Shown here one piece after another: positions 1 through 64,000 of a stretch of DNA of 64,000 nt. Under the pieces are notes generated by a model that was not told the origin of the DNA, made no database searches, and saw only the letters and a program-made list of their open reading frames with translations. The stretch is taken from NCBI RefSeq assembly GCF_002073975.1, contig NZ_CP020384.1, positions 1,612,001-1,676,000 of the forward strand, given 5' to 3'. Position 1 is the first letter of the stretch, and each line of letters opens with the position of its first letter. The position numbers were made by a program, and so were the translations under genes. Origin of the DNA: Rhodovulum sp. MB263 (GTDB taxonomy: Bacteria > Pseudomonadota > Alphaproteobacteria > Rhodobacterales > Rhodobacteraceae).

Positions 1-67
1 GATCGTCCTCATTAAGGGGGTTGCCCTGCGCGATAGAGGCTTTCGGTCCGAAAATCCAGCGCGAATG

Positions 68-403
68 CTAATGCGCGGCGGTTTTCGAGAAGAGGTGAAT
101 GACGAGAATGCCCGCAATGATCATCCCGAGCCCCAGCGCGCCGGGCAGGTCGACACGCTGGCCGAACACCACCCATCCGATCCCCGAGATCAGCACGATC
201 CCGAGCCCGGACCAGATCGCATAGACGATGCCGACCGGCATCACCTTCAGCGTCAGCGCCATGAAATAGAAGGAAAACATGTAGCCCAGCACGACCAGGA
301 CCGAGGGCCAGAGCCGGGTGAATTGCTGGCTGGCCTGCAGTGAACTGGTGGCCATGGTCTCGGTGATGACGGCGAGCAGAAGATAGACATAATGCTTGGG
401 CAT
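68..403 (-). CDS. SMR-family small multidrug efflux protein
   Basis: Inner-membrane protein of 111 residues, the usual size of the small multidrug resistance family, which exports cationic drugs or quaternary ammonium compounds in exchange for protons as a dimer. Four hydrophobic segments are visible. The family hallmarks are the glutamate in TM1 (LLLAVITETMATSSLQAS), the WSGLGIV stretch in TM3 and the IIAGILVIHL last helix. I start at MPKHYVYLL, because upstream in-frame codons would add a polar stretch lying in the neighbouring gene. The YitT-type gene ends 15 bp upstream on the same strand, so the two may be co-transcribed. Substrate cannot be inferred (EmrE- or Gdx-like). Confidence 0.85.
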   Translation of the reverse strand: MPKHYVYLLLAVITETMATSSLQASQQFTRLWPSVLVVLGYMFSFYFMALTLKVMPVGIVYAIWSGLGIVLISGIGWVVFGQRVDLPGALGLGMIIAGILVIHLFSKTAAH

Positions 404-417
404 GGCCCGCTCCGGTC

Positions 418-1038
418 CTAGCGCGCGATATAGCGGTCGCGCCGGTGGTTGGTGGCGATGATCAGGTTCAGCACGGCCGCACCCGCCATCGACCACAGAA
501 CGGTCAAGGGTTGGATCACCGCGAAGGCCAGCGCGAAGACCACCGTGTCGAAGCCAAGCTGGACCCAGCCCGCGCGGATGCCGCGGCTGTCCTGCAGCCA
601 GAGCGCCATGATGCCGACACCGCCGAGGCTTGCGCCATGTCGGAACAATGCCAGAAGTCCCGCGCCCGCAGTCACCCCCGCCAGCAGCGAGGCCGCCAGC
701 GGATGCACCGGGCCGATCGTCAGGACATGGGGCAGAAGCTCGGAAAAGACCGAGAGCAGCGCCACCGCGGCAAAGGTCTTCAGAACGAAGGCCCTGCCCA
801 TGCGGCGGTAGCCGAGCCAGTAGAAGGGCAGGTTCAGCACGAAGAAGACCGGTCCGAAGCCAAGGCCCGTCGCATAGGTGCCGACCAGGGACAGTCCCGC
901 GATCTGCCCGGTGACCAGCCCCGCCGATTTCAGCAGGCTGACCGAGAGCGCGACCAGGAGCGTGCCGAAAACGAGCCCCTGGATGTCATCCGGAAGCGTG
1001 TGGCGCGGGGCGGGCAGGGGCGGCATGTCTGTGGGCAT
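418..1038 (-). CDS. YitT/DUF161-like multi-pass membrane protein
   Basis: About 206 residues with five to six hydrophobic helices. The N-terminal half (GLVFGTLLVALSVSLLKSAGLVTGQIAGLS) and the FRHGASLGGVGIMALWLQ segment resemble the YitT family of integral membrane proteins, whose role is unknown. I start at MPTDMPPLPAP; a second ATG four codons on is possible. Longer in-frame extensions run back over the terminator and into icd and are not credible. It lies between the icd terminator and the SMR gene on the same strand and probably shares a transcript with the SMR gene. Confidence 0.65.
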   Translation of the reverse strand: MPTDMPPLPAPRHTLPDDIQGLVFGTLLVALSVSLLKSAGLVTGQIAGLSLVGTYATGLGFGPVFFVLNLPFYWLGYRRMGRAFVLKTFAAVALLSVFSELLPHVLTIGPVHPLAASLLAGVTAGAGLLALFRHGASLGGVGIMALWLQDSRGIRAGWVQLGFDTVVFALAFAVIQPLTVLWSMAGAAVLNLIIATNHRRDRYIAR

Positions 1039-1098
1039 GGGACAGGGAATGGCGTGCGGCGCGGATCTTGTCCAGCGTCCCGCGCAAGGAACGCGCAA

Positions 1099-1131
1099 GG
1101 AAAAAGGGCCGACCCTGCGGCCGGCCCTTCC
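1099..1131 (-). terminator. Rho-independent terminator after icd
   Basis: Read on the minus strand, an arm AGGGCCG pairs with CGGCCCT across a short GC-rich loop and is followed at once by a run of five T. It sits 24 bp past the icd stop and before the YitT-type gene, so it should end the icd transcript. Confidence 0.8.
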
Positions 1132-1154
1132 TGTCTGGCGTGCCGATGGGCAGA

Positions 1155-2369
1155 TCAGCCCGCCAGCGCCTTGTTCAGGTTCTCGTCGACCTTTTCGAGG
1201 AAGCCCATGGTGGTCAGCCATTTCTGGTTCGGGCCGACCAGCAGCGCGAGGTCCTTGGTCATGAAGCCCGATTCCACGGTCTCGACCACGGTCTTCTCGA
1301 GCGTCTCGGCGAAATGCGCGAGCGGCGCGTTGCCGTCGAGCTTGGCGCGGTGCTTGAGCCCGCCGGTCCAGGCGTAGATCGAGGCGACCGAGTTGGTCGA
1401 GGTCTGCTCGCCCTTCTGGTGCTGGCGGTAATGGCGGGTGACGGTGCCATGTGCCGCCTCGGCCTCGACGATCTTGCCGTCGGGCGTCATCAGCTGCGAG
1501 GTCATCAGCCCGAGCGAGCCGAAGCCCTGGGCCACGGTATCGGACTGAACGTCGCCGTCATAGTTCTTGCAGGCCCAGACGAAGCCGCCATTCCACTTCA
1601 TGCAGCAGGCGACCATGTCGTCGATCAGGCGGTGTTCGTAGGTGAGGCCCGCCTTCTTGAACTTGTCCTCGAATTCCTGCTCGTAGACTTCCTGGAACAG
1701 ATCCTTGAAGCGGCCGTCATAGGCCTTGAGGATGGTGTTCTTGGTGGACAGGTAGACCGGCCAGCCGAGGCTCAGGCCGTAATTCATCGAGGCCCGGGCG
1801 AAGTCTCGGATCGAGTCGTCGAGATTGTACATGCCCATGGCCACGCCGGCGGCGGGGGCGTCATAGACCACCTTCTCGATCACCTCGCCATCCTCGCCGA
1901 CGAATTTCATCGTCAGCTGACCCTTGCCGGGGAAGCGGAAATCGGTCGCGCGGTACTGGTCGCCGAAGGCGTGACGGCCGATCACGATGGGCCGGGTCCA
2001 GCCCGGCACAAGCCGCGGCACGTTCCGGCAGATGATCGGCGCGCGGAAGACGACGCCGCCCAGGATGTTGCGGATCGTGCCGTTGGGCGATTTCCACATC
2101 TGCTTGAGGCCGAATTCCTCGACCCGCGCCTCGTCGGGAGTGATGGTGGCGCATTTCACGCCGACGCCCACTTCCCTGATCTTCTCGGCCGCATCGACGG
2201 TGATCTGGTCGTCGGTCCGGTCGCGCTCTTCGATGCCGAGATCGTAATAAAGCAGGTCGAGGTCGAGATAGGGCAGGATCAGCTTCTTCTTGATGAAGTC
2301 CCAGATGATCCGGGTCATCTCGTCGCCGTCGAGCTCGACGACCGGGTTGTCGACTTTGATCTTCGTCAT
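1155..2369 (-). CDS. icd: NADP-dependent isocitrate dehydrogenase
   Basis: TCA-cycle enzyme that oxidatively decarboxylates isocitrate to 2-oxoglutarate with NADP. It is 404 residues, the length of the eukaryote-like homodimeric subfamily used by many alphaproteobacteria. Visible landmarks are the start [20 protein letters not shown], the phosphate/substrate region [11 protein letters not shown], the YDGDVQSD metal-binding aspartates and the [17 protein letters not shown] coenzyme region. It is a single gene with its own terminator downstream and a 220-bp upstream gap that should hold its promoter. It looks intact. Confidence 0.97.
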
Positions 2370-2590
2370 GGGCGCCTCTTTTATGGTGCTGGATTCGCGC
2401 TTTCGGTTCGGGTGATAGCGTAAAGCGTGTGACGGGGGAAGATAGTATGCAGTTGTATACGGAAACTGCGGGCAAGAAATCAGCCCGCGTCACATCCGCG
2501 CGCCGCGTCCGGCGCCCGTGCAAAGGACGGGCGCGGACCGGCGTCGCGCGGGCGCGGCATGCAGATTGGGGGGGCGGGCTGTCGCGGCGG

Positions 2591-2845
2591 TCAGGCGCCG
2601 CCTTTTTCGGGCCCGGCCTTCCGGCCGGTGGCCTGGCTCATCCGGCTGTCCATCACGGCGCGGCCGCGGGCCAGCGCCTGCCGGATCCTGACCGCGCTCA
2701 CGAAGGCCTCCTGCGCGACCGGCGAGGAGGCGCCGACGGCCTTCGAGATCTCTTCGATCAGCCGGTCGTCGCCCAGCCTGACCGCCGCGTCGAGCGCGTC
2801 GCGGGCAAGCTGGTCTGCGAGGTCCTCGAGTGCCGACATCGGCAT
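2591..2845 (-). CDS. Small hypothetical protein next to a hydrolase
   Basis: 84 residues, mostly helical in appearance (LADQLARDALDAAVRLGDDRLIEEISKAVG), charged and without signal peptide or membrane segment. It starts 5 bp after the stop of the upstream alpha/beta hydrolase gene on the same strand, so the two are very likely one transcriptional unit. I recognise no domain. Start could also be the second Met (MSALED). Codon use is like the surrounding chromosome. Confidence 0.6.
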   Translation of the reverse strand: MPMSALEDLADQLARDALDAAVRLGDDRLIEEISKAVGASSPVAQEAFVSAVRIRQALARGRAVMDSRMSQATGRKAGPEKGGA

Positions 2846-2850
2846 CTCCC

Positions 2851-3504
2851 TCAGCGTGTCACCTCGGTCAGGCGACGACTGACATAGGTTGTGACATTCT
2901 CGATCATCGGGTCCATATGCGGATCCTGGAAGAAGTGATCCGCGCCCTCGATCTCCTCGTGGGTGACGGTGATGCCCTTCTGCTCGTGCAGCTTGTCGAC
3001 CAGGGTGCGGGTATCGGCCGGCGGCGCCACGCGGTCGGCACTGCCATTGATGATCAGCCCCGAAGAGGGGCAGGGCGCCAGGAACGAGAAATCATACATG
3101 TTGGCGGGCGGGCTGACCGACACGAAGCCGGTGATCTCGGGCCGCCGCATCAGAAGCTGCATGCCGATCCAGGCCCCGAAGGAGAAGCCCGCGACCCAGC
3201 AATGCTTGGCATTCTGGTTCATCGATTGCAGGTAATCGAGCGCGGAGGCTGCGTCGGACAGTTCGCCCACGCCCTGATCGTACTCGCCCTGGCTGCGGCC
3301 GACGCCCCGGAAATTGAACCGGAGCACGGTGAAGCCCATGTTGTAGAAGGCGTAATGCAGGTTGTAGACGACCCTGTTATTCATCGTGCCCCCGAATTGC
3401 GGATGGGGATGCAGCACGATGGCAATCGGGGCGTCACGGTCTTTTTGGGGATGGTAGCGGCCTTCCAGACGACCTTCGGGTCCGGGAAAGATGACCTCGG
3501 GCAT
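2851..3504 (-). CDS. Alpha/beta hydrolase, dienelactone-hydrolase-like
   Basis: 217-residue cytosolic alpha/beta-hydrolase fold protein. The nucleophile elbow GFSFGAW places Ser108 as catalytic, with Asp157 (NGSADR) and His190 (GADHFF) completing the triad. The HPHPQFGGTMNNRV segment near residue 32 is typical of a widespread proteobacterial family of uncharacterised hydrolases. The substrate cannot be deduced. It is divergent from iscR with a 149-bp gap, and a small unknown gene follows directly. Confidence 0.85.
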   Translation of the reverse strand: MPEVIFPGPEGRLEGRYHPQKDRDAPIAIVLHPHPQFGGTMNNRVVYNLHYAFYNMGFTVLRFNFRGVGRSQGEYDQGVGELSDAASALDYLQSMNQNAKHCWVAGFSFGAWIGMQLLMRRPEITGFVSVSPPANMYDFSFLAPCPSSGLIINGSADRVAPPADTRTLVDKLHEQKGITVTHEEIEGADHFFQDPHMDPMIENVTTYVSRRLTEVTR

Positions 3505-3537
3505 GCGTGTCTTCTCATTCGCGGTAGCTTCGATTTC

Positions 3538-3558
3538 TTGACGAAATCGGACAGGCTA
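3538..3558 (+). promoter_or_regulatory. Possible IscR operator / promoter upstream of iscR
   Basis: The stretch TTGACGAAATCGGACAGG lies in the divergent gap between the hydrolase and iscR, 96 bp before the iscR start. It is an imperfect inverted repeat of the kind expected for an autoregulated Rrf2-type repressor, and TTGACG could serve as a -35 element. This is suggestive only. Confidence 0.3.
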
Positions 3559-3653
3559 CATAGGACAGGATGAACCCGGCGGAAGCGGGTCGGGGTGCAT
3601 CCGGAGGTAATCTTCCGCCGGGGCTGCGTCAACTCTTTGCCGGGGGAGCGTCT

Positions 3654-4115
3654 ATGAAACTCAGCACCAAGGGCCGTTATGCCATGGTTGCCCTTGCCGA
3701 TCTGTCGCTGCAACCGGCCGAGTGCCTGGTGTCGCTGTCGGAGATCTCGAAGCGGCAGCATATCTCGCTGCCCTATCTCGAACAGCTTTTCGTCAAGCTG
3801 CGCCGGGCAGGGCTTGTGGAATCGGTGCGCGGCCCCGGCGGAGGCTACAAGCTTGCCCGTCCGGCCTCGGAGATCCGGGTCGCGGACGTGCTGGGCGCGG
3901 TCGACGAGACCGTCAGCGCCATGCATACCGGGGCGGGCGTTTCGGGCGGCACCTCGGGCACCCGCGCGCAGTCGCTGACCAACCGGCTGTGGGAAGGGCT
4001 CAGCGCCCATGTCTACGTATTCCTGCACCAGACCCGGCTGTCGGACGTGATCAAGAACGATCTCGCGCCCTGTCCTGCGGTTCCGGCGCTGTTCCACGTC
4101 GTCGATGAAGAGTGA
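3654..4115 (+). CDS. iscR: IscR-like Rrf2 regulator lacking the FeS cysteine triad
   Basis: 153-residue winged-helix regulator with the Rrf2 start MKLSTKGRYAMVALADL, the recognition-helix region SLPYLEQLFVKLRRAGLVES and wing VRGPGGGYKLAR. It heads the cluster-assembly operon and presumably represses it according to iron or FeS status. Classical IscR carries three closely spaced cysteines after residue 90 that hold a 2Fe-2S cluster. Here that loop reads TGAGVSGGTSGTRAQS, with no cysteine at all. Only Cys24 and Cys140 remain in the protein. Loss of the triad is known for Rhodobacter IscR, described as a different type of FeS-binding regulator. Start chosen for the family N-terminus. Confidence 0.9.
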   Translation: MKLSTKGRYAMVALADLSLQPAECLVSLSEISKRQHISLPYLEQLFVKLRRAGLVESVRGPGGGYKLARPASEIRVADVLGAVDETVSAMHTGAGVSGGTSGTRAQSLTNRLWEGLSAHVYVFLHQTRLSDVIKNDLAPCPAVPALFHVVDEE

Positions 4116-4194
4116 GCGCCTTCCGTAGGCGCAGATCCGCCCGTTTCCACGGCCTCTGACCGTCCGGCGGCGCGGCCAGAAAAGGGGAAAGACC

Positions 4195-5241
4195 ATGCCC
4201 GGGCGGGTATATCTCGACTGGAACGCCACCGCACCGCTGCGCCCGGAGGCGCGGGCCGCGATGATCGCGGCGATGGATGCGGTGGGCAATCCGTCCTCGG
4301 TTCATGCCGAGGGCAGGGCGGCGCGCGCGATCGTTGAAAAGGCGCGCGCCCGGATCGCTTCGGCGCTTGGTGCGGAGGGCGCCGAGATCGTGTTCACCTC
4401 GGGCGCGAGCGAAGCCGCCGCGCTGGCCTGTGGGGGGCGCTGGCTGCAGGGCTCGGAGATCGAGCATGACGCGGTCGCGGCCTGGCTCGATCCCTGCCTG
4501 AAACCCGATGGCAACGGCCGGGTCACGCCGCGCCTGCCCCGCGAAAGCGCGCTGCAGCTGGCCAATTCCGAGACCGGGGTGATTCAGGAGATTCCCGAGG
4601 GGCTCGCCGTCTGCGACATGACCCAGGGATTCGGCAAGCTGCCGGTCGCCTTCAACTGGCTGGGCTGCGAGATGGGTTTGATCTCTGCCCATAAAATCGG
4701 CGGACCGAAGGGGATCGGGGCACTCGTCATGCGCCGGGGTTGCGACATAGAGGCGCAGATTCGCGGGGGAGGTCAGGAACTTGGCCGCCGCGCCGGTACC
4801 GAGAACGTGATCGGCATCGCAGGCTTCGGCGCGGCCGCCGAGGCCGCCGCCGCGGATCTGGCGGCTGGAAAATGGGCGGAAATCGCCTATCTTAGAAGTA
4901 TTCTAGAAAATGTGATTGCGGAACGCGCAAATAAGACTATTTTTGTCGGGAAAGACGTTCCGAGATTGCCCAACACCCTCTGTCTCGCCACGCCCGGCTG
5001 GAAGGGCGAGACTCAGGTGATGCAGATGGATCTGGCCGGGTTCGCGGTTTCGGCGGGGTCGGCCTGTTCTTCGGGCAAGCTTCGTCCCAGCCGCGTGCTG
5101 ACGGCGATGGGGCTGGGCGACGAGGTGGCGTCGTCGGCGATCCGGGTCTCGATGGGGCCGGGCACGACGGAAGAGGATGTGAGACGCTTTGCCGAAAGCT
5201 GGCTTGCGGCAGAGACGAAATTCAGGGCCCGCGCCGGCTGA
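4195..5241 (+). CDS. Cysteine desulfurase, short IscS/NifS-like
   Basis: PLP-dependent class V aminotransferase-fold enzyme of 348 residues, which takes sulfur from cysteine for cluster assembly. The start motif MPGRVYLDWNATAPLRPEA is typical. The PLP lysine is in SAHKIGGPKG (about residue 167) and the catalytic cysteine in SAGSACSSGK (about residue 291). It is some 40-50 residues shorter than typical IscS because the region before the PLP lysine is compact. It lies 79 bp after iscR and 72 bp before sufB. A second desulfurase, SufS, ends the same operon. Confidence 0.9.
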   Translation: MPGRVYLDWNATAPLRPEARAAMIAAMDAVGNPSSVHAEGRAARAIVEKARARIASALGAEGAEIVFTSGASEAAALACGGRWLQGSEIEHDAVAAWLDPCLKPDGNGRVTPRLPRESALQLANSETGVIQEIPEGLAVCDMTQGFGKLPVAFNWLGCEMGLISAHKIGGPKGIGALVMRRGCDIEAQIRGGGQELGRRAGTENVIGIAGFGAAAEAAAADLAAGKWAEIAYLRSILENVIAERANKTIFVGKDVPRLPNTLCLATPGWKGETQVMQMDLAGFAVSAGSACSSGKLRPSRVLTAMGLGDEVASSAIRVSMGPGTTEEDVRRFAESWLAAETKFRARAG

Positions 5242-5313
5242 CGCTGCCGGGCCCAGGGGAACCCGACGGGCCGCTCGGAGGAGCGGTCCAAGACAGAGAG
5301 GCGGAAGACCAGG

Positions 5314-6846
5314 ATGGCTGCTTTGGACAAGGCCGACATGAAAAACGTCAAGGAAGGCGTCGACCGGGAAACGGTCGAGGCCGTCCAGTCGATGGCCGGC
5401 AAGTACAAGTATGGCTGGGATACCGAGATCGAGATGGATTACGCCCCGATGGGGCTGTCCGAGGAGATCGTCCGCCTGATCTCGGCCAAGAACGAAGAAC
5501 CCGAATGGATGACCGAGTGGCGGCTCGAGGCCTTCCGCCGCTGGCAGAAGATGGAAGAGCCCGACTGGGCGATGGTCGACTATCCCGAGATCGACTTCCA
5601 GAAACAGTATTACTATGCCCGCCCCAAGAGCATGGCGGAAAAGCCGAAATCGCTCGACGATGTCGATCCCAAGCTGCTGGAAACCTATCAGAAGCTGGGC
5701 ATCCCGCTGAAGGAACAGATGATCCTCGCGGGCGTCGAGGGCGCCGAGGCCGCGCCCGCCGAGGGCCGCAAGGTCGCGGTGGATGCGGTGTTCGATTCGG
5801 TGTCGGTCGGCACCACCTTCCAGAAGGAACTGGAAGCGGCGGGGGTGATCTTCTGCTCGATCTCGGAGGCGATCCGCAACCATCCCGAGCTGGTGAAGAA
5901 ATATCTCGGCTCGGTCGTGCCGCAATCCGACAACTTCTATGCCACGCTGAATTCGGCGGTCTTCTCGGACGGCTCCTTCGTCTATGTGCCGCCGGGCGTG
6001 CGCTGCCCGATGGAGCTGTCGACCTATTTCCGGATCAATGCCGAGAATACCGGCCAGTTCGAACGCACGCTGATCATCGCCGACAAGGAGGCCTATGTCT
6101 CCTATCTGGAAGGCTGCACCGCGCCCCAGCGGGATACCGCGCAGCTGCATGCGGCCGTGGTCGAGATCGTGATCCTCGACGATGCCGAGGTGAAATACTC
6201 GACCGTGCAGAACTGGTTCCCCGGCGACGAGAACGGCAAGGGCGGGATCTACAACTTCGTCACCAAGCGCGCCGATTGCCGGGGGCCCCGGTCCAAGGTG
6301 ATGTGGACCCAGGTCGAGACCGGCTCGGCCGTGACCTGGAAATACCCCTCCTGCATCCTCAGGGGCGATGACAGCCAGGGCGAATTTTACTCGATCGCCA
6401 TCACCAATAACTGGCAGCAGGCCGATACCGGCACCAAGATGGTGCATCTGGGCAAGAACACGCGCTCGCGGATCGTCTCGAAGGGGATCTCGGCCGGCCA
6501 GGCCCAGAACACCTATCGCGGCCTCGTCAGCATGCATCCGAAGGCCAAGAACAGCCGCAACTATACCCAGTGCGACAGTCTGCTCATCGGCGACAAGTGC
6601 GGCGCGCATACCGTGCCCTATATCGAGGTTCGCAACAGTTCCTCGCGGGTCGAGCACGAGGCGACCACCTCGAAGGTGGATGACGACCAGCTGTTCTACT
6701 GCCGCTCGCGGGGGATGGACGAGGAAGAGGCCGTCGCGCTGGTGATCAACGGGTTCTGCAAGGAAGTGCTGCAGGCGCTGCCGATGGAATTCGCGATGGA
6801 GGCGCAGCAGCTGGTGGCGATCAGCCTTGAGGGGTCGGTCGGGTGA
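5314..6846 (+). CDS. sufB: FeS cluster scaffold subunit SufB
   Basis: 510 residues, full-length for SufB. With SufC and SufD it forms the SufBC2D scaffold, on which nascent clusters are built in the cytosol. Recognisable parts are [35 protein letters not shown], the beta-helix core, and the C-terminal [37 protein letters not shown] region conserved between SufB and SufD. The upstream spacing holds a purine-rich ribosome site (agagaggcggaag). The next gene starts at or 2 bp after its stop, so translation is likely coupled. Confidence 0.97.
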
Positions 6847-6848
6847 GC

Positions 6849-7226
6849 ATGCCGAAGAAGAAGACGGCAGGGGCAGGGCGGGGGGCCGGACGCAGCCCGG
6901 CCGGTCTCGCGCGCAGCCCGGGGGGGCGTCGGCGGCTGTCGCTGCCCTCGATCCCGGGCCATGGCGGGCGGCTGGTCCTGACCACGCGGATGCGGCTTCT
7001 CATCATCGCCCAGGGCCTGATCTTCTACGCCTCGCTGCAGGACGAGGAGACCATCGAGTGGCTCGCGACGCTGGTGCCGCTGTCGAAGGCGCAGGCGGCG
7101 CTGGCCGAGGGGCTGCTCGGGCTCGTGCTGTTCCTGCTCTGGGGGCTGTGCATGATCGCCTGGATGCGCGTCTTTTCGCAGGACCGGAGCGGCCAGGACC
7201 GTCGCGACAGGGAGGGCCGGACATGA
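6849..7226 (+). CDS. Small membrane protein within the suf operon
   Basis: About 125 residues: a basic, Gly/Arg-rich N-terminus, then two hydrophobic segments ([15 protein letters not shown] and [24 protein letters not shown]) and a charged tail. An alternative GTG start at 6843 overlaps the sufB stop. The stop overlaps the start of the YbjQ-type gene (ATGA), so it is embedded in the operon. I know no function for it. The base composition matches its neighbours, so it is a resident gene and not an insertion. Confidence 0.7.
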
Positions 7227-7534
7227 TTGTCACCACCACGCACACGGTCGAGGGGCACAGCATCCTGTCCTATCACGGCGTCGTCGTCGGCGAGGCGATC
7301 CTGGGCGCCAATGTGTTCCGCGACCTCTTCGCGGGCATCACCGATATCATCGGCGGCCGCTCGGGCGCCTACGAGGCCTCGCTGGGCGAGGCGCGCGAGA
7401 CCGCGCTTGCGGAATTGCAGCAGAGGGCGCGGGCTGCGGGCGGCAATGCCGTGATCGGCGTCGATCTGGATTATGAAGTCATCAACAACATGCTGATGGT
7501 GTCGGCCTCGGGCACGGCCGTCACACTGAGCTAA
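7223..7534 (+). CDS. YbjQ/DUF74 family protein
   Basis: 103-residue protein of the YbjQ (UPF0145) family, a small pentameric beta-rich fold sometimes named a putative heavy-metal-binding domain. The pattern [33 protein letters not shown], followed by [19 protein letters not shown], is diagnostic. Its ATG overlaps the previous stop and it ends 11 bp before sufC, so it belongs to the suf transcript. A role in iron or metal handling would fit the position but is inference. Confidence 0.85.
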
Positions 7535-7545
7535 GGGATATCGAC

Positions 7546-8300
<755 letters not shown>

Positions 8301-8301
<1 letters not shown>

Positions 8302-9587
8302 TGGGGCTGCCGCAGGCGAAACTGACCGCGACCGAGGCGCGGCTGGCGGCGCTGGCGATGCCGGTCCAGGCTGGCTGGACCCGGCCGCTGCGCGAGGCGG
8401 CGCTGGCCCGGGTGCAGGAGATGGGCCTGCCCGGTCGCCGCGACGAATACTGGCGCTTCACCCGTCCCGACGAGCTGATCTCGGCCGCGCCGGTGGCCGC
8501 AGGCGTGCGGCCGCCCGCCGATAACGCGACCTTCGAGGATCTGGACCGCATCCGCATCGTCTTCGTCGACGGCGTGTTCGATGCCGAGGCTTCGGACGAT
8601 CCGGCCCAGGCCGGGCTCGAGATCACCCGTCTGGCCGAGGCCGAGGCACAGGACATCTCCTGGGCAGCCGATCTTTACGGCGTGCTCGAGTCCCGCGGGC
8701 AGAGCCCGGTGCCGCGTCCGCTGGCCGCGCTGAACACCGCCTTTGCCACCGATGGCGTGCTGATCCGCGCCACCGGCAAGGTCGAGAAGCCGGTGAATCT
8801 GGTCTATCGCCATTGCGACGAGACCTCGGATGCGATCCTGCATCACGTGATCCGGGTCGAGCCGGGCGCCGATCTGACCGTGCTGGAAACCGGCCCGGCG
8901 GCGGCGCGGTTCAACAAGGTGATGGAGGTCGAGGTGGCCGATGGCGGCGCCTTCCACCATGTGCGCAGCCAGGGCCGCGACCATGACCGCCGCGCCGCGA
9001 CCCATATCTTCGCGCGGCTGGGGGCGGAGAGCGTCTTCAAGTCCTTCACCCTGACCATGAACGGCGCGCTCACCCGCAACGAGGTGGTGATCGAGCTGGC
9101 GGGCGATGAAGGTGTGGCCCATGTCGCGGGCGCCAGCATGGGACACGGCAATTTCCACCATGACGACACCGTCTTCATCACCCATGACGCGGTGAATTGC
9201 GAAAGCCGCCAGGTCTTCAAGAAGGTCCTGAAGAAGGGCGCGACCGGCGTTTTCCAGGGCAAGATCCTGGTGAAGGAGGGCGCGCAGAAGACCGATGGCT
9301 ACCAGATCTCGCAATCGCTGCTGCTGGATGACGAGGCCAGTTTCCTCGCCAAGCCCGAGCTCGAGATCTATGCCGATGACGTGGCCTGCTCGCATGGCTC
9401 GACCTCGGGCGCGATCGACGAGGATGCGCTGTTCTACCTGCGCTCGCGCGGGGTGCCCAAGGCCGAGGCGCAGGACATGATGGTGCTGTCCTTCCTGGCC
9501 GAGGCGATCGAGGAGATCGACTCCGAGGCGGTGCGCGACGAGGTGGCCGCCAGTCTCGCCGCCTGGCTTCAACGGCACCGGGGCTAG
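8301..9587 (+). CDS. sufD: FeS cluster scaffold subunit SufD
   Basis: About 428 residues, paralogue of SufB and partner in SufBC2D. The C-terminal core (VFQGKILVKEGAQKTDGYQ, LEIYADDVACSHGSTSGAIDEDALFYLRSRGV) carries the conserved CSHG motif of SufD. The ATG overlaps the sufC stop; a GTG one codon upstream is the alternative. The next gene begins 1 bp after the stop. Confidence 0.95.
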
Positions 9588-9588
9588 G

Positions 9589-10068
9589 ATGGCTGTCACC
9601 ACCGAAATGGTCGCGACGTGGCGCGGACCGCGCGCCGCGTTGCGACGGCAGTTGCAGATGGGCCCGCGCGAGGATCGCGCGCTGGTCTATCTGATGATCG
9701 CCTGTTTCGTCATCTTCGTCGGGCAATGGCCGCGCCTTGCCCGCGAGGCCTATCTCTCGCCCGAGATCCCGCTCGAGGCGCTGCTCGGGGCCGCGCTGTT
9801 CGGCTGGATGGCGCTGGCGCCCTTGTTCTTCTACGGGCTGTCGGCGCTGAGCCATCTCGTCGCACGTCTGTTCGGCGGAAAGGGCAGCTGGTTCACCGCC
9901 CGGCTGGCGCTGTTCTGGACGCTTCTCTGCGTCTCGCCGCTCTGGCTTTTGCAGGGGCTGGTGGCCGGCTTCATCGGCGCCGGCGGGGCGCTGACGCTGG
10001 TCTCGACCGTTCTTGCGGTTGCCTTTCTGGCGATTTGGCTCTTGTCTCTGGTCGAGGCCGAGGCGTAG
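9589..10068 (+). CDS. YIP1-like membrane protein
   Basis: 159 residues with four likely membrane helices, including YLMIACFVIFVGQWPRL, ALFGWMALAPLFFYGLSAL and VSTVLAVAFLAIWLLSLVEA. The layout and the motif GGKGSWFTARLALFWTLL match the YIP1-like family found in Rhodobacterales suf operons. It begins immediately after sufD. Function unknown; a sister gene of the same type follows. Confidence 0.7.
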   Translation: MAVTTEMVATWRGPRAALRRQLQMGPREDRALVYLMIACFVIFVGQWPRLAREAYLSPEIPLEALLGAALFGWMALAPLFFYGLSALSHLVARLFGGKGSWFTARLALFWTLLCVSPLWLLQGLVAGFIGAGGALTLVSTVLAVAFLAIWLLSLVEAEA

Positions 10069-10102
10069 GCCCGTGGCCGACGAGACGCAGGATAGCCCGA
10101 TC

Positions 10103-10697
10103 ATGACCCATTTCAGACCTTCTCTGCTGTCGCTGGCCCGCGACACCGTCACCGACCCGCGCGGCAGCGCCGGGCGGGTGTTGTCACTGGCCCCGCCGCG
10201 CGCCGTGCTGTGGGAGGCGCTGGGGCTGGTGGTGATCCTCAGCGTCCTGCTGACGGAACTCGGCGATCTGATCAGCCCGGTGCCGGTCGATCCGATGATG
10301 CCGGCCTTCATGCATTACCCGCTGGCGGCGGCGACGGTGCAGGGGGTGCTTCTGGTCGTCACGGTCCATGCCATCGCCGGGATAGGCCGGGTTTTCGGCG
10401 GCACCGGCACTCTGGACGGCGCGCTGGCGCTGACCGTCTGGCTGCAATTCATCATGGTCTGCCTGCAGGTCGTGCAACTGGTCCTGCTGGTCGTCCTGCC
10501 GCCTGCCGCAGGCCTTGCCGGTCTTTTCGGTGTCGGCCTTTTCTTCTGGCTTCTCAGCCATTTCGTTGCCGTTCTTCACGGATTTCCCTCGGTCCTGAAA
10601 ACCTTCGCCATGATCCTGTTCTCGATGATCGGGATCGTGTTCGGAATGAGTCTGATCCTGTCGATCCTCGGCATTACCCTTACCGGAGCCATGCCCG

Positions 10698-10705
<8 letters not shown>
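10103..10705 (+). CDS. YIP1-family membrane protein
   Basis: About 200 residues with five hydrophobic helices. FGGTGTLDGALALTVWLQFIMV is the conserved polar-then-membrane feature of the Yip1 fold, and PSVLKTFAMILFSMIGIVFGMSLIL forms the C-terminal helices. An in-frame GTG at 10073 would add ten residues. It overlaps the start of sufS by 8 bp. Two adjacent YIP1-type proteins in an FeS operon suggest a membrane-linked accessory role, but none is established. Confidence 0.7.
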
Positions 10706-11918
<1,213 letters not shown>

Positions 11919-11965
11919 GCCAGAGCCAGAGCCTTCGGTTCGGGCGGCGATCCGCCTCGTGATCC

Positions 11966-12003
11966 GGCCCCTCCGCGACCTGCCCGTCGCGGAGGGGCCT
12001 TTT
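11966..12003 (+). terminator. Rho-independent terminator of the suf operon
   Basis: A 14-bp perfect stem (GGCCCCTCCGCGAC against GTCGCGGAGGGGCC) with a 6-nt loop runs straight into TTTT. It lies 48 bp after the sufS stop and separates the suf operon from the lyase gene. Confidence 0.9.
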
Positions 12004-12118
12004 CCGTTCCGGGCTCCGGCCTGCGTGCCGGTTTGACGCAGTGCCAGTCCCGCCCCTCCGCGCGAAGCTCCGCGCCGCAACAGCGCGGCCGCGAGACCGG
12101 CCCGAGGAGGAAAGCCCC

Positions 12119-13567
12119 ATGCCCAATGTCCGTTTCTTCAGCGGCGAGACCGTCCCGCTCGAGATGCACAAGGTCCGCGTCGTCCAGAAGCTGACCCTGC
12201 CCGATATCGAGGCGCGTCTCGCGGCGATCACCGCGGCGGGCAACAACACGTTCCTGCTTCAGAACAGGGACGTGTTCATGGACATGCTGACCGATAGCGG
12301 CGTCAATGCCATGAGCGACCGCCAGGTCGCGGCGATGATGCTGGCCGATGACAGCTATGCGGGATCGGCGACCTATACCCGGCTCGAGACCCGGCTGCGC
12401 GAGATCTTCGGGATGGATTTCATCCTGCCGGCCCATCAGGGCCGGGCCTGCGAGAACATCCTGGCGCAGGTGATGGTGACGCCGGGCTCGATCGTACCGA
12501 TGAACTATCACTTCACCACCACCAAGGCGCATATCGTGCTGAATGGCGGCCGCGTCGAGGAGATCATCCATGCCCGCGGCCTCGAGGTCACCTCGGACGA
12601 GCCGTTCAAGGGCGACATGGATGTCGCGGCACTGGAACGGCTGGTGGCCGAACATGGCGCAGAGCGCATCGCCTTTGTCCGGGTCGAGGCGGGCACCAAC
12701 CTGATCGGCGGCCAGCCGGTCTCGCTTGCCAACCTTCGCGAGGTGCGCGCGGCCTGCGACCGGCACGGGCTGACGCTGGTCTATGACGCGAGCCTGATGG
12801 CCGACAACCTCTACTTCCTCAAGACCCGCGAGGCCGCCTGCCGCGATCTGTCGATCCGCGAGATCACCCGCCAGATCGCCGATCTCTGCGATGTGCTCTA
12901 TTTCTCGGCCCGCAAGCTTGGCTGTGCGCGCGGCGGCGCGATCTGCGTACGGGACGAGGCGCTTTACAACCGGATGCGGGGGCTCGTGCCGCTTTACGAG
13001 GGCTTCCTGACCTATGGCGGCATGTCGGTGCGCGAGATCGAGGCGCTGACCGTCGGGCTCGACGAGACCATGGACGAGGACATGATCTCGCAGGGGCCGC
13101 AATTCATCGCCTACATGGTCGGTGAGCTCGACCGCCGCGGCATTCCGGTGATCACGCCGGCGGGCGGGCTTGGCTGCCATATCGACGCGATGCGCTTTCT
13201 CGATCACGTGCCGCAGCCGCACTATTCGGCGGGCGCGCTGGCTTCGGCGCTTTATATCGCGTCGGGCGTGCGCGGGATGGAGCGCGGCACCATGTCCGAG
13301 CAGCGCGCCCCCGACGGCACCGAGCCGCTGGCCAATATGGAGCTGGTGCGACTCGCCATGCCGCGCCGGGTCTTCACCCTGTCGCAGGTCAAATACGCCA
13401 TCGACCGGATCGACTGGCTCTGGCAGAACCGCAGGCTGGTGGGCGGGCTGACCTTCGTCGAGGAACCCGATATCCTGCGCTTCTTCTACGGCCGTCTGGC
13501 GCCGGTCTCGGACTGGCAGGAACGGTTGGTGGCGAAGTTCAGGGCCGATTTCGGCGACAGCCTCTGA
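12119..13567 (+). CDS. Tyrosine phenol-lyase / tryptophanase family beta-eliminating lyase
   Basis: 482-residue PLP enzyme of the beta-eliminating lyase family, which splits tyrosine or tryptophan to phenol or indole, pyruvate and ammonia. PLP lysine is Lys266 in YFSARKLG, and Asp223 pairs with the ring nitrogen. Thr133 (HFTTTK) and Arg389 (MERG) match tyrosine phenol-lyase (Thr124, Arg381) better than tryptophanase (Asp, Ile). Arg416/417 (PRRVFT) would bind the carboxylate. The arginine that contacts the PLP hydroxyl in TPL (DATR) is Leu226 here (DASL). So the family is certain but the substrate is not. A good ribosome site (gaggagg) sets the start. Confidence 0.85.
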   Translation: MPNVRFFSGETVPLEMHKVRVVQKLTLPDIEARLAAITAAGNNTFLLQNRDVFMDMLTDSGVNAMSDRQVAAMMLADDSYAGSATYTRLETRLREIFGMDFILPAHQGRACENILAQVMVTPGSIVPMNYHFTTTKAHIVLNGGRVEEIIHARGLEVTSDEPFKGDMDVAALERLVAEHGAERIAFVRVEAGTNLIGGQPVSLANLREVRAACDRHGLTLVYDASLMADNLYFLKTREAACRDLSIREITRQIADLCDVLYFSARKLGCARGGAICVRDEALYNRMRGLVPLYEGFLTYGGMSVREIEALTVGLDETMDEDMISQGPQFIAYMVGELDRRGIPVITPAGGLGCHIDAMRFLDHVPQPHYSAGALASALYIASGVRGMERGTMSEQRAPDGTEPLANMELVRLAMPRRVFTLSQVKYAIDRIDWLWQNRRLVGGLTFVEEPDILRFFYGRLAPVSDWQERLVAKFRADFGDSL

Positions 13568-13721
13568 GCGCGATCCGGCGGGCGTCTCGCCGGGAAGCCG
13601 TGCCCCCGTGCCGCCCTCGATCTAGCGGCCTGCCCGGCGAAGCGCCCAGATCGGCGCGGGTCCCGCCCTTGCCCGTGGCGCGCGGGGGCGGCAAAGTCGG
13701 GCCGCCATCAGGGAGGAAGCG

Positions 13722-14186
13722 ATGCAGCGCATCACGATCACCATCGAGGACGAGCTGTTGCAGGCGCTCGACGCCGTAATGGAGCGCTCGGGCGCGTCGA
13801 ACCGCTCGGAGGCGCTGCGCGATCTGATCCGGCGCGGGCTGGCCAAGGACGCTCCCGAAGACGCCGAATGCGTGGGGGTCGTGACCTATGCGCTCGACCC
13901 GGCGCAGCGCGATCTGGGCCGGCTGGTGCCCGAGAGCCGCCAGCAGCATCATGACGCGGCGATCGCGGCCCTGTCGGTGCCGCTCGATCATCACGCCGCG
14001 GTCGAGGTGGCGGTGATGCGGGGGACGGTGGGCTCGGTCCAGGCCTATGCCAACAGCCTCTTTCTGCAGCGCGGGGTGCGGCATGGCCGGACCGCGCTGA
14101 TCCCGGTCCGGACCGAGGTCGAGTTCCATTTGCATGGCGAGCGGGCCCATACCCATGATCACCTCAGGGTGCTGGACCGGTTCTGA
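13722..14186 (+). CDS. NikR-like ribbon-helix-helix regulator without the nickel ligands
   Basis: 154 residues: an N-terminal ribbon-helix-helix (MQRITITIEDELLQALDAVMERSGASNRSEALRDLIRRGL), then an ACT-like NikR C-terminal domain with the conserved QRGVRHG motif. NikR represses nickel uptake when Ni binds His76, His87, His89 and Cys95 (E. coli numbering). Aligning through HHD, these become Gln74, Ser85, Pro87 and Ala93, so none is kept. The C-terminus instead carries a histidine cluster (HLHGERAHTHDH). No nickel transporter lies nearby; the gene follows the lyase. The effector may differ from nickel. Confidence 0.8.
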   Translation: MQRITITIEDELLQALDAVMERSGASNRSEALRDLIRRGLAKDAPEDAECVGVVTYALDPAQRDLGRLVPESRQQHHDAAIAALSVPLDHHAAVEVAVMRGTVGSVQAYANSLFLQRGVRHGRTALIPVRTEVEFHLHGERAHTHDHLRVLDRF

Positions 14187-14929
14187 GCCGCGATCCGCAG
14201 CGCGCCCGGCAGACCTGCCGGCGCGGGCAGGCTCTGCGCGGCCCGCCGCCCTACCGGTTGGGGGCAGAGTCTCCCGGCCAGCCTGCCTTTGCGGGGCTGT
14301 TGCCTCACCGGTATCCTTCCGGCGCGCCCGTCCTGTCTTCGCCCTCTATCCGGGCCATGTCCGTTCCCCGGCGCCGGCGCGGGCAGGCTCTGCACGATTG
14401 CGGCGCTTCGAGGCCGTCGCTCCGGTCCGATCCCGAGACAGCGGAGCTCTGTCGGGCAGGCCGCCACCCCGGGACGCCCGGTTTTCCGGCATCTTGCCGG
14501 GATGGGGCTGACGAAGGCCCGGCCAAGGGCGCCTGTCGCGGAGGCTGTCGCGGAGGCTGTCGCGCGGAAAAGACGGAAAAGGCCGCCCATCTGATCGGGG
14601 TGCCGCAGATCGGGAGCGCGGCCGGCGCTCTCTTGCGCGACCCGGAAGTCACGCCCGCGACCGGTCCTCTGTCTATGGGGCCGGGCGGGCGCACAGGCGG
14701 GTATATCCTGAGTGCTCCGGAGCGGTTTCGAACGGGCTGAGCACATCCGGAGCCCGGTCATGTCAGAGGGGGCACCGGAGCGCTCGGATTTGCGCGGTGC
14801 CGCAGAACCGCAGCGCCCGCCGGTCCGTGGCTTTGATCCGGCCTTCGGGCGCAACGCCCGCGCCGGATCGGCTGCATGCTTCTCGATCCCGCAGCGCCAC
14901 GGTGCTGCGCGGGCTGACCGGACGACGCC
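14187..14929 (+). other. Gene-free GC-rich stretch
   Basis: About 740 bp with no convincing coding region on either strand; the open frames are low-complexity Arg/Pro/Gly translations of GC-rich DNA. It contains a 12-bp tandem repeat (unit GCTGTCGCGGAG, about three copies near 14532-14567). No promoter or RNA gene was recognised. Confidence 0.5.
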
Positions 14930-15394
14930 TTACGCTCCGGGGGCCGCCGGGCTGCGGGCCCGGTCAGGCGCGTCGTTTTCCCCGCAGAGATCTTCGATCA
15001 GGATGAACCGCTCCCAGAGGATCTGCAGATCGGGGGAGAATCCGCCATTGCGCTCGAAATAGCTGCCATGTCCTTTGCGCCAGCCTTCAAGGCTGTCATC
15101 CTCGCCTTCGGCCAGCGCCATCGCTTCGGTCACCTCGTCGAAGCGGCATTGAACCAGCTCGACCGTTTCGATGACGAGGGCAGGCGTCCCGTCCCAGCTC
15201 AGCGCAATGTCCCGCCGCCCGATCGCCGGCATGGGCTCACCGTTCTCGTAATCGCGCAAGGCACCGCAGGTCGCCGTTTTCTTCCCCGAGCGCACCAGCG
15301 AGAGCAGGGTCTCGGACGAGGCGGCGCTGTCCCCGAACCGGAAGGTCTCGGCCGTAGGATAGCGCTGCTTCAGCGCGTCGGAAATTCTGAACAT
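14930..15394 (-). CDS. ASCH domain protein
   Basis: 154-residue protein with the ASCH/PUA-like pattern: SLVRSGKKTATCGALRDYENGEPMPAIGRRDIAL, then ALVIETVELVQCRFDEVTEAMALAEGEDDSLEGWRKGH and FSPDLQILWERFILI. ASCH proteins are thought to bind RNA; relatives include YqfB amidohydrolase. I start at MFRISDALKQRYP, where similarity begins, since the upstream in-frame residues are low-complexity. It stands alone next to mobile-element debris. Confidence 0.8.
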   Translation of the reverse strand: MFRISDALKQRYPTAETFRFGDSAASSETLLSLVRSGKKTATCGALRDYENGEPMPAIGRRDIALSWDGTPALVIETVELVQCRFDEVTEAMALAEGEDDSLEGWRKGHGSYFERNGGFSPDLQILWERFILIEDLCGENDAPDRARSPAAPGA

Positions 15395-15744
15395 GGCGCG
15401 TGCGCCCCTCCTGGCTTCCAGAGCCCTGCATGATCTTGCGCCCCGGTTCTCCGGCTCGAAGAACAGCTCGGGCCGGGCGCCGCTCGACGCTAGCACGGAA
15501 GAGGGCAGACTGCCATTGCGAGGGGGCTGGCCGTCGATCGTGTCGAAAGAAACCGGCTTGCAGGATGCACTGGTCGCCGATCCGGTCTGGCTGGGTCGTG
15601 TTCCGACCCGCGGCGAAGCTGGTTCTCTTGCCCGCAGCGCAAGACAGGGTGGCGCCCGGTGCCCTCGATCTTCCGCGAGCAGATCGGGCCCTGTTGCGCG
15701 GATCGGCTGAGGGCCGGGGGGGCCCCTTTCCCGGGGCAGGATTT

Positions 15745-16316
15745 TCCCGCAGGCTCGGTGACGGATCTGCCGGGCACGGTGTCGCGGTTCAGAGCGGCGA
15801 TGCGGGCCTGACGTCGGCGACCTCGCGGTCGAGGTCCCGTGCCATGAGCCGCGGGCCCGGCACTGTTATGCGCCCATCTGCGTTTCGACGCGGCTGCGGC
15901 GCTGGTCTCCGCGCCATCGTCGCCAGAAGGTTCGGCCGGGATAATGCGCAGTACGCAGGGCCTCGTTTCGGGCCATGGCTCCGACGGTGACGGCCTTTCA
16001 GGCCCACGCGTTCTTGCGGGGAGGAATGACCGCGCCGGGCCCGGCGATGGCATCGTGGCATTTGCGGGTGTGATGGGCGTCATCTGCGTTCGCAGGCGCA
16101 GCGCTGCCGATCTGCCGGTGCGCCGGGATCCGGCAGAGCAGACCCGGGAATGCCGGCGCATCGCCGCTATGGCGCCCGGTGATCTCCATGGCCCGAACCT
16201 CCGGCCTTTCCTCGTCGATCCCGAGACGGATCTTGCGCCAGATGGGTCGCTTGGGGCCGCCAGGCTTGCGGGCGTGCCAAGCGACCTCGCCTCCTAGCTT
16301 TATGGCAGTGCCGTCG
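15745..16316 (-). pseudogene. Decayed IS5-family transposase
   Basis: Minus-strand fragments in shifting frames give the IS5-type transposase in order: LLIDGTAIKLGGEVAWHARK and GPKRPIWRKIRLGIDE, then GDAPAFPGLL, HTRKCHDAIA, IPPRKNA, LMARDLDREVADVR and IAALNRDTVPGRSVTEPAG. Several frameshifts and stops separate them and the N-terminal third is missing. It is related to the better-preserved transposase at 33063-34066. It ends directly against the integrase remnant. Confidence 0.8.
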
Positions 16317-16374
16317 ATCAGCAGGCGCAGCTGTTCCTTGGACTGCCGATAGCTCCCGTGCGGCGGGGGATCCT

Positions 16375-16950
16375 GTCGAGAGGTTTCTGATCCGCCATAA
16401 GGCCGCCCGGCCGCTGCACGGCCTCTATACGGGCGGCCGCAAGGATACGATCCTTGCCATGCATATCGACATGTCCAGCGTTTCCGGCGGCCATGTCGAC
16501 ACCGTGAACGGCATCCTCTACCGCAAGCCGATGGGCAAGGCCGAGACGAAGAAGCGGCAGCGTCCCGCCCGGCTGCCGCCGCGCTATCTCGCGAATCTCC
16601 GGCGCCAGGCTGCGAACGGGCGGCGATTCGTGGTCCAGGACTGCGACGGATACAGGGTCGGCGACATCCGGAAGGGCTGGGCGCGGGCGGTTCGGCTGGC
16701 CGAGGAGCTGGCGGCCGGGCAGGGGATAGAGATCGATCTCACCATGCCCGACGGCAAGGGCGGCCGGAAATACATCACGCCGCATGTCCTGAAGCACACG
16801 GCGATCACCTGGGCGGTGCAGCGCGGCGCGTTTCTTCCTGACGTTGCCTCATATTTTTCGACATCTCTGGAAACCATCGAGCGCGTCTACTGGCATCACA
16901 GCCCCGACCACCAGAGGAGTGCCGTCGAGGCGATGGATCGCAGGAAATGA
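16375..16950 (+). pseudogene. Tyrosine integrase, C-terminal catalytic remnant
   Basis: C-terminal half of a phage-type tyrosine recombinase. In frame upstream of the first ATG, RFLIRHKAARPLHGLYTGGRKDTIL gives the first catalytic arginine. HVLKHTAITW and the TIERVYWHHSPDHQRSAVEAM end give the histidine/lysine box and the tyrosine nucleophile. The N-terminal arm-binding and core-binding domains are missing, cut off near the IS5 remnant. Its 3' end points at the tRNA-Arg fragment 84 bp away, as expected for an integrase next to its attachment site. A sister remnant lies at 31183-31245. Confidence 0.8.
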
Positions 16951-17033
16951 GGCCCGAAAACCCCTGTCTGGGACTGGAGCGGGACTTCTCGAAACGGACA
17001 GCGCCGCGAAACTTCTGTAACTATCTGATTTTT

Positions 17034-17084
17034 ATGGCGCACCCGAGAGGATTCGAACCTCTGGCCTCTGCCTTCGGAGGGCAG
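17034..17084 (-). repeat. att copy 1: 3' portion of tRNA-Arg
   Basis: 51 bp identical to the 3' part of the intact tRNA-Arg(CCG) at 46667-46743, from the encoded CCA through the T arm to the anticodon stem-loop. The sequence then diverges completely, so this is no working tRNA but an attachment-site duplication left by integration. It marks the left end of island 1. Confidence 0.9.
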
Positions 17085-17160
17085 AGGGAGCGCGAATATT
17101 CGTGTTAAATTCCTCAAATGTTCTTTATTTGTATCCATTTCGCGCCGTGTCATTTGACGC

Positions 17161-17182
17161 AAACCGCACCGAAACCGCACCG
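17161..17182. repeat. Tandem 11-bp repeat, putative integrase arm sites (left)
   Basis: Two perfect head-to-tail copies of AAACCGCACCG lie 76 bp inside the left att core. The same pair, with one mismatch, occurs 48 bp from the right att core. Location and arrangement fit arm-type binding sites of a tyrosine integrase. Confidence 0.6.
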
Positions 17183-17294
17183 GAGCTTTCCAAAGTAGAC
17201 GTATGAAAAGAGGCTCGGCACTGTGATTGGGTGGAACGATGGGCAAATATGCACTAATACGCGTCACGAATGATGCGCAGTATATTTTGCGAGG

Positions 17295-19787
17295 ATGATC
17301 ATGGGCATCCTTGATTGGCCGGGAAAGAGCGCTTCGATAAGCGGTTCGAGGCCACATCCCGCAGCTTATCATATGCTTGACGTGGCTGCGGTTTTTGAAC
17401 GTATGATCGAACCTTTCGGATTGAACAGTAGACTTCGCGATGCTTTGGTTCTGCTCTCGGCCCTGCATGATCTTGGCAAGATCAGCGACAGTTTTCGGTG
17501 CATGCTCGAGAAACGGGCGCCTCAAAGGTTCCGCCACTGGCAATTGACCGAGGTGCTGCTTTACGAATTCGATCCTATTCTGGCCGGGCATCTGGGCGGC
17601 ACCCCGTGGGTTCGTCAATTACTATATGCATCTGTTTCGGGGCATCATGGTCGCCCGTCCAAGCTCGATCTGGGCGGTCTTGGCTATCCAGGTCGGCGTT
17701 CCCGCGACTACCGGCTTGCTCTTGCTGCAATCGGTAGCGCAGAAGTCGATGCCGCCACGACCCTTTCGCGGCTTTGCGAGCTCTGGCCGGACTCTTCACT
17801 TGATGAAGTGACGGAAGATCACGCCGTCACATTGTCTTGGTGGTTGCCCGGAATTTGCACCGCTGCCGACTGGGTCGGGTCGAATGCAAGATGGTTCCAG
17901 CCCCAGGCGGAGATTACCAGTCTCAAGGAATACCTAGACGGAACGCGCAGAGTCGCAGTCGACGCGGTGCGAGGGGCTGGTCTGTCCGGCGCGCTGACGA
18001 GGGACGTGCGGTTGTTCGACTTCGCGTTGCGTCCGATGCAGACCGCCTGTGCCGAGGTTCCGATGATCGAGGGCCCGATGCTGGCTGTGATCGAGGATGA
18101 GACCGGCGCCGGGAAGACCGAAGCGGCACTTCTGCTGGCGCAGAGAATGCTGCTGGCGGGCAAGGGGCGGGGAATGTTTGTCGCCCTGCCGACCATGGCA
18201 ACGGCGGATGCGATGTTTCGGCGTGCGGCAGATGTCGTCGGGAAAATGTTTGGCAAGGACGCGTCGCTCACGCTGGCTCATGGTCGGGCAGGGTTGTCCG
18301 TTGCTTTCCGTGACATTGTGAATTCGACTGCCCGTAGCGAAGATGACGCCACTTGCTCGGACTGGCTTGCCGAAAGCCGACGACGGGCATTGCTGGCCGA
18401 TGTGGGGGTGGGGACCATCGACCAGGCGCTCCTTTCGGTTTTGCCCGTAAAGTTTCAGGCCCTGCGCCATTTCGGGCTGTCTTCGAAGATCCTCATCGTG
18501 GATGAGGTGCATGAGTTGGGCGAGCCGTATATCGGTGCCGAGCTGGAGGCTCTTTTGCGTATGCATCGCGCGGTCGGCGGATCTGCGATCTTGCTGACGG
18601 CCACGCTTCCAATGGCGCAAAGGGCGCGGCTTCTGTCGATCTATGGAGGCCTCTCGGACAGTCCTGCCTATCCGGCGCTGACGGTCGCGGGAGGTGTCGC
18701 TAGGACCGACCTGCCACAAGCGACGGGTCCTAAGGGAGCGGTACAAGTCGTGCGGCTGGCCAATCAAGATGATGCTGTCGCGATTTTGGCCGAACGTGCC
18801 GGTCGGGGAAGCGCCTGTGTCTGGGTGCGCAATGCGGTGGACGATGCCATTTCGGCCGTCGAGTTGCTGCGATCGAGAGGCATCGAAGCCCGCTTGATAC
18901 ATGCGCGCTTTGCGCTTTCTGACCGCAAGCGGATCGAGGCTGAGATACTGGCACGGGCTGGCAAGGCGGGCGTCGACCGCTCTGGGTTCGTTCTTGTCGG
19001 AACGCAGGTTCTCGAGGCTTCGCTCGATCTCGATTTCGACGTGATGGTATCCGATCTGGCCCCGATGGCCGCATTGGTTCAGCGGGCTGGACGGCTGTGG
19101 CGACATATGGATCTCCGGCCTCGGGCTGAGCGCCCGGTTCCAGCCGCGATCTTGCATGTCCTGTCCCCAGATCCCGGGGAAGTCACCAGCGATCGCTGGT
19201 TGCAATCCGTTCTCGACCGGGGTGCCTATGTTTATCCTGTCGCCGATCAGTGGCGCACGGCTAAGGTCTTGTTTGACGCGGGGCGGATAGAGGCGCCTTC
19301 CGGTCTGCGAACGCTCATCGAGGCGGTGCATGGGAAGGAGCCCATTCCTGCCCCCGATGTTTTGAGCGACGCCGAAACCGCAGCGGATGGGAAGGGGGCT
19401 GCAGCTCGCGGACATGCGGCGCAGAATATCGTCGAACTGGAGGCGGGCTATCGCATGGGCGGGCAGGCCAATGACGATGCCATTTATCCGACGCGCCTCG
19501 GAGAGGAGCAACGCGTTCTGGTCTTGGCCCGCTGGGAGGATGGCAGGCTTGTTCCATGGTCGGTCGACATGTTCGAAGCTTGGGCGCTGTCCGAGGTCTC
19601 GGCGCGCCGCTCTCGCCTCGACGCACTGCCTCTTCCGGATCAGTCCGCTCCGGAGATCATGGCGATCACACGGGATTGGCCGGACTGGAAGCGTGCCGAG
19701 CAGCGCTTGTGCCCCGTTGCGGAAGACGGACATATCTGCGCGGGCCTGCGATACGATGAAAGACTTGGGCTGATCTTTGGGAAATAG
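17295..19787 (+). CDS. cas3: CRISPR-associated helicase-nuclease Cas3 (type I-E)
   Basis: 830 residues. The N-terminal HD nuclease shows the HDLGK motif at residues 58-62 and GHHGRPS near residue 116. The superfamily 2 helicase follows, with EDETGAGKTEAAL (Walker A), DEVHELG (DExH box), LLTATLP and the motif VI stretch ALVQRAGRLWRH. Cas3 is recruited by Cascade bound to target DNA, which it unwinds and degrades. It is first in the locus, with a 91-bp gap before cas8e. A second ATG two codons in (MGILDWPGK) may be the true start. It appears intact. Confidence 0.96.
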   Translation: MIMGILDWPGKSASISGSRPHPAAYHMLDVAAVFERMIEPFGLNSRLRDALVLLSALHDLGKISDSFRCMLEKRAPQRFRHWQLTEVLLYEFDPILAGHLGGTPWVRQLLYASVSGHHGRPSKLDLGGLGYPGRRSRDYRLALAAIGSAEVDAATTLSRLCELWPDSSLDEVTEDHAVTLSWWLPGICTAADWVGSNARWFQPQAEITSLKEYLDGTRRVAVDAVRGAGLSGALTRDVRLFDFALRPMQTACAEVPMIEGPMLAVIEDETGAGKTEAALLLAQRMLLAGKGRGMFVALPTMATADAMFRRAADVVGKMFGKDASLTLAHGRAGLSVAFRDIVNSTARSEDDATCSDWLAESRRRALLADVGVGTIDQALLSVLPVKFQALRHFGLSSKILIVDEVHELGEPYIGAELEALLRMHRAVGGSAILLTATLPMAQRARLLSIYGGLSDSPAYPALTVAGGVARTDLPQATGPKGAVQVVRLANQDDAVAILAERAGRGSACVWVRNAVDDAISAVELLRSRGIEARLIHARFALSDRKRIEAEILARAGKAGVDRSGFVLVGTQVLEASLDLDFDVMVSDLAPMAALVQRAGRLWRHMDLRPRAERPVPAAILHVLSPDPGEVTSDRWLQSVLDRGAYVYPVADQWRTAKVLFDAGRIEAPSGLRTLIEAVHGKEPIPAPDVLSDAETAADGKGAAARGHAAQNIVELEAGYRMGGQANDDAIYPTRLGEEQRVLVLARWEDGRLVPWSVDMFEAWALSEVSARRSRLDALPLPDQSAPEIMAITRDWPDWKRAEQRLCPVAEDGHICAGLRYDERLGLIFGK

Positions 19788-19878
19788 CCACCAAGGTGGG
19801 CATTTAGCCCCATTTACAGGTGACGCGCCGAATGCTTGTCTGTTTCAGACTTCTCTGCAAACGGAGCTAATTTAAAGA

Positions 19879-21339
19879 GTGCTCAATCTGATCGAAGTCC
19901 CCTGGATTCCGGTTCTCTGCGAGGACGGCTCAAGACAGGTTGTTGCTCCCTGGCAAATAGCCGAGCCCGGCATCCTCCGCCCGGACTGGCCTCGTCCCGA
20001 TTTGAATTTGGCGTGCTATGAGCTTCTGATTGGCTTGGTTTTTCTAGCCGATCCGCCCGCGAACAACGGTGACTGGCAACGGCGCCTTGCGCCTGATCCG
20101 GATCGTTTGAAGGAAAAGCTGGCACGCTTTGCGGTGGCCTTCGATCTGTTGGGCGACGGGCCGAGGTTCTTGCAGGATCTGGCCCCTTTGGACGGGACGC
20201 CGAACCCGGTCGATATGCTGTTCATCGACAGCGCCGGGGCGAATACGGCGAAGAACAATGCCGATCTTATGGTGCATCGCGACCGCTATGGCATGCTCGA
20301 TCTGCCGCTGGCCGCCATGGCGCTTTACACTTTTCAGGCGCATGCGCCTTCGGGGGGCGCCGGCAACCGGACGTCGATGCGGGGCGGCGGCCCGTTGGTG
20401 ACTATGGTCGACCCGGGAGATGGGCTCTGGTCGCTGGTCTGGGCGAATGTGCCCTGCGGCAGGTCTTCCGATCCCGATATCCTGCCCTGGATGAAACCCA
20501 CCCGCCTGTCTGAGAAGGGCCAGAAGAGCCATCCGCCAGAGGGGCAGGTCTTTTCGGCTGAGGCCTTTTTTGGCATGCCGCGGCGGCTGCGGCTTGTCGG
20601 CTCCGGCGCGGGGATCGAGGGCGTCATCCAAAAGCCGTGGGGGGCGCACTACGCGTTGTGGAAGCATCCCTTGAGCCCATATTACCGGCTTAAGGCCGGT
20701 GCGGAATGGTTGCCCAAGCACCCGCGTCCCGGTCGGTTCGGCTATCGCAACTGGCTTGGGGTGATCGCGCGCGAGACCGGGAGCGAGAACAGTGAGTTGT
20801 CGCTGTCGCTTCGCGATTGGGGGCAGCGCGGGGGAGAGGCCTCGGTGATCGTTGCGGGCTGGGCGATGGACAACATGAAGCCGCGTGACTTTGTCCTGTC
20901 GGTTCAGCCCTTTCTCGACCTTCCCATTGCGGCCGAAGACATGCTGGTTGGATTGATCCTTGCCGCCGATGCGGCAGCTGTGGCGCTGCGCGGCGCGCTT
21001 GCAGCCGTGTTGTCAGAAGGCGACGCCCGGGAGGCTGCACGAGAGGCATTCTTTGCGGCAACCGAGGGCATGTTCCTCGATCACATTCAGGCAGTGAAAG
21101 CCGGGGGAAGCCCTTGCGCCGACTGGCTGAACGACCTGCGCAGGCAAGCCCTGAGCCAGTTCGATGCGCTCGCCATGCCCGGACTTGATCGAAGGGAAAG
21201 CGACCGGATCCGGGAGATTGTCGAGGCGCGGAAAACCTTGTCGGGCTGCTTTGCAGGCTACGGAAAGCAGGGGAAGGCTCTCTTCCAGCATCTCGGCATG
21301 GAGCCTCCGGTGAGGGGTAATACGAGGAAATCGGCATGA
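19879..21339 (+). CDS. cas8e: Cascade large subunit Cas8e (Cse1/CasA)
   Basis: 486 residues starting with GTG; the family start LNLIEVPWIPVLCEDG is diagnostic. It also shows the NPVDMLFIDSAGANTAKNNADLMVHRD loop and the C-terminal four-helix bundle. In Cascade this subunit recognises the PAM and recruits Cas3. It overlaps cas11e by 4 bp (ATGA). Confidence 0.95.
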   Translation: MLNLIEVPWIPVLCEDGSRQVVAPWQIAEPGILRPDWPRPDLNLACYELLIGLVFLADPPANNGDWQRRLAPDPDRLKEKLARFAVAFDLLGDGPRFLQDLAPLDGTPNPVDMLFIDSAGANTAKNNADLMVHRDRYGMLDLPLAAMALYTFQAHAPSGGAGNRTSMRGGGPLVTMVDPGDGLWSLVWANVPCGRSSDPDILPWMKPTRLSEKGQKSHPPEGQVFSAEAFFGMPRRLRLVGSGAGIEGVIQKPWGAHYALWKHPLSPYYRLKAGAEWLPKHPRPGRFGYRNWLGVIARETGSENSELSLSLRDWGQRGGEASVIVAGWAMDNMKPRDFVLSVQPFLDLPIAAEDMLVGLILAADAAAVALRGALAAVLSEGDAREAAREAFFAATEGMFLDHIQAVKAGGSPCADWLNDLRRQALSQFDALAMPGLDRRESDRIREIVEARKTLSGCFAGYGKQGKALFQHLGMEPPVRGNTRKSA

Positions 21340-21830
21340 GCGACGATCCGAAATCCCCAGGGGCAATCGCCCGTGGGTGGTGGCGCGCGAATCTTGGCGC
21401 CCGCGAGAGCGCCGCCGCACGGGCGCTGGCTGCGCGGCTCCGCCGGGCCGCGCCGATGGCTGCGCTGTGCGAGCCCGCCGTCATGGAACTGGCTAGGGCA
21501 TTGCATATGGGGCCTGGAAGGGCGGACAGTCTTGTGCGGCTGGTATGCCTGCTGGCAGAGGTGCGCGAAGAGGATGCCGCGACACTTGCCCGACGGCTGG
21601 GCGGGAGCGATCCGACAATGTCACCGCTCAGGTTTCAGCGCCTCATGAGGGCGGAATGCGATGAGTTGATCGCGCTCTTGCGGCGTGCTGTCGGCATGGC
21701 GGACCGTCGCTGCAACGTTGCTGCTCTGGCGCAGGATCTTCTCTATTGGGAGGAGGCCCGGCCGCGCTGGTGTTTCCATTACTTTGGGGCCGACGCCCCC
21801 AGGGACGACCTCAAGGAGAGCGTTAAATGA
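21336..21830 (+). CDS. cas11e: Cascade small subunit Cas11e (Cse2/CasB)
   Basis: 164 residues, helical and arginine-rich (WWRANLGARESAAARALAARLRRAAP, RFQRLMRAECDELIALLRRAV). Two copies form the belly of type I-E Cascade and stabilise the non-target strand. Stop and start codons overlap with both neighbours, showing a tightly coupled operon. Confidence 0.93.
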   Translation: MSDDPKSPGAIARGWWRANLGARESAAARALAARLRRAAPMAALCEPAVMELARALHMGPGRADSLVRLVCLLAEVREEDAATLARRLGGSDPTMSPLRFQRLMRAECDELIALLRRAVGMADRRCNVAALAQDLLYWEEARPRWCFHYFGADAPRDDLKESVK

Positions 21831-22891
21831 GCACGTTTCTGCAGTTTCATCTGCTGACGACCTATGGCCCTTCGAACCCGAACCGTGACGATCAGGGACG
21901 TCCCAAGCAGGCCATGGTGGGGGGCAGTCCGCGACTGCGGATGTCTTCACAATCCGTCAAGCGTGCCTTGCGCGAGAGCGCGTTCTTCGAGCTCGATCTG
22001 CAGGGGAACATGGGCATCCGAACCAAACGGCTCTTTGAAAAGCTTGTCGAGCACTTGGACACGCAAGGTGTTCCGGGTGATGTGGCATCCGAAGCAGCTG
22101 CCCAGGTGGCAGAGATATTCGGTAAGCTGGAAGCGCCGAACAAGGCTGATGGAAACCGCGTGGCGTCGACCCTTGCGTTCGTCTCGCCGGAAGAATGGCG
22201 TCTGGCCGAGGACCTAGTGGGCAAGATCGTTGCCGGTGAAGATATGCCCAAGGAGAAGGATCTGAAAAAACTGGTCCTGCGCCACGCCGATGGAGCCGTC
22301 GATATCGCGATGTTCGGGCGGATGCTGGCTGCCGATGCCGATTTCAACCGCGACGCCGCAGTCCAGGTCGCCCATGCCATAACGACCCATACGGCCCAGG
22401 CCGAGGAAGACTGGTTCTCGGCTGTGGATGACCTGAACAAAGCCGAGGATACCGGGGCCGGGCATCTTGGAGAAACGGCGTTCGGGTCGGGCGTCTATTA
22501 CCAGTATGTTTGCGTGAATGCAGATCTTCTGGTCGAGAATTTGGACGGTGATCGTGACCTTGCTGCGAAGGGCGCCGAGGCCTTGGCGCGTGCGATCGCT
22601 CAGACCTCGCCGCGTGGCAAGCAGAACAGTTTTGCCCATCATCCGCGGGCTCATTACGTTTTGGCCGAAAAGGGGACGCAGGCGCCACGGGATCTCTCCG
22701 GGGCCTTCTTCTCGCCGATCAGGGAGCAACCGATCCTTGACAACTCGGTGGCGTCGCTGGTCCGGACCCGGGACGACATCGATGCGGCCTATGGGCAGGC
22801 ATGGGACGCCGATTGCATAATGCATGTTGGGGTCGGCGGAACGCTGGACGAGATCGTCCTGTTTGCGGGTGATGCCGTGCGAGACGCCTGA
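21827..22891 (+). CDS. cas7e: Cascade backbone subunit Cas7e (Cse4/CasC)
   Basis: 354 residues, standard length. Family landmarks are FLQFHLLTTYGPSNPNRDDQGRPKQAMVGGSPRLRMSSQSVKRALRES near the start, GSGVYYQYVCVNADLL in the centre and SPRGKQNSFAHHPRAHYVL. Six copies wrap the crRNA spacer in Cascade. It overlaps cas11e by 4 bp and cas5e by 1 bp. Confidence 0.96.
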   Translation: MSTFLQFHLLTTYGPSNPNRDDQGRPKQAMVGGSPRLRMSSQSVKRALRESAFFELDLQGNMGIRTKRLFEKLVEHLDTQGVPGDVASEAAAQVAEIFGKLEAPNKADGNRVASTLAFVSPEEWRLAEDLVGKIVAGEDMPKEKDLKKLVLRHADGAVDIAMFGRMLAADADFNRDAAVQVAHAITTHTAQAEEDWFSAVDDLNKAEDTGAGHLGETAFGSGVYYQYVCVNADLLVENLDGDRDLAAKGAEALARAIAQTSPRGKQNSFAHHPRAHYVLAEKGTQAPRDLSGAFFSPIREQPILDNSVASLVRTRDDIDAAYGQAWDADCIMHVGVGGTLDEIVLFAGDAVRDA

Positions 22892-23583
22892 TGCAGCCCT
22901 ATCTGGTCTTCAGTATCACAGCGTCGCTGGGCGCTATGGGCGAGTTGGCCGGGCATGAGCGGCGCGGTTCCCTGATCTGGCCTGGCCGGTCCGCGATCCT
23001 AGGGCTTCTGGGCGCCGCGATGGGGATCGAGCGCGGCGGCGACTTCTCGAAGTTGGACGCGCTCGGTCTGGCCGTTGCCGTGTTCGATACGGGCGCGTCC
23101 CTGCGGGACTACCACACCGTGGAAACCGTGCCCTCGGCTGCGGTGAAGCATCCCAATTCCCGCCCCGAGGCGCTTGCTGCGGCGCGGGGGCGTACCAATA
23201 CGACCATTACCCTACGGGACTATCGTGCCGGGCCACTTTATGGGATCGCTGTCTGGGGGGAGGAACTCGATGCGATTGCTGCCGCCCTGAGGCGCCCCCG
23301 TTACACTCTCTATCTCGGCCGAAAGTCCTGCCCCCTCGCGGCTCCCCCCGGGGCAAAGGTCGTCGATGCCGTGTCGGCAGAGGAGGCGCTGACCCATCTG
23401 GATCTGCCGCCATGGCGCAGGCTGGATCGTCGTGGCGCACCCGTCGCCGCCAGGCTTCTTGTTTGCGGCTCGGAAGAGGGCGAGATCGTCCACGACATTC
23501 CCGGCGACCGGCGACGTCGGCATTTCACGCCCCGCCGCGTCACGGTTCGTAACGTCGAAATCGTTCCCGGAGGCGCTGGATGA
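22891..23583 (+). CDS. cas5e: Cascade subunit Cas5e (CasD)
   Basis: 230-residue RAMP protein with the start YLVFSITASLGAMGELAGHERRGSLIWPGRSAILGLLGAAMGIER and the LRDYRAGPLYGIAVWGE segment typical of Cas5e. It caps the 5' handle of the crRNA. The C-terminal RRRHFTPRRVTVRNVEI completes the fold. Its start overlaps the cas7e stop and its end overlaps the cas6e start. Confidence 0.95.
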   Translation: MQPYLVFSITASLGAMGELAGHERRGSLIWPGRSAILGLLGAAMGIERGGDFSKLDALGLAVAVFDTGASLRDYHTVETVPSAAVKHPNSRPEALAAARGRTNTTITLRDYRAGPLYGIAVWGEELDAIAAALRRPRYTLYLGRKSCPLAAPPGAKVVDAVSAEEALTHLDLPPWRRLDRRGAPVAARLLVCGSEEGEIVHDIPGDRRRRHFTPRRVTVRNVEIVPGGAG

Positions 23584-24251
23584 CCCTCTATCTCAGCCGC
23601 ATCCGCCTGTCGCGCAGCCCCTCGGCCCAAGCCCTTTCGGGGTTGTTGTCGCCCCCCGTTAGCGGCCCGCGCAGATCGGCCCATCACAAGCTTCTTTGGG
23701 CCGCCTTCGCGGACGGCCCCGACCGCCGCCGGGATTTTCTCTGGCGGGAAGATCACGACGGCGGCTTTCTCACGCTCTCGGAACGCCCGCCTCAGCCGAT
23801 GGATCTGTTTGAGCCGCATCAAGTGAAGGACTTTGCGCCCGCCCTGGCTGCCGGAGCGCTGCTCGACTTTACCTTGCGCGCCAATGCCACGCGGATGAAA
23901 CGGGGCGGAAAGCGTGTCGACGTGGTGATGGATGCGCTTTACGGACTGCCGAAAGGTACCCGCGCATCTGAGCGCATGGTGGTGGCCGGCCGTGAAGGCA
24001 AAGCTTGGCTTGAACGGCAGGGCGAGACCGCCGGGTTTAGGGTGGTCAGAGCGGAAGCTGACGACTACGCGGCCGAGGTGCTGCCGGGCTATCGCGGTCC
24101 ACGGAAGGGGCAGCCGCAATTCGGGATTGTCGATCTTTCGGGCCGGATTGAAATCGGCGATCCAGCAGCCTTCCTCGGGCAGCTTGCCCGTGGGTTCGGG
24201 CGCGCCAAGGCCTTCGGCTGCGGCCTGATGCTGATCCGGCGCGCGTCGTGA
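23580..24251 (+). CDS. cas6e: crRNA endoribonuclease Cas6e (CasE)
   Basis: 223 residues starting MTLYLSRIRLSRSPSAQAL. The motif AHHKLLWAAFADGPDRRRDFLWRED carries the histidine used to cleave the repeat hairpin. The end GRAKAFGCGLMLIRRAS is the conserved glycine-rich loop that holds the repeat RNA. It processes the transcript of the downstream array. It overlaps both neighbours. Confidence 0.95.
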   Translation: MTLYLSRIRLSRSPSAQALSGLLSPPVSGPRRSAHHKLLWAAFADGPDRRRDFLWREDHDGGFLTLSERPPQPMDLFEPHQVKDFAPALAAGALLDFTLRANATRMKRGGKRVDVVMDALYGLPKGTRASERMVVAGREGKAWLERQGETAGFRVVRAEADDYAAEVLPGYRGPRKGQPQFGIVDLSGRIEIGDPAAFLGQLARGFGRAKAFGCGLMLIRRAS

Positions 24252-25192
24252 GCGAGGGAAACCTCCCGGGCCTCGCGCCGCCGCGGCCCATTGCTCTCAA
24301 GGACAGATCCTCGCTAGTGTTCGTTGAACGCGCCCAGCTCGACGTGGCAGACGGCGCTTTTGTTGCCGTCAACGCCGACGGCACGCGGACACAGATCCCT
24401 GTTGGCGGGCTGGCGGGGATCATGCTCGAGCCGGGGGCGCGGATCTCTCACGCCGCGGTGGCGCTAGCGGCCCGCGTCGGCACCCTTATCACCTGGATCG
24501 GGGAAGGGGGCGTGCGGCTCTATTCCGCCGGGCAACCGGGAGGGGCGCGCTCGGACCGGCTGCTGTGGCAGGCATCCATCGCGCTCGACGATGCCGCAAG
24601 GCTGCGGGTGGTCCGAAAGATGTTCGCACTGCGTTTCGGAGAAGATGCACCGTCGCGGCGATCGATCGATCAGTTGCGGGGCATAGAGGGCGTGCGGGTC
24701 CGTGAATCCTATACTCTCCTGGCCAGACAATACGGTGTCGACTGGAAGCGCCGATCCTATGACCCGAAGGATTGGGAAGCAGGCGATGTGCCGAACCGTT
24801 GTCTGTCTGCGGCGACAGCCTGCCTGCACGGGCTGACCGAGGCGGCGGTGCTGGCCGCAGGTTACGCTCCTGCCATCGGGTTCCTGCATACCGGCAAGCC
24901 TCTCTCTTTTGTCTATGACATCGCCGATCTCTACAAACTGGAAACCGTTGTGCCGGAAGCTTTCCGGATCGCGGGGCAGGCGGGGAAGGGCAGACTCGAC
25001 ATGGCGCCGGACCGGGCCGTCCGCCTCGCCTGTCGTGACGCCTTTCGTCGTACCGGCCTGCTAAAGAGGATCATTCCTGCCATCGAGGAGGTTCTCTCGG
25101 CCGGAAACCTTCCTCGTCCCGAGCCGCCGCCCGAGGCCGTTTCTCCCGCTTTTCCCGATGCGCCGCCGACGGGCGATGCCGGCCACCGATAG
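24248..25192 (+). CDS. cas1: CRISPR adaptation integrase Cas1 (type I-E)
   Basis: 314 residues. The active site residues are visible: glutamate in LRGIEGVRVRESY, histidine in IGFLHTGKPLSFVYDIADLYK, and the aspartates of YDIAD. With Cas2 it inserts new spacers at the leader end. A proline-rich tail (RPEPPPEAVSPAFPDAPP) is longer than usual and probably disordered. It is followed by cas2 with a 3-bp gap. Confidence 0.96.
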   Translation: MSEGNLPGLAPPRPIALKDRSSLVFVERAQLDVADGAFVAVNADGTRTQIPVGGLAGIMLEPGARISHAAVALAARVGTLITWIGEGGVRLYSAGQPGGARSDRLLWQASIALDDAARLRVVRKMFALRFGEDAPSRRSIDQLRGIEGVRVRESYTLLARQYGVDWKRRSYDPKDWEAGDVPNRCLSAATACLHGLTEAAVLAAGYAPAIGFLHTGKPLSFVYDIADLYKLETVVPEAFRIAGQAGKGRLDMAPDRAVRLACRDAFRRTGLLKRIIPAIEEVLSAGNLPRPEPPPEAVSPAFPDAPPTGDAGHR

Positions 25193-25486
<294 letters not shown>

Positions 25487-25552
25487 GCGGAAGAGGATGG
25501 TAGGCTCTTTGACATCGTGAAAATTTTTTTAGATCAACGGTTTGCAGTAAGA
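25487..25552 (+). promoter_or_regulatory. CRISPR leader
   Basis: 66 bp between the cas2 stop and the first repeat, AT-rich near the array (GAAAATTTTTTTAGATCAAC). This is the usual place of the type I-E leader, which drives array transcription and guides spacer insertion. Its position at the cas2 end agrees with the degenerate repeat lying at the opposite end. Confidence 0.65.
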
Positions 25553-27350
25553 CTGTTCCCCGCACACGCGGGGATGAACCGTGTCCATCGTCAGCATCGG
25601 CGCCAATGATAACCTGTTCCCCGCACACGCGGGGATGAACCGGCGCAGCTTGGCGAAATCGAGCAGAAGATCGCCTGTTCCCCGCACACGCGGGGATGAA
25701 CCGACGTGACCGACAAGGTTACCGGCGCGCTGCTGCTGTTCCCCGCACACGCGGGGATGAACCGCTCTGCCAGGGGCCCCAGACAGGATCGCCCTCCTGT
25801 TCCCCGCACACGCGGGGATGAACCGTCGGTCAGCCCGCCGATCAGCCAGTTCAGGATCTGTTCCCCGCACACGCGGGGATGAACCGCAATAGATGGCCAC
25901 ATTCGCGCCCGAGGATTTCTGTTCCCCGCACACGCGGGGATGAACCGAAGTTCGTGGAGTTTCACCGGGGCGAGATTGTCTGTTCCCCGCACACGCGGGG
26001 ATGAACCGAGGCTCATGCGGCACCGCCTGCCCGGGCCTGGCTGTTCCCCGCACACGCGGGGATGAACCGGCCATTGGCAGGTTTGACCGCGTCAATCGGG
26101 CCTGTTCCCCGCACACGCGGGGATGAACCGTTCCCCCTCTACTACCTGCCCGAGGACCAGGACTGTTCCCCGCACACGCGGGGATGAACCGAATGACAGA
26201 CGACCCGCTGGACCGCGTCCGCGCTGTTCCCCGCACACGCGGGGATGAACCGATCCAGCCGGTCACCACGGGGCTGATCCTCTACTGTTCCCCGCACACG
26301 CGGGGATGAACCGACAATTTTGACGCGGCGCCTCAACCCACCAGTCTGTTCCCCGCACACGCGGGGATGAACCGGTGAACGAGCACAAGAAGGAGATCAC
26401 CGACATCTGTTCCCCGCACACGCGGGGATGAACCGCTTGAGGCCAATGGCGTGGCCGATGCGATGATCTGTTCCCCGCACACGCGGGGATGAACCGGTGA
26501 AGAAGAAGACGAAGGATCTGGCCGATACCTGTTCCCCGCACACGCGGGGATGAACCGCCGTTGCTAGCCCGCGCTGCCTTCGCCCGGGCCTGTTCCCCGC
26601 ACACGCGGGGATGAACCGCCGTAAGCCGTGGAGGCCTCGGCCGATAGGGCCTGTTCCCCGCACACGCGGGGATGAACCGGTGAAGACCAAGGATGAGATC
26701 ACGCTGAACAACTGTTCCCCGCACACGCGGGGATGAACCGACGACCTGGACGATGACACGATCCTGGCGCTGCTGTTCCCTGCACACGCGGGGATGAACC
26801 GCTGTCTGCGATGTTCGATTTCGACACGAACCTCTGTTCCCCGCACACGCGGGGATGAACCGACGAAAAGACGGTGGAGAACAGCAGGCGGCTCCTGTTC
26901 CCCGCACACGCGGGGATGAACCGGCGCCGCCGGTCGCGCCGGGATCGATGACCCGCTGTTCCCCGCACACGCGGGGATGAACCGATCCCCCGCGCGATGC
27001 TGAGGGCCGTCAGCACCTGTTCCCCGCACACGCGGGGATGAACCGTAGTTCCGGTAGCTCTTGCGGCGTCTATTTGGCTGTTCCCCGCACACGCGGGGAT
27101 GAACCGCTCTGCAATTCATCCTGAAAGCCGCCCTCGCGCTGTTCCCCGCACACGCGGGGATGAACCGCCCTGAAGCGTCACATCCCGCGTGATGTCCCAC
27201 TGTTCCCCGCACACGCGGGGATGAACCGGGACTGGGTCAGCGGTCATTATGCCTTCCTCGCTGTTCCCCGCACACGCGGGGATGAACCGCAGTCCATTTT
27301 GCCTGATGGGTGGTCTTACACCTGTTCCCCGCACACGCGGGGATGAACCG
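25553..27350 (+). CRISPR. Type I-E CRISPR array, 30 repeats, 29 spacers
   Basis: Thirty 29-bp repeats, strictly one every 61 bp with 32-bp spacers. The repeat begins CTGTTCCCCGCACACG and ends CGGGGATGAACCG, with a CCCCGC/GCGGGG hairpin and a 5' handle ending in ATGAACCG. So crRNA is read on the plus strand. Only repeat 21 (26773) differs, by one C-to-T change at its ninth base. A thirtieth spacer and a truncated repeat (CTGTTCCG at 27383) follow in phase. The uniform repeats suggest an active or recently active array. Confidence 0.98.
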
Positions 27351-27382
27351 CCTGCGACCTACACCACGGGCAACCTAGCCGG

Positions 27383-27390
27383 CTGTTCCG
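27383..27390 (+). repeat. Degenerate terminal CRISPR repeat
   Basis: CTGTTCC begins exactly 61 bp after the start of repeat 30 and then breaks down into unrelated sequence. This is the decayed trailer-end repeat and fixes the oldest end of the array. Confidence 0.8.
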
Positions 27391-27447
27391 TAAGCGTTAC
27401 AAAGGGCCACCTAATTGGTCTATTCCACGCTCTCCTTAGGCACCTTA

Positions 27448-27465
27448 TATTGGCGTACGCCAATA
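27448..27465. promoter_or_regulatory. 18-bp perfect palindrome
   Basis: TATTGGCGTACGCCAATA is a perfect 18-bp palindrome in the 265-bp gap between the CRISPR trailer and the convergent helicase gene. It looks like a binding site for a dimeric regulator, but no regulator gene is adjacent. Confidence 0.4.
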
Positions 27466-27655
27466 CGGGAGCCCGAGAATCGGTTGTGATCGGCCAAAAT
27501 GGCCGTCCACGAGCATCGCGCTCTGTGTCCGCTTCGCGCCTCCATGTCGGTCGTTGGAGGGCTGACGGCGATCGCCTAAACGTGGAATCGGAATAAGCCG
27601 CGGGTGCGTCGCCACAATCTCTGAGAGTCATGCCTGAGATGACATGAGCCATCTC

Positions 27656-29476
27656 TCAGCCAGATTTCAGAAGAATGCAGACGTCGTCGTCTGGCGTCAT
27701 GATCGTGGTGCGCAATTTGGCCCTGGTAACGCTTACACGAAAATTCTGGCGAGCCTGGGAAAGGTCGCCGCCTCCCTTGTTCTCGCGGACGATCCGATCC
27801 GGGTTCGCCTTGACCTCCCCGCCGACCCGCACCGGCCATCCTTCGAAGATGATCACTTCGTCGAACTGCTTTCCCTTTGCCTTGTGCATGTTCATCACAA
27901 CGATGCCCGTCTCGGGGCGCTGCGTGGTGGCGAAATGGTCCTGAACGAACGCCAGCCGTGTGATGTCAAGCGCATCAGCATAGCGACCTCGCTCTCGCCA
28001 GTTCTGTTCCAACGTCTTGCGCAGCATATTGCCCCGCTCGAGCAGACGCACGTTGCGGGCGTCGTTCGCAATCGCCCGTAGTCGGGGACACGCTCCATCA
28101 GCAAGCTTGGCGCGAATGGCGATCCAGTCCTTGTCAGGATCGCCGAGCATGACAACCTGCTGACTTGCGTAGAGTACGGCGGCGATAGGCTGGATGACGC
28201 TGTTCGCGTGTGGTGCGCGTCCCTCGGCGATCCGCTGGTTCCATTTCGCCAGCGCCCTCTCCAGTCTGATCGCATCTCCCAGATCACCCTTGCCTGGGTC
28301 AGATCCCCCACGGCCGCGAAGGTACTGGCATATCAGATGGACCAACTGGTCGAGGTCATCCGCACCACACGCTTGCTGGAGTAGTAGCGCAATGACGTCG
28401 GCTGCCAAGATCGGTCCTTCCATATCGATCGAGGCGGCATGGGCGATGGCCGGCACGTTGCCGAACGGTTCGCGCAGGATATCGGAAACAATCCGCATCA
28501 TCCGCTTGGTCGGAACGAGGATTGCCAGCGACCAATCGGGCCGTCCTGTGGCGATCAACCGGGCACGCGCCTGCAAGACCTGTGTGACTAGCGCTGCATA
28601 GGCCTGGTTCCGGTTAGACGGAAACCCGCAAAAAGCGATGCCAGCATACTCGGACTTGCTGAAGTTGGCGGTCAGCACCTCGTTGCCGAAGAGCAGAATG
28701 TCCGTGCCCTTGCTGCGGTGATTATCCGAGCCGAGCTCGGTGAAGGTCGGAGCGAACGCAACCTTGAAATGGTCAAGGCGGGCGGGATCGGCGCCGATAA
28801 ACTCGAAAATGCGTTGCTCGGGGTCAGCTAGCGCGATCAAGGAGCAACGGTCGCCAAGCGCCTTTACGACGCGCCACTGACCCGCGCTTGTGTCTTGGAA
28901 TTCATCGAAGATGATGCAGGGCCAGGTGATGGCAGTGAGCGCTCGCAGTTTGGCCGACCCCTCTAGAAGCCGCCCTACGAGATCGGCGAACAGATCGAAG
29001 CAGATTTTCCCCTCAGCAAACGCAAGGCGGTGCCGCTCAGCCTTCTCGCGCGTTCGCTTTTCGGCTAGCTCGGCATCGTCGAGCTTCTTGTCGGCGCCAT
29101 ATTCCCGGCGAATTTCAGCCAAGGCGATCGCCTCGCCAGGCGGCGTGAGGATCGAGATCCTGCGCGGCAGGCCGACCAGATAGCCGTGCGTCTTGAGCAG
29201 CCGCCAGAAGAAGCTGTGATAAGTGTCGACCTCGATCCGGCTCCGATCGGCGGGCGAGATGTCCTGTTCCTCGTCGATTGCTTCGAGGACACGGGATACT
29301 GTCGCGCGCGCGAAGCTAAGAAAGAGGACACGCTGCCCGGGCTTGAGCGTTTCGCGGGCGATCTTTGCCGCCTTCAGGATCGACACCGTTGTCTTCCCGG
29401 AGCCAGGGCCGCCGGTGACCAGCTGATGGCCGGCGACCGCGAGTACGATCTGCTGCTTCGGCGTAAGGTCGACCAT
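27656..29476 (-). CDS. gajB: UvrD-like helicase, Gabija GajB type
   Basis: 606-residue superfamily 1 helicase. Walker A is GGPGSGKTTVSILKA (residues 22-36) and Walker B IIFDEFQDTSAGQW. LADPEQRIFEFIG is the third motif, MNMHKAKGKQFDEVIIFEG motif V and VSVTRAK motif VI. It follows an OLD-family nuclease gene by 11 bp on the same strand, which is the Gabija layout: GajA cuts DNA and GajB unwinds or senses nucleotides during phage defence. It is somewhat longer than described GajB (about 500). The gene itself looks complete. Confidence 0.75.
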   Translation of the reverse strand: MVDLTPKQQIVLAVAGHQLVTGGPGSGKTTVSILKAAKIARETLKPGQRVLFLSFARATVSRVLEAIDEEQDISPADRSRIEVDTYHSFFWRLLKTHGYLVGLPRRISILTPPGEAIALAEIRREYGADKKLDDAELAEKRTREKAERHRLAFAEGKICFDLFADLVGRLLEGSAKLRALTAITWPCIIFDEFQDTSAGQWRVVKALGDRCSLIALADPEQRIFEFIGADPARLDHFKVAFAPTFTELGSDNHRSKGTDILLFGNEVLTANFSKSEYAGIAFCGFPSNRNQAYAALVTQVLQARARLIATGRPDWSLAILVPTKRMMRIVSDILREPFGNVPAIAHAASIDMEGPILAADVIALLLQQACGADDLDQLVHLICQYLRGRGGSDPGKGDLGDAIRLERALAKWNQRIAEGRAPHANSVIQPIAAVLYASQQVVMLGDPDKDWIAIRAKLADGACPRLRAIANDARNVRLLERGNMLRKTLEQNWRERGRYADALDITRLAFVQDHFATTQRPETGIVVMNMHKAKGKQFDEVIIFEGWPVRVGGEVKANPDRIVRENKGGGDLSQARQNFRVSVTRAKLRTTIMTPDDDVCILLKSG

Positions 29477-29487
29477 GATTCTTACCG

Positions 29488-31206
29488 CTATAAGCCGGAA
29501 AGGACGTCGAAATCGTCGCCGTCACCGCCAGTTTCTGGCCCCGCCGCCGGCGGAGCTGGGGGCGGATCGCACAGCTCGCGCAGCCGTGCGCAGGTCTGGC
29601 GAAACCAGAGAGGTATCTCGGCCTCTGAGCACTGGGCGAGGAAGTCGGCGATGCCCCAGTTGCCCTTCGACCACTGAAAATAGTCCATCAGCGCATCTTT
29701 CATATTCACGTCAGCGCCCGCATGCTTTGCCGCCAGATGCTGCGGCCAGGCCAGCGACTTCAAGAAGCGGTTCATTGCCTCCGAAGTGGTGTTCTTCAGG
29801 ACAAGTTCTTCAATGCCTTTTTCTGGATGCATGAACAGGTGTTCGACCTCGGCCTCGATCGCCTGCTGTGCCGCCTCTGTTTGCAGATCACACAGCGCGA
29901 ACACTCGCTTGCCCAGCCCAGCATAGAGCTTGCCCAGATCTGCAATCTGAGTCTCGGTCTTCGCGTTAACTATAGTAATGCCCAAGGCTTCGATCTGGGT
30001 GTAGGCTGTCGGATTGAGATCAGAGAGCCGGCGCGCGACGACTGGCAGAGCTGTTGCTTCGGAATCGCCTTCCGCGATAAGCACCCGGCGCGCCAGCAGC
30101 CCTTCGCAAAATTTGGTGCGGAAGTCCTGACGGTAGCGCTTGTGCTTCACGCTGTCGGGTAGGGTAATCGACGACTGGCTGAGCACGCCTTGGTCAGTCC
30201 GTGAAAGGATGACGGTCTCGTCAAGACTGAACTCTTCCAGGACATAGGGGGAATGCGAGGTGATGATCGATTGGGCCGCGAGCTTGCGTAACTCATGGAC
30301 GATCCGCTTCTGCGCATAGGGAGGAATGGCCGTTTCGACCTCCTCCATGGCGAAAATCACATTCTGCTTGTCCTCGGCGATCTGAGAGAGAAGCGCTAGG
30401 ACGAGCATATTAATGGTGCCCGTCCCCTGCCGATAGAAAGGCGCGGCATGGTCACCATTTCCGGTGGCGATAAAGGCAGTGATCACTTTGCGCAAATGCT
30501 CGCGCGTCAGGCTGGAGACGCGAAGCTGCGGCTGGGCACCCCATTCACGGGGAACATATTTCTTGAGCGAGGCATTCACGCTTTCGAGGACCCCGCTGAT
30601 GCCCATTTCAGGGGCGCCCGCCACGTCCAGGGTGGAAAGTGCTTCGAGTGTGCCCTCCCAAAGTCGAGGGCGGATCTCCTTTAGGCGGAGGATGATGTCG
30701 AGCAGGCTGCCATGCTCAAGGCTGAGCGCGCGCGACCCGGTCCTGAGCGAACGGAGAAACAGGAAGCCGCAATGCTGCTTATCGTTCTTGCGGAATGGCG
30801 TGGGCGTGTCGTCCTCGGTCAGGCTGCGGGTAAAATAGGTGATGCCGGTGAAGTCGTCCTCGTCGGGATCATATTGACCGATGAAAGTGACGCGCAGCGC
30901 CGCGTTGATGGCCGCTGCATCTATGCCGGCGGGGTTCGCTTCTGTGAACAGGGTTCCATCGACCGTGTTGAGCCACTCGATGCTGCCGCCGAAACGGGCG
31001 AGTTGTTCCTCCGACAGGTCGGTGATGGTCACCTCGATCTCGATCCGCGGTGGCGCTGCATCCGCCGGTGGGGTGCCCCCGACATTCCCGGGGGCAACAT
31101 TTCCTTGGTCGGCCGCTTCCACGGCAGGTGGGAGATAGCGTCCCTCGAAGAAATCGTGCTCGTCGACCGGCGGCCGACGGGATATGGGCACCATGCACCG
31201 GACCAT
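29488..31206 (-). CDS. gajA: OLD-family nuclease, Gabija GajA type, N-terminally truncated
   Basis: ABC-type ATPase plus TOPRIM nuclease. The second half of the ATPase is clear: RQGTGTINMLVLALLSQIAEDKQNVIFAMEEVETAIPPYAQKR (signature and Walker B), then SIITSHSPYVLEEF. The TOPRIM part is RVLIAEGDSEATALPVVARRLSDL with VFALCDLQTE. The N-terminal strand and Walker A (normally GPNNSGKS within the first 50 residues) are missing. Real similarity starts at VDEHDFFEG, and the first residues are antisense to an integrase remnant at the island boundary. Without Walker A it is probably inactive, unless complemented. Confidence 0.75.
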   Translation of the reverse strand: MVRCMVPISRRPPVDEHDFFEGRYLPPAVEAADQGNVAPGNVGGTPPADAAPPRIEIEVTITDLSEEQLARFGGSIEWLNTVDGTLFTEANPAGIDAAAINAALRVTFIGQYDPDEDDFTGITYFTRSLTEDDTPTPFRKNDKQHCGFLFLRSLRTGSRALSLEHGSLLDIILRLKEIRPRLWEGTLEALSTLDVAGAPEMGISGVLESVNASLKKYVPREWGAQPQLRVSSLTREHLRKVITAFIATGNGDHAAPFYRQGTGTINMLVLALLSQIAEDKQNVIFAMEEVETAIPPYAQKRIVHELRKLAAQSIITSHSPYVLEEFSLDETVILSRTDQGVLSQSSITLPDSVKHKRYRQDFRTKFCEGLLARRVLIAEGDSEATALPVVARRLSDLNPTAYTQIEALGITIVNAKTETQIADLGKLYAGLGKRVFALCDLQTEAAQQAIEAEVEHLFMHPEKGIEELVLKNTTSEAMNRFLKSLAWPQHLAAKHAGADVNMKDALMDYFQWSKGNWGIADFLAQCSEAEIPLWFRQTCARLRELCDPPPAPPAAGPETGGDGDDFDVLSGL

Positions 31207-31245
31207 ATGCAGAGCGCGGTCGAGGCCATGGATCGCCGCACTTGA
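31183..31245 (+). pseudogene. Integrase C-terminal tip (island 1)
   Basis: The reading frame YGHHAPDHMQSAVEAMDRRT ends in TGA and matches the last residues of the integrase remnant at 16375-16950 (HHSPDHQRSAVEAMDRRK). Only the part containing the catalytic tyrosine is left. It shows that island 1 once carried its own related integrase, lost by the same deletion that removed the 5' end of gajA. Confidence 0.75.
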
Positions 31246-31250
31246 GCTTC

Positions 31251-31272
31251 AATCCGCACCGAAACCGCACCG
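31251..31272. repeat. Tandem 11-bp repeat, putative integrase arm sites (right)
   Basis: AATCCGCACCG followed by AAACCGCACCG, the same tandem unit as at 17161-17182, lies 48 bp before the second att core. It is the counterpart arm of the integrated island. Confidence 0.6.
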
Positions 31273-31320
31273 AAGGCGAATTCACAAGAGGAGAAGTGAG
31301 GCGTAACTATCTGATTTTTC

Positions 31321-31368
31321 TGGCGCACCCGAGAGGATTCGAACCTCTGGCCTCTGCCTTCGGAGGGC
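31321..31368 (-). repeat. att copy 2: 3' portion of tRNA-Arg
   Basis: 48 bp identical to the CCA-T-arm-anticodon part of tRNA-Arg(CCG), diverging after the anticodon stem. As at copy 1 it is preceded by GTAACTATCTGATTTTT. It separates island 1 from island 2. Confidence 0.9.
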
Positions 31369-32035
31369 CTGCCGGGGGTGTATGTACATGTATTATTCCC
31401 TATACGTTCTTGAAATGATGCCGTTTCCCGCAGTCTCGACCCGTGTAAACGGGACTTCATCAGGACTGCTCATACGTATCTAGGGCATGTGGGCGACCGG
31501 CGACGGCAAAGCTCAATCCCTTCCCCAACGCGCGTCTCGTTGGCTATCTCCCTTGCGGGTCCCGAGCTGGAGTTTGGCGATTGCTGCCTAACCCTGCAGA
31601 GGATGAACAACCTTCGGAGATTTCACACCTAGCCCCACGGCTGGGACCCCGCCGTATGCCCGATACCGATAACCGCCGCTCACACAGGGCAGGCCGAGGG
31701 ACCGAACCGTCCAAAGCGGCTGCGCTGCCCCTCCGGGTCGACTGGCGGTCGCGGGTAGGGCGGGAGCAGACCTTCGCTGCGCCCTGGACAACCGGCAGCG
31801 AAGTATGCGCGAAGCGGTCTTTGAAAATTGAGGCATTACCCGGGAGGGGCGGATCAGTGTCAGGTGCGACTATTCAGTCGTAAGCAGGATCTCCTCTTGA
31901 CGCCTAGAGGAAACGAAAGTCCACTGATCACATAGAGTCGACAAGCGAAAAAAGTCGCTAGAGGCATGAACAATGCTAGATCAGATCTCGCAGTCGAATC
32001 TTCCAAAATGATCTCGACAATGAAAGTGGAATTTT
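31369..32035. other. Gene-poor region at the start of island 2
   Basis: About 670 bp. One plus-strand open frame (31581-31883) is low-complexity, with no domain or ribosome site. The last 150 bp turn AT-rich and should hold the promoter of the following gene. I find no RNA gene or clear repeat. Confidence 0.4.
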
Positions 32036-32785
32036 GTGAGCTTGCTTATGTCTGACGCGCACGCAGCGTTGATTAGGAGTGCCTCGGGAACCCTAACGAA
32101 ATTGACCAAAGTCAGATGCGTAAAAACGTTCACGCTGCCCCCAACCTGCAGGGCAGGTAATATATTCTCATGGCCAAACACAAAATTTCTTAATGAATCA
32201 GAGACAATGTTGCTTAAGGATCGCGGTGTTCGCTTGCAGGACCATTTCGTAAAGTCATTCGATGTTCCGTACAGCACGTATGAAAAAATGACAAAGGTGT
32301 ATTGTGCCGGTACTGAGTTGATGGAGAAGTCGCGGGTCCTGTTAGATGTATTTAAGATAACCTGTGGCGGTAAGCGCATTGCCTCAATTACGGCAGCTTG
32401 GGACACGGAGGAGAGCCCGAATCGCATCCCCCCTAAATCCTCATCGGATGCTCATGCCATTAGAGAATTTTCAAAACACCGGGACAGCTTCTTTGTCTTT
32501 CGAATGGAGGGTGAAGAGTATGACATCAAGTTGCGAGCATTTGCGCTCCCAATTGTTATGGAGGAATCTCCTGAGGTCAGGTGCCATGAGATTATCGAAG
32601 GGGATATTCGCCTATTCTCTGGGAAAAAAGTGGATAGTAGGGGCAGGAAAAACAGAAATGTTGTCTTTGATGTGCATGCGGGTTATTTGGAGGAAGTGAT
32701 TGACCAGACAAACGATGCAATTGAAAAATTTTTAGGGCGACCGGACATCTCTGGAGAGATAAATCAACTCTATCAAGTCAAGTGA
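32036..32785 (+). CDS. Orphan accessory protein, unknown
   Basis: About 249 residues, no membrane segment or signal peptide, mixed alpha/beta in character with a charged C-terminus (YLEEVIDQTNDAIEKFLGRPDISGEINQLY). Codons and base composition are clearly AT-richer than the chromosome, pointing to recent transfer. I recognise no family. GTG at 32036 has a purine-rich site upstream; ATG at 32048 (MSDAHAALIRS) is the alternative. It stands alone upstream of an IS5 insertion in a defence-rich stack. Confidence 0.55.
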   Translation: MSLLMSDAHAALIRSASGTLTKLTKVRCVKTFTLPPTCRAGNIFSWPNTKFLNESETMLLKDRGVRLQDHFVKSFDVPYSTYEKMTKVYCAGTELMEKSRVLLDVFKITCGGKRIASITAAWDTEESPNRIPPKSSSDAHAIREFSKHRDSFFVFRMEGEEYDIKLRAFALPIVMEESPEVRCHEIIEGDIRLFSGKKVDSRGRKNRNVVFDVHAGYLEEVIDQTNDAIEKFLGRPDISGEINQLYQVK

Positions 32786-32999
32786 TCGCGATCTCTTTCT
32801 CTGGCTCCTTAGTTGACTTTTGCACTACGCATTTATGCGAATTTCTGTTGCGGCAATCATGTGGCCGGAAGGTCGGGCGGAGGCATTTCCGGATGCTGCC
32901 TTGAGAAGAGTTGAGGCCTTCCCTCACGCTTCCGACTGGCGATTTCTCTACTCGTGAACGGGAATTATTTGTGTATTCAAAAACGTTTGCGCTCAACTC

Positions 33000-34119
33000 G
33001 GCTCTGTTGCACAAAGCTCGTGGGCGATTCACCTCGTGAATCCAGCGTGATAGCTGGAGGGGATGAGCAGCCCATCCACCCCGACCTACAAGATCAAGAA
33101 CTGGCGGTCCTATAACGAAGCGCTCAAGCGCCGGGGCTCGCTGACGATCTGGTTCGATCCCGAGATGACGTGGGAGGCCAGGCCGACCGGCAAGCGCGGC
33201 CGGCAGCCCACCTACAGTGACGCGGCCATCCAGACCTGCCTGACGATGAAAGTCCTGTTTGGCATGGTCGACATTGGAGCGCCATTGGTCCGAGCGAAAA
33301 TGTCGACCCGGCAGACGACAGGCTTCGTCGAGAGCCTTCTGCAGTTGAGCGGGCTGGACTGGTCGGTGCCGGATTTCAGCACGCTGTCACGCCGCCAGAA
33401 GACCCTGAACGTGAACATTCCGTATCGGGGATCGGAGGGACCGCTGCACCTGCTGATCGACAATGAGGCACTGACCGCCATTGGTCCGAGGACAATGCCG
33501 AATGGCATCAAGGTCGAGGGTGAAGGCGAGTGGAATGCGCGCAAGCATGGCGGCGCCAAACGCCGCATCTGGCGCAAGGTTCACCTCGGGATCGATGAGA
33601 AAACACTGGAAATCCGGGCCGTCGAGTTCACCAGTAGCGATATTGGCGATGCCCCCATGCTGCGGAACTGCTCGACCAGATCCCGCTCGATCAGGAGATC
33701 GACAGTGTCACCGCAGATGGTGCCTACGACACGCGCAAGTGTCACGACACCATTGCCGACCGGGGCGCCCACGCCGTCATTCCTCCGCGAAAAAATGCCA
33801 AACCCTGGAAGCCTGGCAGCGCAGGCGCGATTGCCCGCAACGAGGCGCTGCGCGCATCGAAACGCCTGGGCCGGAAGATCTGGCGGAAGTGGAGTGGCTA
33901 CCATCGCAGAAGTCGGGCCGAAACCAAGATGCACTGCATGAAGCTGTTGGGCCAACGCCTCATGGCGCGGGAGCCTGACCGGCAGGTTGCCGAGCTTCAG
34001 GTTCGTGTCGCCGTCATGAACGGCTTCACCGCGCTCGGCATACCCGTGACCGAGGCCGTGGCATAAGTGTGTCCGGGAAAGGGGTAGCTCCGTCGTCAGC
34101 GGCTTTGTGCAACAGAGCC
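33000..34119 (+). mobile_element. IS5-family insertion sequence (copy A)
   Basis: Bounded by inverted repeats GGCTCTGTTGCACAAAGC at 33000 and GGCTTTGTGCAACAGAGCC ending at 34119. It carries one transposase, which is frameshifted. The right end is inserted inside a second copy of the same IS in opposite orientation (34120-34366), while the left flank is unrelated DNA. So a deletion accompanied or followed insertion. Confidence 0.85.
33063..34066 (+). pseudogene. IS5-family transposase, frameshifted
   Basis: Starts MSSPSTPTYKIKNWRSYNEALKRRGSLTIWFDPEMTWEARPTGKRGRQPTYSD. The catalytic core is present, but the frame breaks after GDAPML near 33660, where one C appears lost. The other frame continues ELLDQIPLDQEI, YDTRKCHDTIADRGAHAVIPPRKNAKPW and YHRRSRAETKMHCMKLLG, to the end VTEAVA at 34066. 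Two extra segments of about 12 residues (after GM near residue 68 and after LLID near residue 135) interrupt the usual sequence and hold short palindromic DNA. Probably inactive. Confidence 0.8.
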
Positions 34120-34366
34120 TCGTCAGGCAGGTCTGGATGGCCGCGTCACTGTAGGTGGGCTGCCGGCCGCGCTTGCCGGTCGGCCTGGCCTCCCACGTCA
34201 TCTCGGGATCGAACCAGATCGTCAGCGAGCTCCGGCGCTTGAGCGCTTCGTTATAGGACCGCCAGTTCTTGATCTTGTAGGTCGGGGTGGATGGTCTGCT
34301 CATCCCCTCCAGCTATCACGCTGGATTCACAAGGTGAATCGCCCACGAGCTTTGTGCAACAGAGCC
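34120..34366 (-). mobile_element. Truncated second IS5 copy (copy B)
   Basis: Minus-strand left end of a sister IS. The terminal repeat is GGCTCTGTTGCACAAAGC at 34366-34349, followed by the transposase start MSRPSTPTYKIKNWRSYNEAL and on to AIQTCLT, where copy A cuts in. The remainder of copy B is nowhere in the window. Confidence 0.8.
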
Positions 34367-34420
34367 GTGACTGCCACCCAAGGTGGATTATACCACGTTG
34401 GGGCTAGACAATTGCGCCTC

Positions 34421-35278
34421 TTAATTTTCTAACGATTTACGATCAAGCACAACGCGCGCCCGGAAAAGATCAGGGTGCGCGGCCCTATACAGTTCTGAAA
34501 ATTTCCCATCAGAGGTCTGCTCGTGAATCATTTCTACCACGAACCGAATCAAAGAATCGAAATCCATCTCCTTTAGATCAAATGCGTTCTCGGCATTGCT
34601 GCTCACCACAAGAACCAGGGGGCAGTCGGTATCGGTGCAGACGAGAAGAGAAGAGCGGATCTGTTGCCTTTGCTCTTCTCGTACAAATATGTATCCGAAT
34701 GTTGGCTCCCTCGTGTCATTCACATAGTAAAACTGGCTTTGGGGGTTATCTAATAGCTTTACCGCCTCGTATTTCTCACTCCGATAATAATCAGGATCTG
34801 CCTCCCGATTGGTAATGCTGCGGTTGCGAGACTGAAGGGCGCTATCGGTATAGGCGACCATAGTTGGGAACTCTTTATCGGAAAACACACAGATCTCAAA
34901 ATGCGTACCACTTGCCCAGTCTGGAATTCGAGATCTTAAAAAATTTAGGATTGAACGAATCATTTCAACTCTCCTTCCGATATCGGTCTGATTTGGATTT
35001 GATGAAACTCTCGCTTTTTCGGCGGCAAGTTCTTTTAATGAGGAAATTGGGAGCCTATCACCCTCAAGAAACCTTCGACGACTAATATCCAAGAAGACCT
35101 TTCCGGCGGTTGAAATGAAAAGTAATGTTATGAGGGAGGTTGCTCCGGAGACCCAACTCGTATTGCCCTCAGCAACTTTAATGATGAGGTAAGCCTCAGT
35201 TGCTGTGAGAACCACAACAACACTGATGAATACAATAAAGATAGAATTCACTTTCCAGCGATTAAGCATTGATTGCAC
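34421..35278 (-). CDS. Two-TM membrane protein with GAF-like cytoplasmic domain
   Basis: 285 residues. Two N-terminal membrane helices (IFIVFISVVVVLTATEAYLII and ATSLITLLFISTAGKVFL) are followed by a linker and, from about residue 105, a GAF-like domain. Its pattern runs FEICVFSDKEFPTMVAYTD, then YEAVKLLDNPQSQFYYVND, and IRSSLLVCTDTDCPLVLVVSSNAENAFDLKEMDFDSLIRFVVEMI. GAF folds often bind nucleotides. Its start overlaps the end of the kinase-like gene, so the two are translationally coupled. AT-rich and foreign to the chromosome. The layout suggests a membrane sensor or effector controlled by a small molecule made or consumed by the kinase; that is inference. Confidence 0.65.
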   Translation of the reverse strand: MQSMLNRWKVNSIFIVFISVVVVLTATEAYLIIKVAEGNTSWVSGATSLITLLFISTAGKVFLDISRRRFLEGDRLPISSLKELAAEKARVSSNPNQTDIGRRVEMIRSILNFLRSRIPDWASGTHFEICVFSDKEFPTMVAYTDSALQSRNRSITNREADPDYYRSEKYEAVKLLDNPQSQFYYVNDTREPTFGYIFVREEQRQQIRSSLLVCTDTDCPLVLVVSSNAENAFDLKEMDFDSLIRFVVEMIHEQTSDGKFSELYRAAHPDLFRARVVLDRKSLEN

Positions 35279-35828
35279 CCCTCATGAATGCCCTGCACTC
35301 ATCCAGACTTAAACGACTTGTATCCAGATCAATGAATGAAAGTGGGGCGGATTGCCGCCATTCCCTATATAGATCCAGCTGAAGATCTATCGTGTCCAAT
35401 ATGAGTTTTCCCTCGCCGCGCTTGCAAAGCCTTTCCCTGAGTGCATCACGAGGCGCGGAGAAAAAGAATACCCGATCAGGTTGCGGAAACTTTCTCTTAA
35501 CCCTACTATACAGCTTGAAAAGCTCTAGAATTTGCTCGTCGTTCAGAAGACCTATCAGGTGGAAGAGGCGGCAAAAAACATGAAAATCCTCATCGACGCT
35601 ACGGTCAATCACAACGAGGGAAGTACCCTTGATAGCACATAGGCTTTCCAAGCGCGAAACCATTATGCCCTTTTGAATTTGAAAGGAATAGGACTGAAAA
35701 GTCGTGGTGTTTGGCATCGGTGATGAATTTGCATACCGCTCGCGTATTATTGAGAATCCAACATCATGTAAGACGTTTGCAGCGGTGCTTTTGCCACTGC
35801 CAGTTGGCCCCGAGAGCTGCACGATCAT
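35262..35828 (-). CDS. Deoxynucleoside-kinase-like P-loop protein
   Basis: About 188 residues from MIVQLSGPTGSGKST (Walker A at residues 6-14). Further deoxynucleoside-kinase-like features are QSYSFQIQKGIMVSRLESL, VVIDRSVDEDFHVFCRLFHLIGLL (DRS motif), PDRVFFFSAPRDALRERLCKRGEGKLI (lid-like arginines) and LQLDLYREWR. Such enzymes phosphorylate deoxynucleosides. The substrate here is unknown, and the sequence is divergent. The frame is open further upstream, but family similarity starts at this ATG. It overlaps the membrane-protein gene by 17 bp in one operon. Confidence 0.65.
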   Translation of the reverse strand: MIVQLSGPTGSGKSTAANVLHDVGFSIIRERYANSSPMPNTTTFQSYSFQIQKGIMVSRLESLCAIKGTSLVVIDRSVDEDFHVFCRLFHLIGLLNDEQILELFKLYSRVKRKFPQPDRVFFFSAPRDALRERLCKRGEGKLILDTIDLQLDLYREWRQSAPLSFIDLDTSRLSLDECRAFMRGAINA

Positions 35829-36237
35829 GATTCCATGGAACCCTTCAACTGTTTCATGCCTGCGACCGACTTTTAATATTGGCCTGCACTCATTCCGAGT
35901 GCCTTGTGAAGGCAACGCACATTAGCTTGAAAAAATTCGAGCGGATCCCATCAGGCTGCATCACCACGGCTCTTGCGTCAAAGTTTTTAGTGGCTTCTCT
36001 GCAACCTGTGTCCGCTCTCCATTTCTTGTCGTAAAGCGTACAACACATTTCAGCTTCGCTCAAAGAGCCTTGGCCGGTCAAACAGCTGCTCTGATCAATC
36101 GAGAGTTCGATCGGAGAAAAGGCGCCAGTGCCGGGAGGGGGCGGTGCAGGAGGGTCCGGTTCTGGGAAGTTCGGCCGATGGCTGGGAACGGTCTTGAACG
36201 GCATCTCTCCGCCCTTATGTCCCACACAGCCGCCCGG
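35829..36237. other. Region upstream of the kinase operon, no clear gene
   Basis: About 410 bp. The AT-rich part next to 35828 should hold the promoter of the kinase operon. Beyond about 36100 the DNA turns GC-rich like the phage remnant. The open frames here are proline/arginine-rich and give no recognisable domain. Confidence 0.4.
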
Positions 36238-36471
36238 TCAGCGCGACCAGCTCCCGCTCCTCCGCAGCGGTATGCTGCACCCGTAGCTCGCGGCGATCCG
36301 CCGGAACCGCAGGACATACTGACAGCGGAAGCCCGGATCCGGCGGCAACCAGTCGAGCGGCCTGCGCGCGCCTTTCGAGCGGTCCGCCGACGCGCTGACG
36401 GGCAGCAGGTTGACCGGATCGCGGGCGCCCCCAAGATCCGGTTGAACGCCGACCGGGCCGGGGGAACTCAT
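36238..36471 (-). pseudogene. HNH-type (DUF1524-like) nuclease C-terminal remnant
   Basis: The 77-residue frame contains GGARDPVNLLPVSASADRSKGARRPLDWLPPDPGFRCQYVLRFRRIAASYG. This resembles the end of HNH/DUF1524 nucleases, where an asparagine-leucine-valine strand is followed by N-x-SKG-x-x-P-x-x-WLPP and an aromatic helix. The catalytic HNH start is missing, and one key asparagine is Asp (SADRSKG). It overlaps the methylase remnant. Probably phage debris. Confidence 0.4.
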
Positions 36472-37169
36472 ACGAGGCCCACCCTGACCTCGCTATTGGC
36501 GATGATCAACTCCCGCGCGGCGGTCGCGCCGCTCTTCGAGACCGAGTAAGTCAGCCGCACCTCCTCGATCCGGAGGGCGCCGAACAGCGCGCGGATCTCG
36601 GGCCGGTCATTGATCGACAACACGAAGGCGCCCTTGATCCGGCCGAGGCGCTCGGCCAGCTCGGCGAACTGGTCGCGGTCGAAGAGCCCCTTGCCGTAAT
36701 CGTCCTCGCTGCCCCAATAGGGCGGATCGAGATAGAACAGCGCCTGCGGGCCGTCATAGCGGGCCAGCACCTCCTGCCAGGGCAGGTTCTCGAAGATCAC
36801 GCCATCGAGCCGGTCATGGGCGGCGTCCAGCAGCGGGCCGATCTTGGCCAGGCTAAACCGGGCGCTCTGGTCGGGCGCCACGCCGAAGACCCCGCCGAGC
36901 TGGCCGCCGAAGGCCAGCCGCTGCAGATAGAGGAAGCGCGCGGCACGTTCCAGATCGGTCAGCGTGGCCGGATCGCAGGACCGGAGCCGCTCGAACTCGC
37001 GGCGCGAGGTGATCTGGAAGCGCATCACCTCCATCAGCTGGGGATAATGGCGCTGCAACACGCGGAAGAGATTGGTGATCTCGCCGCTCAGATCGTTCGC
37101 GACCTCCCATTTCGTAGTCCTCCTGTTCGTCGAAATCCTACCGGACTTCGCGCATCGTTGGAGGACCAC
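36468..37169 (-). pseudogene. Phage Dam-type DNA adenine methylase, N-terminally truncated
   Basis: D12-class N6-adenine methyltransferase with the catalytic DPPYWGSEDDYGKG motif, helical specificity region (FQITSRREFERLRSCDPATLTDLERAARFLYLQR) and the end FVLSINDRPEIRALFG. The family start (KWAGGK-type motif and the SAM-binding FxGxG) is missing. Similarity begins at EVANDLSGEITNLFRVLQ, after 20 or so unrelated residues. So a deletion near 37110 removed about 70 residues and the SAM site. Inactive as it stands. Confidence 0.75.
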
Positions 37170-37508
37170 TTCAAAGGGGTTGGCTCACGTGTTTCTAATC
37201 GCCAAGTCGAAAAACGCCAGATCTGCTCCGCCGTGTTGAATGGCGACACCGCGCCTGACATCGCGATTGCCAAGTCCATGAGATAAGAATGATTCGGATA
37301 AGGGGGCCTTATACTTCGCACTCTTTACGCAACAAGGCCATTTCAATGGGGTGCAATCAGTGCGACCCGATTCGTACATCTCTGGGAATCAGAATTCCAG
37401 CAGAGACCGTGCACAGAAAAAAGTCTTGATTAAATTTTAACTTTAAGACAGCCTAGGCCAGTCATTAACCAGTAGAGCTTTGGAAGGAATCTATTTTTCA
37501 ACTCAGCA
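37170..37508 (+). other. Upstream region of the pore-forming protein gene
   Basis: About 340 bp without a gene. It is increasingly AT-rich toward the plus-strand gene (TTGATTAAATTTTAACTTTAAG near 37430), likely promoter DNA. The left part is debris from the methylase deletion. Confidence 0.4.
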
Positions 37509-37523
37509 ATGATTGGGAGCAAA

Positions 37524-38408
37524 ATGGGAATCGATGTCACCATTAACGCGGGCCCGGACGAACACACGTCGTCGGTAACCGCCACCGGATCCATTCAGCA
37601 CGTCATCACAGACGAGGAAAGGACAACCTTTAAAATTGGCGACGCCGCGCTTAAGACAGCTGTCGAGAAATATTTTGGCAAGAAGCCAAACGACGCTTAT
37701 GTGCGCTCCCCAACCCCGTGGAACGACCTTTATCAGTCATATTCGTGGCCGCAGGTGCAGACCGTGCTGGTGCCTGTCCGCTCCGAAATTTTGGGAATTA
37801 CGTCGCAACCAGTGATCGTCAAGGAGCAGACCTTCGAGAACAATTCGCAAGTCACGGGAACCTTTAACGTCGGCATTTCGGATGAGGTTTCGAACAGCGC
37901 CACCTCGAGCTGGAGCACGGGGGGCACTCTGTCCGTCAGCGAGGAAATCAAGGTGAAAGTGGGTTTTCTCGGAACAGGGGCAGAGTCGAAAACAACGCTC
38001 TCCTATTCTCAATCTTGGGGAGTCGGGGGCAGCCACAGCACTACCACTACTGTAGGCTCGACAGCGGGTGTGTCCGTGGAACTCGCGCCCGGTCAAGCCA
38101 TAATAGCGCGCCTGACGGCCAGTCGCGGGGTCATGAAGGTGCGCATCAGCTACGACGCTTACCTGATCGGTTCGGTCGCGGTGAACTATAACCCTACCTT
38201 CAATGGCCATCACTTCTATGGGCTCCCAGTGGGCAATGTAATGTCGGCGGGCGGGATTTCCAATTCCGTTAAATCGACCGAGAATCTGGAGATCGGATAT
38301 TATTCGAATTCGAAGGTTGAACTGGTCGATCCAAAATCGGGTTCCGTCAAATTTAGCTATGACCTCGTCAACGTCACGACCGGACCCTTGGCTGTTTCCT
38401 TGGCCTGA
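37524..38408 (+). CDS. Aerolysin-like beta-pore-forming protein
   Basis: About 294 residues, no signal peptide. The C-terminal two thirds are long alternating, Ser/Thr-rich beta strands of the aerolysin/ETX-MTX2 type: QTFENNSQVTGTFNVGISDEVSNSATSSWSTGGTLSVSEEIKVKV, then GAESKTTLSYSQSWGVGGSHSTTTTVGSTAGVSVELAPGQ. They include an amphipathic stretch that could form the pre-stem hairpin. The end (AVNYNPTFNGHHFYG) resembles the closing strands of the family. I use the second ATG because GGGAG lies 7 bp ahead; ATG 37509 is the alternative. A lone gene between phage and IS debris. Target membrane unknown. Confidence 0.6.
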   Translation: MGIDVTINAGPDEHTSSVTATGSIQHVITDEERTTFKIGDAALKTAVEKYFGKKPNDAYVRSPTPWNDLYQSYSWPQVQTVLVPVRSEILGITSQPVIVKEQTFENNSQVTGTFNVGISDEVSNSATSSWSTGGTLSVSEEIKVKVGFLGTGAESKTTLSYSQSWGVGGSHSTTTTVGSTAGVSVELAPGQAIIARLTASRGVMKVRISYDAYLIGSVAVNYNPTFNGHHFYGLPVGNVMSAGGISNSVKSTENLEIGYYSNSKVELVDPKSGSVKFSYDLVNVTTGPLAVSLA

Positions 38409-38738
38409 ATTGTGCCACCGTGTGTCATGTCCCTCGTGGCCGGGCCACGCGGCATCTCGGTTGGTGAATGCTGAGCTTTGCGCCGCATTCACCTGTGCTG
38501 CGGGGCATTCGCCCACAAGGCGCTGCTCTGGCGACCTCATCTGTAATTGCGGCCTATGATTTCCATTCATCCTGTCGCTTGCAAAACTTATTGGCAAGGA
38601 TTGGGCTTATTGCAAGTATCGGCATGAAGAAATCAGTTAGAGAATCCTGAAGCTTGGTTCGTCAGGCTCAGGACCCATTAATCGGCTTGCGCCGCCACTG
38701 GCGGCGTGATTCACGCTCTCCACCTATAGGGGGGCGTG
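38409..38738. other. Intergenic region with IS end
   Basis: 330 bp without a gene. From about 38660 the sequence looks like the terminal region of the following IS5-type remnant. Nothing else recognised. Confidence 0.4.
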
Positions 38739-38968
38739 ATGAGCAATCTTTTCTGGCTGAGCGACGAGCAGATGGCATGGCTCCAGCCGTTTGTCGGGAA
38801 AACAGTCCCCCGGACTGTTTTCTGATCCTCCAAACTCCCGAAGAGTCATGGCCGCCCATCGTGTCGATGATCAGCGGGTTTTGAGCGGGATAATATTCAT
38901 CAATCGCAATGGCTTACGCTGGCGGGATGCGCCGAAGGAGTACGGTCCGCATAAGACATGGTGTGGTT
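38739..38968 (+). pseudogene. IS5-family transposase N-terminal remnant with inserted hairpin
   Basis: MSNLFWLSDEQMAWLQPF is the start of a common IS5-type transposase. After a short insertion the protein continues in other frames as PKSHG and VDDQRVLSGIIFINRNGLRWRDAPKEYGPHKT, and is then lost. The insertion contains AAAACAGTCC-CCC-GGACTGTTTT (38799-38821), a perfect 10-bp hairpin, and introduces a stop. The rest of the transposase is deleted. Confidence 0.75.
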
Positions 38969-39044
38969 GCGGCGGTCGCTCTCCGGGGGCGAACGAGGTC
39001 CGGTATGTTGGCCGCGTGGATAAATGCCGTGAGGAGAACGACCT

Positions 39045-39329
39045 ATGGAAAACTATGCGGGTTTGGGCGTTTCGCTGAAAGAGATTTCGATCTGTGTTGT
39101 GGATCGTGATGGCAAGACGATCGCGCGCGGGGCTTGCCCTGCCGATCCTGAGGGTGTGGCAGGCTGGTTTCGAAACCGCTCGCTCATGCCGCGCCGGATT
39201 GTGCATGAGAGTGGGAACTTGTCGATTTGGCTGCAGCGCGGAATGACGCGGCTCGGGCTCGCGAGAGCCGGGCGACAGATTCCCTCGTGGGTGTCGGCGC
39301 AGCAGCTGTTGACGCAGGCTGCGTGGTGA
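39045..39329 (+). pseudogene. IS110-family transposase N-terminal fragment
   Basis: 94-residue frame MENYAGLGVSLKEISICVVDRDGKTIARG is the start of the RuvC-like DEDD domain of IS110 transposases (usual form AGIDVS; the key Asp here reads Gly). It continues through ESGNLSIWLQRGMTRLGL and stops early. The C-terminal domain is missing. The 260 bp that follow hold no gene. Confidence 0.65.
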
Positions 39330-39593
39330 GGCGGTGCTCCAACACCGCCTTGCCCCCGCCCGGAAGCGGGGGAACTCTGATCCATGAGGCAAATGGGGAG
39401 GCGGCTCGCAGCGGCGCCTCAGGCAAGGGGGCGACCCCCACTGGTGTCAGGTCCAGCAGGGGTCTAATGATTTGATTTCAGTTCTTTGATAAGTTTAGTG
39501 GGCTCTTGCCTGTCCAATTCTGTGGATAGGAATAAACTGCTAACAGTTAGTTGAATTATCCTCCATATACTCGCCTTATGGTTGTGTTTTTCG

Positions 39594-39923
39594 TTAACGC
39601 CGCCGCCTGACCGCCTCTCTGATCCGCCGCGCGATCTCGCCGGGCGAGGGGGCGATCCATCCGATCAGCGCGACCAGGACGATCCAGGGCGGGATGACAT
39701 TGACGATGACGGTCTCGACGCGGTCGGCGCGGAGGCGGTTCTCGGATTGCTCCTGGCGGATTTCGCGGGCGCGGGGGCGCACGATGCTGGGGGCGTTCTC
39801 GACCTTCTGCCCTTGCACGTTCTCGGCCCCGGCCTGGACATTGGCGGCGATCCGGGGCCCGAGCGGCACCGGCAGCCCGCCGCAGCCTGCCAGCAGAAGC
39901 ACCAGCACGAGAAGCGCCCTCAT
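39594..39923 (-). CDS. Phage spanin-like lysis lipoprotein (u-spanin type)
   Basis: 109 residues. An N-terminal lipoprotein signal ends in LLLAGCGG (lipobox), a central helical region follows (VRPRAREIRQEQSENRLRADR), and the C-terminus has a hydrophobic segment IVNVIPPWIVLVALIGWIA before a basic tail. Lipobox plus C-terminal membrane helix is the layout of single-protein spanins, which join the two membranes at the last step of lysis. It follows the lysozyme gene by 8 bp, at the end of the lysis cassette. Confidence 0.6.
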   Translation of the reverse strand: MRALLVLVLLLAGCGGLPVPLGPRIAANVQAGAENVQGQKVENAPSIVRPRAREIRQEQSENRLRADRVETVIVNVIPPWIVLVALIGWIAPSPGEIARRIREAVRRRR

Positions 39924-39931
39924 GCGCCCGA

Positions 39932-40429
39932 TCAGCGGAACGGGGCATCGGCCGGCACCCCGTCGAGCCCCTCATGGCAGAGCTGGCGCGCCTTGTTGCG
40001 GCGGATTGCGAGGCCGCGCACGCCCTTGCCGCCCGCAAAACGCCAGCGCGGAAGCTCGTCGCAGGCGCCGCGCAGATCGCCCGCGTTGAGCTTGCGAATG
40101 AGCGTCGAGCGCCCGGCCGCGCCGAGGCCCACGTTATAGGCCCAATCGAGGATCGCGACATAGCTCCGGTCGGGGATGCGGGCCTCGACGGGAGCCGCGA
40201 TCAGCCGGTCGAGCCCGGCCTCGAACCCGGCGAGCCTCCCGGCGAACATCGCCCGGCATTCGGCGGGCGTGTAGCTGTCGCCGAGCGCCACACCGCGCGT
40301 CTCGCCGAAACAGACGGTCGGCACGCCGACGATGTCGAGGTAAGCCTCTGTCTTCAGGCCCTCATTGCCGCCGACGAAGCTCAGCGCGAGGGCGGTGGCG
40401 GCGGCGCCGCGCTTCAGGATCCTGCGCAT
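39932..40429 (-). CDS. Phage lysozyme, GH24, SAR-endolysin type
   Basis: 165-residue muramidase. The catalytic triad follows the E-8-D-5-T spacing: Glu23, Asp32 and Thr38 in NEGLKTEAYLDIVGVPTVCFGET. The weakly hydrophobic N-terminus (GAAATALALSFVGG) looks like a signal-anchor-release segment. Later landmarks are AILDWAYNVGLGAAGRSTLIRKLN and LPRWRFAGGKGVRGLAIRRNKAR. It degrades host peptidoglycan at lysis. It lies between the holin-like genes and the spanin gene. Confidence 0.88.
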   Translation of the reverse strand: MRRILKRGAAATALALSFVGGNEGLKTEAYLDIVGVPTVCFGETRGVALGDSYTPAECRAMFAGRLAGFEAGLDRLIAAPVEARIPDRSYVAILDWAYNVGLGAAGRSTLIRKLNAGDLRGACDELPRWRFAGGKGVRGLAIRRNKARQLCHEGLDGVPADAPFR

Positions 40430-40433
40430 GGGC

Positions 40434-40646
40434 TCACTCCATCCTCTGGGCGATCAGCCGGGCGGCGAAGGCGGCCGCGGTGACCAGCGCCGAGAGCCCG
40501 GCGAAGAACCCGCGCGGGATCCCCAGCGCATCGGGCGAGGCCAGCGAGAGCCCCGCCTCGAGCCCTGACAGCAGGCCCGCGAGCAGGGTGAGACGGATCG
40601 ACCAGGCACGCCGGATCAGCGCGCGCCAGTGAGGCACGAGGTGCAT
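40434..40646 (-). CDS. Holin-like small membrane protein
   Basis: 70 residues with two hydrophobic segments (IRLTLLAGLLSGLEAGLSL and FFAGLSALVTAAAFAARLIAQ) and charged ends. It sits 4 bp upstream of the lysozyme gene. Size, topology and position suggest a holin. Confidence 0.6.
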   Translation of the reverse strand: MHLVPHWRALIRRAWSIRLTLLAGLLSGLEAGLSLASPDALGIPRGFFAGLSALVTAAAFAARLIAQRME

Positions 40647-40683
40647 GGGGGAAACTCCTGTGGGGTTGGGGACGGCCCGGACC

Positions 40684-40749
40684 TCAGGGCCAGGCGATCA
40701 GCGCGATCCAGATCGCGGCGGTGATGGCGCAGTAGAGGGGCAGGCTCAT
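40684..40749 (-). CDS. 21-residue hydrophobic mini-protein in the lysis cassette
   Basis: MSLPLYCAITAAIWIALIAWP. Its ATG overlaps the stop of the preceding gene (ATGA), so it is likely translated by re-initiation. It is a single membrane helix. It could be a holin regulator or a chance frame; the overlap and the composition favour a real product. Confidence 0.4.
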   Translation of the reverse strand: MSLPLYCAITAAIWIALIAWP

Positions 40750-41057
40750 TTGCCGCCCCGCCAGAGACGCAGGGCCTCGGCCAGCTGGCGCGGATCGCGC
40801 TTGAGCCAGAGCAGCGTGGCGGCGGCGGTTTCCAGCGCCAGCGGGCCGAGCACGGTGACGCCGACGATGGTGAGCCGCTCGGGCGTGCCCATCCAGAGCG
40901 CGATCTCGGGCCCGGCGGCATAGCCGATGGCGGCCGAGGCCAGGGTGATGCCCATGCGGACGATCACCGCCAGCCCGTCGGTGCGGATCCAGACCAGCAG
41001 GATCGCCCCGAGGATGGCCAGCGCCGTGCGCAGCGCGCTTTCGGTGGTCTCGATCAC
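40746..41057 (-). CDS. Phage membrane protein, possible holin
   Basis: About 103 residues, GTG start 4 bp after the upstream stop. Three hydrophobic helices (ALAILGAILLVWIRT, VRMGITLASAAIGYAAGPEIALWM, LTIVGVTVLGPLALETAAATLLWL) and a basic end (RDPRQLAEALRLWRGGK). Topology and place between tail and lysozyme genes suit a class I holin or a related lysis protein. Confidence 0.55.
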   Translation of the reverse strand: MIETTESALRTALAILGAILLVWIRTDGLAVIVRMGITLASAAIGYAAGPEIALWMGTPERLTIVGVTVLGPLALETAAATLLWLKRDPRQLAEALRLWRGGK

Positions 41058-41061
41058 GGCC

Positions 41062-41520
41062 TCACTCCCCGTCCTGCCGGCCGAACACCGCATCGGCCCG
41101 CTCCGGCCCCAGGAGCGCGTCCCACATCGGGTCCGCGCGGGCGAACCCGGCAAGGCCCACGAGGCGAAGCCGCACCGCGGAGCGCTCGGCTTCGGGCAGG
41201 GGGTCGGCCAGGGCGGCCAGGGCCCCGGGCATCCGCCCGGCCGCGAGATCCTCGGCCTCGCCCTGGGTCAGGATCCCGGCCGCGATGAGGGCCGAGGCCA
41301 GGTCGAGCCGGGTCAGCGTGGCGCTGTCGCGCCAGGCGGCCAGCTGTCCGGCCGGGTCCGGCTCGACCGGCACCCAGGCGCCGTCGACCAGCGCGTGGTC
41401 GGGGCCGGGCCGGAGCGGCACGTCGATGGTGCCCTCGGGATAGGTGGCGAGGATCGCGGCCGAGGGGGTGCCGATGGTCTGCCAGTAGCCGCGCTCGGGG
41501 TGGTAGAAGCCCTGTTCCAT
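41062..41520 (-). CDS. Phage tail-fibre assembly-like protein
   Basis: 152 residues. The N-terminal part (GFYHPERGYWQTIG, GTIDVPLRPGPDHALVDGAWVPVEPD) resembles the start of tail-fibre assembly/chaperone proteins encoded directly after fibre genes. The C-terminal half is helical. It overlaps the fibre-like gene stop at 41520. Assignment rests mainly on position and the WVPV pattern. Confidence 0.5.
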   Translation of the reverse strand: MEQGFYHPERGYWQTIGTPSAAILATYPEGTIDVPLRPGPDHALVDGAWVPVEPDPAGQLAAWRDSATLTRLDLASALIAAGILTQGEAEDLAAGRMPGALAALADPLPEAERSAVRLRLVGLAGFARADPMWDALLGPERADAVFGRQDGE

Positions 41521-41972
41521 CAGACCAGCTCCGACCAGATCGTGCCGCTCCAGTTGGAGATCTGGTAGTAATGCCCCGGCGGGACGATGAAGCTGGCGCA
41601 GCTGGGGGCGCCGCTGGCGGCGATGGCGCTGATGCGCACGAAGCTCCGGTTGTCGGCCGAGACATAGATGAACCCCGCCGCCGCGCCGCCGCCGACCCCG
41701 ATGCTGACCAGGATCGGGCGCTCCGTGCTGTTCTGGTAGGTGACGCCTGCCGCGCGGACGGCCTTCACATCGGTCCAGCGCTGCCCGTGGCCGAGGCAGA
41801 CCGCATCCCGCCAGGCGCCGAGCACCGCGCCGCTGACCAGTCCGGGCTCAGGGCTGCCGTCGTCCCGGGCCTGGGCGTCCGTCAGGCTTCTGTTGATGCA
41901 GATATAGGGGCTCCAGCCATAATGGTCCCTGTTGTAGGAGCGCACCCAGATGTCGCCGGCACGCCCTCCCAC
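41520..41972 (-). CDS. Phage tail-fibre tip-like protein, 5' end replaced
   Basis: 150 residues rich in aromatic, glycine and beta-forming residues (AGDIWVRSYNRDHYGWSPYICINRSL, GVGGGAAAGFIYVSADNRSFVRISAI, IVPPGHYYQISNWSGTIWSELV), as in receptor-binding tips of fibres. The N-terminal shaft is missing. A deletion joint near 41960 fuses it out of frame to the start of another tail gene. May be untranslated. Confidence 0.5.
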   Translation of the reverse strand: MGGRAGDIWVRSYNRDHYGWSPYICINRSLTDAQARDDGSPEPGLVSGAVLGAWRDAVCLGHGQRWTDVKAVRAAGVTYQNSTERPILVSIGVGGGAAAGFIYVSADNRSFVRISAIAASGAPSCASFIVPPGHYYQISNWSGTIWSELV

Positions 41973-42067
41973 TCGACCTCGCCATAGCCGGTGAACATGT
42001 TCACCTCGCCGCTGTCGAAGCGGCAGCGCACCAGCAGGCCGAGGATCTGGTTTCCGCTCGCGTCCAT
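41945..42067 (-). pseudogene. N-terminal remnant of a phage tail protein
   Basis: MDASGNQILGLLVRCRFDSGEVNMFTGYGEVEWEG is the start of a tail-associated protein resembling those downstream of tape-measure genes in Rhodobacterales phages. After EWEG the frame shifts into the fibre sequence, so the two are joined by deletion. Confidence 0.5.
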
Positions 42068-42160
42068 TAAAAGGTCTCTATGCGTATTAATATGCGCCTA
42101 ATCCCTTGTGCGAACCGGCATCAGGGTGTATTTATGTGCGCATGACAGGGGAGGGTGGAT

Positions 42161-42346
42161 ATGCTCGAGACCAACAGCCGCAAGATCGTCAAGCGTCTCG
42201 AGCAAGACGGCTTCGAGCTGGTGAAGGTCACCGGGTCGCACCCCAAGTTTCGCAAGGGCGACAGGATCGTGACGATCCCCCACCCGAAGAAGGACCTGCC
42301 CATCGGCACGGTCCGCAACATCTACAAACAGGCCGGCTGGCTGTAA
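42161..42346 (+). CDS. hicA: HicA toxin
   Basis: About 61 residues with the double-stranded-RNA-binding-like fold: NSRKIVKRLEQDGFELVKVTGSHPKFRKGDRIVTIPHPKKDLPIGTVRNIYKQAGW. The histidine of GSHPKF is catalytic. HicA cleaves mRNA and is neutralised by HicB. ATG at 42161 has GAGGG close upstream; GTG 42155 is the alternative. hicB follows after 16 bp. It is inserted inside the tail gene region and transcribed against it. Confidence 0.93.
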   Translation: MLETNSRKIVKRLEQDGFELVKVTGSHPKFRKGDRIVTIPHPKKDLPIGTVRNIYKQAGWL

Positions 42347-42362
42347 CCGAAGGGAGAGCCCC

Positions 42363-42755
42363 ATGCGTCACTACATCGGCGTCGTGCACCAGGAAGACGA
42401 CAGCGCCTTCGGCATCCATTTCCCCGACGTGCCCGGCTGCTTCTCGGCCGCCGATGCGCTCGACGATCTTCTGTCCAATGCCAGCGAGGCGCTCGCGCTT
42501 CATCTCGAGGACGAGGTCCTGCCCGAGGCGCGCAGCCTCGATGCCGTTCGCGCCGACAGCGACGTGGCCCGCGACCTCGAGGCGGGGGCCTTCCTTCTGG
42601 CGGTGCCGTTCTTCCGCCTGAGCGGGCGGACCGCCAAGGCGAATATCACCATGGATGCGGGGCTGCTGGCAGCCATCGACCAGACGGCGAAGGCGCGCGG
42701 GCTGACCCGCTCGGCCTTCCTGGCCGATCTGGCGCGGCGCGAGATCATCGGCTGA
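42363..42755 (+). CDS. hicB: HicB antitoxin
   Basis: 130 residues. The N-terminal partial RNase H fold reads YIGVVHQEDDSAFGIHFPDVPGCFSAADALDDLLSNASEALALHLED. The C-terminal DNA-binding part ANITMDAGLLAAIDQTAKARGLTRSAFLADLARREI is of ribbon-helix-helix type. It binds HicA and should repress the pair. The upstream DNA has a direct repeat TATGCG flanking TATTAATA (about 42082-42101) that could be its operator. A typical, intact pair. Confidence 0.93.
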   Translation: MRHYIGVVHQEDDSAFGIHFPDVPGCFSAADALDDLLSNASEALALHLEDEVLPEARSLDAVRADSDVARDLEAGAFLLAVPFFRLSGRTAKANITMDAGLLAAIDQTAKARGLTRSAFLADLARREIIG

Positions 42756-42763
42756 GCCCGGGA

Positions 42764-43360
42764 TCACAGCGCCTCTCTGATTTGCAATATGCGTGTCCTG
42801 ATCCGGGACTGGCTGCTGCTGTAGCTGGTCTCGGGTCCGGCCAGTGCCCATGTGCCGAAGGGCGCGCGCATCGCCACCGGATCGCCCGGGGCGACGGGGC
42901 GGCGCAGCCGCGGCCAGAGCGTGACGCTCTGCCGGAAGGCGGGGGTGGGGGCCTCAGTCGCGGTGATGATATGCAGATGTCGGCCGAGGGTCAGGTAATC
43001 GCCCGGCAGCGCCCGGTCGCCCGCCCTGGCGAGCTGCAGCACCAGCGCCTGCGCCCGGGCATTGGCCGCGACCGCGACGACAGGATCGGCCGAGATCGTC
43101 CCGTGCGGGCCGTCATGGTCCATCGCCGCCATGTCGAGCTCGAAGGTCCCCGCCATCCCGTTCAGGCCCGCCAGCCAGGCTTCGGTCGCGGCATTCTCGG
43201 CCGCCGAGACATGGGTCAGGGTCAGCTCGGCCGCCCACATGCCGCCCATGAAGTCATAGGCGGTCTGCGCAAAGCTGTAGGGGCTCTGCACCCGCAGGCT
43301 GCTGGTGATCCGGGTCAGGGTGAAGGCGGCGACCCGAACGCTCTTCGGTGGAAAGGCCAT
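42764..43360 (-). CDS. Phage tail-associated protein
   Basis: 198 residues beginning MAFPPKSVRVAAFTLTRITSSLRVQSPYSFAQTAYDFMGGMWAAELTLTHVS. It has an even beta-rich layout and a region ATEAWLAGLNGMAGTFELDM typical of small tail or baseplate proteins in Rhodobacterales prophages. The preceding gene survives only as a short C-terminal piece (QASEIYDRRKRMARAGGAS) whose stop abuts this start. Its original downstream neighbours are displaced by hicAB. Confidence 0.55.
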   Translation of the reverse strand: MAFPPKSVRVAAFTLTRITSSLRVQSPYSFAQTAYDFMGGMWAAELTLTHVSAAENAATEAWLAGLNGMAGTFELDMAAMDHDGPHGTISADPVVAVAANARAQALVLQLARAGDRALPGDYLTLGRHLHIITATEAPTPAFRQSVTLWPRLRRPVAPGDPVAMRAPFGTWALAGPETSYSSSQSRIRTRILQIREAL

Positions 43361-43623
43361 CAGCTCGCCCCTCCCGCCCGGGCCATCCGCTTGCGGCGGT
43401 CATAGATCTCCGAGGCCTGGCGTCGGCTTGCCGATCACGCATTAGGGGGCTTCTGAGAAATTCAGGTCTGGCACATGCGGCCTGAGAGGGCGGGACAAGG
43501 GCAGGCCTGCTCCACATAGGTTGCGCCCGAAGGTGTCCCTCTCATGCACGAAGATGCCGGTCGTCCTGTTCAACGAAGCCCCGAATGGTTCGGGCTCGAC
43601 AACCCAAGAACAGGAGGATCACG

Positions 43624-43818
43624 ATGATCGCATTCTTCACCATATACGAGCTGGAGCAGCTTACCGACGACCAACTGGATGAGCTTTTCGCCGCGCTTGA
43701 ACGCCTGCTGATGCTGACTGCCACCGGCACGCCCGAGCGGCGCAATATCCTGGCGTCCCTCGAAAACATCACGCGCGTGCGCAATCGCCGCCGCGCCGTC
43801 CCCGCCCCGTCGCTCTGA
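43624..43818 (+). CDS. Small conserved hypothetical protein
   Basis: 64 residues, MIAFFTIYELEQLTDDQLDELFAALERLLMLTATGTPERRNILASLENITRVRNRR. It is entirely helical in appearance, with a strong ribosome site (AGGAGG) 9 bp ahead. Similar short proteins occur in alphaproteobacterial accessory regions. No function is known to me. It precedes hipBA on the same strand. Confidence 0.65.
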   Translation: MIAFFTIYELEQLTDDQLDELFAALERLLMLTATGTPERRNILASLENITRVRNRRRAVPAPSL

Positions 43819-43838
43819 CGGGGCATTCCCTCGCTGGT

Positions 43839-43939
43839 TCATGATGCGAAGGCCATAGCAGCGATTTATGATGCAAACATCATAATGACGACTTATGACT
43901 TGCGCGCCATATTGACAAGTTATGATTTTTGCGTCATAC
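43839..43939 (+). promoter_or_regulatory. Four phased hipBA operators
   Basis: Sites of form TTATGA-N8-TCATAA start at 43839, 43866, 43893 and 43920, exactly 27 bp apart. The second is perfect and the fourth differs by one base. The first (TCATGA/CCATAG) and third (TTATGA/CCATAT) are weaker. They fill the 120 bp before hipB and are presumably bound by HipB dimers. Confidence 0.7.
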
Positions 43940-43958
43940 TGACAGAAAGAGGCGAGAC

Positions 43959-44210
43959 ATGAAGCAGTTAGCACGCACCCCCAAAGACATCGGCCACGCC
44001 ATCCGTGAAGCACGGAAGGCAAAGGGCTTCACACAAAAAGACCTCGCTGCCAAAAGCGGGGTCTGGCAGGAGACCATCTCCAAGATCGAGAATGGCGTCG
44101 CCAGCACCAAGCTGGAAACGCTCTTCGATCTGTTCGCCGCGCTCGACCTCGAAATCCAGGTGCAGCCAAGAAGCAAGGGGTCGCAAAGCGGCCTGGAGGA
44201 CATCTTTTAG
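43959..44210 (+). CDS. hipB: HipB antitoxin, HTH regulator
   Basis: About 83 residues with an Xre-type helix-turn-helix: AIREARKAKGFTQKDLAAKSGVWQETISKIENGVASTKLETLFDLFAALDLEIQV. It neutralises HipA and represses the operon through the phased operators upstream. MKQLART at 43959 is preceded by GAGGCGAG and is preferred over the upstream ATG. hipA begins at the very next base after the stop. Confidence 0.92.
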   Translation: MKQLARTPKDIGHAIREARKAKGFTQKDLAAKSGVWQETISKIENGVASTKLETLFDLFAALDLEIQVQPRSKGSQSGLEDIF

Positions 44211-45521
44211 ATGGGTCGCCGCCGCAGCTTTGCACCGTTGAACGTCTTCCTGAACACGCGACTCGTCGGACAGCTCCTGCGCGAGAAGTCGGGGGCGATC
44301 AGCTTTGCCTATGACCGCTCGTGGCTGGAGTGGGAGCATCGGATGCCGATCTCTCTCTCCCTGCCCTTGCGGGAAGACCGCTTTCTCGGTGGTGAAGCCA
44401 TCCCCGTCTTCGACAACTTGCTGCCCGACAACCCGACGATCCGCCGCCGCGTGGCGGAACGGGTCGGCGCAGCGGGCACGGATGCCTTCAGCCTCCTCTC
44501 TGAAATCGGCCGCGACTGTGTCGGGGCATTGCAGTTTCTGCCCGATGGCGAAGAGCCCCAGCCACAGGACAGGCTGACGGGCGAACCGGTCGATGAGACG
44601 CAAATCGAGGCGATCCTGAACGATCTGGACAGGACGCCGCTTGGCATCCGCAAGGAAAGGGATTTCCGGATATCGGTGGCGGGCGCTCAGGAAAAGACGG
44701 CCTTGTTGTTCCATGACGGCCAGTGGATCGAGCCCTCGGGCACAACGCCGACGACACATATTATCAAGCCGCAGATCGGACGCCTGCCCAACGGCATGGA
44801 TTTGTCGAACAGCGTCGAGAACGAGTATTTCTGCCTGAAGCTGATACAGGGCTTCGGCCTCCGTGCGGCAGAGGCCGAAATCGCGACATTAGGCGCGCGC
44901 AAAGCCCTCGTCGTCGAACGTTTCGACCGGCTCTGGACGAAGGACGGTCGCCTTATCCGTCTGCCGCAAGAGGATATGTGTCAGGCGCTTTCGGTGCCCT
45001 CGCCGCAAAAATATCAGAATGAAGGCGGTCCCGGCATTGTCGACATCATGGACATACTGCGCGGAAGTGACGAGCCGACACAGGATCGGCTGGACTTCTT
45101 CAAGGCCAATATCCTGTTCTGGCTGATTGGCGCGACCGATGGCCATGCCAAGAATTTCAGCATCGGGTTGCTGCCCGGCGGGCGGTTCCGCCTGACGCCA
45201 TTCTATGACGTGATGACGGTGCAGCCGACATTCGATGCCGGAGAGATTCAGCGTAAGGATTTCAGGCTAGCGATGCGCCTGGGCAAGTCGCGTCACTACA
45301 GGGTCATGGACATCGTAGGGCGGCATTTCCGCGAAACCGGCCTGCAAGCAGGGCTCTCGCGCCAAGCCATCGACGACGTCTTCGCCGAAATCAGAGCGAC
45401 CACCGTGGCAGCCATCGCGGCGACGGTCGACGCCCTCCCGAACGGCTTTCCAGAAGAGATCGCGACATCAGTTCAGGGCGAGATTTACAAACGTTTAGAA
45501 CAACTTACAGACAAAACTTGA
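44211..45521 (+). CDS. hipA: HipA-family serine/threonine kinase toxin
   Basis: 436 residues. N-terminal subdomain LNVFLNTRLVGQLLREKSGAISFAYDRSWLEW, ATP-site loop RISVAGAQEKTALLFHDG, catalytic ATDGHAKNFSI and metal-binding PFYDVMTVQP. HipA kinases phosphorylate glutamyl-tRNA synthetase or other synthetases and cause growth arrest or persistence. All kinase motifs are present, so it looks active. It is coupled to hipB and followed by a terminator. Confidence 0.93.
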   Translation: MGRRRSFAPLNVFLNTRLVGQLLREKSGAISFAYDRSWLEWEHRMPISLSLPLREDRFLGGEAIPVFDNLLPDNPTIRRRVAERVGAAGTDAFSLLSEIGRDCVGALQFLPDGEEPQPQDRLTGEPVDETQIEAILNDLDRTPLGIRKERDFRISVAGAQEKTALLFHDGQWIEPSGTTPTTHIIKPQIGRLPNGMDLSNSVENEYFCLKLIQGFGLRAAEAEIATLGARKALVVERFDRLWTKDGRLIRLPQEDMCQALSVPSPQKYQNEGGPGIVDIMDILRGSDEPTQDRLDFFKANILFWLIGATDGHAKNFSIGLLPGGRFRLTPFYDVMTVQPTFDAGEIQRKDFRLAMRLGKSRHYRVMDIVGRHFRETGLQAGLSRQAIDDVFAEIRATTVAAIAATVDALPNGFPEEIATSVQGEIYKRLEQLTDKT

Positions 45522-45628
45522 AGTGATGGCTTGGAACGCGCAACGTTCCGCTGCTGAAGCGGCCAGATAACCGGCCAAGCCATCGGCGCAGGCCGCAAAA
45601 AACCTTTCCTGTTCAACCCGAAGGGAGG

Positions 45629-45657
45629 TGCGTCCGCCGGAGGCGGACGCAAATTTT
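45629..45657 (+). terminator. Terminator after hipBA
   Basis: A perfect 10-bp stem TGCGTCCGCC/GGCGGACGCA with a 3-nt loop, followed by AATTTTC. It lies 107 bp after the hipA stop. Confidence 0.75.
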
Positions 45658-45682
45658 CTCTGACCAGGGGAAAGGCTGCCGC

Positions 45683-45924
45683 TTACGCGGCAACCCCTTG
45701 CTTGCTGTCTTCTTCGTCGATGACGGGCTGAAGCCCATGCAGATAATCGGCGGCACGCTGGGCATGGGCGGCGGCGGAGAAGATCGCCCGCTTGTCATCC
45801 TTCAAGACCTTCAAGCCTTCGATCTGCTCGACATTGAACACGCTATAGCCCTTCATGAAGGGGATGGAGCGTTCTTCCTCGCTGCCGTCATCCTGTTCCT
45901 CGCTCTTGGTGATGGTATTGGCAT
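45683..45924 (-). pseudogene. ArdC-like antirestriction protein remnant
   Basis: The minus-strand frame reads YANTITKSEEQDDGSEEERSIPFMKGYSVFNVEQIEGL, the end of the N-terminal ssDNA-binding domain of ArdC proteins. It then jumps to KVLKDDKRAIFSAAAHAQRAADYLHGL, the C-terminal helix, and a stop. The metalloprotease-like middle part is absent and the 5' end is cut by the recombinase fragment. A plasmid or ICE relic. Confidence 0.7.
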
Positions 45925-46785
<861 letters not shown>

Positions 46786-46971
46786 CCCATCCGCATCCCG
46801 GAGGCACTCTTTTTGCGCGCGCCCATACGCTCGGGGCTGGGGCGTCGCGAGGCCGGGCCTTCGCCTTGCGCGAATTCAGGGAGGAGCGGTGGCGGAGACG
46901 GGCGAATTGTCGCAAAGACGTGGACAAACTCCCGCTGCGTCACCAAAGTGACCCTTTGACTGTTTGTCCAG

Positions 46972-48330
46972 ATGGAACCTGCGATGCCCGCGTCCAAGAT
47001 CCTGTCCAAGACCGTGACCCATACCGAGATCTCATCCGGTGCCAAGACCGACGAGCCGCCGCAAAGCCCGGCGCGCCGGAGCGCTCTGAAGACCCTCGCC
47101 GCCGCTGCGGGGGGCGCCAGCCTGCCGCTCTGGGCGCGCTATGCCGAGGCCCAGAGCGCCGCGCCGATCCGGATCGGCTTTCAGATGCATGCGACCGGTA
47201 TCGGTGCCGCCTATGGGCGCTGGTACAACCGCACCACCGAGGCCGCGCTGCGGCTGATCAACGAGGCGGGCGGCATCAACGGGCGCCCGGTCGAGCTGGT
47301 CACCGAGGATGATGGCACCGATCCCAAGCGCGGCGCCGAGGTGGTCGAGAAATTCGCCACCCAGCATCGCTGCGATGTCGGCTATGGCACGCTCTTCAGC
47401 CATGTGGTGATGAGTTCGGCGCCCCGCGCGGGCGAGCTGAAGCTGCCTTATTTCGTGGTCTCCGAGGGCCATCACCTTGCGTCGGGGGCGCTCAATCGCT
47501 GGACGCTGCAGCCCGGCATCACCGATGTCAAAAGCCAGGTGCTGGCGATGGCGCCCTTCGTGCGCGAGAAACTCGGGCGCAAGGTCACGATGATCTTCCC
47601 CGATTACGCCTTCGGCCATGACCATCGCGATTTCTTCACCCAGGCGATCGAGGCCCAGGGCGGCGAAGTGGTGGCGAAGCTGGCGATCCCGCCCAGCGAG
47701 ACCTCCTTCACCAAGTATTTCCCGAAGATCCCGCGCGAGACCGAGGTGATCTACCATGTCATGGTCGGCCCGTCGGTCCTGACCTTCGTCAAGGAGATGG
47801 GCGAGTTCTTCGGCCCGTCGCGGCCCGAGATCTTCGGCTTCATCGACAGTCTCGAGGCGGTCGATCTGCAAAGCCCGGGGCTCGAATTCCTCGAAGGCAC
47901 CTATTTCTGGGAGGGCATGCCGCGCTACGTGCAGCCCGGCCAGACCGAGTATGACCGCCATTACCGCGAGGCCATCGGCCTTGACGAGAATGGGGCGCTG
48001 GCCGCCGATCCCCGCGATGTCTCGGCCTATGCCCATATGTTCGGCTGCTGGGAGACGCTTTACGTCATCAAGGCCGGGATGGAGGCCTGCGGCTATCGCG
48101 GCCCCGACGACCGCGCAGCACTGGTCGAGGCGGTCGAGGCGATGACCGAGATGCCGCTGTCGAACGCTCATCCGCAGGGCGCCAAGCTGTTCAACGGCAA
48201 GACCCACCAGGTCTTCGGGCCGCAATATATCTCGAAGGTCGAGAACGGGCGGCTGACCGTGCTGGAAGAGACCCCGATCGAGGCGGGCTTCTATCCCGAC
48301 GAGGTCGACTACACCACCCAATCCCTCTAG
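46972..48330 (+). CDS. ABC transporter substrate-binding protein, branched-chain amino acid/amide type
   Basis: About 452 residues. A twin-arginine export signal (ARRSALKTLAAAAGGASLPLWARYAEAQSA) leads into a type I periplasmic binding protein. It begins IRIGFQMHATGIGAAYGRWYNRTTEAALRLINEAGGINGRPVELVTEDDGTDP, like the urea/amide/branched-chain amino acid receptors (LivJ, AmiC, UrtA). It is first in an operon with two permeases and two ATPases. The ligand cannot be read from sequence. ATG 46984 is an alternative start. Confidence 0.88.
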   Translation: MEPAMPASKILSKTVTHTEISSGAKTDEPPQSPARRSALKTLAAAAGGASLPLWARYAEAQSAAPIRIGFQMHATGIGAAYGRWYNRTTEAALRLINEAGGINGRPVELVTEDDGTDPKRGAEVVEKFATQHRCDVGYGTLFSHVVMSSAPRAGELKLPYFVVSEGHHLASGALNRWTLQPGITDVKSQVLAMAPFVREKLGRKVTMIFPDYAFGHDHRDFFTQAIEAQGGEVVAKLAIPPSETSFTKYFPKIPRETEVIYHVMVGPSVLTFVKEMGEFFGPSRPEIFGFIDSLEAVDLQSPGLEFLEGTYFWEGMPRYVQPGQTEYDRHYREAIGLDENGALAADPRDVSAYAHMFGCWETLYVIKAGMEACGYRGPDDRAALVEAVEAMTEMPLSNAHPQGAKLFNGKTHQVFGPQYISKVENGRLTVLEETPIEAGFYPDEVDYTTQSL

Positions 48331-48390
48331 TCCCGCCTCCGGGCGCGTCCGCCGCGCCCGGTTCTTCCCTGCCTTCTCCCCGGAGCCCGT

Positions 48391-49314
48391 ATGGAATTCG
48401 GTCCACATCTGATGCTTGCCGTGCTGGAAGGGGCGGTCACCGCCGCCGTGCTGGCCTTGATGGCCTCGGGGCTCAGCCTCGTCTTCGGGGTGATGCGCGT
48501 CGTCAATGTCGCCCATGGCCAGTTCTTCATGCTGGGCGCGGTGCTGGCCTGGGCGGTGTCCTCGGCTCTGGGCGGCGGGGCCTGGGGCTTTGTCGCGGCG
48601 CTTGTGCTGGCGCCGCTCATCGCCGGGGCGCTGGCGGTCGCGGCCGATCTGACGGTGCTCAAGAGGGTGGGCTACGACCCCGAGCGGACCATCGTCGCCA
48701 CCATCGGGCTGCTCTACATCCTGCAGCAGGCCGCGCTCATGACCTACGGTCCCGAGGCCCGGCCGGTCGCGCCGCCCTTCAATACCCGGCTGGCGCTGCC
48801 CTGGGTCGAATTCGGCCCGGACGGGCCCGGCCTGATCTGGCCCTGGGGGTTGTCGATCACCTCCTACAAGCTGTTCGTGATGGCGGCCGCGGCGGCGGTG
48901 CTGGCCGGGCTCTGGGCGCTGATGAGCCGGACCCGGATCGGCCTCGTGATGCGCGCGACCCAGCTTGACGGCGAGACCGCGCAGGCCTTCGGCATTCCCG
49001 TCGGCCGGGTCTATGCCGGGGTCTTCGGCCTCGGCGCTGCACTCGCGGCGCTTGCGGGCGTGCTGATCGTGCCGATCCAGCAGGCGCATTACCTGATGGG
49101 GGGCGAGGCGCTTCTGCTGTCCTTCATCGTGGTCATCATCGGCGGGCTCGGCAGTCTCGGCGGCACGGTGATCGCGGCGCTGCTGATCGGGCTGTCGGAC
49201 GGTATCGTCTCGGTTTTCTTCTCGCCGACGCTGGCGAAGATCCTCGCCACGCTGCTGGTGGCGCTGGTGCTGGTATTCCGGCCCGAAGGCCTGATGGGCA
49301 AGGCCGCGCGATGA
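48391..49314 (+). CDS. livH: ABC permease, LivH type
   Basis: 307 residues with about eight membrane helices. Landmarks of the LivH family are GLSLVFGVMRVVNVAHGQFFMLGAVLAW near residue 30 and FIVVIIGGLGSLGGTVIAALLIGLSDGIVSVFFSPTLAK toward the end. It forms the inner-membrane channel with the LivM-type partner, which overlaps by 4 bp. Confidence 0.92.
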   Translation: MEFGPHLMLAVLEGAVTAAVLALMASGLSLVFGVMRVVNVAHGQFFMLGAVLAWAVSSALGGGAWGFVAALVLAPLIAGALAVAADLTVLKRVGYDPERTIVATIGLLYILQQAALMTYGPEARPVAPPFNTRLALPWVEFGPDGPGLIWPWGLSITSYKLFVMAAAAAVLAGLWALMSRTRIGLVMRATQLDGETAQAFGIPVGRVYAGVFGLGAALAALAGVLIVPIQQAHYLMGGEALLLSFIVVIIGGLGSLGGTVIAALLIGLSDGIVSVFFSPTLAKILATLLVALVLVFRPEGLMGKAAR

Positions 49315-50252
49315 GGGGCGGGCGCATCATCGGGCTGCATCTGGGGCTGGTCGCCTTGTTGTTCGCGCTGAACTTCGTTCTGCCCGCCTACAGCCATGGC
49401 AACATCGCCCGGGTGATGGTTCTGGCGACCTATGCGATGGGCTACAATATCCTCTTCGGCTATACCGGGCTGCTGAGCCTCGGCCATGCGATGTTCTTTG
49501 CCGCGGGCATGTACGGGCTTGCGATGCCGATGACCTATCTCGGGCTCGGCGCGGGGCCTGCCTTCCTTGCGGGGCTGGGTGCGGCGGCGCTTCTGGCGCT
49601 GGGCGTCGGACTTCTGGCGCTGCGCACGACGGGTGTGGCCTTCATGATCGTGACGCTGATGTTCTCGCAGGCGGGCTGGCTGACGATCCTGCTGGCCGGG
49701 CGCTGGACCCGGGGCGACGAGGGCGTGGTGATCCCGCAGGCCGGGCGGGTGCTGCTGGGGCTCGACCTGACCACCCCCCAGGCCCGCTATCTGGCGGCGC
49801 TGGCGCTGTTCTCGGCGGCGCTCTTCGGCACGCTCTGGCTGATGCGCCAGCCGATGGGGCGGGTGCTGGTCGCGATCCGCGAGAACGAGGACCGGGCCGC
49901 ACTTCTGGGCTATGACACCTTCCGCCACAAGCTGGGGGCGGTGGTGCTGTCGGGCACGGTTTCGGGCGCGGCGGGCGCGGCCTACGGGCTTCTTTTCGGC
50001 TATGCCGGGGCCAGCTTCGCCGAGGTGCAATATTCGATCTTTCCGCTCCTCTGGGTGCTCCTGGGCGGCGCGGGCACCGTGATCGGGCCGTTTCTCGGCA
50101 CGCTCTTCATGTTCTACCTGATCGATCTGTCCTCGGGGGTCACGCCGGCCTACATGCTGGTCGCGGGCGTCGCGCTGGTGGCTCTGACGCTGTTCGCGCC
50201 GCAGGGGCTGGCGGGCGAGATCCGGCGCCGCTGGTGGCGGGGCCTGCCATGA
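49311..50252 (+). CDS. livM: ABC permease, LivM type
   Basis: 313 residues with eight to nine helices. The family pattern YAMGYNILFGYTGLLSLGHAMFFAAGMYGLA is followed by RTTGVAFMIVTLMFSQ, VLVAIRENEDRAALLGYDTFRHKL (cytoplasmic coupling loop) and LWVLLGGAGTVIGPFLGT. It overlaps both neighbours by 4 bp. Confidence 0.92.
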   Translation: MRGGRIIGLHLGLVALLFALNFVLPAYSHGNIARVMVLATYAMGYNILFGYTGLLSLGHAMFFAAGMYGLAMPMTYLGLGAGPAFLAGLGAAALLALGVGLLALRTTGVAFMIVTLMFSQAGWLTILLAGRWTRGDEGVVIPQAGRVLLGLDLTTPQARYLAALALFSAALFGTLWLMRQPMGRVLVAIRENEDRAALLGYDTFRHKLGAVVLSGTVSGAAGAAYGLLFGYAGASFAEVQYSIFPLLWVLLGGAGTVIGPFLGTLFMFYLIDLSSGVTPAYMLVAGVALVALTLFAPQGLAGEIRRRWWRGLP

Positions 50253-50974
50253 GCGTGCTGCTGTCGACCCGGGCGCTGTCGCGCAGCTTCGGCGGGTTGC
50301 GCGCCGTCCATGAGGTCGATCTCGATCTCGGCCCCGGCGAGGTCCGGGCGCTGATCGGGCCGAACGGCGCGGGCAAGACCACCTTCGTGTCGATGCTGAT
50401 CGGCCGGGTCGCGCCGTCGTCGGGGCGTATCCTCTTCGACGGGCAGGACATCACCCGGCTGCCCGCCCATGCCCGGGTGCGGCTTGGGCTGGCCTATACC
50501 TTCCAGATCACCTCGGTCTTCGCCCGGCTCCCGGTCGCCGAGAATGTCGCGCTGGCCGCCCGCCGCAGGTTCGGGCGCGACCGCGCTGCCGTCGCGCGCG
50601 AGATCGCCCGGACGCTCGACCGGGTCGGGCTGACCGGCCGCGACGACAGCGCGGCGGGCGATCTGAGCTATGGCCATCAGCGCCTTCTGGAACTCGCCAT
50701 GGGGCTGGCGCAGGCGCCGCGACTGCTGATCCTCGACGAACCGACCCAGGGGCTTGCCGAGACCGAGATCGCGGCCTTCAAGGCGCTGGTCCGGGATCTC
50801 GCGGGCGAGACCGCGATCCTGCTGATCGAGCATAACATGGGCGTCGTGATGGAGCTGGCCGACCGCATCACCGTGCTCGATGCCGGTCGGGTGCTGGCCG
50901 AGGGGCCGCCCGCCGCGATCCGGGCCGATGCGAGGGTGCAGGCCGCCTATCTGGGAACCGCGACCGATGCTTGA
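50249..50974 (+). CDS. livG: ABC ATPase, LivG type
   Basis: About 241 residues from MSVLLSTRALSRSFGG. Walker A GPNGAGKTT, the FQITSVFARLPVAENVALAARR loop of the LivG branch, signature region LSYGHQRLLELAMGLAQ (SYGHQ in place of SGGQQ), Walker B LLILDEPTQGLAE and the IEHNMGVVMELADRITVLDAGRVLAEG end. ATGA overlap with livM; it overlaps livF by 8 bp. Confidence 0.92.
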   Translation: MSVLLSTRALSRSFGGLRAVHEVDLDLGPGEVRALIGPNGAGKTTFVSMLIGRVAPSSGRILFDGQDITRLPAHARVRLGLAYTFQITSVFARLPVAENVALAARRRFGRDRAAVAREIARTLDRVGLTGRDDSAAGDLSYGHQRLLELAMGLAQAPRLLILDEPTQGLAETEIAAFKALVRDLAGETAILLIEHNMGVVMELADRITVLDAGRVLAEGPPAAIRADARVQAAYLGTATDA

Positions 50975-51662
50975 GGTGAGGGCTATCGCGGCGGGCTACG
51001 GTCCGGTCCGGGTGCTGCACGGGCTCAGCCTGACGGTCAGGCCGGGCGAGATCACCTGCCTTCTGGGCCGCAACGGCGCGGGCAAGACCACAGCGATGAA
51101 GGCGATCATGGGGCTTTTGCCGCTCACGGGCGGCCAGATGCTGCTGGCGGGCGAGGATATCGGCCGTCTGCCCGCCCATGAGGTGCCGCGCCGGGGGATC
51201 GGCTATATCCCGCAGGGGCGACGGCTGTTCTCGGAACTGACGGTGGCGCAGAATCTCGAGATCGGGCTGATGTGCCGCCGGAGCCCGCCGGAGGTTCTGG
51301 ACCATGTGCTGGAGATGTTCCCGCGGCTGGCCGACCGGATGGGCCAGCGCGCCGGAACCCTGTCGGGCGGCGAGCAGCAGATGCTGGCCACCGCCCGCGC
51401 GCTTTGCCTCGAGCCCCGGGTGCTCTTGCTCGACGAGCCGACCGAGGGGCTGCAGCCCTCGATGATCGCGCTGCTGCGCGACAGGGTGGTTGCGCTGCGC
51501 GCGGCGGGCGTGGCGATCCTGCTGGTGGAACAGAGGCTCGAGGCGGTGCAATCGGTTGCCGACCGGGTGGTGATCCTCGAGAACGGCGCGGTCAGGGCCG
51601 AGGCCGATGCCGCAGGGTTGCGCGCCGATCCCGGCTTCCTGCGGCGTGAACTTGGTGTATGA
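50967..51662 (+). CDS. livF: ABC ATPase, LivF type
   Basis: 231 residues from MLEVRAIAAGYGPVRVLHGLSL. Walker A GRNGAGKTT, LivF-type IGYIPQGRRLFSELTVAQNLEIG, signature TLSGGEQQMLATARAL and Walker B VLLLDEPTEGLQP. It is the last transporter gene. The longer in-frame extension into livG is rejected because similarity starts at this Met. Confidence 0.92.
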   Translation: MLEVRAIAAGYGPVRVLHGLSLTVRPGEITCLLGRNGAGKTTAMKAIMGLLPLTGGQMLLAGEDIGRLPAHEVPRRGIGYIPQGRRLFSELTVAQNLEIGLMCRRSPPEVLDHVLEMFPRLADRMGQRAGTLSGGEQQMLATARALCLEPRVLLLDEPTEGLQPSMIALLRDRVVALRAAGVAILLVEQRLEAVQSVADRVVILENGAVRAEADAAGLRADPGFLRRELGV

Positions 51663-51816
51663 GCCCTTTCCGATCAGCCAATTGCGCTTTGATGTTGGCC
51701 CGAAACATGAAGTGTCTCGGGCAGGCGCTGCCTCGTCCTGGCGCTTGCGCGGAATTGCCTTGGCGGGCGAAGGCGCCTAGGGAACGGTCATAACGCAGTA
51801 TCCGGAGGCCGCCCGC

Positions 51817-52494
51817 ATGACCGACCCGATCCGCACCACGCTTGACGTGCTTCTTGAGATCCTGTCGCCGCTGAAAGGGCGGCGCGTGCTCGATATCGGC
51901 TGCGGCCGGGGCGGGCTGGCCGCGCCCTTCCGCGCGGCCGGGGCCGACTGGCGCGGGCTCGAACCCTTTCCCCAGGCGGCCGGCGTGCCCGGCATCGACG
52001 TGGCCCAGGCCGAGGCGATGCCCTATCCGGACGCGGCCTTCGACATCGCGGTCATCGTCAATGCGCTGCATCACATCCCGGTCGAGGCGATGGGAGATGC
52101 GCTGGCCGAGGCGGCGCGGGTGATCGCACCCGAGGCGATGCTGGTCGTGATCGAGCCCCGGGTCGAGGGCGATCTGAGCCAGGTGATCGCGACAGTCGAT
52201 GACGAGACCGGGATCCGCAACGCGGCTCAGGCGGCGCTGGATGGGGCGGCGGCGGCGGGGGTGCTGACCGAGACCCGGGCCTTCGACTATGTCCGGCGCG
52301 AGACCTATGAGGATTTCGACGCCTTTCTGGGCCGGATCTCGTCCTTTGCGCCCGAGCGCGGCGCGCTGCCTCCGGATCTGACCGCGGCCCTGCGCGCGGC
52401 CTTCCGCGCCCGCGCGGGGCGCGAGGGCACGGCCTTCACCCTGACACAACCGATGTCGGCCCGGCTGTTCCGGCGCGGCCCGGCGGCGGGTTAG
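51817..52494 (+). CDS. Class I SAM-dependent methyltransferase
   Basis: 225 residues. The SAM-binding motif I is VLDIGCGRGGLAAPF, followed by MPYPDAAFDIAVIVNALHHIPVEAMGDALAEAARVIAPEAMLVVIEP, typical of UbiE/type 11 methyltransferases. The substrate is not evident. A 154-bp gap separates it from the transporter, so it may have its own promoter. Confidence 0.85.
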   Translation: MTDPIRTTLDVLLEILSPLKGRRVLDIGCGRGGLAAPFRAAGADWRGLEPFPQAAGVPGIDVAQAEAMPYPDAAFDIAVIVNALHHIPVEAMGDALAEAARVIAPEAMLVVIEPRVEGDLSQVIATVDDETGIRNAAQAALDGAAAAGVLTETRAFDYVRRETYEDFDAFLGRISSFAPERGALPPDLTAALRAAFRARAGREGTAFTLTQPMSARLFRRGPAAG

Positions 52495-52996
52495 GGCCGG
52501 AACAGCCGGGGCCGGGGCTCGGGGCGGGATGTCGCAATCAGGGCAGGGAGACCGGCCCTGCTTCGCCGGGTTCCGGCCGGCGGGGCAAGCTGCCGGCGAC
52601 GCAAGCCGTCAGGGCTTTTCTCGACTGTCCCGGGGCCCGGCCGTCATCGGGGCGCGGATCAGGCAAAAATCGGGGCGGGACGGATGGCGGGGCCTCCATA
52701 AGGGGCATGCAGCGGAACGTGAGGCGCCTTGAGGGGCAAGACCCGGCGCAGAGCCCGGGTGCGGGCCAGGCCCCGAAGGATGATGTTCCCTCGCCCCGCC
52801 TGCCTTCGCCGGTCCCGGGGAATTTCCGCGCGATGCAGCGGCGGCGGCGTCCGGCCTGATGCTTGTCGTCCCGACCTGCCGACAGCCCATGGCCAAAGCA
52901 GGTGCGCCAGGAAGAGCGATGGCAGGACAGCACGGGCAACCCCTGAGGCTTGCGACGTGGCACGCGCTCTGCGCCTGCCGGGTCGGGGCACGGCAT
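52495..52996. other. Intergenic stretch without recognised gene
   Basis: About 500 bp, GC-rich. It lies between the convergent methyltransferase and LysR genes. Open frames are proline/arginine shadows with no domain. No terminator with a clear T-run was seen. Confidence 0.5.
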
Positions 52997-53956
52997 TCAA
53001 CGCTCTGCGCCGGGCGCCGGACATCCCGATGAGGGGGCGCGTGCCGCGGCCCAGACCCCGTCCGCCAGAAGCTCGCCCACCACGGCGCGCAGGGTCTCGG
53101 CCACGGCCTCCTGGGCGCGGGTCACTGGCCGCGCGTCCGGCCGGATCAGCCAGGCGCCGCGCCAGAGGCCCGGTGCCTCTATCCGGCTGACGGTCAGCGC
53201 GCCGGTCCCGGCCTCGGGTGCGACCGCGTGCCAGGGCAGGACCGATGCCCCGAACCCCGCCGCGACGAGGTTCTTGATATTGGCGTAGGAGTCGATCTCG
53301 ACGGCCAGCTCGGCCGTGATGCCCACGCCGGACAGCTCGGCGTCGATCATCCGGCGCAGCCCATGCGCCCGGCTCGGCAGGACCAGAGGCACGCCCTCGA
53401 GCGCGGCCAGCGTGATCTCGGGCGGAGCGCGCCGGTCTGGCGGCCAGAGCACGACCAGTTCCTCTTCCAGCAGCGGGTCGCAGGCCAGCCCGGGATCGGC
53501 GGGCGCCTCGTAGAGCACCGCCAGATCGACCCGGCCCTCCGACAGCCACCCGGCGACGAAGCCGCTCATAGCCTCGGCGATCTGCAGCGTGATCTGGGGA
53601 TAGCGCTCGCGCAGCGCCTCGATCAGCGGCACCGCCAGAAGTCCGCCGATGGTGCCTGTCAGCCCGATGGCGACGCGGCCCGACGGGTCGGTCTCGAGGC
53701 TTCGGATCTCGGCCTCGGTCCGCGCCACCTCGGCCAGGATCGAGCGTGCCCGTCGCGCCAGGATCTCGCCCGCCTCGGTCGGCACGACCCCGGTCGGCCG
53801 GCGCAGCAGCAGCCGCGTGCCGAGCTGGCCCTCGAGGTTGCGCACATGCAGCGAAAGCGCCGGCTGGGCGACGTTCAGCGTGCCCGCGGCCCCGGTGATC
53901 GAGCCGCGTTCGACGATTTCGAGGAAATAGCGCAGCTGCCGCAGATCCATGCCCAT
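52997..53956 (-). CDS. LysR-family transcriptional regulator
   Basis: About 319 residues: the N-terminal winged helix (MDLRQLRYFLEIVERGSITGAAGTLNVAQPALSLHVRNLEGQLGTRLLLRRPTGVVPTEAGE) and a periplasmic-binding-like effector domain (GRVAIGLTGTIGGLLAVPLIEALRERYPQITLQIAEAMSG). It is of the NAC/CbbR-like length. Divergent from the acyl-CoA dehydrogenase operon with a 117-bp gap holding an inverted repeat, so it very likely controls that operon. Confidence 0.92.
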   Translation of the reverse strand: MGMDLRQLRYFLEIVERGSITGAAGTLNVAQPALSLHVRNLEGQLGTRLLLRRPTGVVPTEAGEILARRARSILAEVARTEAEIRSLETDPSGRVAIGLTGTIGGLLAVPLIEALRERYPQITLQIAEAMSGFVAGWLSEGRVDLAVLYEAPADPGLACDPLLEEELVVLWPPDRRAPPEITLAALEGVPLVLPSRAHGLRRMIDAELSGVGITAELAVEIDSYANIKNLVAAGFGASVLPWHAVAPEAGTGALTVSRIEAPGLWRGAWLIRPDARPVTRAQEAVAETLRAVVGELLADGVWAAARAPSSGCPAPGAER

Positions 53957-53980
53957 GCCCGAAAGCTCCAGCCTTCAGAT

Positions 53981-53997
53981 CATATAAAAAACATATG
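53981..53997. promoter_or_regulatory. Putative LysR operator
   Basis: CATAT-N7-ATATG is an inverted repeat of the LysR T-N11-A kind, placed 25 bp before the regulator start and 77 bp before the operon start. Confidence 0.45.
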
Positions 53998-54073
53998 ACG
54001 GTTAGGCAAAGAATATATTTGCATGATGGGCTGGTTCTGGCTCTTCTGACTGAAACGCCCAAGGCAGGACCCC

Positions 54074-55228
54074 ATGCAGACCGACCCCCATCAGGACATC
54101 CGCGACGCCATCCGCGCGCTTTGCGCGACCTTCCCGCCCGAATACCACCGCCGCATCGACGAGGAGCGCGGCTATCCCGAGGCCTTCGTGCAGGCGCTGA
54201 CCGAGGCGGGCTGGATGGCGGCGCTGATCCCGGAAGAGTATGGCGGCTCGGGGCTCGGGCTGACCGAGGCCTCGGTGATCATGGAAGAGATCAACCGCTC
54301 GGGCGGCAATTCGGGCGCCTGTCACGGCCAGATGTACAACATGACGACGCTGGTCCGGCACGGCTCGGAAGAGCAGCGCCGCCGCTACCTGCCGAAGATT
54401 GCGGCGGGCGAGCTGCGGCTGCAGTCGATGGGCGTGACCGAACCCACCACCGGCACCGACACCACCCGGATCAAGACCACGGCGGTGAAGAAGGGCGACC
54501 GCTATGTCATCAATGGCCAGAAGGTCTGGATCAGCCGGGTCCAGCATTCCGACCTGATGATCCTTCTGGCCCGCACGACGCCGCTGGCCGAGGTCGCGAA
54601 GAAATCCGAGGGCCTGTCGATCTTCCTCGTCGATATCCCCGAGGCAATGGGCTCGGGCATGACGGTGCAGCCGATCCCCAACATGGTCAATCACGAGACC
54701 AACGAGCTGTTCTTCGACAATCTCGAGATCCCGGCCGAGAACCTGATCGGCGAGGAGGGGCAGGGGTTCAGATACATCCTGACCGGGCTCAATGCCGAAC
54801 GCACGCTGATCGCGGCCGAGTGCATCGGCGACGGCTACTGGTTCACCGACAAGGTCAGCGCCTATGTCCGCGAACGCCAGGTCTTCGGCCGCCCGATCGG
54901 GCAGAACCAGGGCGTGCAGTTCCCGATTGCCGAGGCCTTCATCGAGGTCGAGGCCGCCAGCCTGATGCGCTTCGAGGCCTGCCGGATGTACGATGCCGGT
55001 CAGCCCTGCGGTGCCCAGGCCAACATGGCCAAGTATCTCGCGGCAAAGGCGTCGTGGGAGGCCGCCAATGCCTGCCTGCAATTCCATGGCGGCTTCGGCT
55101 TTGCCTGCGAATACGATGTCGAACGCAAGTTCCGCGAGACCCGGCTTTACCAGGTGGCGCCGATCTCGACCAATCTCATCCTCAGCTACGTGGCCGAACA
55201 CGTGCTGGGCCTGCCGAGGTCGTTCTGA
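54074..55228 (+). CDS. Acyl-CoA dehydrogenase
   Basis: 384 residues, full-length FAD enzyme. Visible are LRLQSMGVTEPTTGTDTTRIKTTAVKKGDRYVINGQKVWISR (FAD and substrate region), LNAERTLIAAECIGDGYWFTDKVSAYVRERQVFGRPIGQNQGVQFPIAE and FHGGFGFACEYDVERKFRETRLYQVAPISTNLI. It should introduce a C2-C3 double bond in an acyl-CoA. The catalytic base is not certain from sequence. First gene of an operon, overlapping the CoA-transferase gene by 1 bp (TGATG). Confidence 0.93.
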   Translation: MQTDPHQDIRDAIRALCATFPPEYHRRIDEERGYPEAFVQALTEAGWMAALIPEEYGGSGLGLTEASVIMEEINRSGGNSGACHGQMYNMTTLVRHGSEEQRRRYLPKIAAGELRLQSMGVTEPTTGTDTTRIKTTAVKKGDRYVINGQKVWISRVQHSDLMILLARTTPLAEVAKKSEGLSIFLVDIPEAMGSGMTVQPIPNMVNHETNELFFDNLEIPAENLIGEEGQGFRYILTGLNAERTLIAAECIGDGYWFTDKVSAYVRERQVFGRPIGQNQGVQFPIAEAFIEVEAASLMRFEACRMYDAGQPCGAQANMAKYLAAKASWEAANACLQFHGGFGFACEYDVERKFRETRLYQVAPISTNLILSYVAEHVLGLPRSF

Positions 55229-56322
55229 TGCGCCCGCTCGACGGCATCGAGGTGGTCGCGGTCGAACAGGCGGTGGCCGCCCCCTTCGCGACCGCGCGGC
55301 TGGCCGATGCGGGCGCCCATGTCGTCAAGATCGAGCGGCCCGGCGGCGATTTCGCGCGCGGTTATGACGATGCCGCGGCCGGGCAATCCAGCTATTTCGT
55401 CTGGCTCAATCGCGGCAAGGAGAGCCGGACGCTCGATCTGGCCTCCGAGGCCGGGCGCGCGGCACTGGCGGATCTGCTGGCCGGGGCCGATGTGCTGGTG
55501 CAGAACCTCAAACCGGGCGCGCTGACCCGGCTCGGGTTTTCCGACGCGGTGCTGGCGCGGGATTATCCGCGGCTGATCTCCTGCGCGATCTCGGGCTATG
55601 GCACCGAGGGGCCGCTGGCCGACCGCAAGGCCTATGATCTGCTGATCCAGGCGGAGTCGGGACTGTCCTCGATCACCGGCGGACCGGGGGAACCGGCGCG
55701 GGTCGGCGTCTCGGTCGTCGACATCGCGACCGGGGCCACGGCGCATGCCGCGATCCTCGAGGCGCTGATCCGGCGCGGCGCGACCGGGCAGGGGGCGCGG
55801 ATCTCGATTTCGATGTTCGACGTGATGGCCGAATGGCTGACCGTGCCGCTTCTGAACCACGAGGCCGGGCGTCCGCCGGGGCGGGTGGGGCTCGCCCATC
55901 CCTCGATCGCGCCCTATGGGGCGTTCCAGCCGAAGGACGGGCGCCCGATCCTGATCTCGGTCCAGAGCGACCGCGAATGGCGCCAGCTGGCCGAGGGGGT
56001 TCTGGGCGCGCCCGGGCTTGGCACGGATCCGCGCTTCGCGACCAATGTGGCGCGGGTCCGGAACCGGGCCGAGACCGACCGGATCGTCGCTGCCGCTTTC
56101 GCCCGGCACAGCGCCGTCGAGGCCGAGGCCGCGCTGGTCGCCGCCGATATCGCCTTTGCCTCGGTCAATGACATGGCCGGGCTGTCGGCCCATCCGCATC
56201 TGCGCCGGATCGAGGTCGACAGCCCCAACGGCCCGGTCGCGATGCCCGCGCCCGCCGCCCGCGTCGAGGGCGAGACGCGCCATTACGGCCCTGTGCCCGC
56301 GCTCAGGCCCCGGGAGGACTGA
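55228..56322 (+). CDS. Family III CoA-transferase (CaiB/BaiF type)
   Basis: 364 residues. MRPLDGIEVVAVEQAVAAPFATARLADAGAHVVKIERPGGDFARGYD carries the family start, and NRGKESRTLDLASEAGRAALADLLAGADVLVQNLKPGALTRLGFS follows. The conserved catalytic aspartate is probably in YDLLIQAESGLSSITGGPGEPARVGVSVVDIATG. It moves CoA between carboxylic acids. The hydratase gene follows directly, pointing to a branched or dicarboxylic acyl-CoA route. Confidence 0.9.
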   Translation: MRPLDGIEVVAVEQAVAAPFATARLADAGAHVVKIERPGGDFARGYDDAAAGQSSYFVWLNRGKESRTLDLASEAGRAALADLLAGADVLVQNLKPGALTRLGFSDAVLARDYPRLISCAISGYGTEGPLADRKAYDLLIQAESGLSSITGGPGEPARVGVSVVDIATGATAHAAILEALIRRGATGQGARISISMFDVMAEWLTVPLLNHEAGRPPGRVGLAHPSIAPYGAFQPKDGRPILISVQSDREWRQLAEGVLGAPGLGTDPRFATNVARVRNRAETDRIVAAAFARHSAVEAEAALVAADIAFASVNDMAGLSAHPHLRRIEVDSPNGPVAMPAPAARVEGETRHYGPVPALRPRED

Positions 56323-57153
56323 ATGGATCTCGATATCGAGCATCTGCGCGGCTGGATCGGCCGCGAGGACAGCGCGACCGAGCGGCTGAGCGCCGATCTG
56401 GTGCGCCGCTTCGCCGCCACCTTCGACCGGCGCTGGCCGCTGAAACAGGGGGCCGAGGCGCCGCCGCTGATCCATCTCTGTCTTGCCCAGCCCACGGTGG
56501 CGGGCGCGGGGCTGGGCGAGGACGGCCATCCGGCGCGGGGCGGCTTCCTGCCGCCGGTGCCGCTGCCCCGGCGGATGTGGGCGGGCGGCGCGTTCCGCTT
56601 CCACACGCCGCTCCGGATCGGCGACAGTGTCACCCGCCGCTCGACCATCACCGATGTCGCGCTGAAACAGGGCCGCTCGGGGCCCCTGCTGTTCGTGACG
56701 GTCGAGCACAGGATCCGCGCCCGCGGCCGGCTCGCGCTGACCGAGCGGCAGGATCTGGTCTATCGCGCCGCCGCCCCGTTCAGGCCCTCGACGGCGGACC
56801 CGGCGGCCGAAGGCGGCTCGGTCAGGCGTCTGACCCCGGGGCCGGTGCTGCTGTTCCGCTATTCGGCGCTGACCTTCAACGGCCACCGCATCCATTACGA
56901 CCGGTCCTATGCCTGCGAGGTCGAGGGCTATCCGGGGCTTGTCGTGCACGGGCCGTTGCAGGCGACGCTGCTTGTGCAATTCGCGACCGAGCTGAAGGGG
57001 GCCTGCCCGTCGCGCTTTGCCTTCCGCAGTGTCTCGACCGTGTTCGACACCGCCGACATGGAGCTGCATGCCAGTTCCGAGGGCGACAGCCTGCGGCTCT
57101 GGAGCGCGCAGGCGGGCGGGCCGGTGGCGATGGAGGCGACCGCCAGCTGGTAG
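56323..57153 (+). CDS. MaoC-like (FAS1/HTD2-type) acyl-CoA hydratase
   Basis: 276 residues of double hot-dog layout. The N-terminal half shows GGFLPPVPLPRRMWAGGAFRFHTPLRIGDSVTRRSTITDVALKQGRSGPLLFVTVEHRI. The C-terminal MaoC half has LFRYSALTFNGHRIHYDRSYACEVEGYPGLVVHGPLQATLL, with the hydratase Asp/His signature. This resembles mesaconyl-C4-CoA hydratases and 3-methylfumaryl-CoA hydratases. With the CoA-transferase and dehydrogenase it suggests use of a C4-C5 dicarboxylate such as itaconate/mesaconate; that is inference. Confidence 0.85.
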   Translation: MDLDIEHLRGWIGREDSATERLSADLVRRFAATFDRRWPLKQGAEAPPLIHLCLAQPTVAGAGLGEDGHPARGGFLPPVPLPRRMWAGGAFRFHTPLRIGDSVTRRSTITDVALKQGRSGPLLFVTVEHRIRARGRLALTERQDLVYRAAAPFRPSTADPAAEGGSVRRLTPGPVLLFRYSALTFNGHRIHYDRSYACEVEGYPGLVVHGPLQATLLVQFATELKGACPSRFAFRSVSTVFDTADMELHASSEGDSLRLWSAQAGGPVAMEATASW

Positions 57154-57422
57154 CGGGTCAGTGCCCGTCCCGCGTCGCACCGTTTTTCCTCGTGGCGGGG
57201 CGCGGGGCGCAACTGATCTCTGGTCATTCGCCGGCGCGCGCAGTAGCTGGAGGCCGGGAGGTTGCTGCCGCGCGTGGCGGGACGCAGGCCAGTCAGGTCC
57301 AGTCCAGGCCCGTGCGCTGTGCGCAGTGCCCTCCGTCGGGAGCCGGCCCGGAATTGGCGGTGTCACCGCGTCCCGGATGATGGTAGAACTGGATTCAACC
57401 GGAACGGGAAACGAGTGAAGCC

Positions 57423-60086
57423 TTGACCGAGGATGCCAAGCCCGAGACCGCCTCTGCCGGGCGGTGGGTGCGCCTGCGGGCGATCTTCCCCTATGTGCTG
57501 GCCGCCGGGCTGTTCGTTCTGGGCCTTTTCGCGCTGTACCGGCTGCTGGCCCCGGTCGATTTCACCGATGTGGTGGCGCAGGTGCGCGCCACGCCCTGGT
57601 CGACGGTCGGCCTTGCCCTGGCCGCGACGGCGGCAAGCTATGTCTCGCTCGTGGGCTATGACTGGTCGGCACTGCGCTTCATCGGCAAGCCGCTGAACTT
57701 CCCGGTGGTGCTGGCGGGCGGGTTCATGGCCTATGCCTTCGGCAATACCATCGGGCTGTCGGCGGTCTCGGGCGGGGCGGTGCGCTGGCGGATCTATTCG
57801 GCGCTGGGGCTCGACGGCTATGACGTGGCCGCGGTATCGACCTTCGCGGCGGTCTCGTTCGGGGTCGCGGCAACGCTGGTCGGGCTCGGCGCGCTGGCCG
57901 TGCATCCCGGAGCGCTGGTGGCGATCCTGCCCTTCGCCCATGGCACGGTCCGGACGCTGGCGCTGGGCGGGATGGCGGTGATCGCGCTGCCGCTGCTCTG
58001 GGCCTCGGTCCGGCAGCGCCAGCTCCGGCTCGGCCGCTTCACCCTGCGCGCGCCCGTGCCGCGCGATCTGGCGGCGCAGCTGGTCTTCTGTCTCGGCGAT
58101 ATCGGCTTCGCCGCCGCCACGCTCTATCTGCTTCTGCCCGCGAACGATCTCGGCTTCGCCACCTTCCTCGCGCTGTTCGCGGCGGCGACCATGGCCGGGG
58201 TGCTCAGCCATGTGCCGGGCGGCATCGGGGTCTTCGAGGCGGTGGTGATCGCGGCGATGCCCGCCTCGACGCCGGTATCCGCGGTGGCGGCGTCGCTCCT
58301 GCTTTACCGGCTGATCTATTTCCTCGTGCCCTTCTTCCTCGCGCTGCTCGCGCTGGCGGGCTACGAGCTGTTCCGCTCGGCCGGAGGGCGCCTGCCGCGG
58401 GGCCAGTGGGGCCGCGCGCTGGCCGCCGTCGATCCGGCCTTCCGCGCCGTCGAACGGATCGCGCCGATGGTGCTGGGTACCATGATCCTCGGGGCCGGGC
58501 TCTGGATGAGCGTCGCCTCGATCCTGCCGCCCGCCACCGAAGCCGCGCGCGCCGCCGAAGAGCTGTTCCCGCTTCCGTTTATCGAGGGTTCGGCGCTGGC
58601 TTCCAGCGTGATCGGCTCGGCGCTGGTGCTGATCTCCTTCGGGGTGATGCGCCGCGCGCTGGCGGCGTTCTGGCTGGCCGTCGCGGTGATGGAGGCGGGG
58701 GCGGCGGTGGCGCTGGTACAGGGGGTCGATCTCGACCGCGCGGTGCTGCTGGCGACCGGCGCGCTGCTGCTGCTGCCCTTCCGCCATGCCTTTCACCGCC
58801 ACACCATGCTGAGCCATGCCACGCTGACCCCGGCCTGGGGCGCGCTGACCGTGGCGCTGATCGCGGGCTTCGGCTTCGTGCTGTTCTTCGCGCATAAGGA
58901 CACGCCCTATGCGCATGAGCTCTGGTGGCAGTTCGCGGTGAACGAGCGCGCGCCGCGGGCGTTGCGGGCGGGGTTGCTGGGCAGCCTCGTTCTGGGGCTG
59001 GGGGCGCTTCTGATCCTGTTGCGCACGCCCCGGGTCACGGCGGTGCCGCCGGCCGGGGAGGATCTGGAGCGGGCGGGGCGCATCGCGGCGGGCGGCGACA
59101 ACCCCGATGCGGGCTTCGCGCTGACCGGCGACAAGTCGATCCTGGTATCGGATGACGGCCGCGCCTTCGTGATGTTCGCGGTGTCGGGGCGGTCCTGGAT
59201 CGCCTATGGCGGCCCGGTCGGGCCTGCCGATGCCGCCGAGGACGTGGCCTTCGCCTTCGTCGACGCGGCCCGGCGCGCGGGTGCGCGGCCCGCCTTCTAC
59301 GAAGTCCGGGCCGCCGATGTGCCGATCATGCTCGATCTGGGACTGTCGCTGCACAAGATGGGCGAGGAGGCGGTGGTCGATCTGACCGCGTTTTCGCTTG
59401 AGGGATCGGCGCGAAAGAAGCTTCGGGCGGCGCATGCCCGGGCGCTGCGGGACGGCTTGTCGCTGGACTGGGCCGAGCCGCCCCATGCGCCCGCTTTCCT
59501 GGCCGAGCTCGGGGTCGTGTCCGAGGCCTGGCTTTCGGCCAAGCGGGCGCGCGAGAAGGGGTTTTCGGTCGGCCGCTTCGATCCCGGCTGGCTGAACCGC
59601 TGGCCGGTGGCGACGGTGCGCCAGGACGGCCGGGTGGTGGCCTTCGCCAATGTGCTGGTCACTGACAGCCGGGCCCAGGCCGCCATCGATCTGATGCGCC
59701 ATGTCGAGGATGCCCCCTCCGGCACCATGGAGTTCCTGTTCACCGCGCTGATGCTGCGGCTGAAGGAAGAGGGCCATGCCGCCTTCTCGCTGGGAATGGC
59801 CCCGCTCTCGGGGCTGAGCCCCGAACGCAGCCGCAGGCTCTGGGACCGCTTCGGCGCGCTGATCTACCGCCATGGCCGCAGCTTCTACAATTTCGAGGGG
59901 CTGCGCGCCTTCAAGGCCAAGTTCGATCCCGACTGGCGGCCGCGCTATCTGGCCGCGCCCACGACGCTGCCGCCGCTCCTGACGCTGGCCGATGCGGCCC
60001 GGCTGATCGGCGGCCGCCACGAACGCCGTCATAACGAGCGCCGCCAGACCGTGCGTCGCAAGGCGGATCGCGGCGAAGAGACCTGA
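57423..60086 (+). CDS. mprF: MprF-type lipid aminoacyltransferase/flippase
   Basis: 887 residues with TTG start. The N-terminal half has about 14 membrane helices, including SAVSGGAVRWRIYSALGLDGYDVAAV and LSHVPGGIGVFEAVVIAA of the flippase domain. The C-terminal DUF2156 domain (GFALTGDKSILVSDDGRAFVMFAVSGRSWIAYGGPVG, FYEVRAADVPIMLDLGLSLHKMGEEAVVDL, SLGMAPLSGLSPE) is the GNAT-like synthase. It transfers lysine or alanine from tRNA to phosphatidylglycerol and flips the product, lowering surface charge against cationic peptides. Monocistronic. Confidence 0.92.
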   Translation: MTEDAKPETASAGRWVRLRAIFPYVLAAGLFVLGLFALYRLLAPVDFTDVVAQVRATPWSTVGLALAATAASYVSLVGYDWSALRFIGKPLNFPVVLAGGFMAYAFGNTIGLSAVSGGAVRWRIYSALGLDGYDVAAVSTFAAVSFGVAATLVGLGALAVHPGALVAILPFAHGTVRTLALGGMAVIALPLLWASVRQRQLRLGRFTLRAPVPRDLAAQLVFCLGDIGFAAATLYLLLPANDLGFATFLALFAAATMAGVLSHVPGGIGVFEAVVIAAMPASTPVSAVAASLLLYRLIYFLVPFFLALLALAGYELFRSAGGRLPRGQWGRALAAVDPAFRAVERIAPMVLGTMILGAGLWMSVASILPPATEAARAAEELFPLPFIEGSALASSVIGSALVLISFGVMRRALAAFWLAVAVMEAGAAVALVQGVDLDRAVLLATGALLLLPFRHAFHRHTMLSHATLTPAWGALTVALIAGFGFVLFFAHKDTPYAHELWWQFAVNERAPRALRAGLLGSLVLGLGALLILLRTPRVTAVPPAGEDLERAGRIAAGGDNPDAGFALTGDKSILVSDDGRAFVMFAVSGRSWIAYGGPVGPADAAEDVAFAFVDAARRAGARPAFYEVRAADVPIMLDLGLSLHKMGEEAVVDLTAFSLEGSARKKLRAAHARALRDGLSLDWAEPPHAPAFLAELGVVSEAWLSAKRAREKGFSVGRFDPGWLNRWPVATVRQDGRVVAFANVLVTDSRAQAAIDLMRHVEDAPSGTMEFLFTALMLRLKEEGHAAFSLGMAPLSGLSPERSRRLWDRFGALIYRHGRSFYNFEGLRAFKAKFDPDWRPRYLAAPTTLPPLLTLADAARLIGGRHERRHNERRQTVRRKADRGEET

Positions 60087-60324
60087 GCGCGCCTTGGTCC
60101 GGCCGTGGCCGGGCCTGCGATTCGAGGCAGGTCTCCTTCCCCATTCTGGCATGCCATTTCATCATGCCCTCCCAAGAAGATTAAATTTCAGGCATTCGCC
60201 GTTTTTTGGGCGCTGCGGCATCCTGCCGGACCGCGCCTGACCCTCCTGATCCGGCAGCGCTGGGGCAAAGTGACCGCGGGACGCGGCGACAGGATGCCCG
60301 CGGGACGGAACAAGGAGGTTCAAC

Positions 60325-61926
60325 TTGCTTGGAATAAAGAAGACTTTCGCCATGCTCATGCTGTCGGCGGGGCTGGTCTCGGCGCAGGGGGCGCTGGCCC
60401 AGGGCACGCTGCGGATCGGCATGACCGCGGCCGACATCCCGCTGACCACCGGCCAGGCCGATCAGGGCGGCGAGGGCATGCGTTTCATGGGCTACACGGT
60501 CTATGACTCGCTTGTCGAATGGGACCTGAGCTCGGCCGACAAGCCCTCGACGCTGATCCCGGGGCTCGCCACCGAATGGGCGGTCGATGCCGAGGACAAG
60601 ACGAAATGGATCTTCAGGATCCGCGAGGGCGTCACCTTCCATGACGGCTCGGAGTTCACCGCCGAAAGCGTGGTCTGGAACCTCGACAAGCTGCTCGATG
60701 ACAGCTCCGAGCAATACGACCCGCGCCAGGCGGCGCAGGGCAAGTCGCGGATCCCGGCCGTCGCGAGCTATCGCGCCATCGACCCGCTGACGCTCGAGAT
60801 CACCACCAATACCCCCGATGCCACGCTGCCCTATCAACTGGCCTGGATCCTGATGTCCTCGAAGGCCAACTGGGAGGCCCATGACAAGGACTGGGAAAAG
60901 GTCGCGATGGAGCCCTCGGGCACCGGTCCCTGGAAGCTCGAGGAATTTGTGCCGCGCGAACGCGCCGAGATGGTGCCCTTCGCAGAATACTGGGACGAGA
61001 CCCGGGTGCCGAAGCTCGACAAGCTGGTGCTGATCCCGCTGCCCGAGCCCAATGCCCGCGCGGCCGCTCTTCTGTCGGGACAGGTCGACTGGATCGAGGC
61101 GCCCGCGCCCGACACCATCCCGGCGATGCGGGCGAACGGCTTCGTGATCTCGTCGAACACCTATCCGCATAACTGGACCTGGCATCTGTCGCGGCTGGAG
61201 GGCTCGCCCTGGAACGACATCCGCGTGCGCAAGGCCGCGAACCTGGCCATCGACCGCGAGGGGATGGGCGCACTTCTGGGCGGTCTGATGGTGCCCGCCA
61301 AGGGCTTCCTGCCGCCCGGCTCGCAATGGTTCGGCAATCCGAGCTTCGATGTGCGCTACGATCCCGAAGAGGCGAAGAAGCTGCTGGCCGAGGCGGGCTA
61401 CGGCCCCGACAAGCGGCTGAAGGTCAAGGCGCTGATCTCGCCCTCGGGCTCGGGCCAGATGCTGCCGCTGCCGATGAACGAATACATCCAGCAGAACCTG
61501 GCCGAGGTCGGCATCGATGTCGAGTTCATGGTGGTCGAGTGGAACCAGATGATCAATCTCTGGCGCGCGGGCGCGGCCGATCCGGCGGTCGAGGGCAGCC
61601 AGTCGATCAACTTCACCTATTTCATCCAGGACCCGTTCACCGGGCTGATCCGGCATCTCGCCTGCGATCTGATCGCGCCGAACGGCACCAATTGGGGCCA
61701 TTACTGCGATCCCGGGATGGAGGAGCTGTTCAACCAGATCCGCACCACCTTCGATCCGGCCGAACAGGATGAGGTGATGCGCCGGACGCATGAGAAATTC
61801 GTCGATGACGCGCTGTTCCTGATGGTGACCCATGACGTGGCGCCGCGGGCCATGAGCCCGAGGGTCAAGGGCTTCGTGCAGGCCCAGAACTGGTACCAGA
61901 ACTTCTCGTCGATCACGATGGAGTAG
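60325..61926 (+). CDS. Peptide/nickel-type ABC substrate-binding protein
   Basis: 533 residues with TTG start behind AAGGAGG. A Sec signal peptide (TFAMLMLSAGLVSAQGALAQG) leads into a family 5 extracellular solute-binding protein: TLIPGLATEWAVDAEDKTKWIFRIREGVTFHDGSEFTAESVVWNLDKL, then VRKAANLAIDREGMGALLGG. It delivers peptides or similar solutes to the permeases downstream. It is followed by a hairpin that may lower expression of the distal genes. Confidence 0.92.
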   Translation: MLGIKKTFAMLMLSAGLVSAQGALAQGTLRIGMTAADIPLTTGQADQGGEGMRFMGYTVYDSLVEWDLSSADKPSTLIPGLATEWAVDAEDKTKWIFRIREGVTFHDGSEFTAESVVWNLDKLLDDSSEQYDPRQAAQGKSRIPAVASYRAIDPLTLEITTNTPDATLPYQLAWILMSSKANWEAHDKDWEKVAMEPSGTGPWKLEEFVPRERAEMVPFAEYWDETRVPKLDKLVLIPLPEPNARAAALLSGQVDWIEAPAPDTIPAMRANGFVISSNTYPHNWTWHLSRLEGSPWNDIRVRKAANLAIDREGMGALLGGLMVPAKGFLPPGSQWFGNPSFDVRYDPEEAKKLLAEAGYGPDKRLKVKALISPSGSGQMLPLPMNEYIQQNLAEVGIDVEFMVVEWNQMINLWRAGAADPAVEGSQSINFTYFIQDPFTGLIRHLACDLIAPNGTNWGHYCDPGMEELFNQIRTTFDPAEQDEVMRRTHEKFVDDALFLMVTHDVAPRAMSPRVKGFVQAQNWYQNFSSITME

Positions 61927-61947
61927 CGGCCCGTCCGGGCCCGAAGA

Positions 61948-61971
61948 CCCCGCCGCCCGGGCGCGGCGGGG
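61948..61971 (+). terminator. Intra-operon hairpin after the binding-protein gene
   Basis: Stem CCCCGCCGC/GCGGCGGGG with a 6-nt loop and no real T-run. Such hairpins commonly stabilise or attenuate the message between a binding protein and its permeases. Confidence 0.5.
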
Positions 61972-62012
61972 CGCTTTCCCAAGGAACTTTCCCAAGGAAA
62001 AAGTGCCCCCCC

Positions 62013-62966
62013 ATGTTCAGCTATCTTCTCAGGCGTCTGATCCTCGTGCTGCCGGTGGCCTTCGGCGTTTCGGTGATCTGCTTCCTCTTGGTGCAGATCG
62101 CGCCCGGCGACCCGCTGACCGCGATCATGCCGGTCGATGCCACGGCCGAGGAACAGGCGGCGATGCGCGCGGCCTACGGTTTGGACAAGCCCCTGCCGCT
62201 GCAATACGCGATCTGGGTCGGCAATCTCGCGCAGGGCGATATGGGCCGCTCGATCGCGACCGGGCGCCCGGTCGCGGCCGAGGTCTTCGGCGCGGTGCAG
62301 AATTCGCTGCTGCTCGCGCTCAGCGCCGCCGTCATCGCCTTTCCCATCGGCATCTTCCTCGGCTTTCTGGCCGGCTATTTCCGCGACACCGCGCTCGACA
62401 AGGCGGTGACGGCGGTCTCGATCGCGGGCGTTTCGGTGCCGAATTACTGGCTCGGCATCGTGCTTGTCATCATCTTCTCGGTCAATCTGGGCTGGCTGCC
62501 CTCGATGGGGGCGGGCCCCGGGGGCTCGCGCGACTGGTCCTGGAACTGGGAGCATATGCGCCATCTGGTCCTGCCCGCGGTGACGCTGGCGGTGGTGCCC
62601 ATCGGCATCGTCGCCCGCACCGTGCGGGCGCTCTCGGGCGACATTCTCGGCATGGATTTCGTGCAGGCGCTTTACGCCAAGGGCATGAGCCGGCTCGACG
62701 TGCTGATCCATGTCGGCCGCAATGCCGCCGCGACCGCGCTGTCGGTGATGGGGCTGCAACTGGGCTATCTGCTTGGCGGCTCGATCCTGATCGAGACCGT
62801 GTTCAACTGGCCGGGCTCGGGCTTTCTGCTGTCGAACGCGATCTTCCAGCGCGACCTGCCGCTTCTGCAGGGCACGATCCTGGTGCTTGCGCTGTTCTTC
62901 GTCGCCATGAACCTCATCGTCGACGTGGCCCAGGCCGCCATCGACCCGCGGATAAAGAGGAGCTGA
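62013..62966 (+). CDS. ABC permease, DppB type
   Basis: 317 residues with six helices. MFSYLLRRLILVLPVAFGVSVICFLLVQIAPGDP is the DppB/OppB N-terminus. The cytoplasmic EAA-like loop is RTVRALSGDILGMDFVQALYAKGMSRLDVLIHVGRNA, and ILIETVFNWPGSGFLLSNAIFQRDLPLLQGTIL closes it. Pairs with the DppC-type gene 4 bp downstream. Confidence 0.93.
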   Translation: MFSYLLRRLILVLPVAFGVSVICFLLVQIAPGDPLTAIMPVDATAEEQAAMRAAYGLDKPLPLQYAIWVGNLAQGDMGRSIATGRPVAAEVFGAVQNSLLLALSAAVIAFPIGIFLGFLAGYFRDTALDKAVTAVSIAGVSVPNYWLGIVLVIIFSVNLGWLPSMGAGPGGSRDWSWNWEHMRHLVLPAVTLAVVPIGIVARTVRALSGDILGMDFVQALYAKGMSRLDVLIHVGRNAAATALSVMGLQLGYLLGGSILIETVFNWPGSGFLLSNAIFQRDLPLLQGTILVLALFFVAMNLIVDVAQAAIDPRIKRS

Positions 62967-62970
62967 GCCG

Positions 62971-63855
62971 ATGGCGCTGACCGAAACCCTCGAGCCGGTT
63001 CAGACCCCCGAGGCGCGCAAGGGCTACTGGGCGGGCGTGGCCGGGCGGCTGGCGCGCGACCCGGTCTCGATGCTCTGCCTCGCCGTGGTCGTCATGCTGA
63101 TCCTCGCCGCGATCTTCGCGCCGTATCTCGGGCTTGCCGATCCCTACAAGGGCTCGATGATCGCGCGGCTGAAACCCATCGGCACGCCCGGCCATCTCCT
63201 CGGCACCGACGAGCAGGGCCGCGACATGCTGGCCCGTCTGATCCATGGCGGGCGGCTGACGCTGTTCATCGGGCTGATGCCGGTGGTCTTCGCCTTCTTC
63301 ATCGGCACGGCCCTAGGCATCGTCGCGGGCTATGTCGGCGGCAGGCTCAACACCCTCATCATGCGGGTGGTCGATGTCTTCTTCGCCTTCCCCTCGGTGC
63401 TTCTGGCCATCGCCATCTCGGGTGCGCTGGGGGCGGGCATCGTCAATTCGCTGGTCTCGCTGACCATCGTCTTCGTGCCGCCCATCACCCGCGTCGCCGA
63501 GGCGGTGACCTCGGGCGTGCGCAGTCTCGATTACATCGACGCGGCCCGCGCCACCGGCGCCAGCGCGCTGACCGTGATCCGGGTCCATGTCATCGGCAAC
63601 GTGCTGTCGCCGATCTTCGTCTATGCCACCTCGCTGACCAGCGTCTGCATGATCCTCGCGGCGGGGCTTTCCTTCCTCGGGATCGGCGTCCGCCCGCCCG
63701 AGCCGGAATGGGGCCTGATGCTGAACACGCTGCGCTCGGCGATCTATGTCGATCCGTGGCTCTCGGCGCTGCCGGGGGTGATGATCTTCGTCACCTCGCT
63801 GTGCCTCAACCTGCTGAGCGACGGCGTGAGGAGTGCGATGAATGTCCGCGACTGA
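62971..63855 (+). CDS. ABC permease, DppC type
   Basis: 294 residues. An N-terminal helix (RDPVSMLCLAVVVMLILAAIFAPYLG) and HLLGTDEQGRDMLARLIHGGRLTLFIGLMPVVFAFFIGTALGIVAGYVGG are diagnostic of DppC/OppC. The coupling loop is RSLDYIDAARATGASALTVIRVHVIGNVLSP. It overlaps the ATPase gene start by 14 bp. Confidence 0.93.
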   Translation: MALTETLEPVQTPEARKGYWAGVAGRLARDPVSMLCLAVVVMLILAAIFAPYLGLADPYKGSMIARLKPIGTPGHLLGTDEQGRDMLARLIHGGRLTLFIGLMPVVFAFFIGTALGIVAGYVGGRLNTLIMRVVDVFFAFPSVLLAIAISGALGAGIVNSLVSLTIVFVPPITRVAEAVTSGVRSLDYIDAARATGASALTVIRVHVIGNVLSPIFVYATSLTSVCMILAAGLSFLGIGVRPPEPEWGLMLNTLRSAIYVDPWLSALPGVMIFVTSLCLNLLSDGVRSAMNVRD

Positions 63856-64000
63856 GCTTTACGACCTTCTTCCCGACCGCGGCGGCCCGGCCCAGCCCCT
63901 TTTGACGGTGCGGGGGCTGCGGAAATACTTCCCCGTCCGGGGCGGCATCCTCGGCCGCACCCAGGCCATGGTGCAGGCCGTTGACGGGGTCTCCTTCGAG
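63842..64000 (+). CDS. ABC ATPase, dipeptide-type (partial, runs off window)
   Basis: First 53 codons: MSATELYDLLPDRGGPAQ, then LLTVRGLRKYFPVRGGILGRTQAMVQAVDGVSFE, the start of a DppD/DppF-type nucleotide-binding subunit. The LRKYFPVRGG and AVDGVSF motifs resemble DppF/OppF. Walker A lies beyond the window. It overlaps the permease gene, so it belongs to the same operon. Confidence 0.85.
   Translation, partial: MSATELYDLLPDRGGPAQPLLTVRGLRKYFPVRGGILGRTQAMVQAVDGVSFE

Follow-up and report, generated by a model that had tools for sequence, protein, structure and literature searches.

A candidate defense gene pair of a deoxynucleoside kinase-family enzyme and an orphan membrane protein on a tRNA-Arg-bounded segment of Rhodovulum sp. 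MB263

A gene pair between tRNA-Arg repeats

The stretch of Rhodovulum sp. MB263 DNA analyzed here (64,000 nucleotides; hereafter the window) carries two overlapping genes on its minus strand. The upstream gene (35262..35828) encodes a P-loop kinase of the deoxynucleoside kinase (dNK) family with 188 amino acids, recognized by a match to PF01712 and by alignments with 8puu and 2axp. The downstream gene (34421..35278), delimited as an open reading frame (ORF) and characterized by its hydropathy, encodes an orphan membrane protein of 285 amino acids if read from a GTG at 35278, or of 282 amino acids if read from an ATG at 35269. An AGGGG precedes this ATG at a spacing of 8 nt, and judged by the sequence the ATG is most likely the true start. 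With it, the end of the kinase gene and the start of the membrane gene overlap by 8 nt (35262..35269); with the GTG, the overlap is 17 nt. A longer kinase reading frame, starting at a TTG at 35915, is possible. The two genes are presumably expressed as one transcript. A search for sigma-70-like promoters in 34300-36500 returned none, with an average of 1.7 in shuffled sequences; this was counted against reading the pair as a defense module.

Among 1000 dinucleotide shuffles of 34368-36468, none reached 285 codons, the longest ORF having 259. Since 49 of the 1000 contained an ORF of at least 188 codons, the kinase ORF is held to be real because of its homology and not its length. The pair is foreign in composition: the GC content of the two genes is 44.9% and 47.1%, and their GC3 is 45.8% and 49.2%, versus 71.6-88.6% in the genes for GajA, GajB, the methyltransferase, and the lysozyme. 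The earlier note had described an AT-rich, overlapping pair at this place and on this strand, and the reading frames, the overlap of 8 or 17 nt, and the composition (GC3 of 46-49%) bear this out.

The pair lies between copies of a 48-bp repeat that corresponds to the 3' end of a tRNA-Arg(ccg) gene. The window contains three exact copies, all in one orientation. The intact tRNA-Arg(ccg) gene (46667..46743, minus strand) provides the right boundary of the pair's segment with its 3' 48 nt (46667-46714); an att-like copy at 31321..31368 (plus strand) forms the left boundary of this segment, and the third copy, at 17035..17082 (plus strand), is the left boundary of a segment with CRISPR-Cas and Gabija genes. 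The three repeats therefore mark two tandem segments, which would be mobile. A 32-nt core of the repeat occurs in three exact copies in the whole genome and no more. The exact core was found in 4 of 16 genomes of the genus, with three copies in this genome, one in each of three congeners, and none in the other 12.

Besides the pair, segment A (31.3-46.7 kb; 15.3 kb) contains IS5-like copies, a phage lysozyme gene, a distal tail gene, genes for a D12 methyltransferase and HipA, and a large serine recombinase represented by its C-terminal part. Segment B (17.0-31.3 kb) contains cas3, cse1, cas5, cas1, a CRISPR array, and Gabija. The type I-E CRISPR-Cas locus (17295..27389, plus strand) was delimited from four scanned genes, with the ORFs between them left aside: Cas3 at 17295, Cse1 at 19879, Cas5 at 22891, and Cas1 at 24248. 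The array begins at 25552 and has a 61-nt spacing. The Gabija genes (27656..31206, minus strand) encode GajB (27656-29476) and GajA (29488-31206), with PADLOC E-values of 5.9e-224 and 7.9e-234, respectively. Together with HipA, these genes confirm that the pair has a defense neighborhood. Among the eight ORFs of segment B that were scanned, no integrase was recognized.

Several remnants accompany the repeats. Left of the first, a plus-strand ORF (16459-16950) ends in a sequence that by eye resembles the C-terminus of a tyrosine recombinase, with no Pfam match. Left of the second, the tail of a plus-strand ORF at 31245 is identical to the end of the former in 61% of 33 columns; this tail overlaps the start of gajA on the opposite strand. 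The 17 nt beside the first and second repeats are identical. At the right boundary, the C-terminal part of the large serine recombinase, with its zinc ribbon (46015-46785, plus strand), has a frame that enters the tRNA-Arg gene.

In the congener G939 (locus L016), ARAGORN detected an intact tRNA-Arg(ccg) at 4546-4622 and a second copy at 9889-9969, 5.3 kb apart. The second copy, in which the exact 32-nt pattern is present, has a divergent 5' half and seems to be partial. It suggests that another element occupies the same site, and that insertion at the tRNA-Arg gene has happened in at least two species of the genus. The window between 2.0 and 11.9 kb matches positions 1-9681 of locus L015 and 12-2787 of L016. 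The left flank of the window directly adjoins the tRNA-Arg gene in congener G934 (156 bp) and lies within 1.8 kb of it in G939. In both congeners, this gene has the opposite orientation relative to the left flank when compared to the window; the arrangement in the window therefore seems to reflect rearrangement in addition to insertions.

IS5-like insertion sequences with inverted ends (32999..34367; 248-nt inverted arms that are 99% complementary, with DDE_Tnp_1_5 in two ORFs) end 53 nt from the membrane gene and separate the pair from an orphan ORF (32036-32785, plus strand; 249 amino acids, 46% GC) that converges on the membrane gene from the other side of the IS copies. This ORF has no credible relative or family match, the best PHROG match having an E-value of 0.084. 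Outside the IS copies, the stretches measured between 31.4 and 36.2 kb have 45-57% GC, and 36226-36468 has 72%; the pair and the orphan ORF are thus part of a common low-GC block split by the IS copies. Beyond the kinase gene lies a D12-class adenine methyltransferase gene (36468-37169, minus strand), which is apparently shortened, its match beginning at position 42 of the 253 profile positions. It is followed by what by eye is an HNH-like remnant (36238-36471). A plus-strand ORF at 37509-38408 encodes 299 amino acids that by eye resemble aerolysin-type pore-forming proteins and have no Pfam, PADLOC, or PHROG match. Given the phage-structural genes, the IS copies, and the shortened methyltransferase, passenger genes are to be expected in segment A, which speaks against a defense reading of the pair.

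The kinase and its membrane partner

The kinase matches the Pfam dNK profile PF01712 with an E-value of 2.2e-15 (57.4 bits, cut-off 27) over residues 6-141. It contains the sequence GPTGSGKST from residue 7, Glu30 within RERY (starting at residue 29), a Gln within FQIQK (49-53), DRSVDED at 75, and RERLCKRGEG at 131. We take these to include the P-loop, the catalytic Glu, the substrate Gln, and the DRS/ED motif of the family. In a phmmer alignment with 8puu that covers kinase residues 1-156, the P-loop, Glu30, the Gln and Arg in the next helix, and DRS..ED correspond by eye. The closest solved relatives by sequence are 2axp (YorR of the SPbeta prophage, E = 0.002) and 8puu (a deoxynucleoside kinase, E = 0.0027). 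By these matches and motifs the upstream protein is a member of the dNK family, with the phosphorylation of deoxynucleosides as its predicted activity; the soluble dNK-type P-loop kinase proposed in the earlier note has been substantiated. Against PADLOC, the kinase gave only a weak match to VakA (E = 0.0017).

The membrane protein begins with a hydrophobic region followed by a soluble domain of about 210 amino acids. It had been credited with two N-terminal membrane helices. The hydropathy profile (19-residue mean) supports a hydrophobic N-terminus: within about residues 4-66, one strong segment reaches a maximum of 2.42, and another, weaker segment reaches 1.54. The assignment of two membrane helices is less firm. 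Searches of Pfam, NCBIfam, PADLOC, PHROGs, and PDB sequences returned no significant family match, the best profile E-values being 0.1-0.3.

The soluble domain had also been described as GAF-like, and this could not be confirmed. Pfam found no match to GAF (PF13185 and relatives), and a search of the genus with the GAF_2 profile at an E-value of 1e-6 identified three places in this genome, none of them at the membrane gene. AlphaFold models of the protein have low confidence, with mean pLDDT values of 35.5 and 38.9; the model of the soluble part (mean pLDDT 38.9) has a helix, two strands, several further strands in a row, and helices late in the chain. The best Foldseek match had an E-value of 1.4, and the GAF-containing PDE6C, at rank 8 (E = 3.0, TM 0.17), provides no evidence of a relationship. 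We used hhalign to compare the protein with three alignments of GAF stretches from the genus (16, 12, and all 30 rows), with 50 shuffles per profile. The scores of 11.2-13.7 fall within those of the shuffles, the highest of which were 14.9-18.7. The tests are insensitive: when four known GAF stretches were compared to another group as positive controls, one (L064) gave a clear match, one (L074) was borderline, and two failed. From the look of the sequence and the order of strands in the low-confidence model, a GAF domain is a plausible reading.

The architecture by itself could also be that of a membrane-anchored sensor working with a soluble kinase in ordinary signaling or regulation, for example, in nucleoside sensing that serves the mobile element and not host defense. 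Nothing recognizable as a regulator, transporter, or response partner occurs among the scanned neighbors (IS copies, a methyltransferase, and ORFs with no family match), and we regard this possibility as improbable.

Distribution of the two genes

In this 4.16-Mb genome the kinase is the sole match to the dNK family. Among 367 genomes of the class, 33 have a match to the dNK profile at an E-value of 1e-3, and nine, including this one, have a match over the family cut-off; several of the class matches by eye resemble thymidylate kinases. The absence of a second dNK in the genome and the low frequency in the class make a plain housekeeping role unlikely, and indicate that the kinase gene does not belong to what these bacteria usually carry. 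Across the phylum, kinase relatives were found at an E-value of 1e-5 in 4 of 398 genomes, again including this one. In each of the other three, a gene that by eye is folK lies upstream, and in two of them panB and panC lie downstream. Distant kinases were also found on three plasmids and in one phage, LP65 (two records; 30% identity), and searches of viral_contigs and genome_contigs for relatives returned none. The ORFs were read in ten kinase-type loci (L019-L027, L031), where by eye most matches resemble housekeeping kinases, such as those for thymidylate.

Searches for the membrane protein, with this genome included in each, had matches in 1 of 16 genomes of the genus, 1 of 198 of the family, 3 of 385 of the class, and 1 of 398 of the phylum; the genome sets overlap between searches, and the counts are not additive. 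None of the 15 congeners had a match at an E-value of 0.01. In the class of genome G746, none of 194 genomes had a match, in a search run without a positive control. No match was found in viral_contigs, genome_contigs, plasmids, or phages, the contig scans being sensitive to close relatives only, and a distant blastn search with 34368-36225 against E. coli genomes was likewise without a match. The two other matches in the class (E-values of 0.004 and 0.009; 28-29% identity over 70-96 residues) were judged to be due to chance and discounted, because the ORFs that contain them by eye look like an acetyltransferase and an efflux membrane-fusion protein.

We also used tblastn to look for the membrane protein in 32 loci with kinase or dNK-profile matches (L006-L008 and L019-L047, with the pair's own locus excluded; some further dNK places in the class were assigned no locus), and no credible partner was found. 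The two matches obtained, with E-values of 0.11 and 0.12 over about 40 residues, were attributed to chance. At the best match in the class (genome G297, L019 1486-2651), an ORF of 175 amino acids with two hydrophobic segments lies about 26 nt downstream of a dNK gene. Read from an inner ATG, this ORF by eye probably encodes a small protein that is secreted by means of a signal peptide; no link to the membrane protein of the window emerged from tblastn.

The genomes searched contained no second instance of the pair, which counts against a defense module. The pair is thus a single known instance, and the tRNA-bounded segment next to its own holds Gabija and CRISPR-Cas. A housekeeping context was met only with distant relatives of the kinase, in which the partner was not found.

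These distributions bear on the main rival to a guard model in which the kinase would restrain the membrane protein. According to this rival, the kinase is a salvage enzyme derived from a phage or plasmid, accompanied by an unrelated or loosely related passenger, and both are cargo, metabolic or neutral, on a mosaic element that is in decay, with no part in defense. The best relatives of the kinase are phage or prophage enzymes (LP65 and YorR) and housekeeping dNKs, such as those by folK in three genomes, as this alternative would have it; the phage lysozyme, the distal tail gene, and the IS copies and fragments of segment A also favor it. However, the overlap of stop and start suggests a selected coupling, and the two genes are alike in composition and have retained full-length frames despite the surrounding IS copies and fragments. 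On balance, we consider the cargo explanation only slightly less likely than the guard model.

Proposed function and known systems

Our preferred reading, by analogy with known systems and with less than even confidence, is that the pair is horizontally acquired cargo that functions as a phage-defense module, with a membrane effector under the control of a nucleotide enzyme. The more specific proposal, an undescribed defense module whose dNK-family kinase monitors the pool of deoxynucleosides and governs a membrane effector from a new family, we rate as unlikely. Counted in support of a defense role were the dNK match, the overlap, the rarity of dNKs, the low GC3, the tRNA repeats, the adjacent Gabija and CRISPR-Cas, and the precedents of Panoptes, Hailong, and Clover given below; counted against it, among other points, were the lack of a PADLOC family for the membrane protein, the weak VakA match as the only one of the kinase in PADLOC, a soluble domain that fits no family, and the weakness of the second hydrophobic segment.

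Under the guard model, the pair would be carried as a two-gene operon on a mobile segment integrated at tRNA-Arg(ccg), beside a second segment with CRISPR-Cas and Gabija. The kinase would phosphorylate a (deoxy)nucleoside or nucleoside monophosphate, and either the product of this reaction or direct binding of the kinase would hold the membrane protein quiet via the soluble domain. A phage that disturbs the nucleoside pool would cause this control to fail; the freed membrane protein could then oligomerize via its N-terminal helices and damage the inner membrane. The substrate, the connection of the two proteins, be it physical or chemical, the sign of the control, the membrane damage, and the role in defense are what we infer.

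The architecture appears analogous to the layout of Panoptes and the logic of Hailong, made from different parts. In Panoptes, a product of the enzyme restrains an effector with N-terminal transmembrane helices (PMC12657230); much as predicted for the pair, that system combines a soluble nucleotide enzyme with a membrane-anchored protein and occurs near another defense system (PMC12657230). By description, Panoptes (mCpol and 2TM-beta) has a Cas10-like cyclase and a Cap15-like beta-barrel, whereas the pair has a P-loop dNK-family kinase and a domain of about 210 amino acids with no family match. In Hailong (HalA/HalB), a protein bearing nucleotide polymers blocks an ion channel (PMC13275509). 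HalB bears poly-dA adducts, whereas the pair has a kinase, a comparison made by description only. The enzyme of the pair is a dNK-family kinase, and not a cyclase or nucleotidyltransferase as in Panoptes, Hailong, and CBASS-type systems.

Deoxynucleotides act as infection signals in Kongming and Clover (PMC12948488, PMC12265719): Clover (CloAB) senses a rise in dTTP (PMC12265719), and in Kongming (KomABC) phage dNMP kinases act in the immune signal path (PMC12948488). The two systems differ from the pair in that their effectors deplete NAD+ or hydrolyze dGTP, and the passages considered name no membrane partner or operon dNK.

Kongming also provides the precedent for a control of the opposite sign, in which the kinase would use material set free during infection to make an activating nucleotide, and binding of this nucleotide would open the membrane protein. 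Kongming builds its activating dITP signal with phage dNMP kinases (PMC12948488), and a dNK-type enzyme might be expected to respond to nucleosides or nucleotides from DNA breakdown. However, profile and fold searches identified no ligand-binding domain in the membrane protein. The enzyme-first gene order is neutral in this regard, and we consider such an activation quite unlikely.

Nucleotide-kinase domains also occur in DefensePredictor systems, for which a figure legend lists a dNMP kinase and a 5-hmdU DNA kinase among the domains of validated defense systems (PMC13092281). In the text covered, and compared by description, none of these systems pairs a dNK with a membrane protein (PMC13092281). 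The kinase has the family and motifs in common with PF01712 proteins; the pair adds the mobile context and the overlapping orphan membrane gene. Judged by titles and the openings of abstracts, the open-licence PMC literature contains no description of a dNK kinase combined with a membrane protein. Neither the terms 'deoxynucleoside kinase' and 'GAF domain', nor 'nucleoside kinase', 'transmembrane', 'defense island', and 'anti-phage', occur together in this literature; in the part of PMC7159879 available, 'GAF domain' appears in the reference list only.

The pair is a candidate with a single instance, and as a system it is not established. Even if it is cargo, it illustrates how accessory genes can accumulate at a single tRNA-Arg gene, here next to CRISPR-Cas and Gabija. 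If the defense reading is true, the phosphorylation of nucleosides by a salvage-type kinase would join the ways in which bacteria sense infection via the nucleotide pool, and the membrane protein would represent a new family of membrane effectors.
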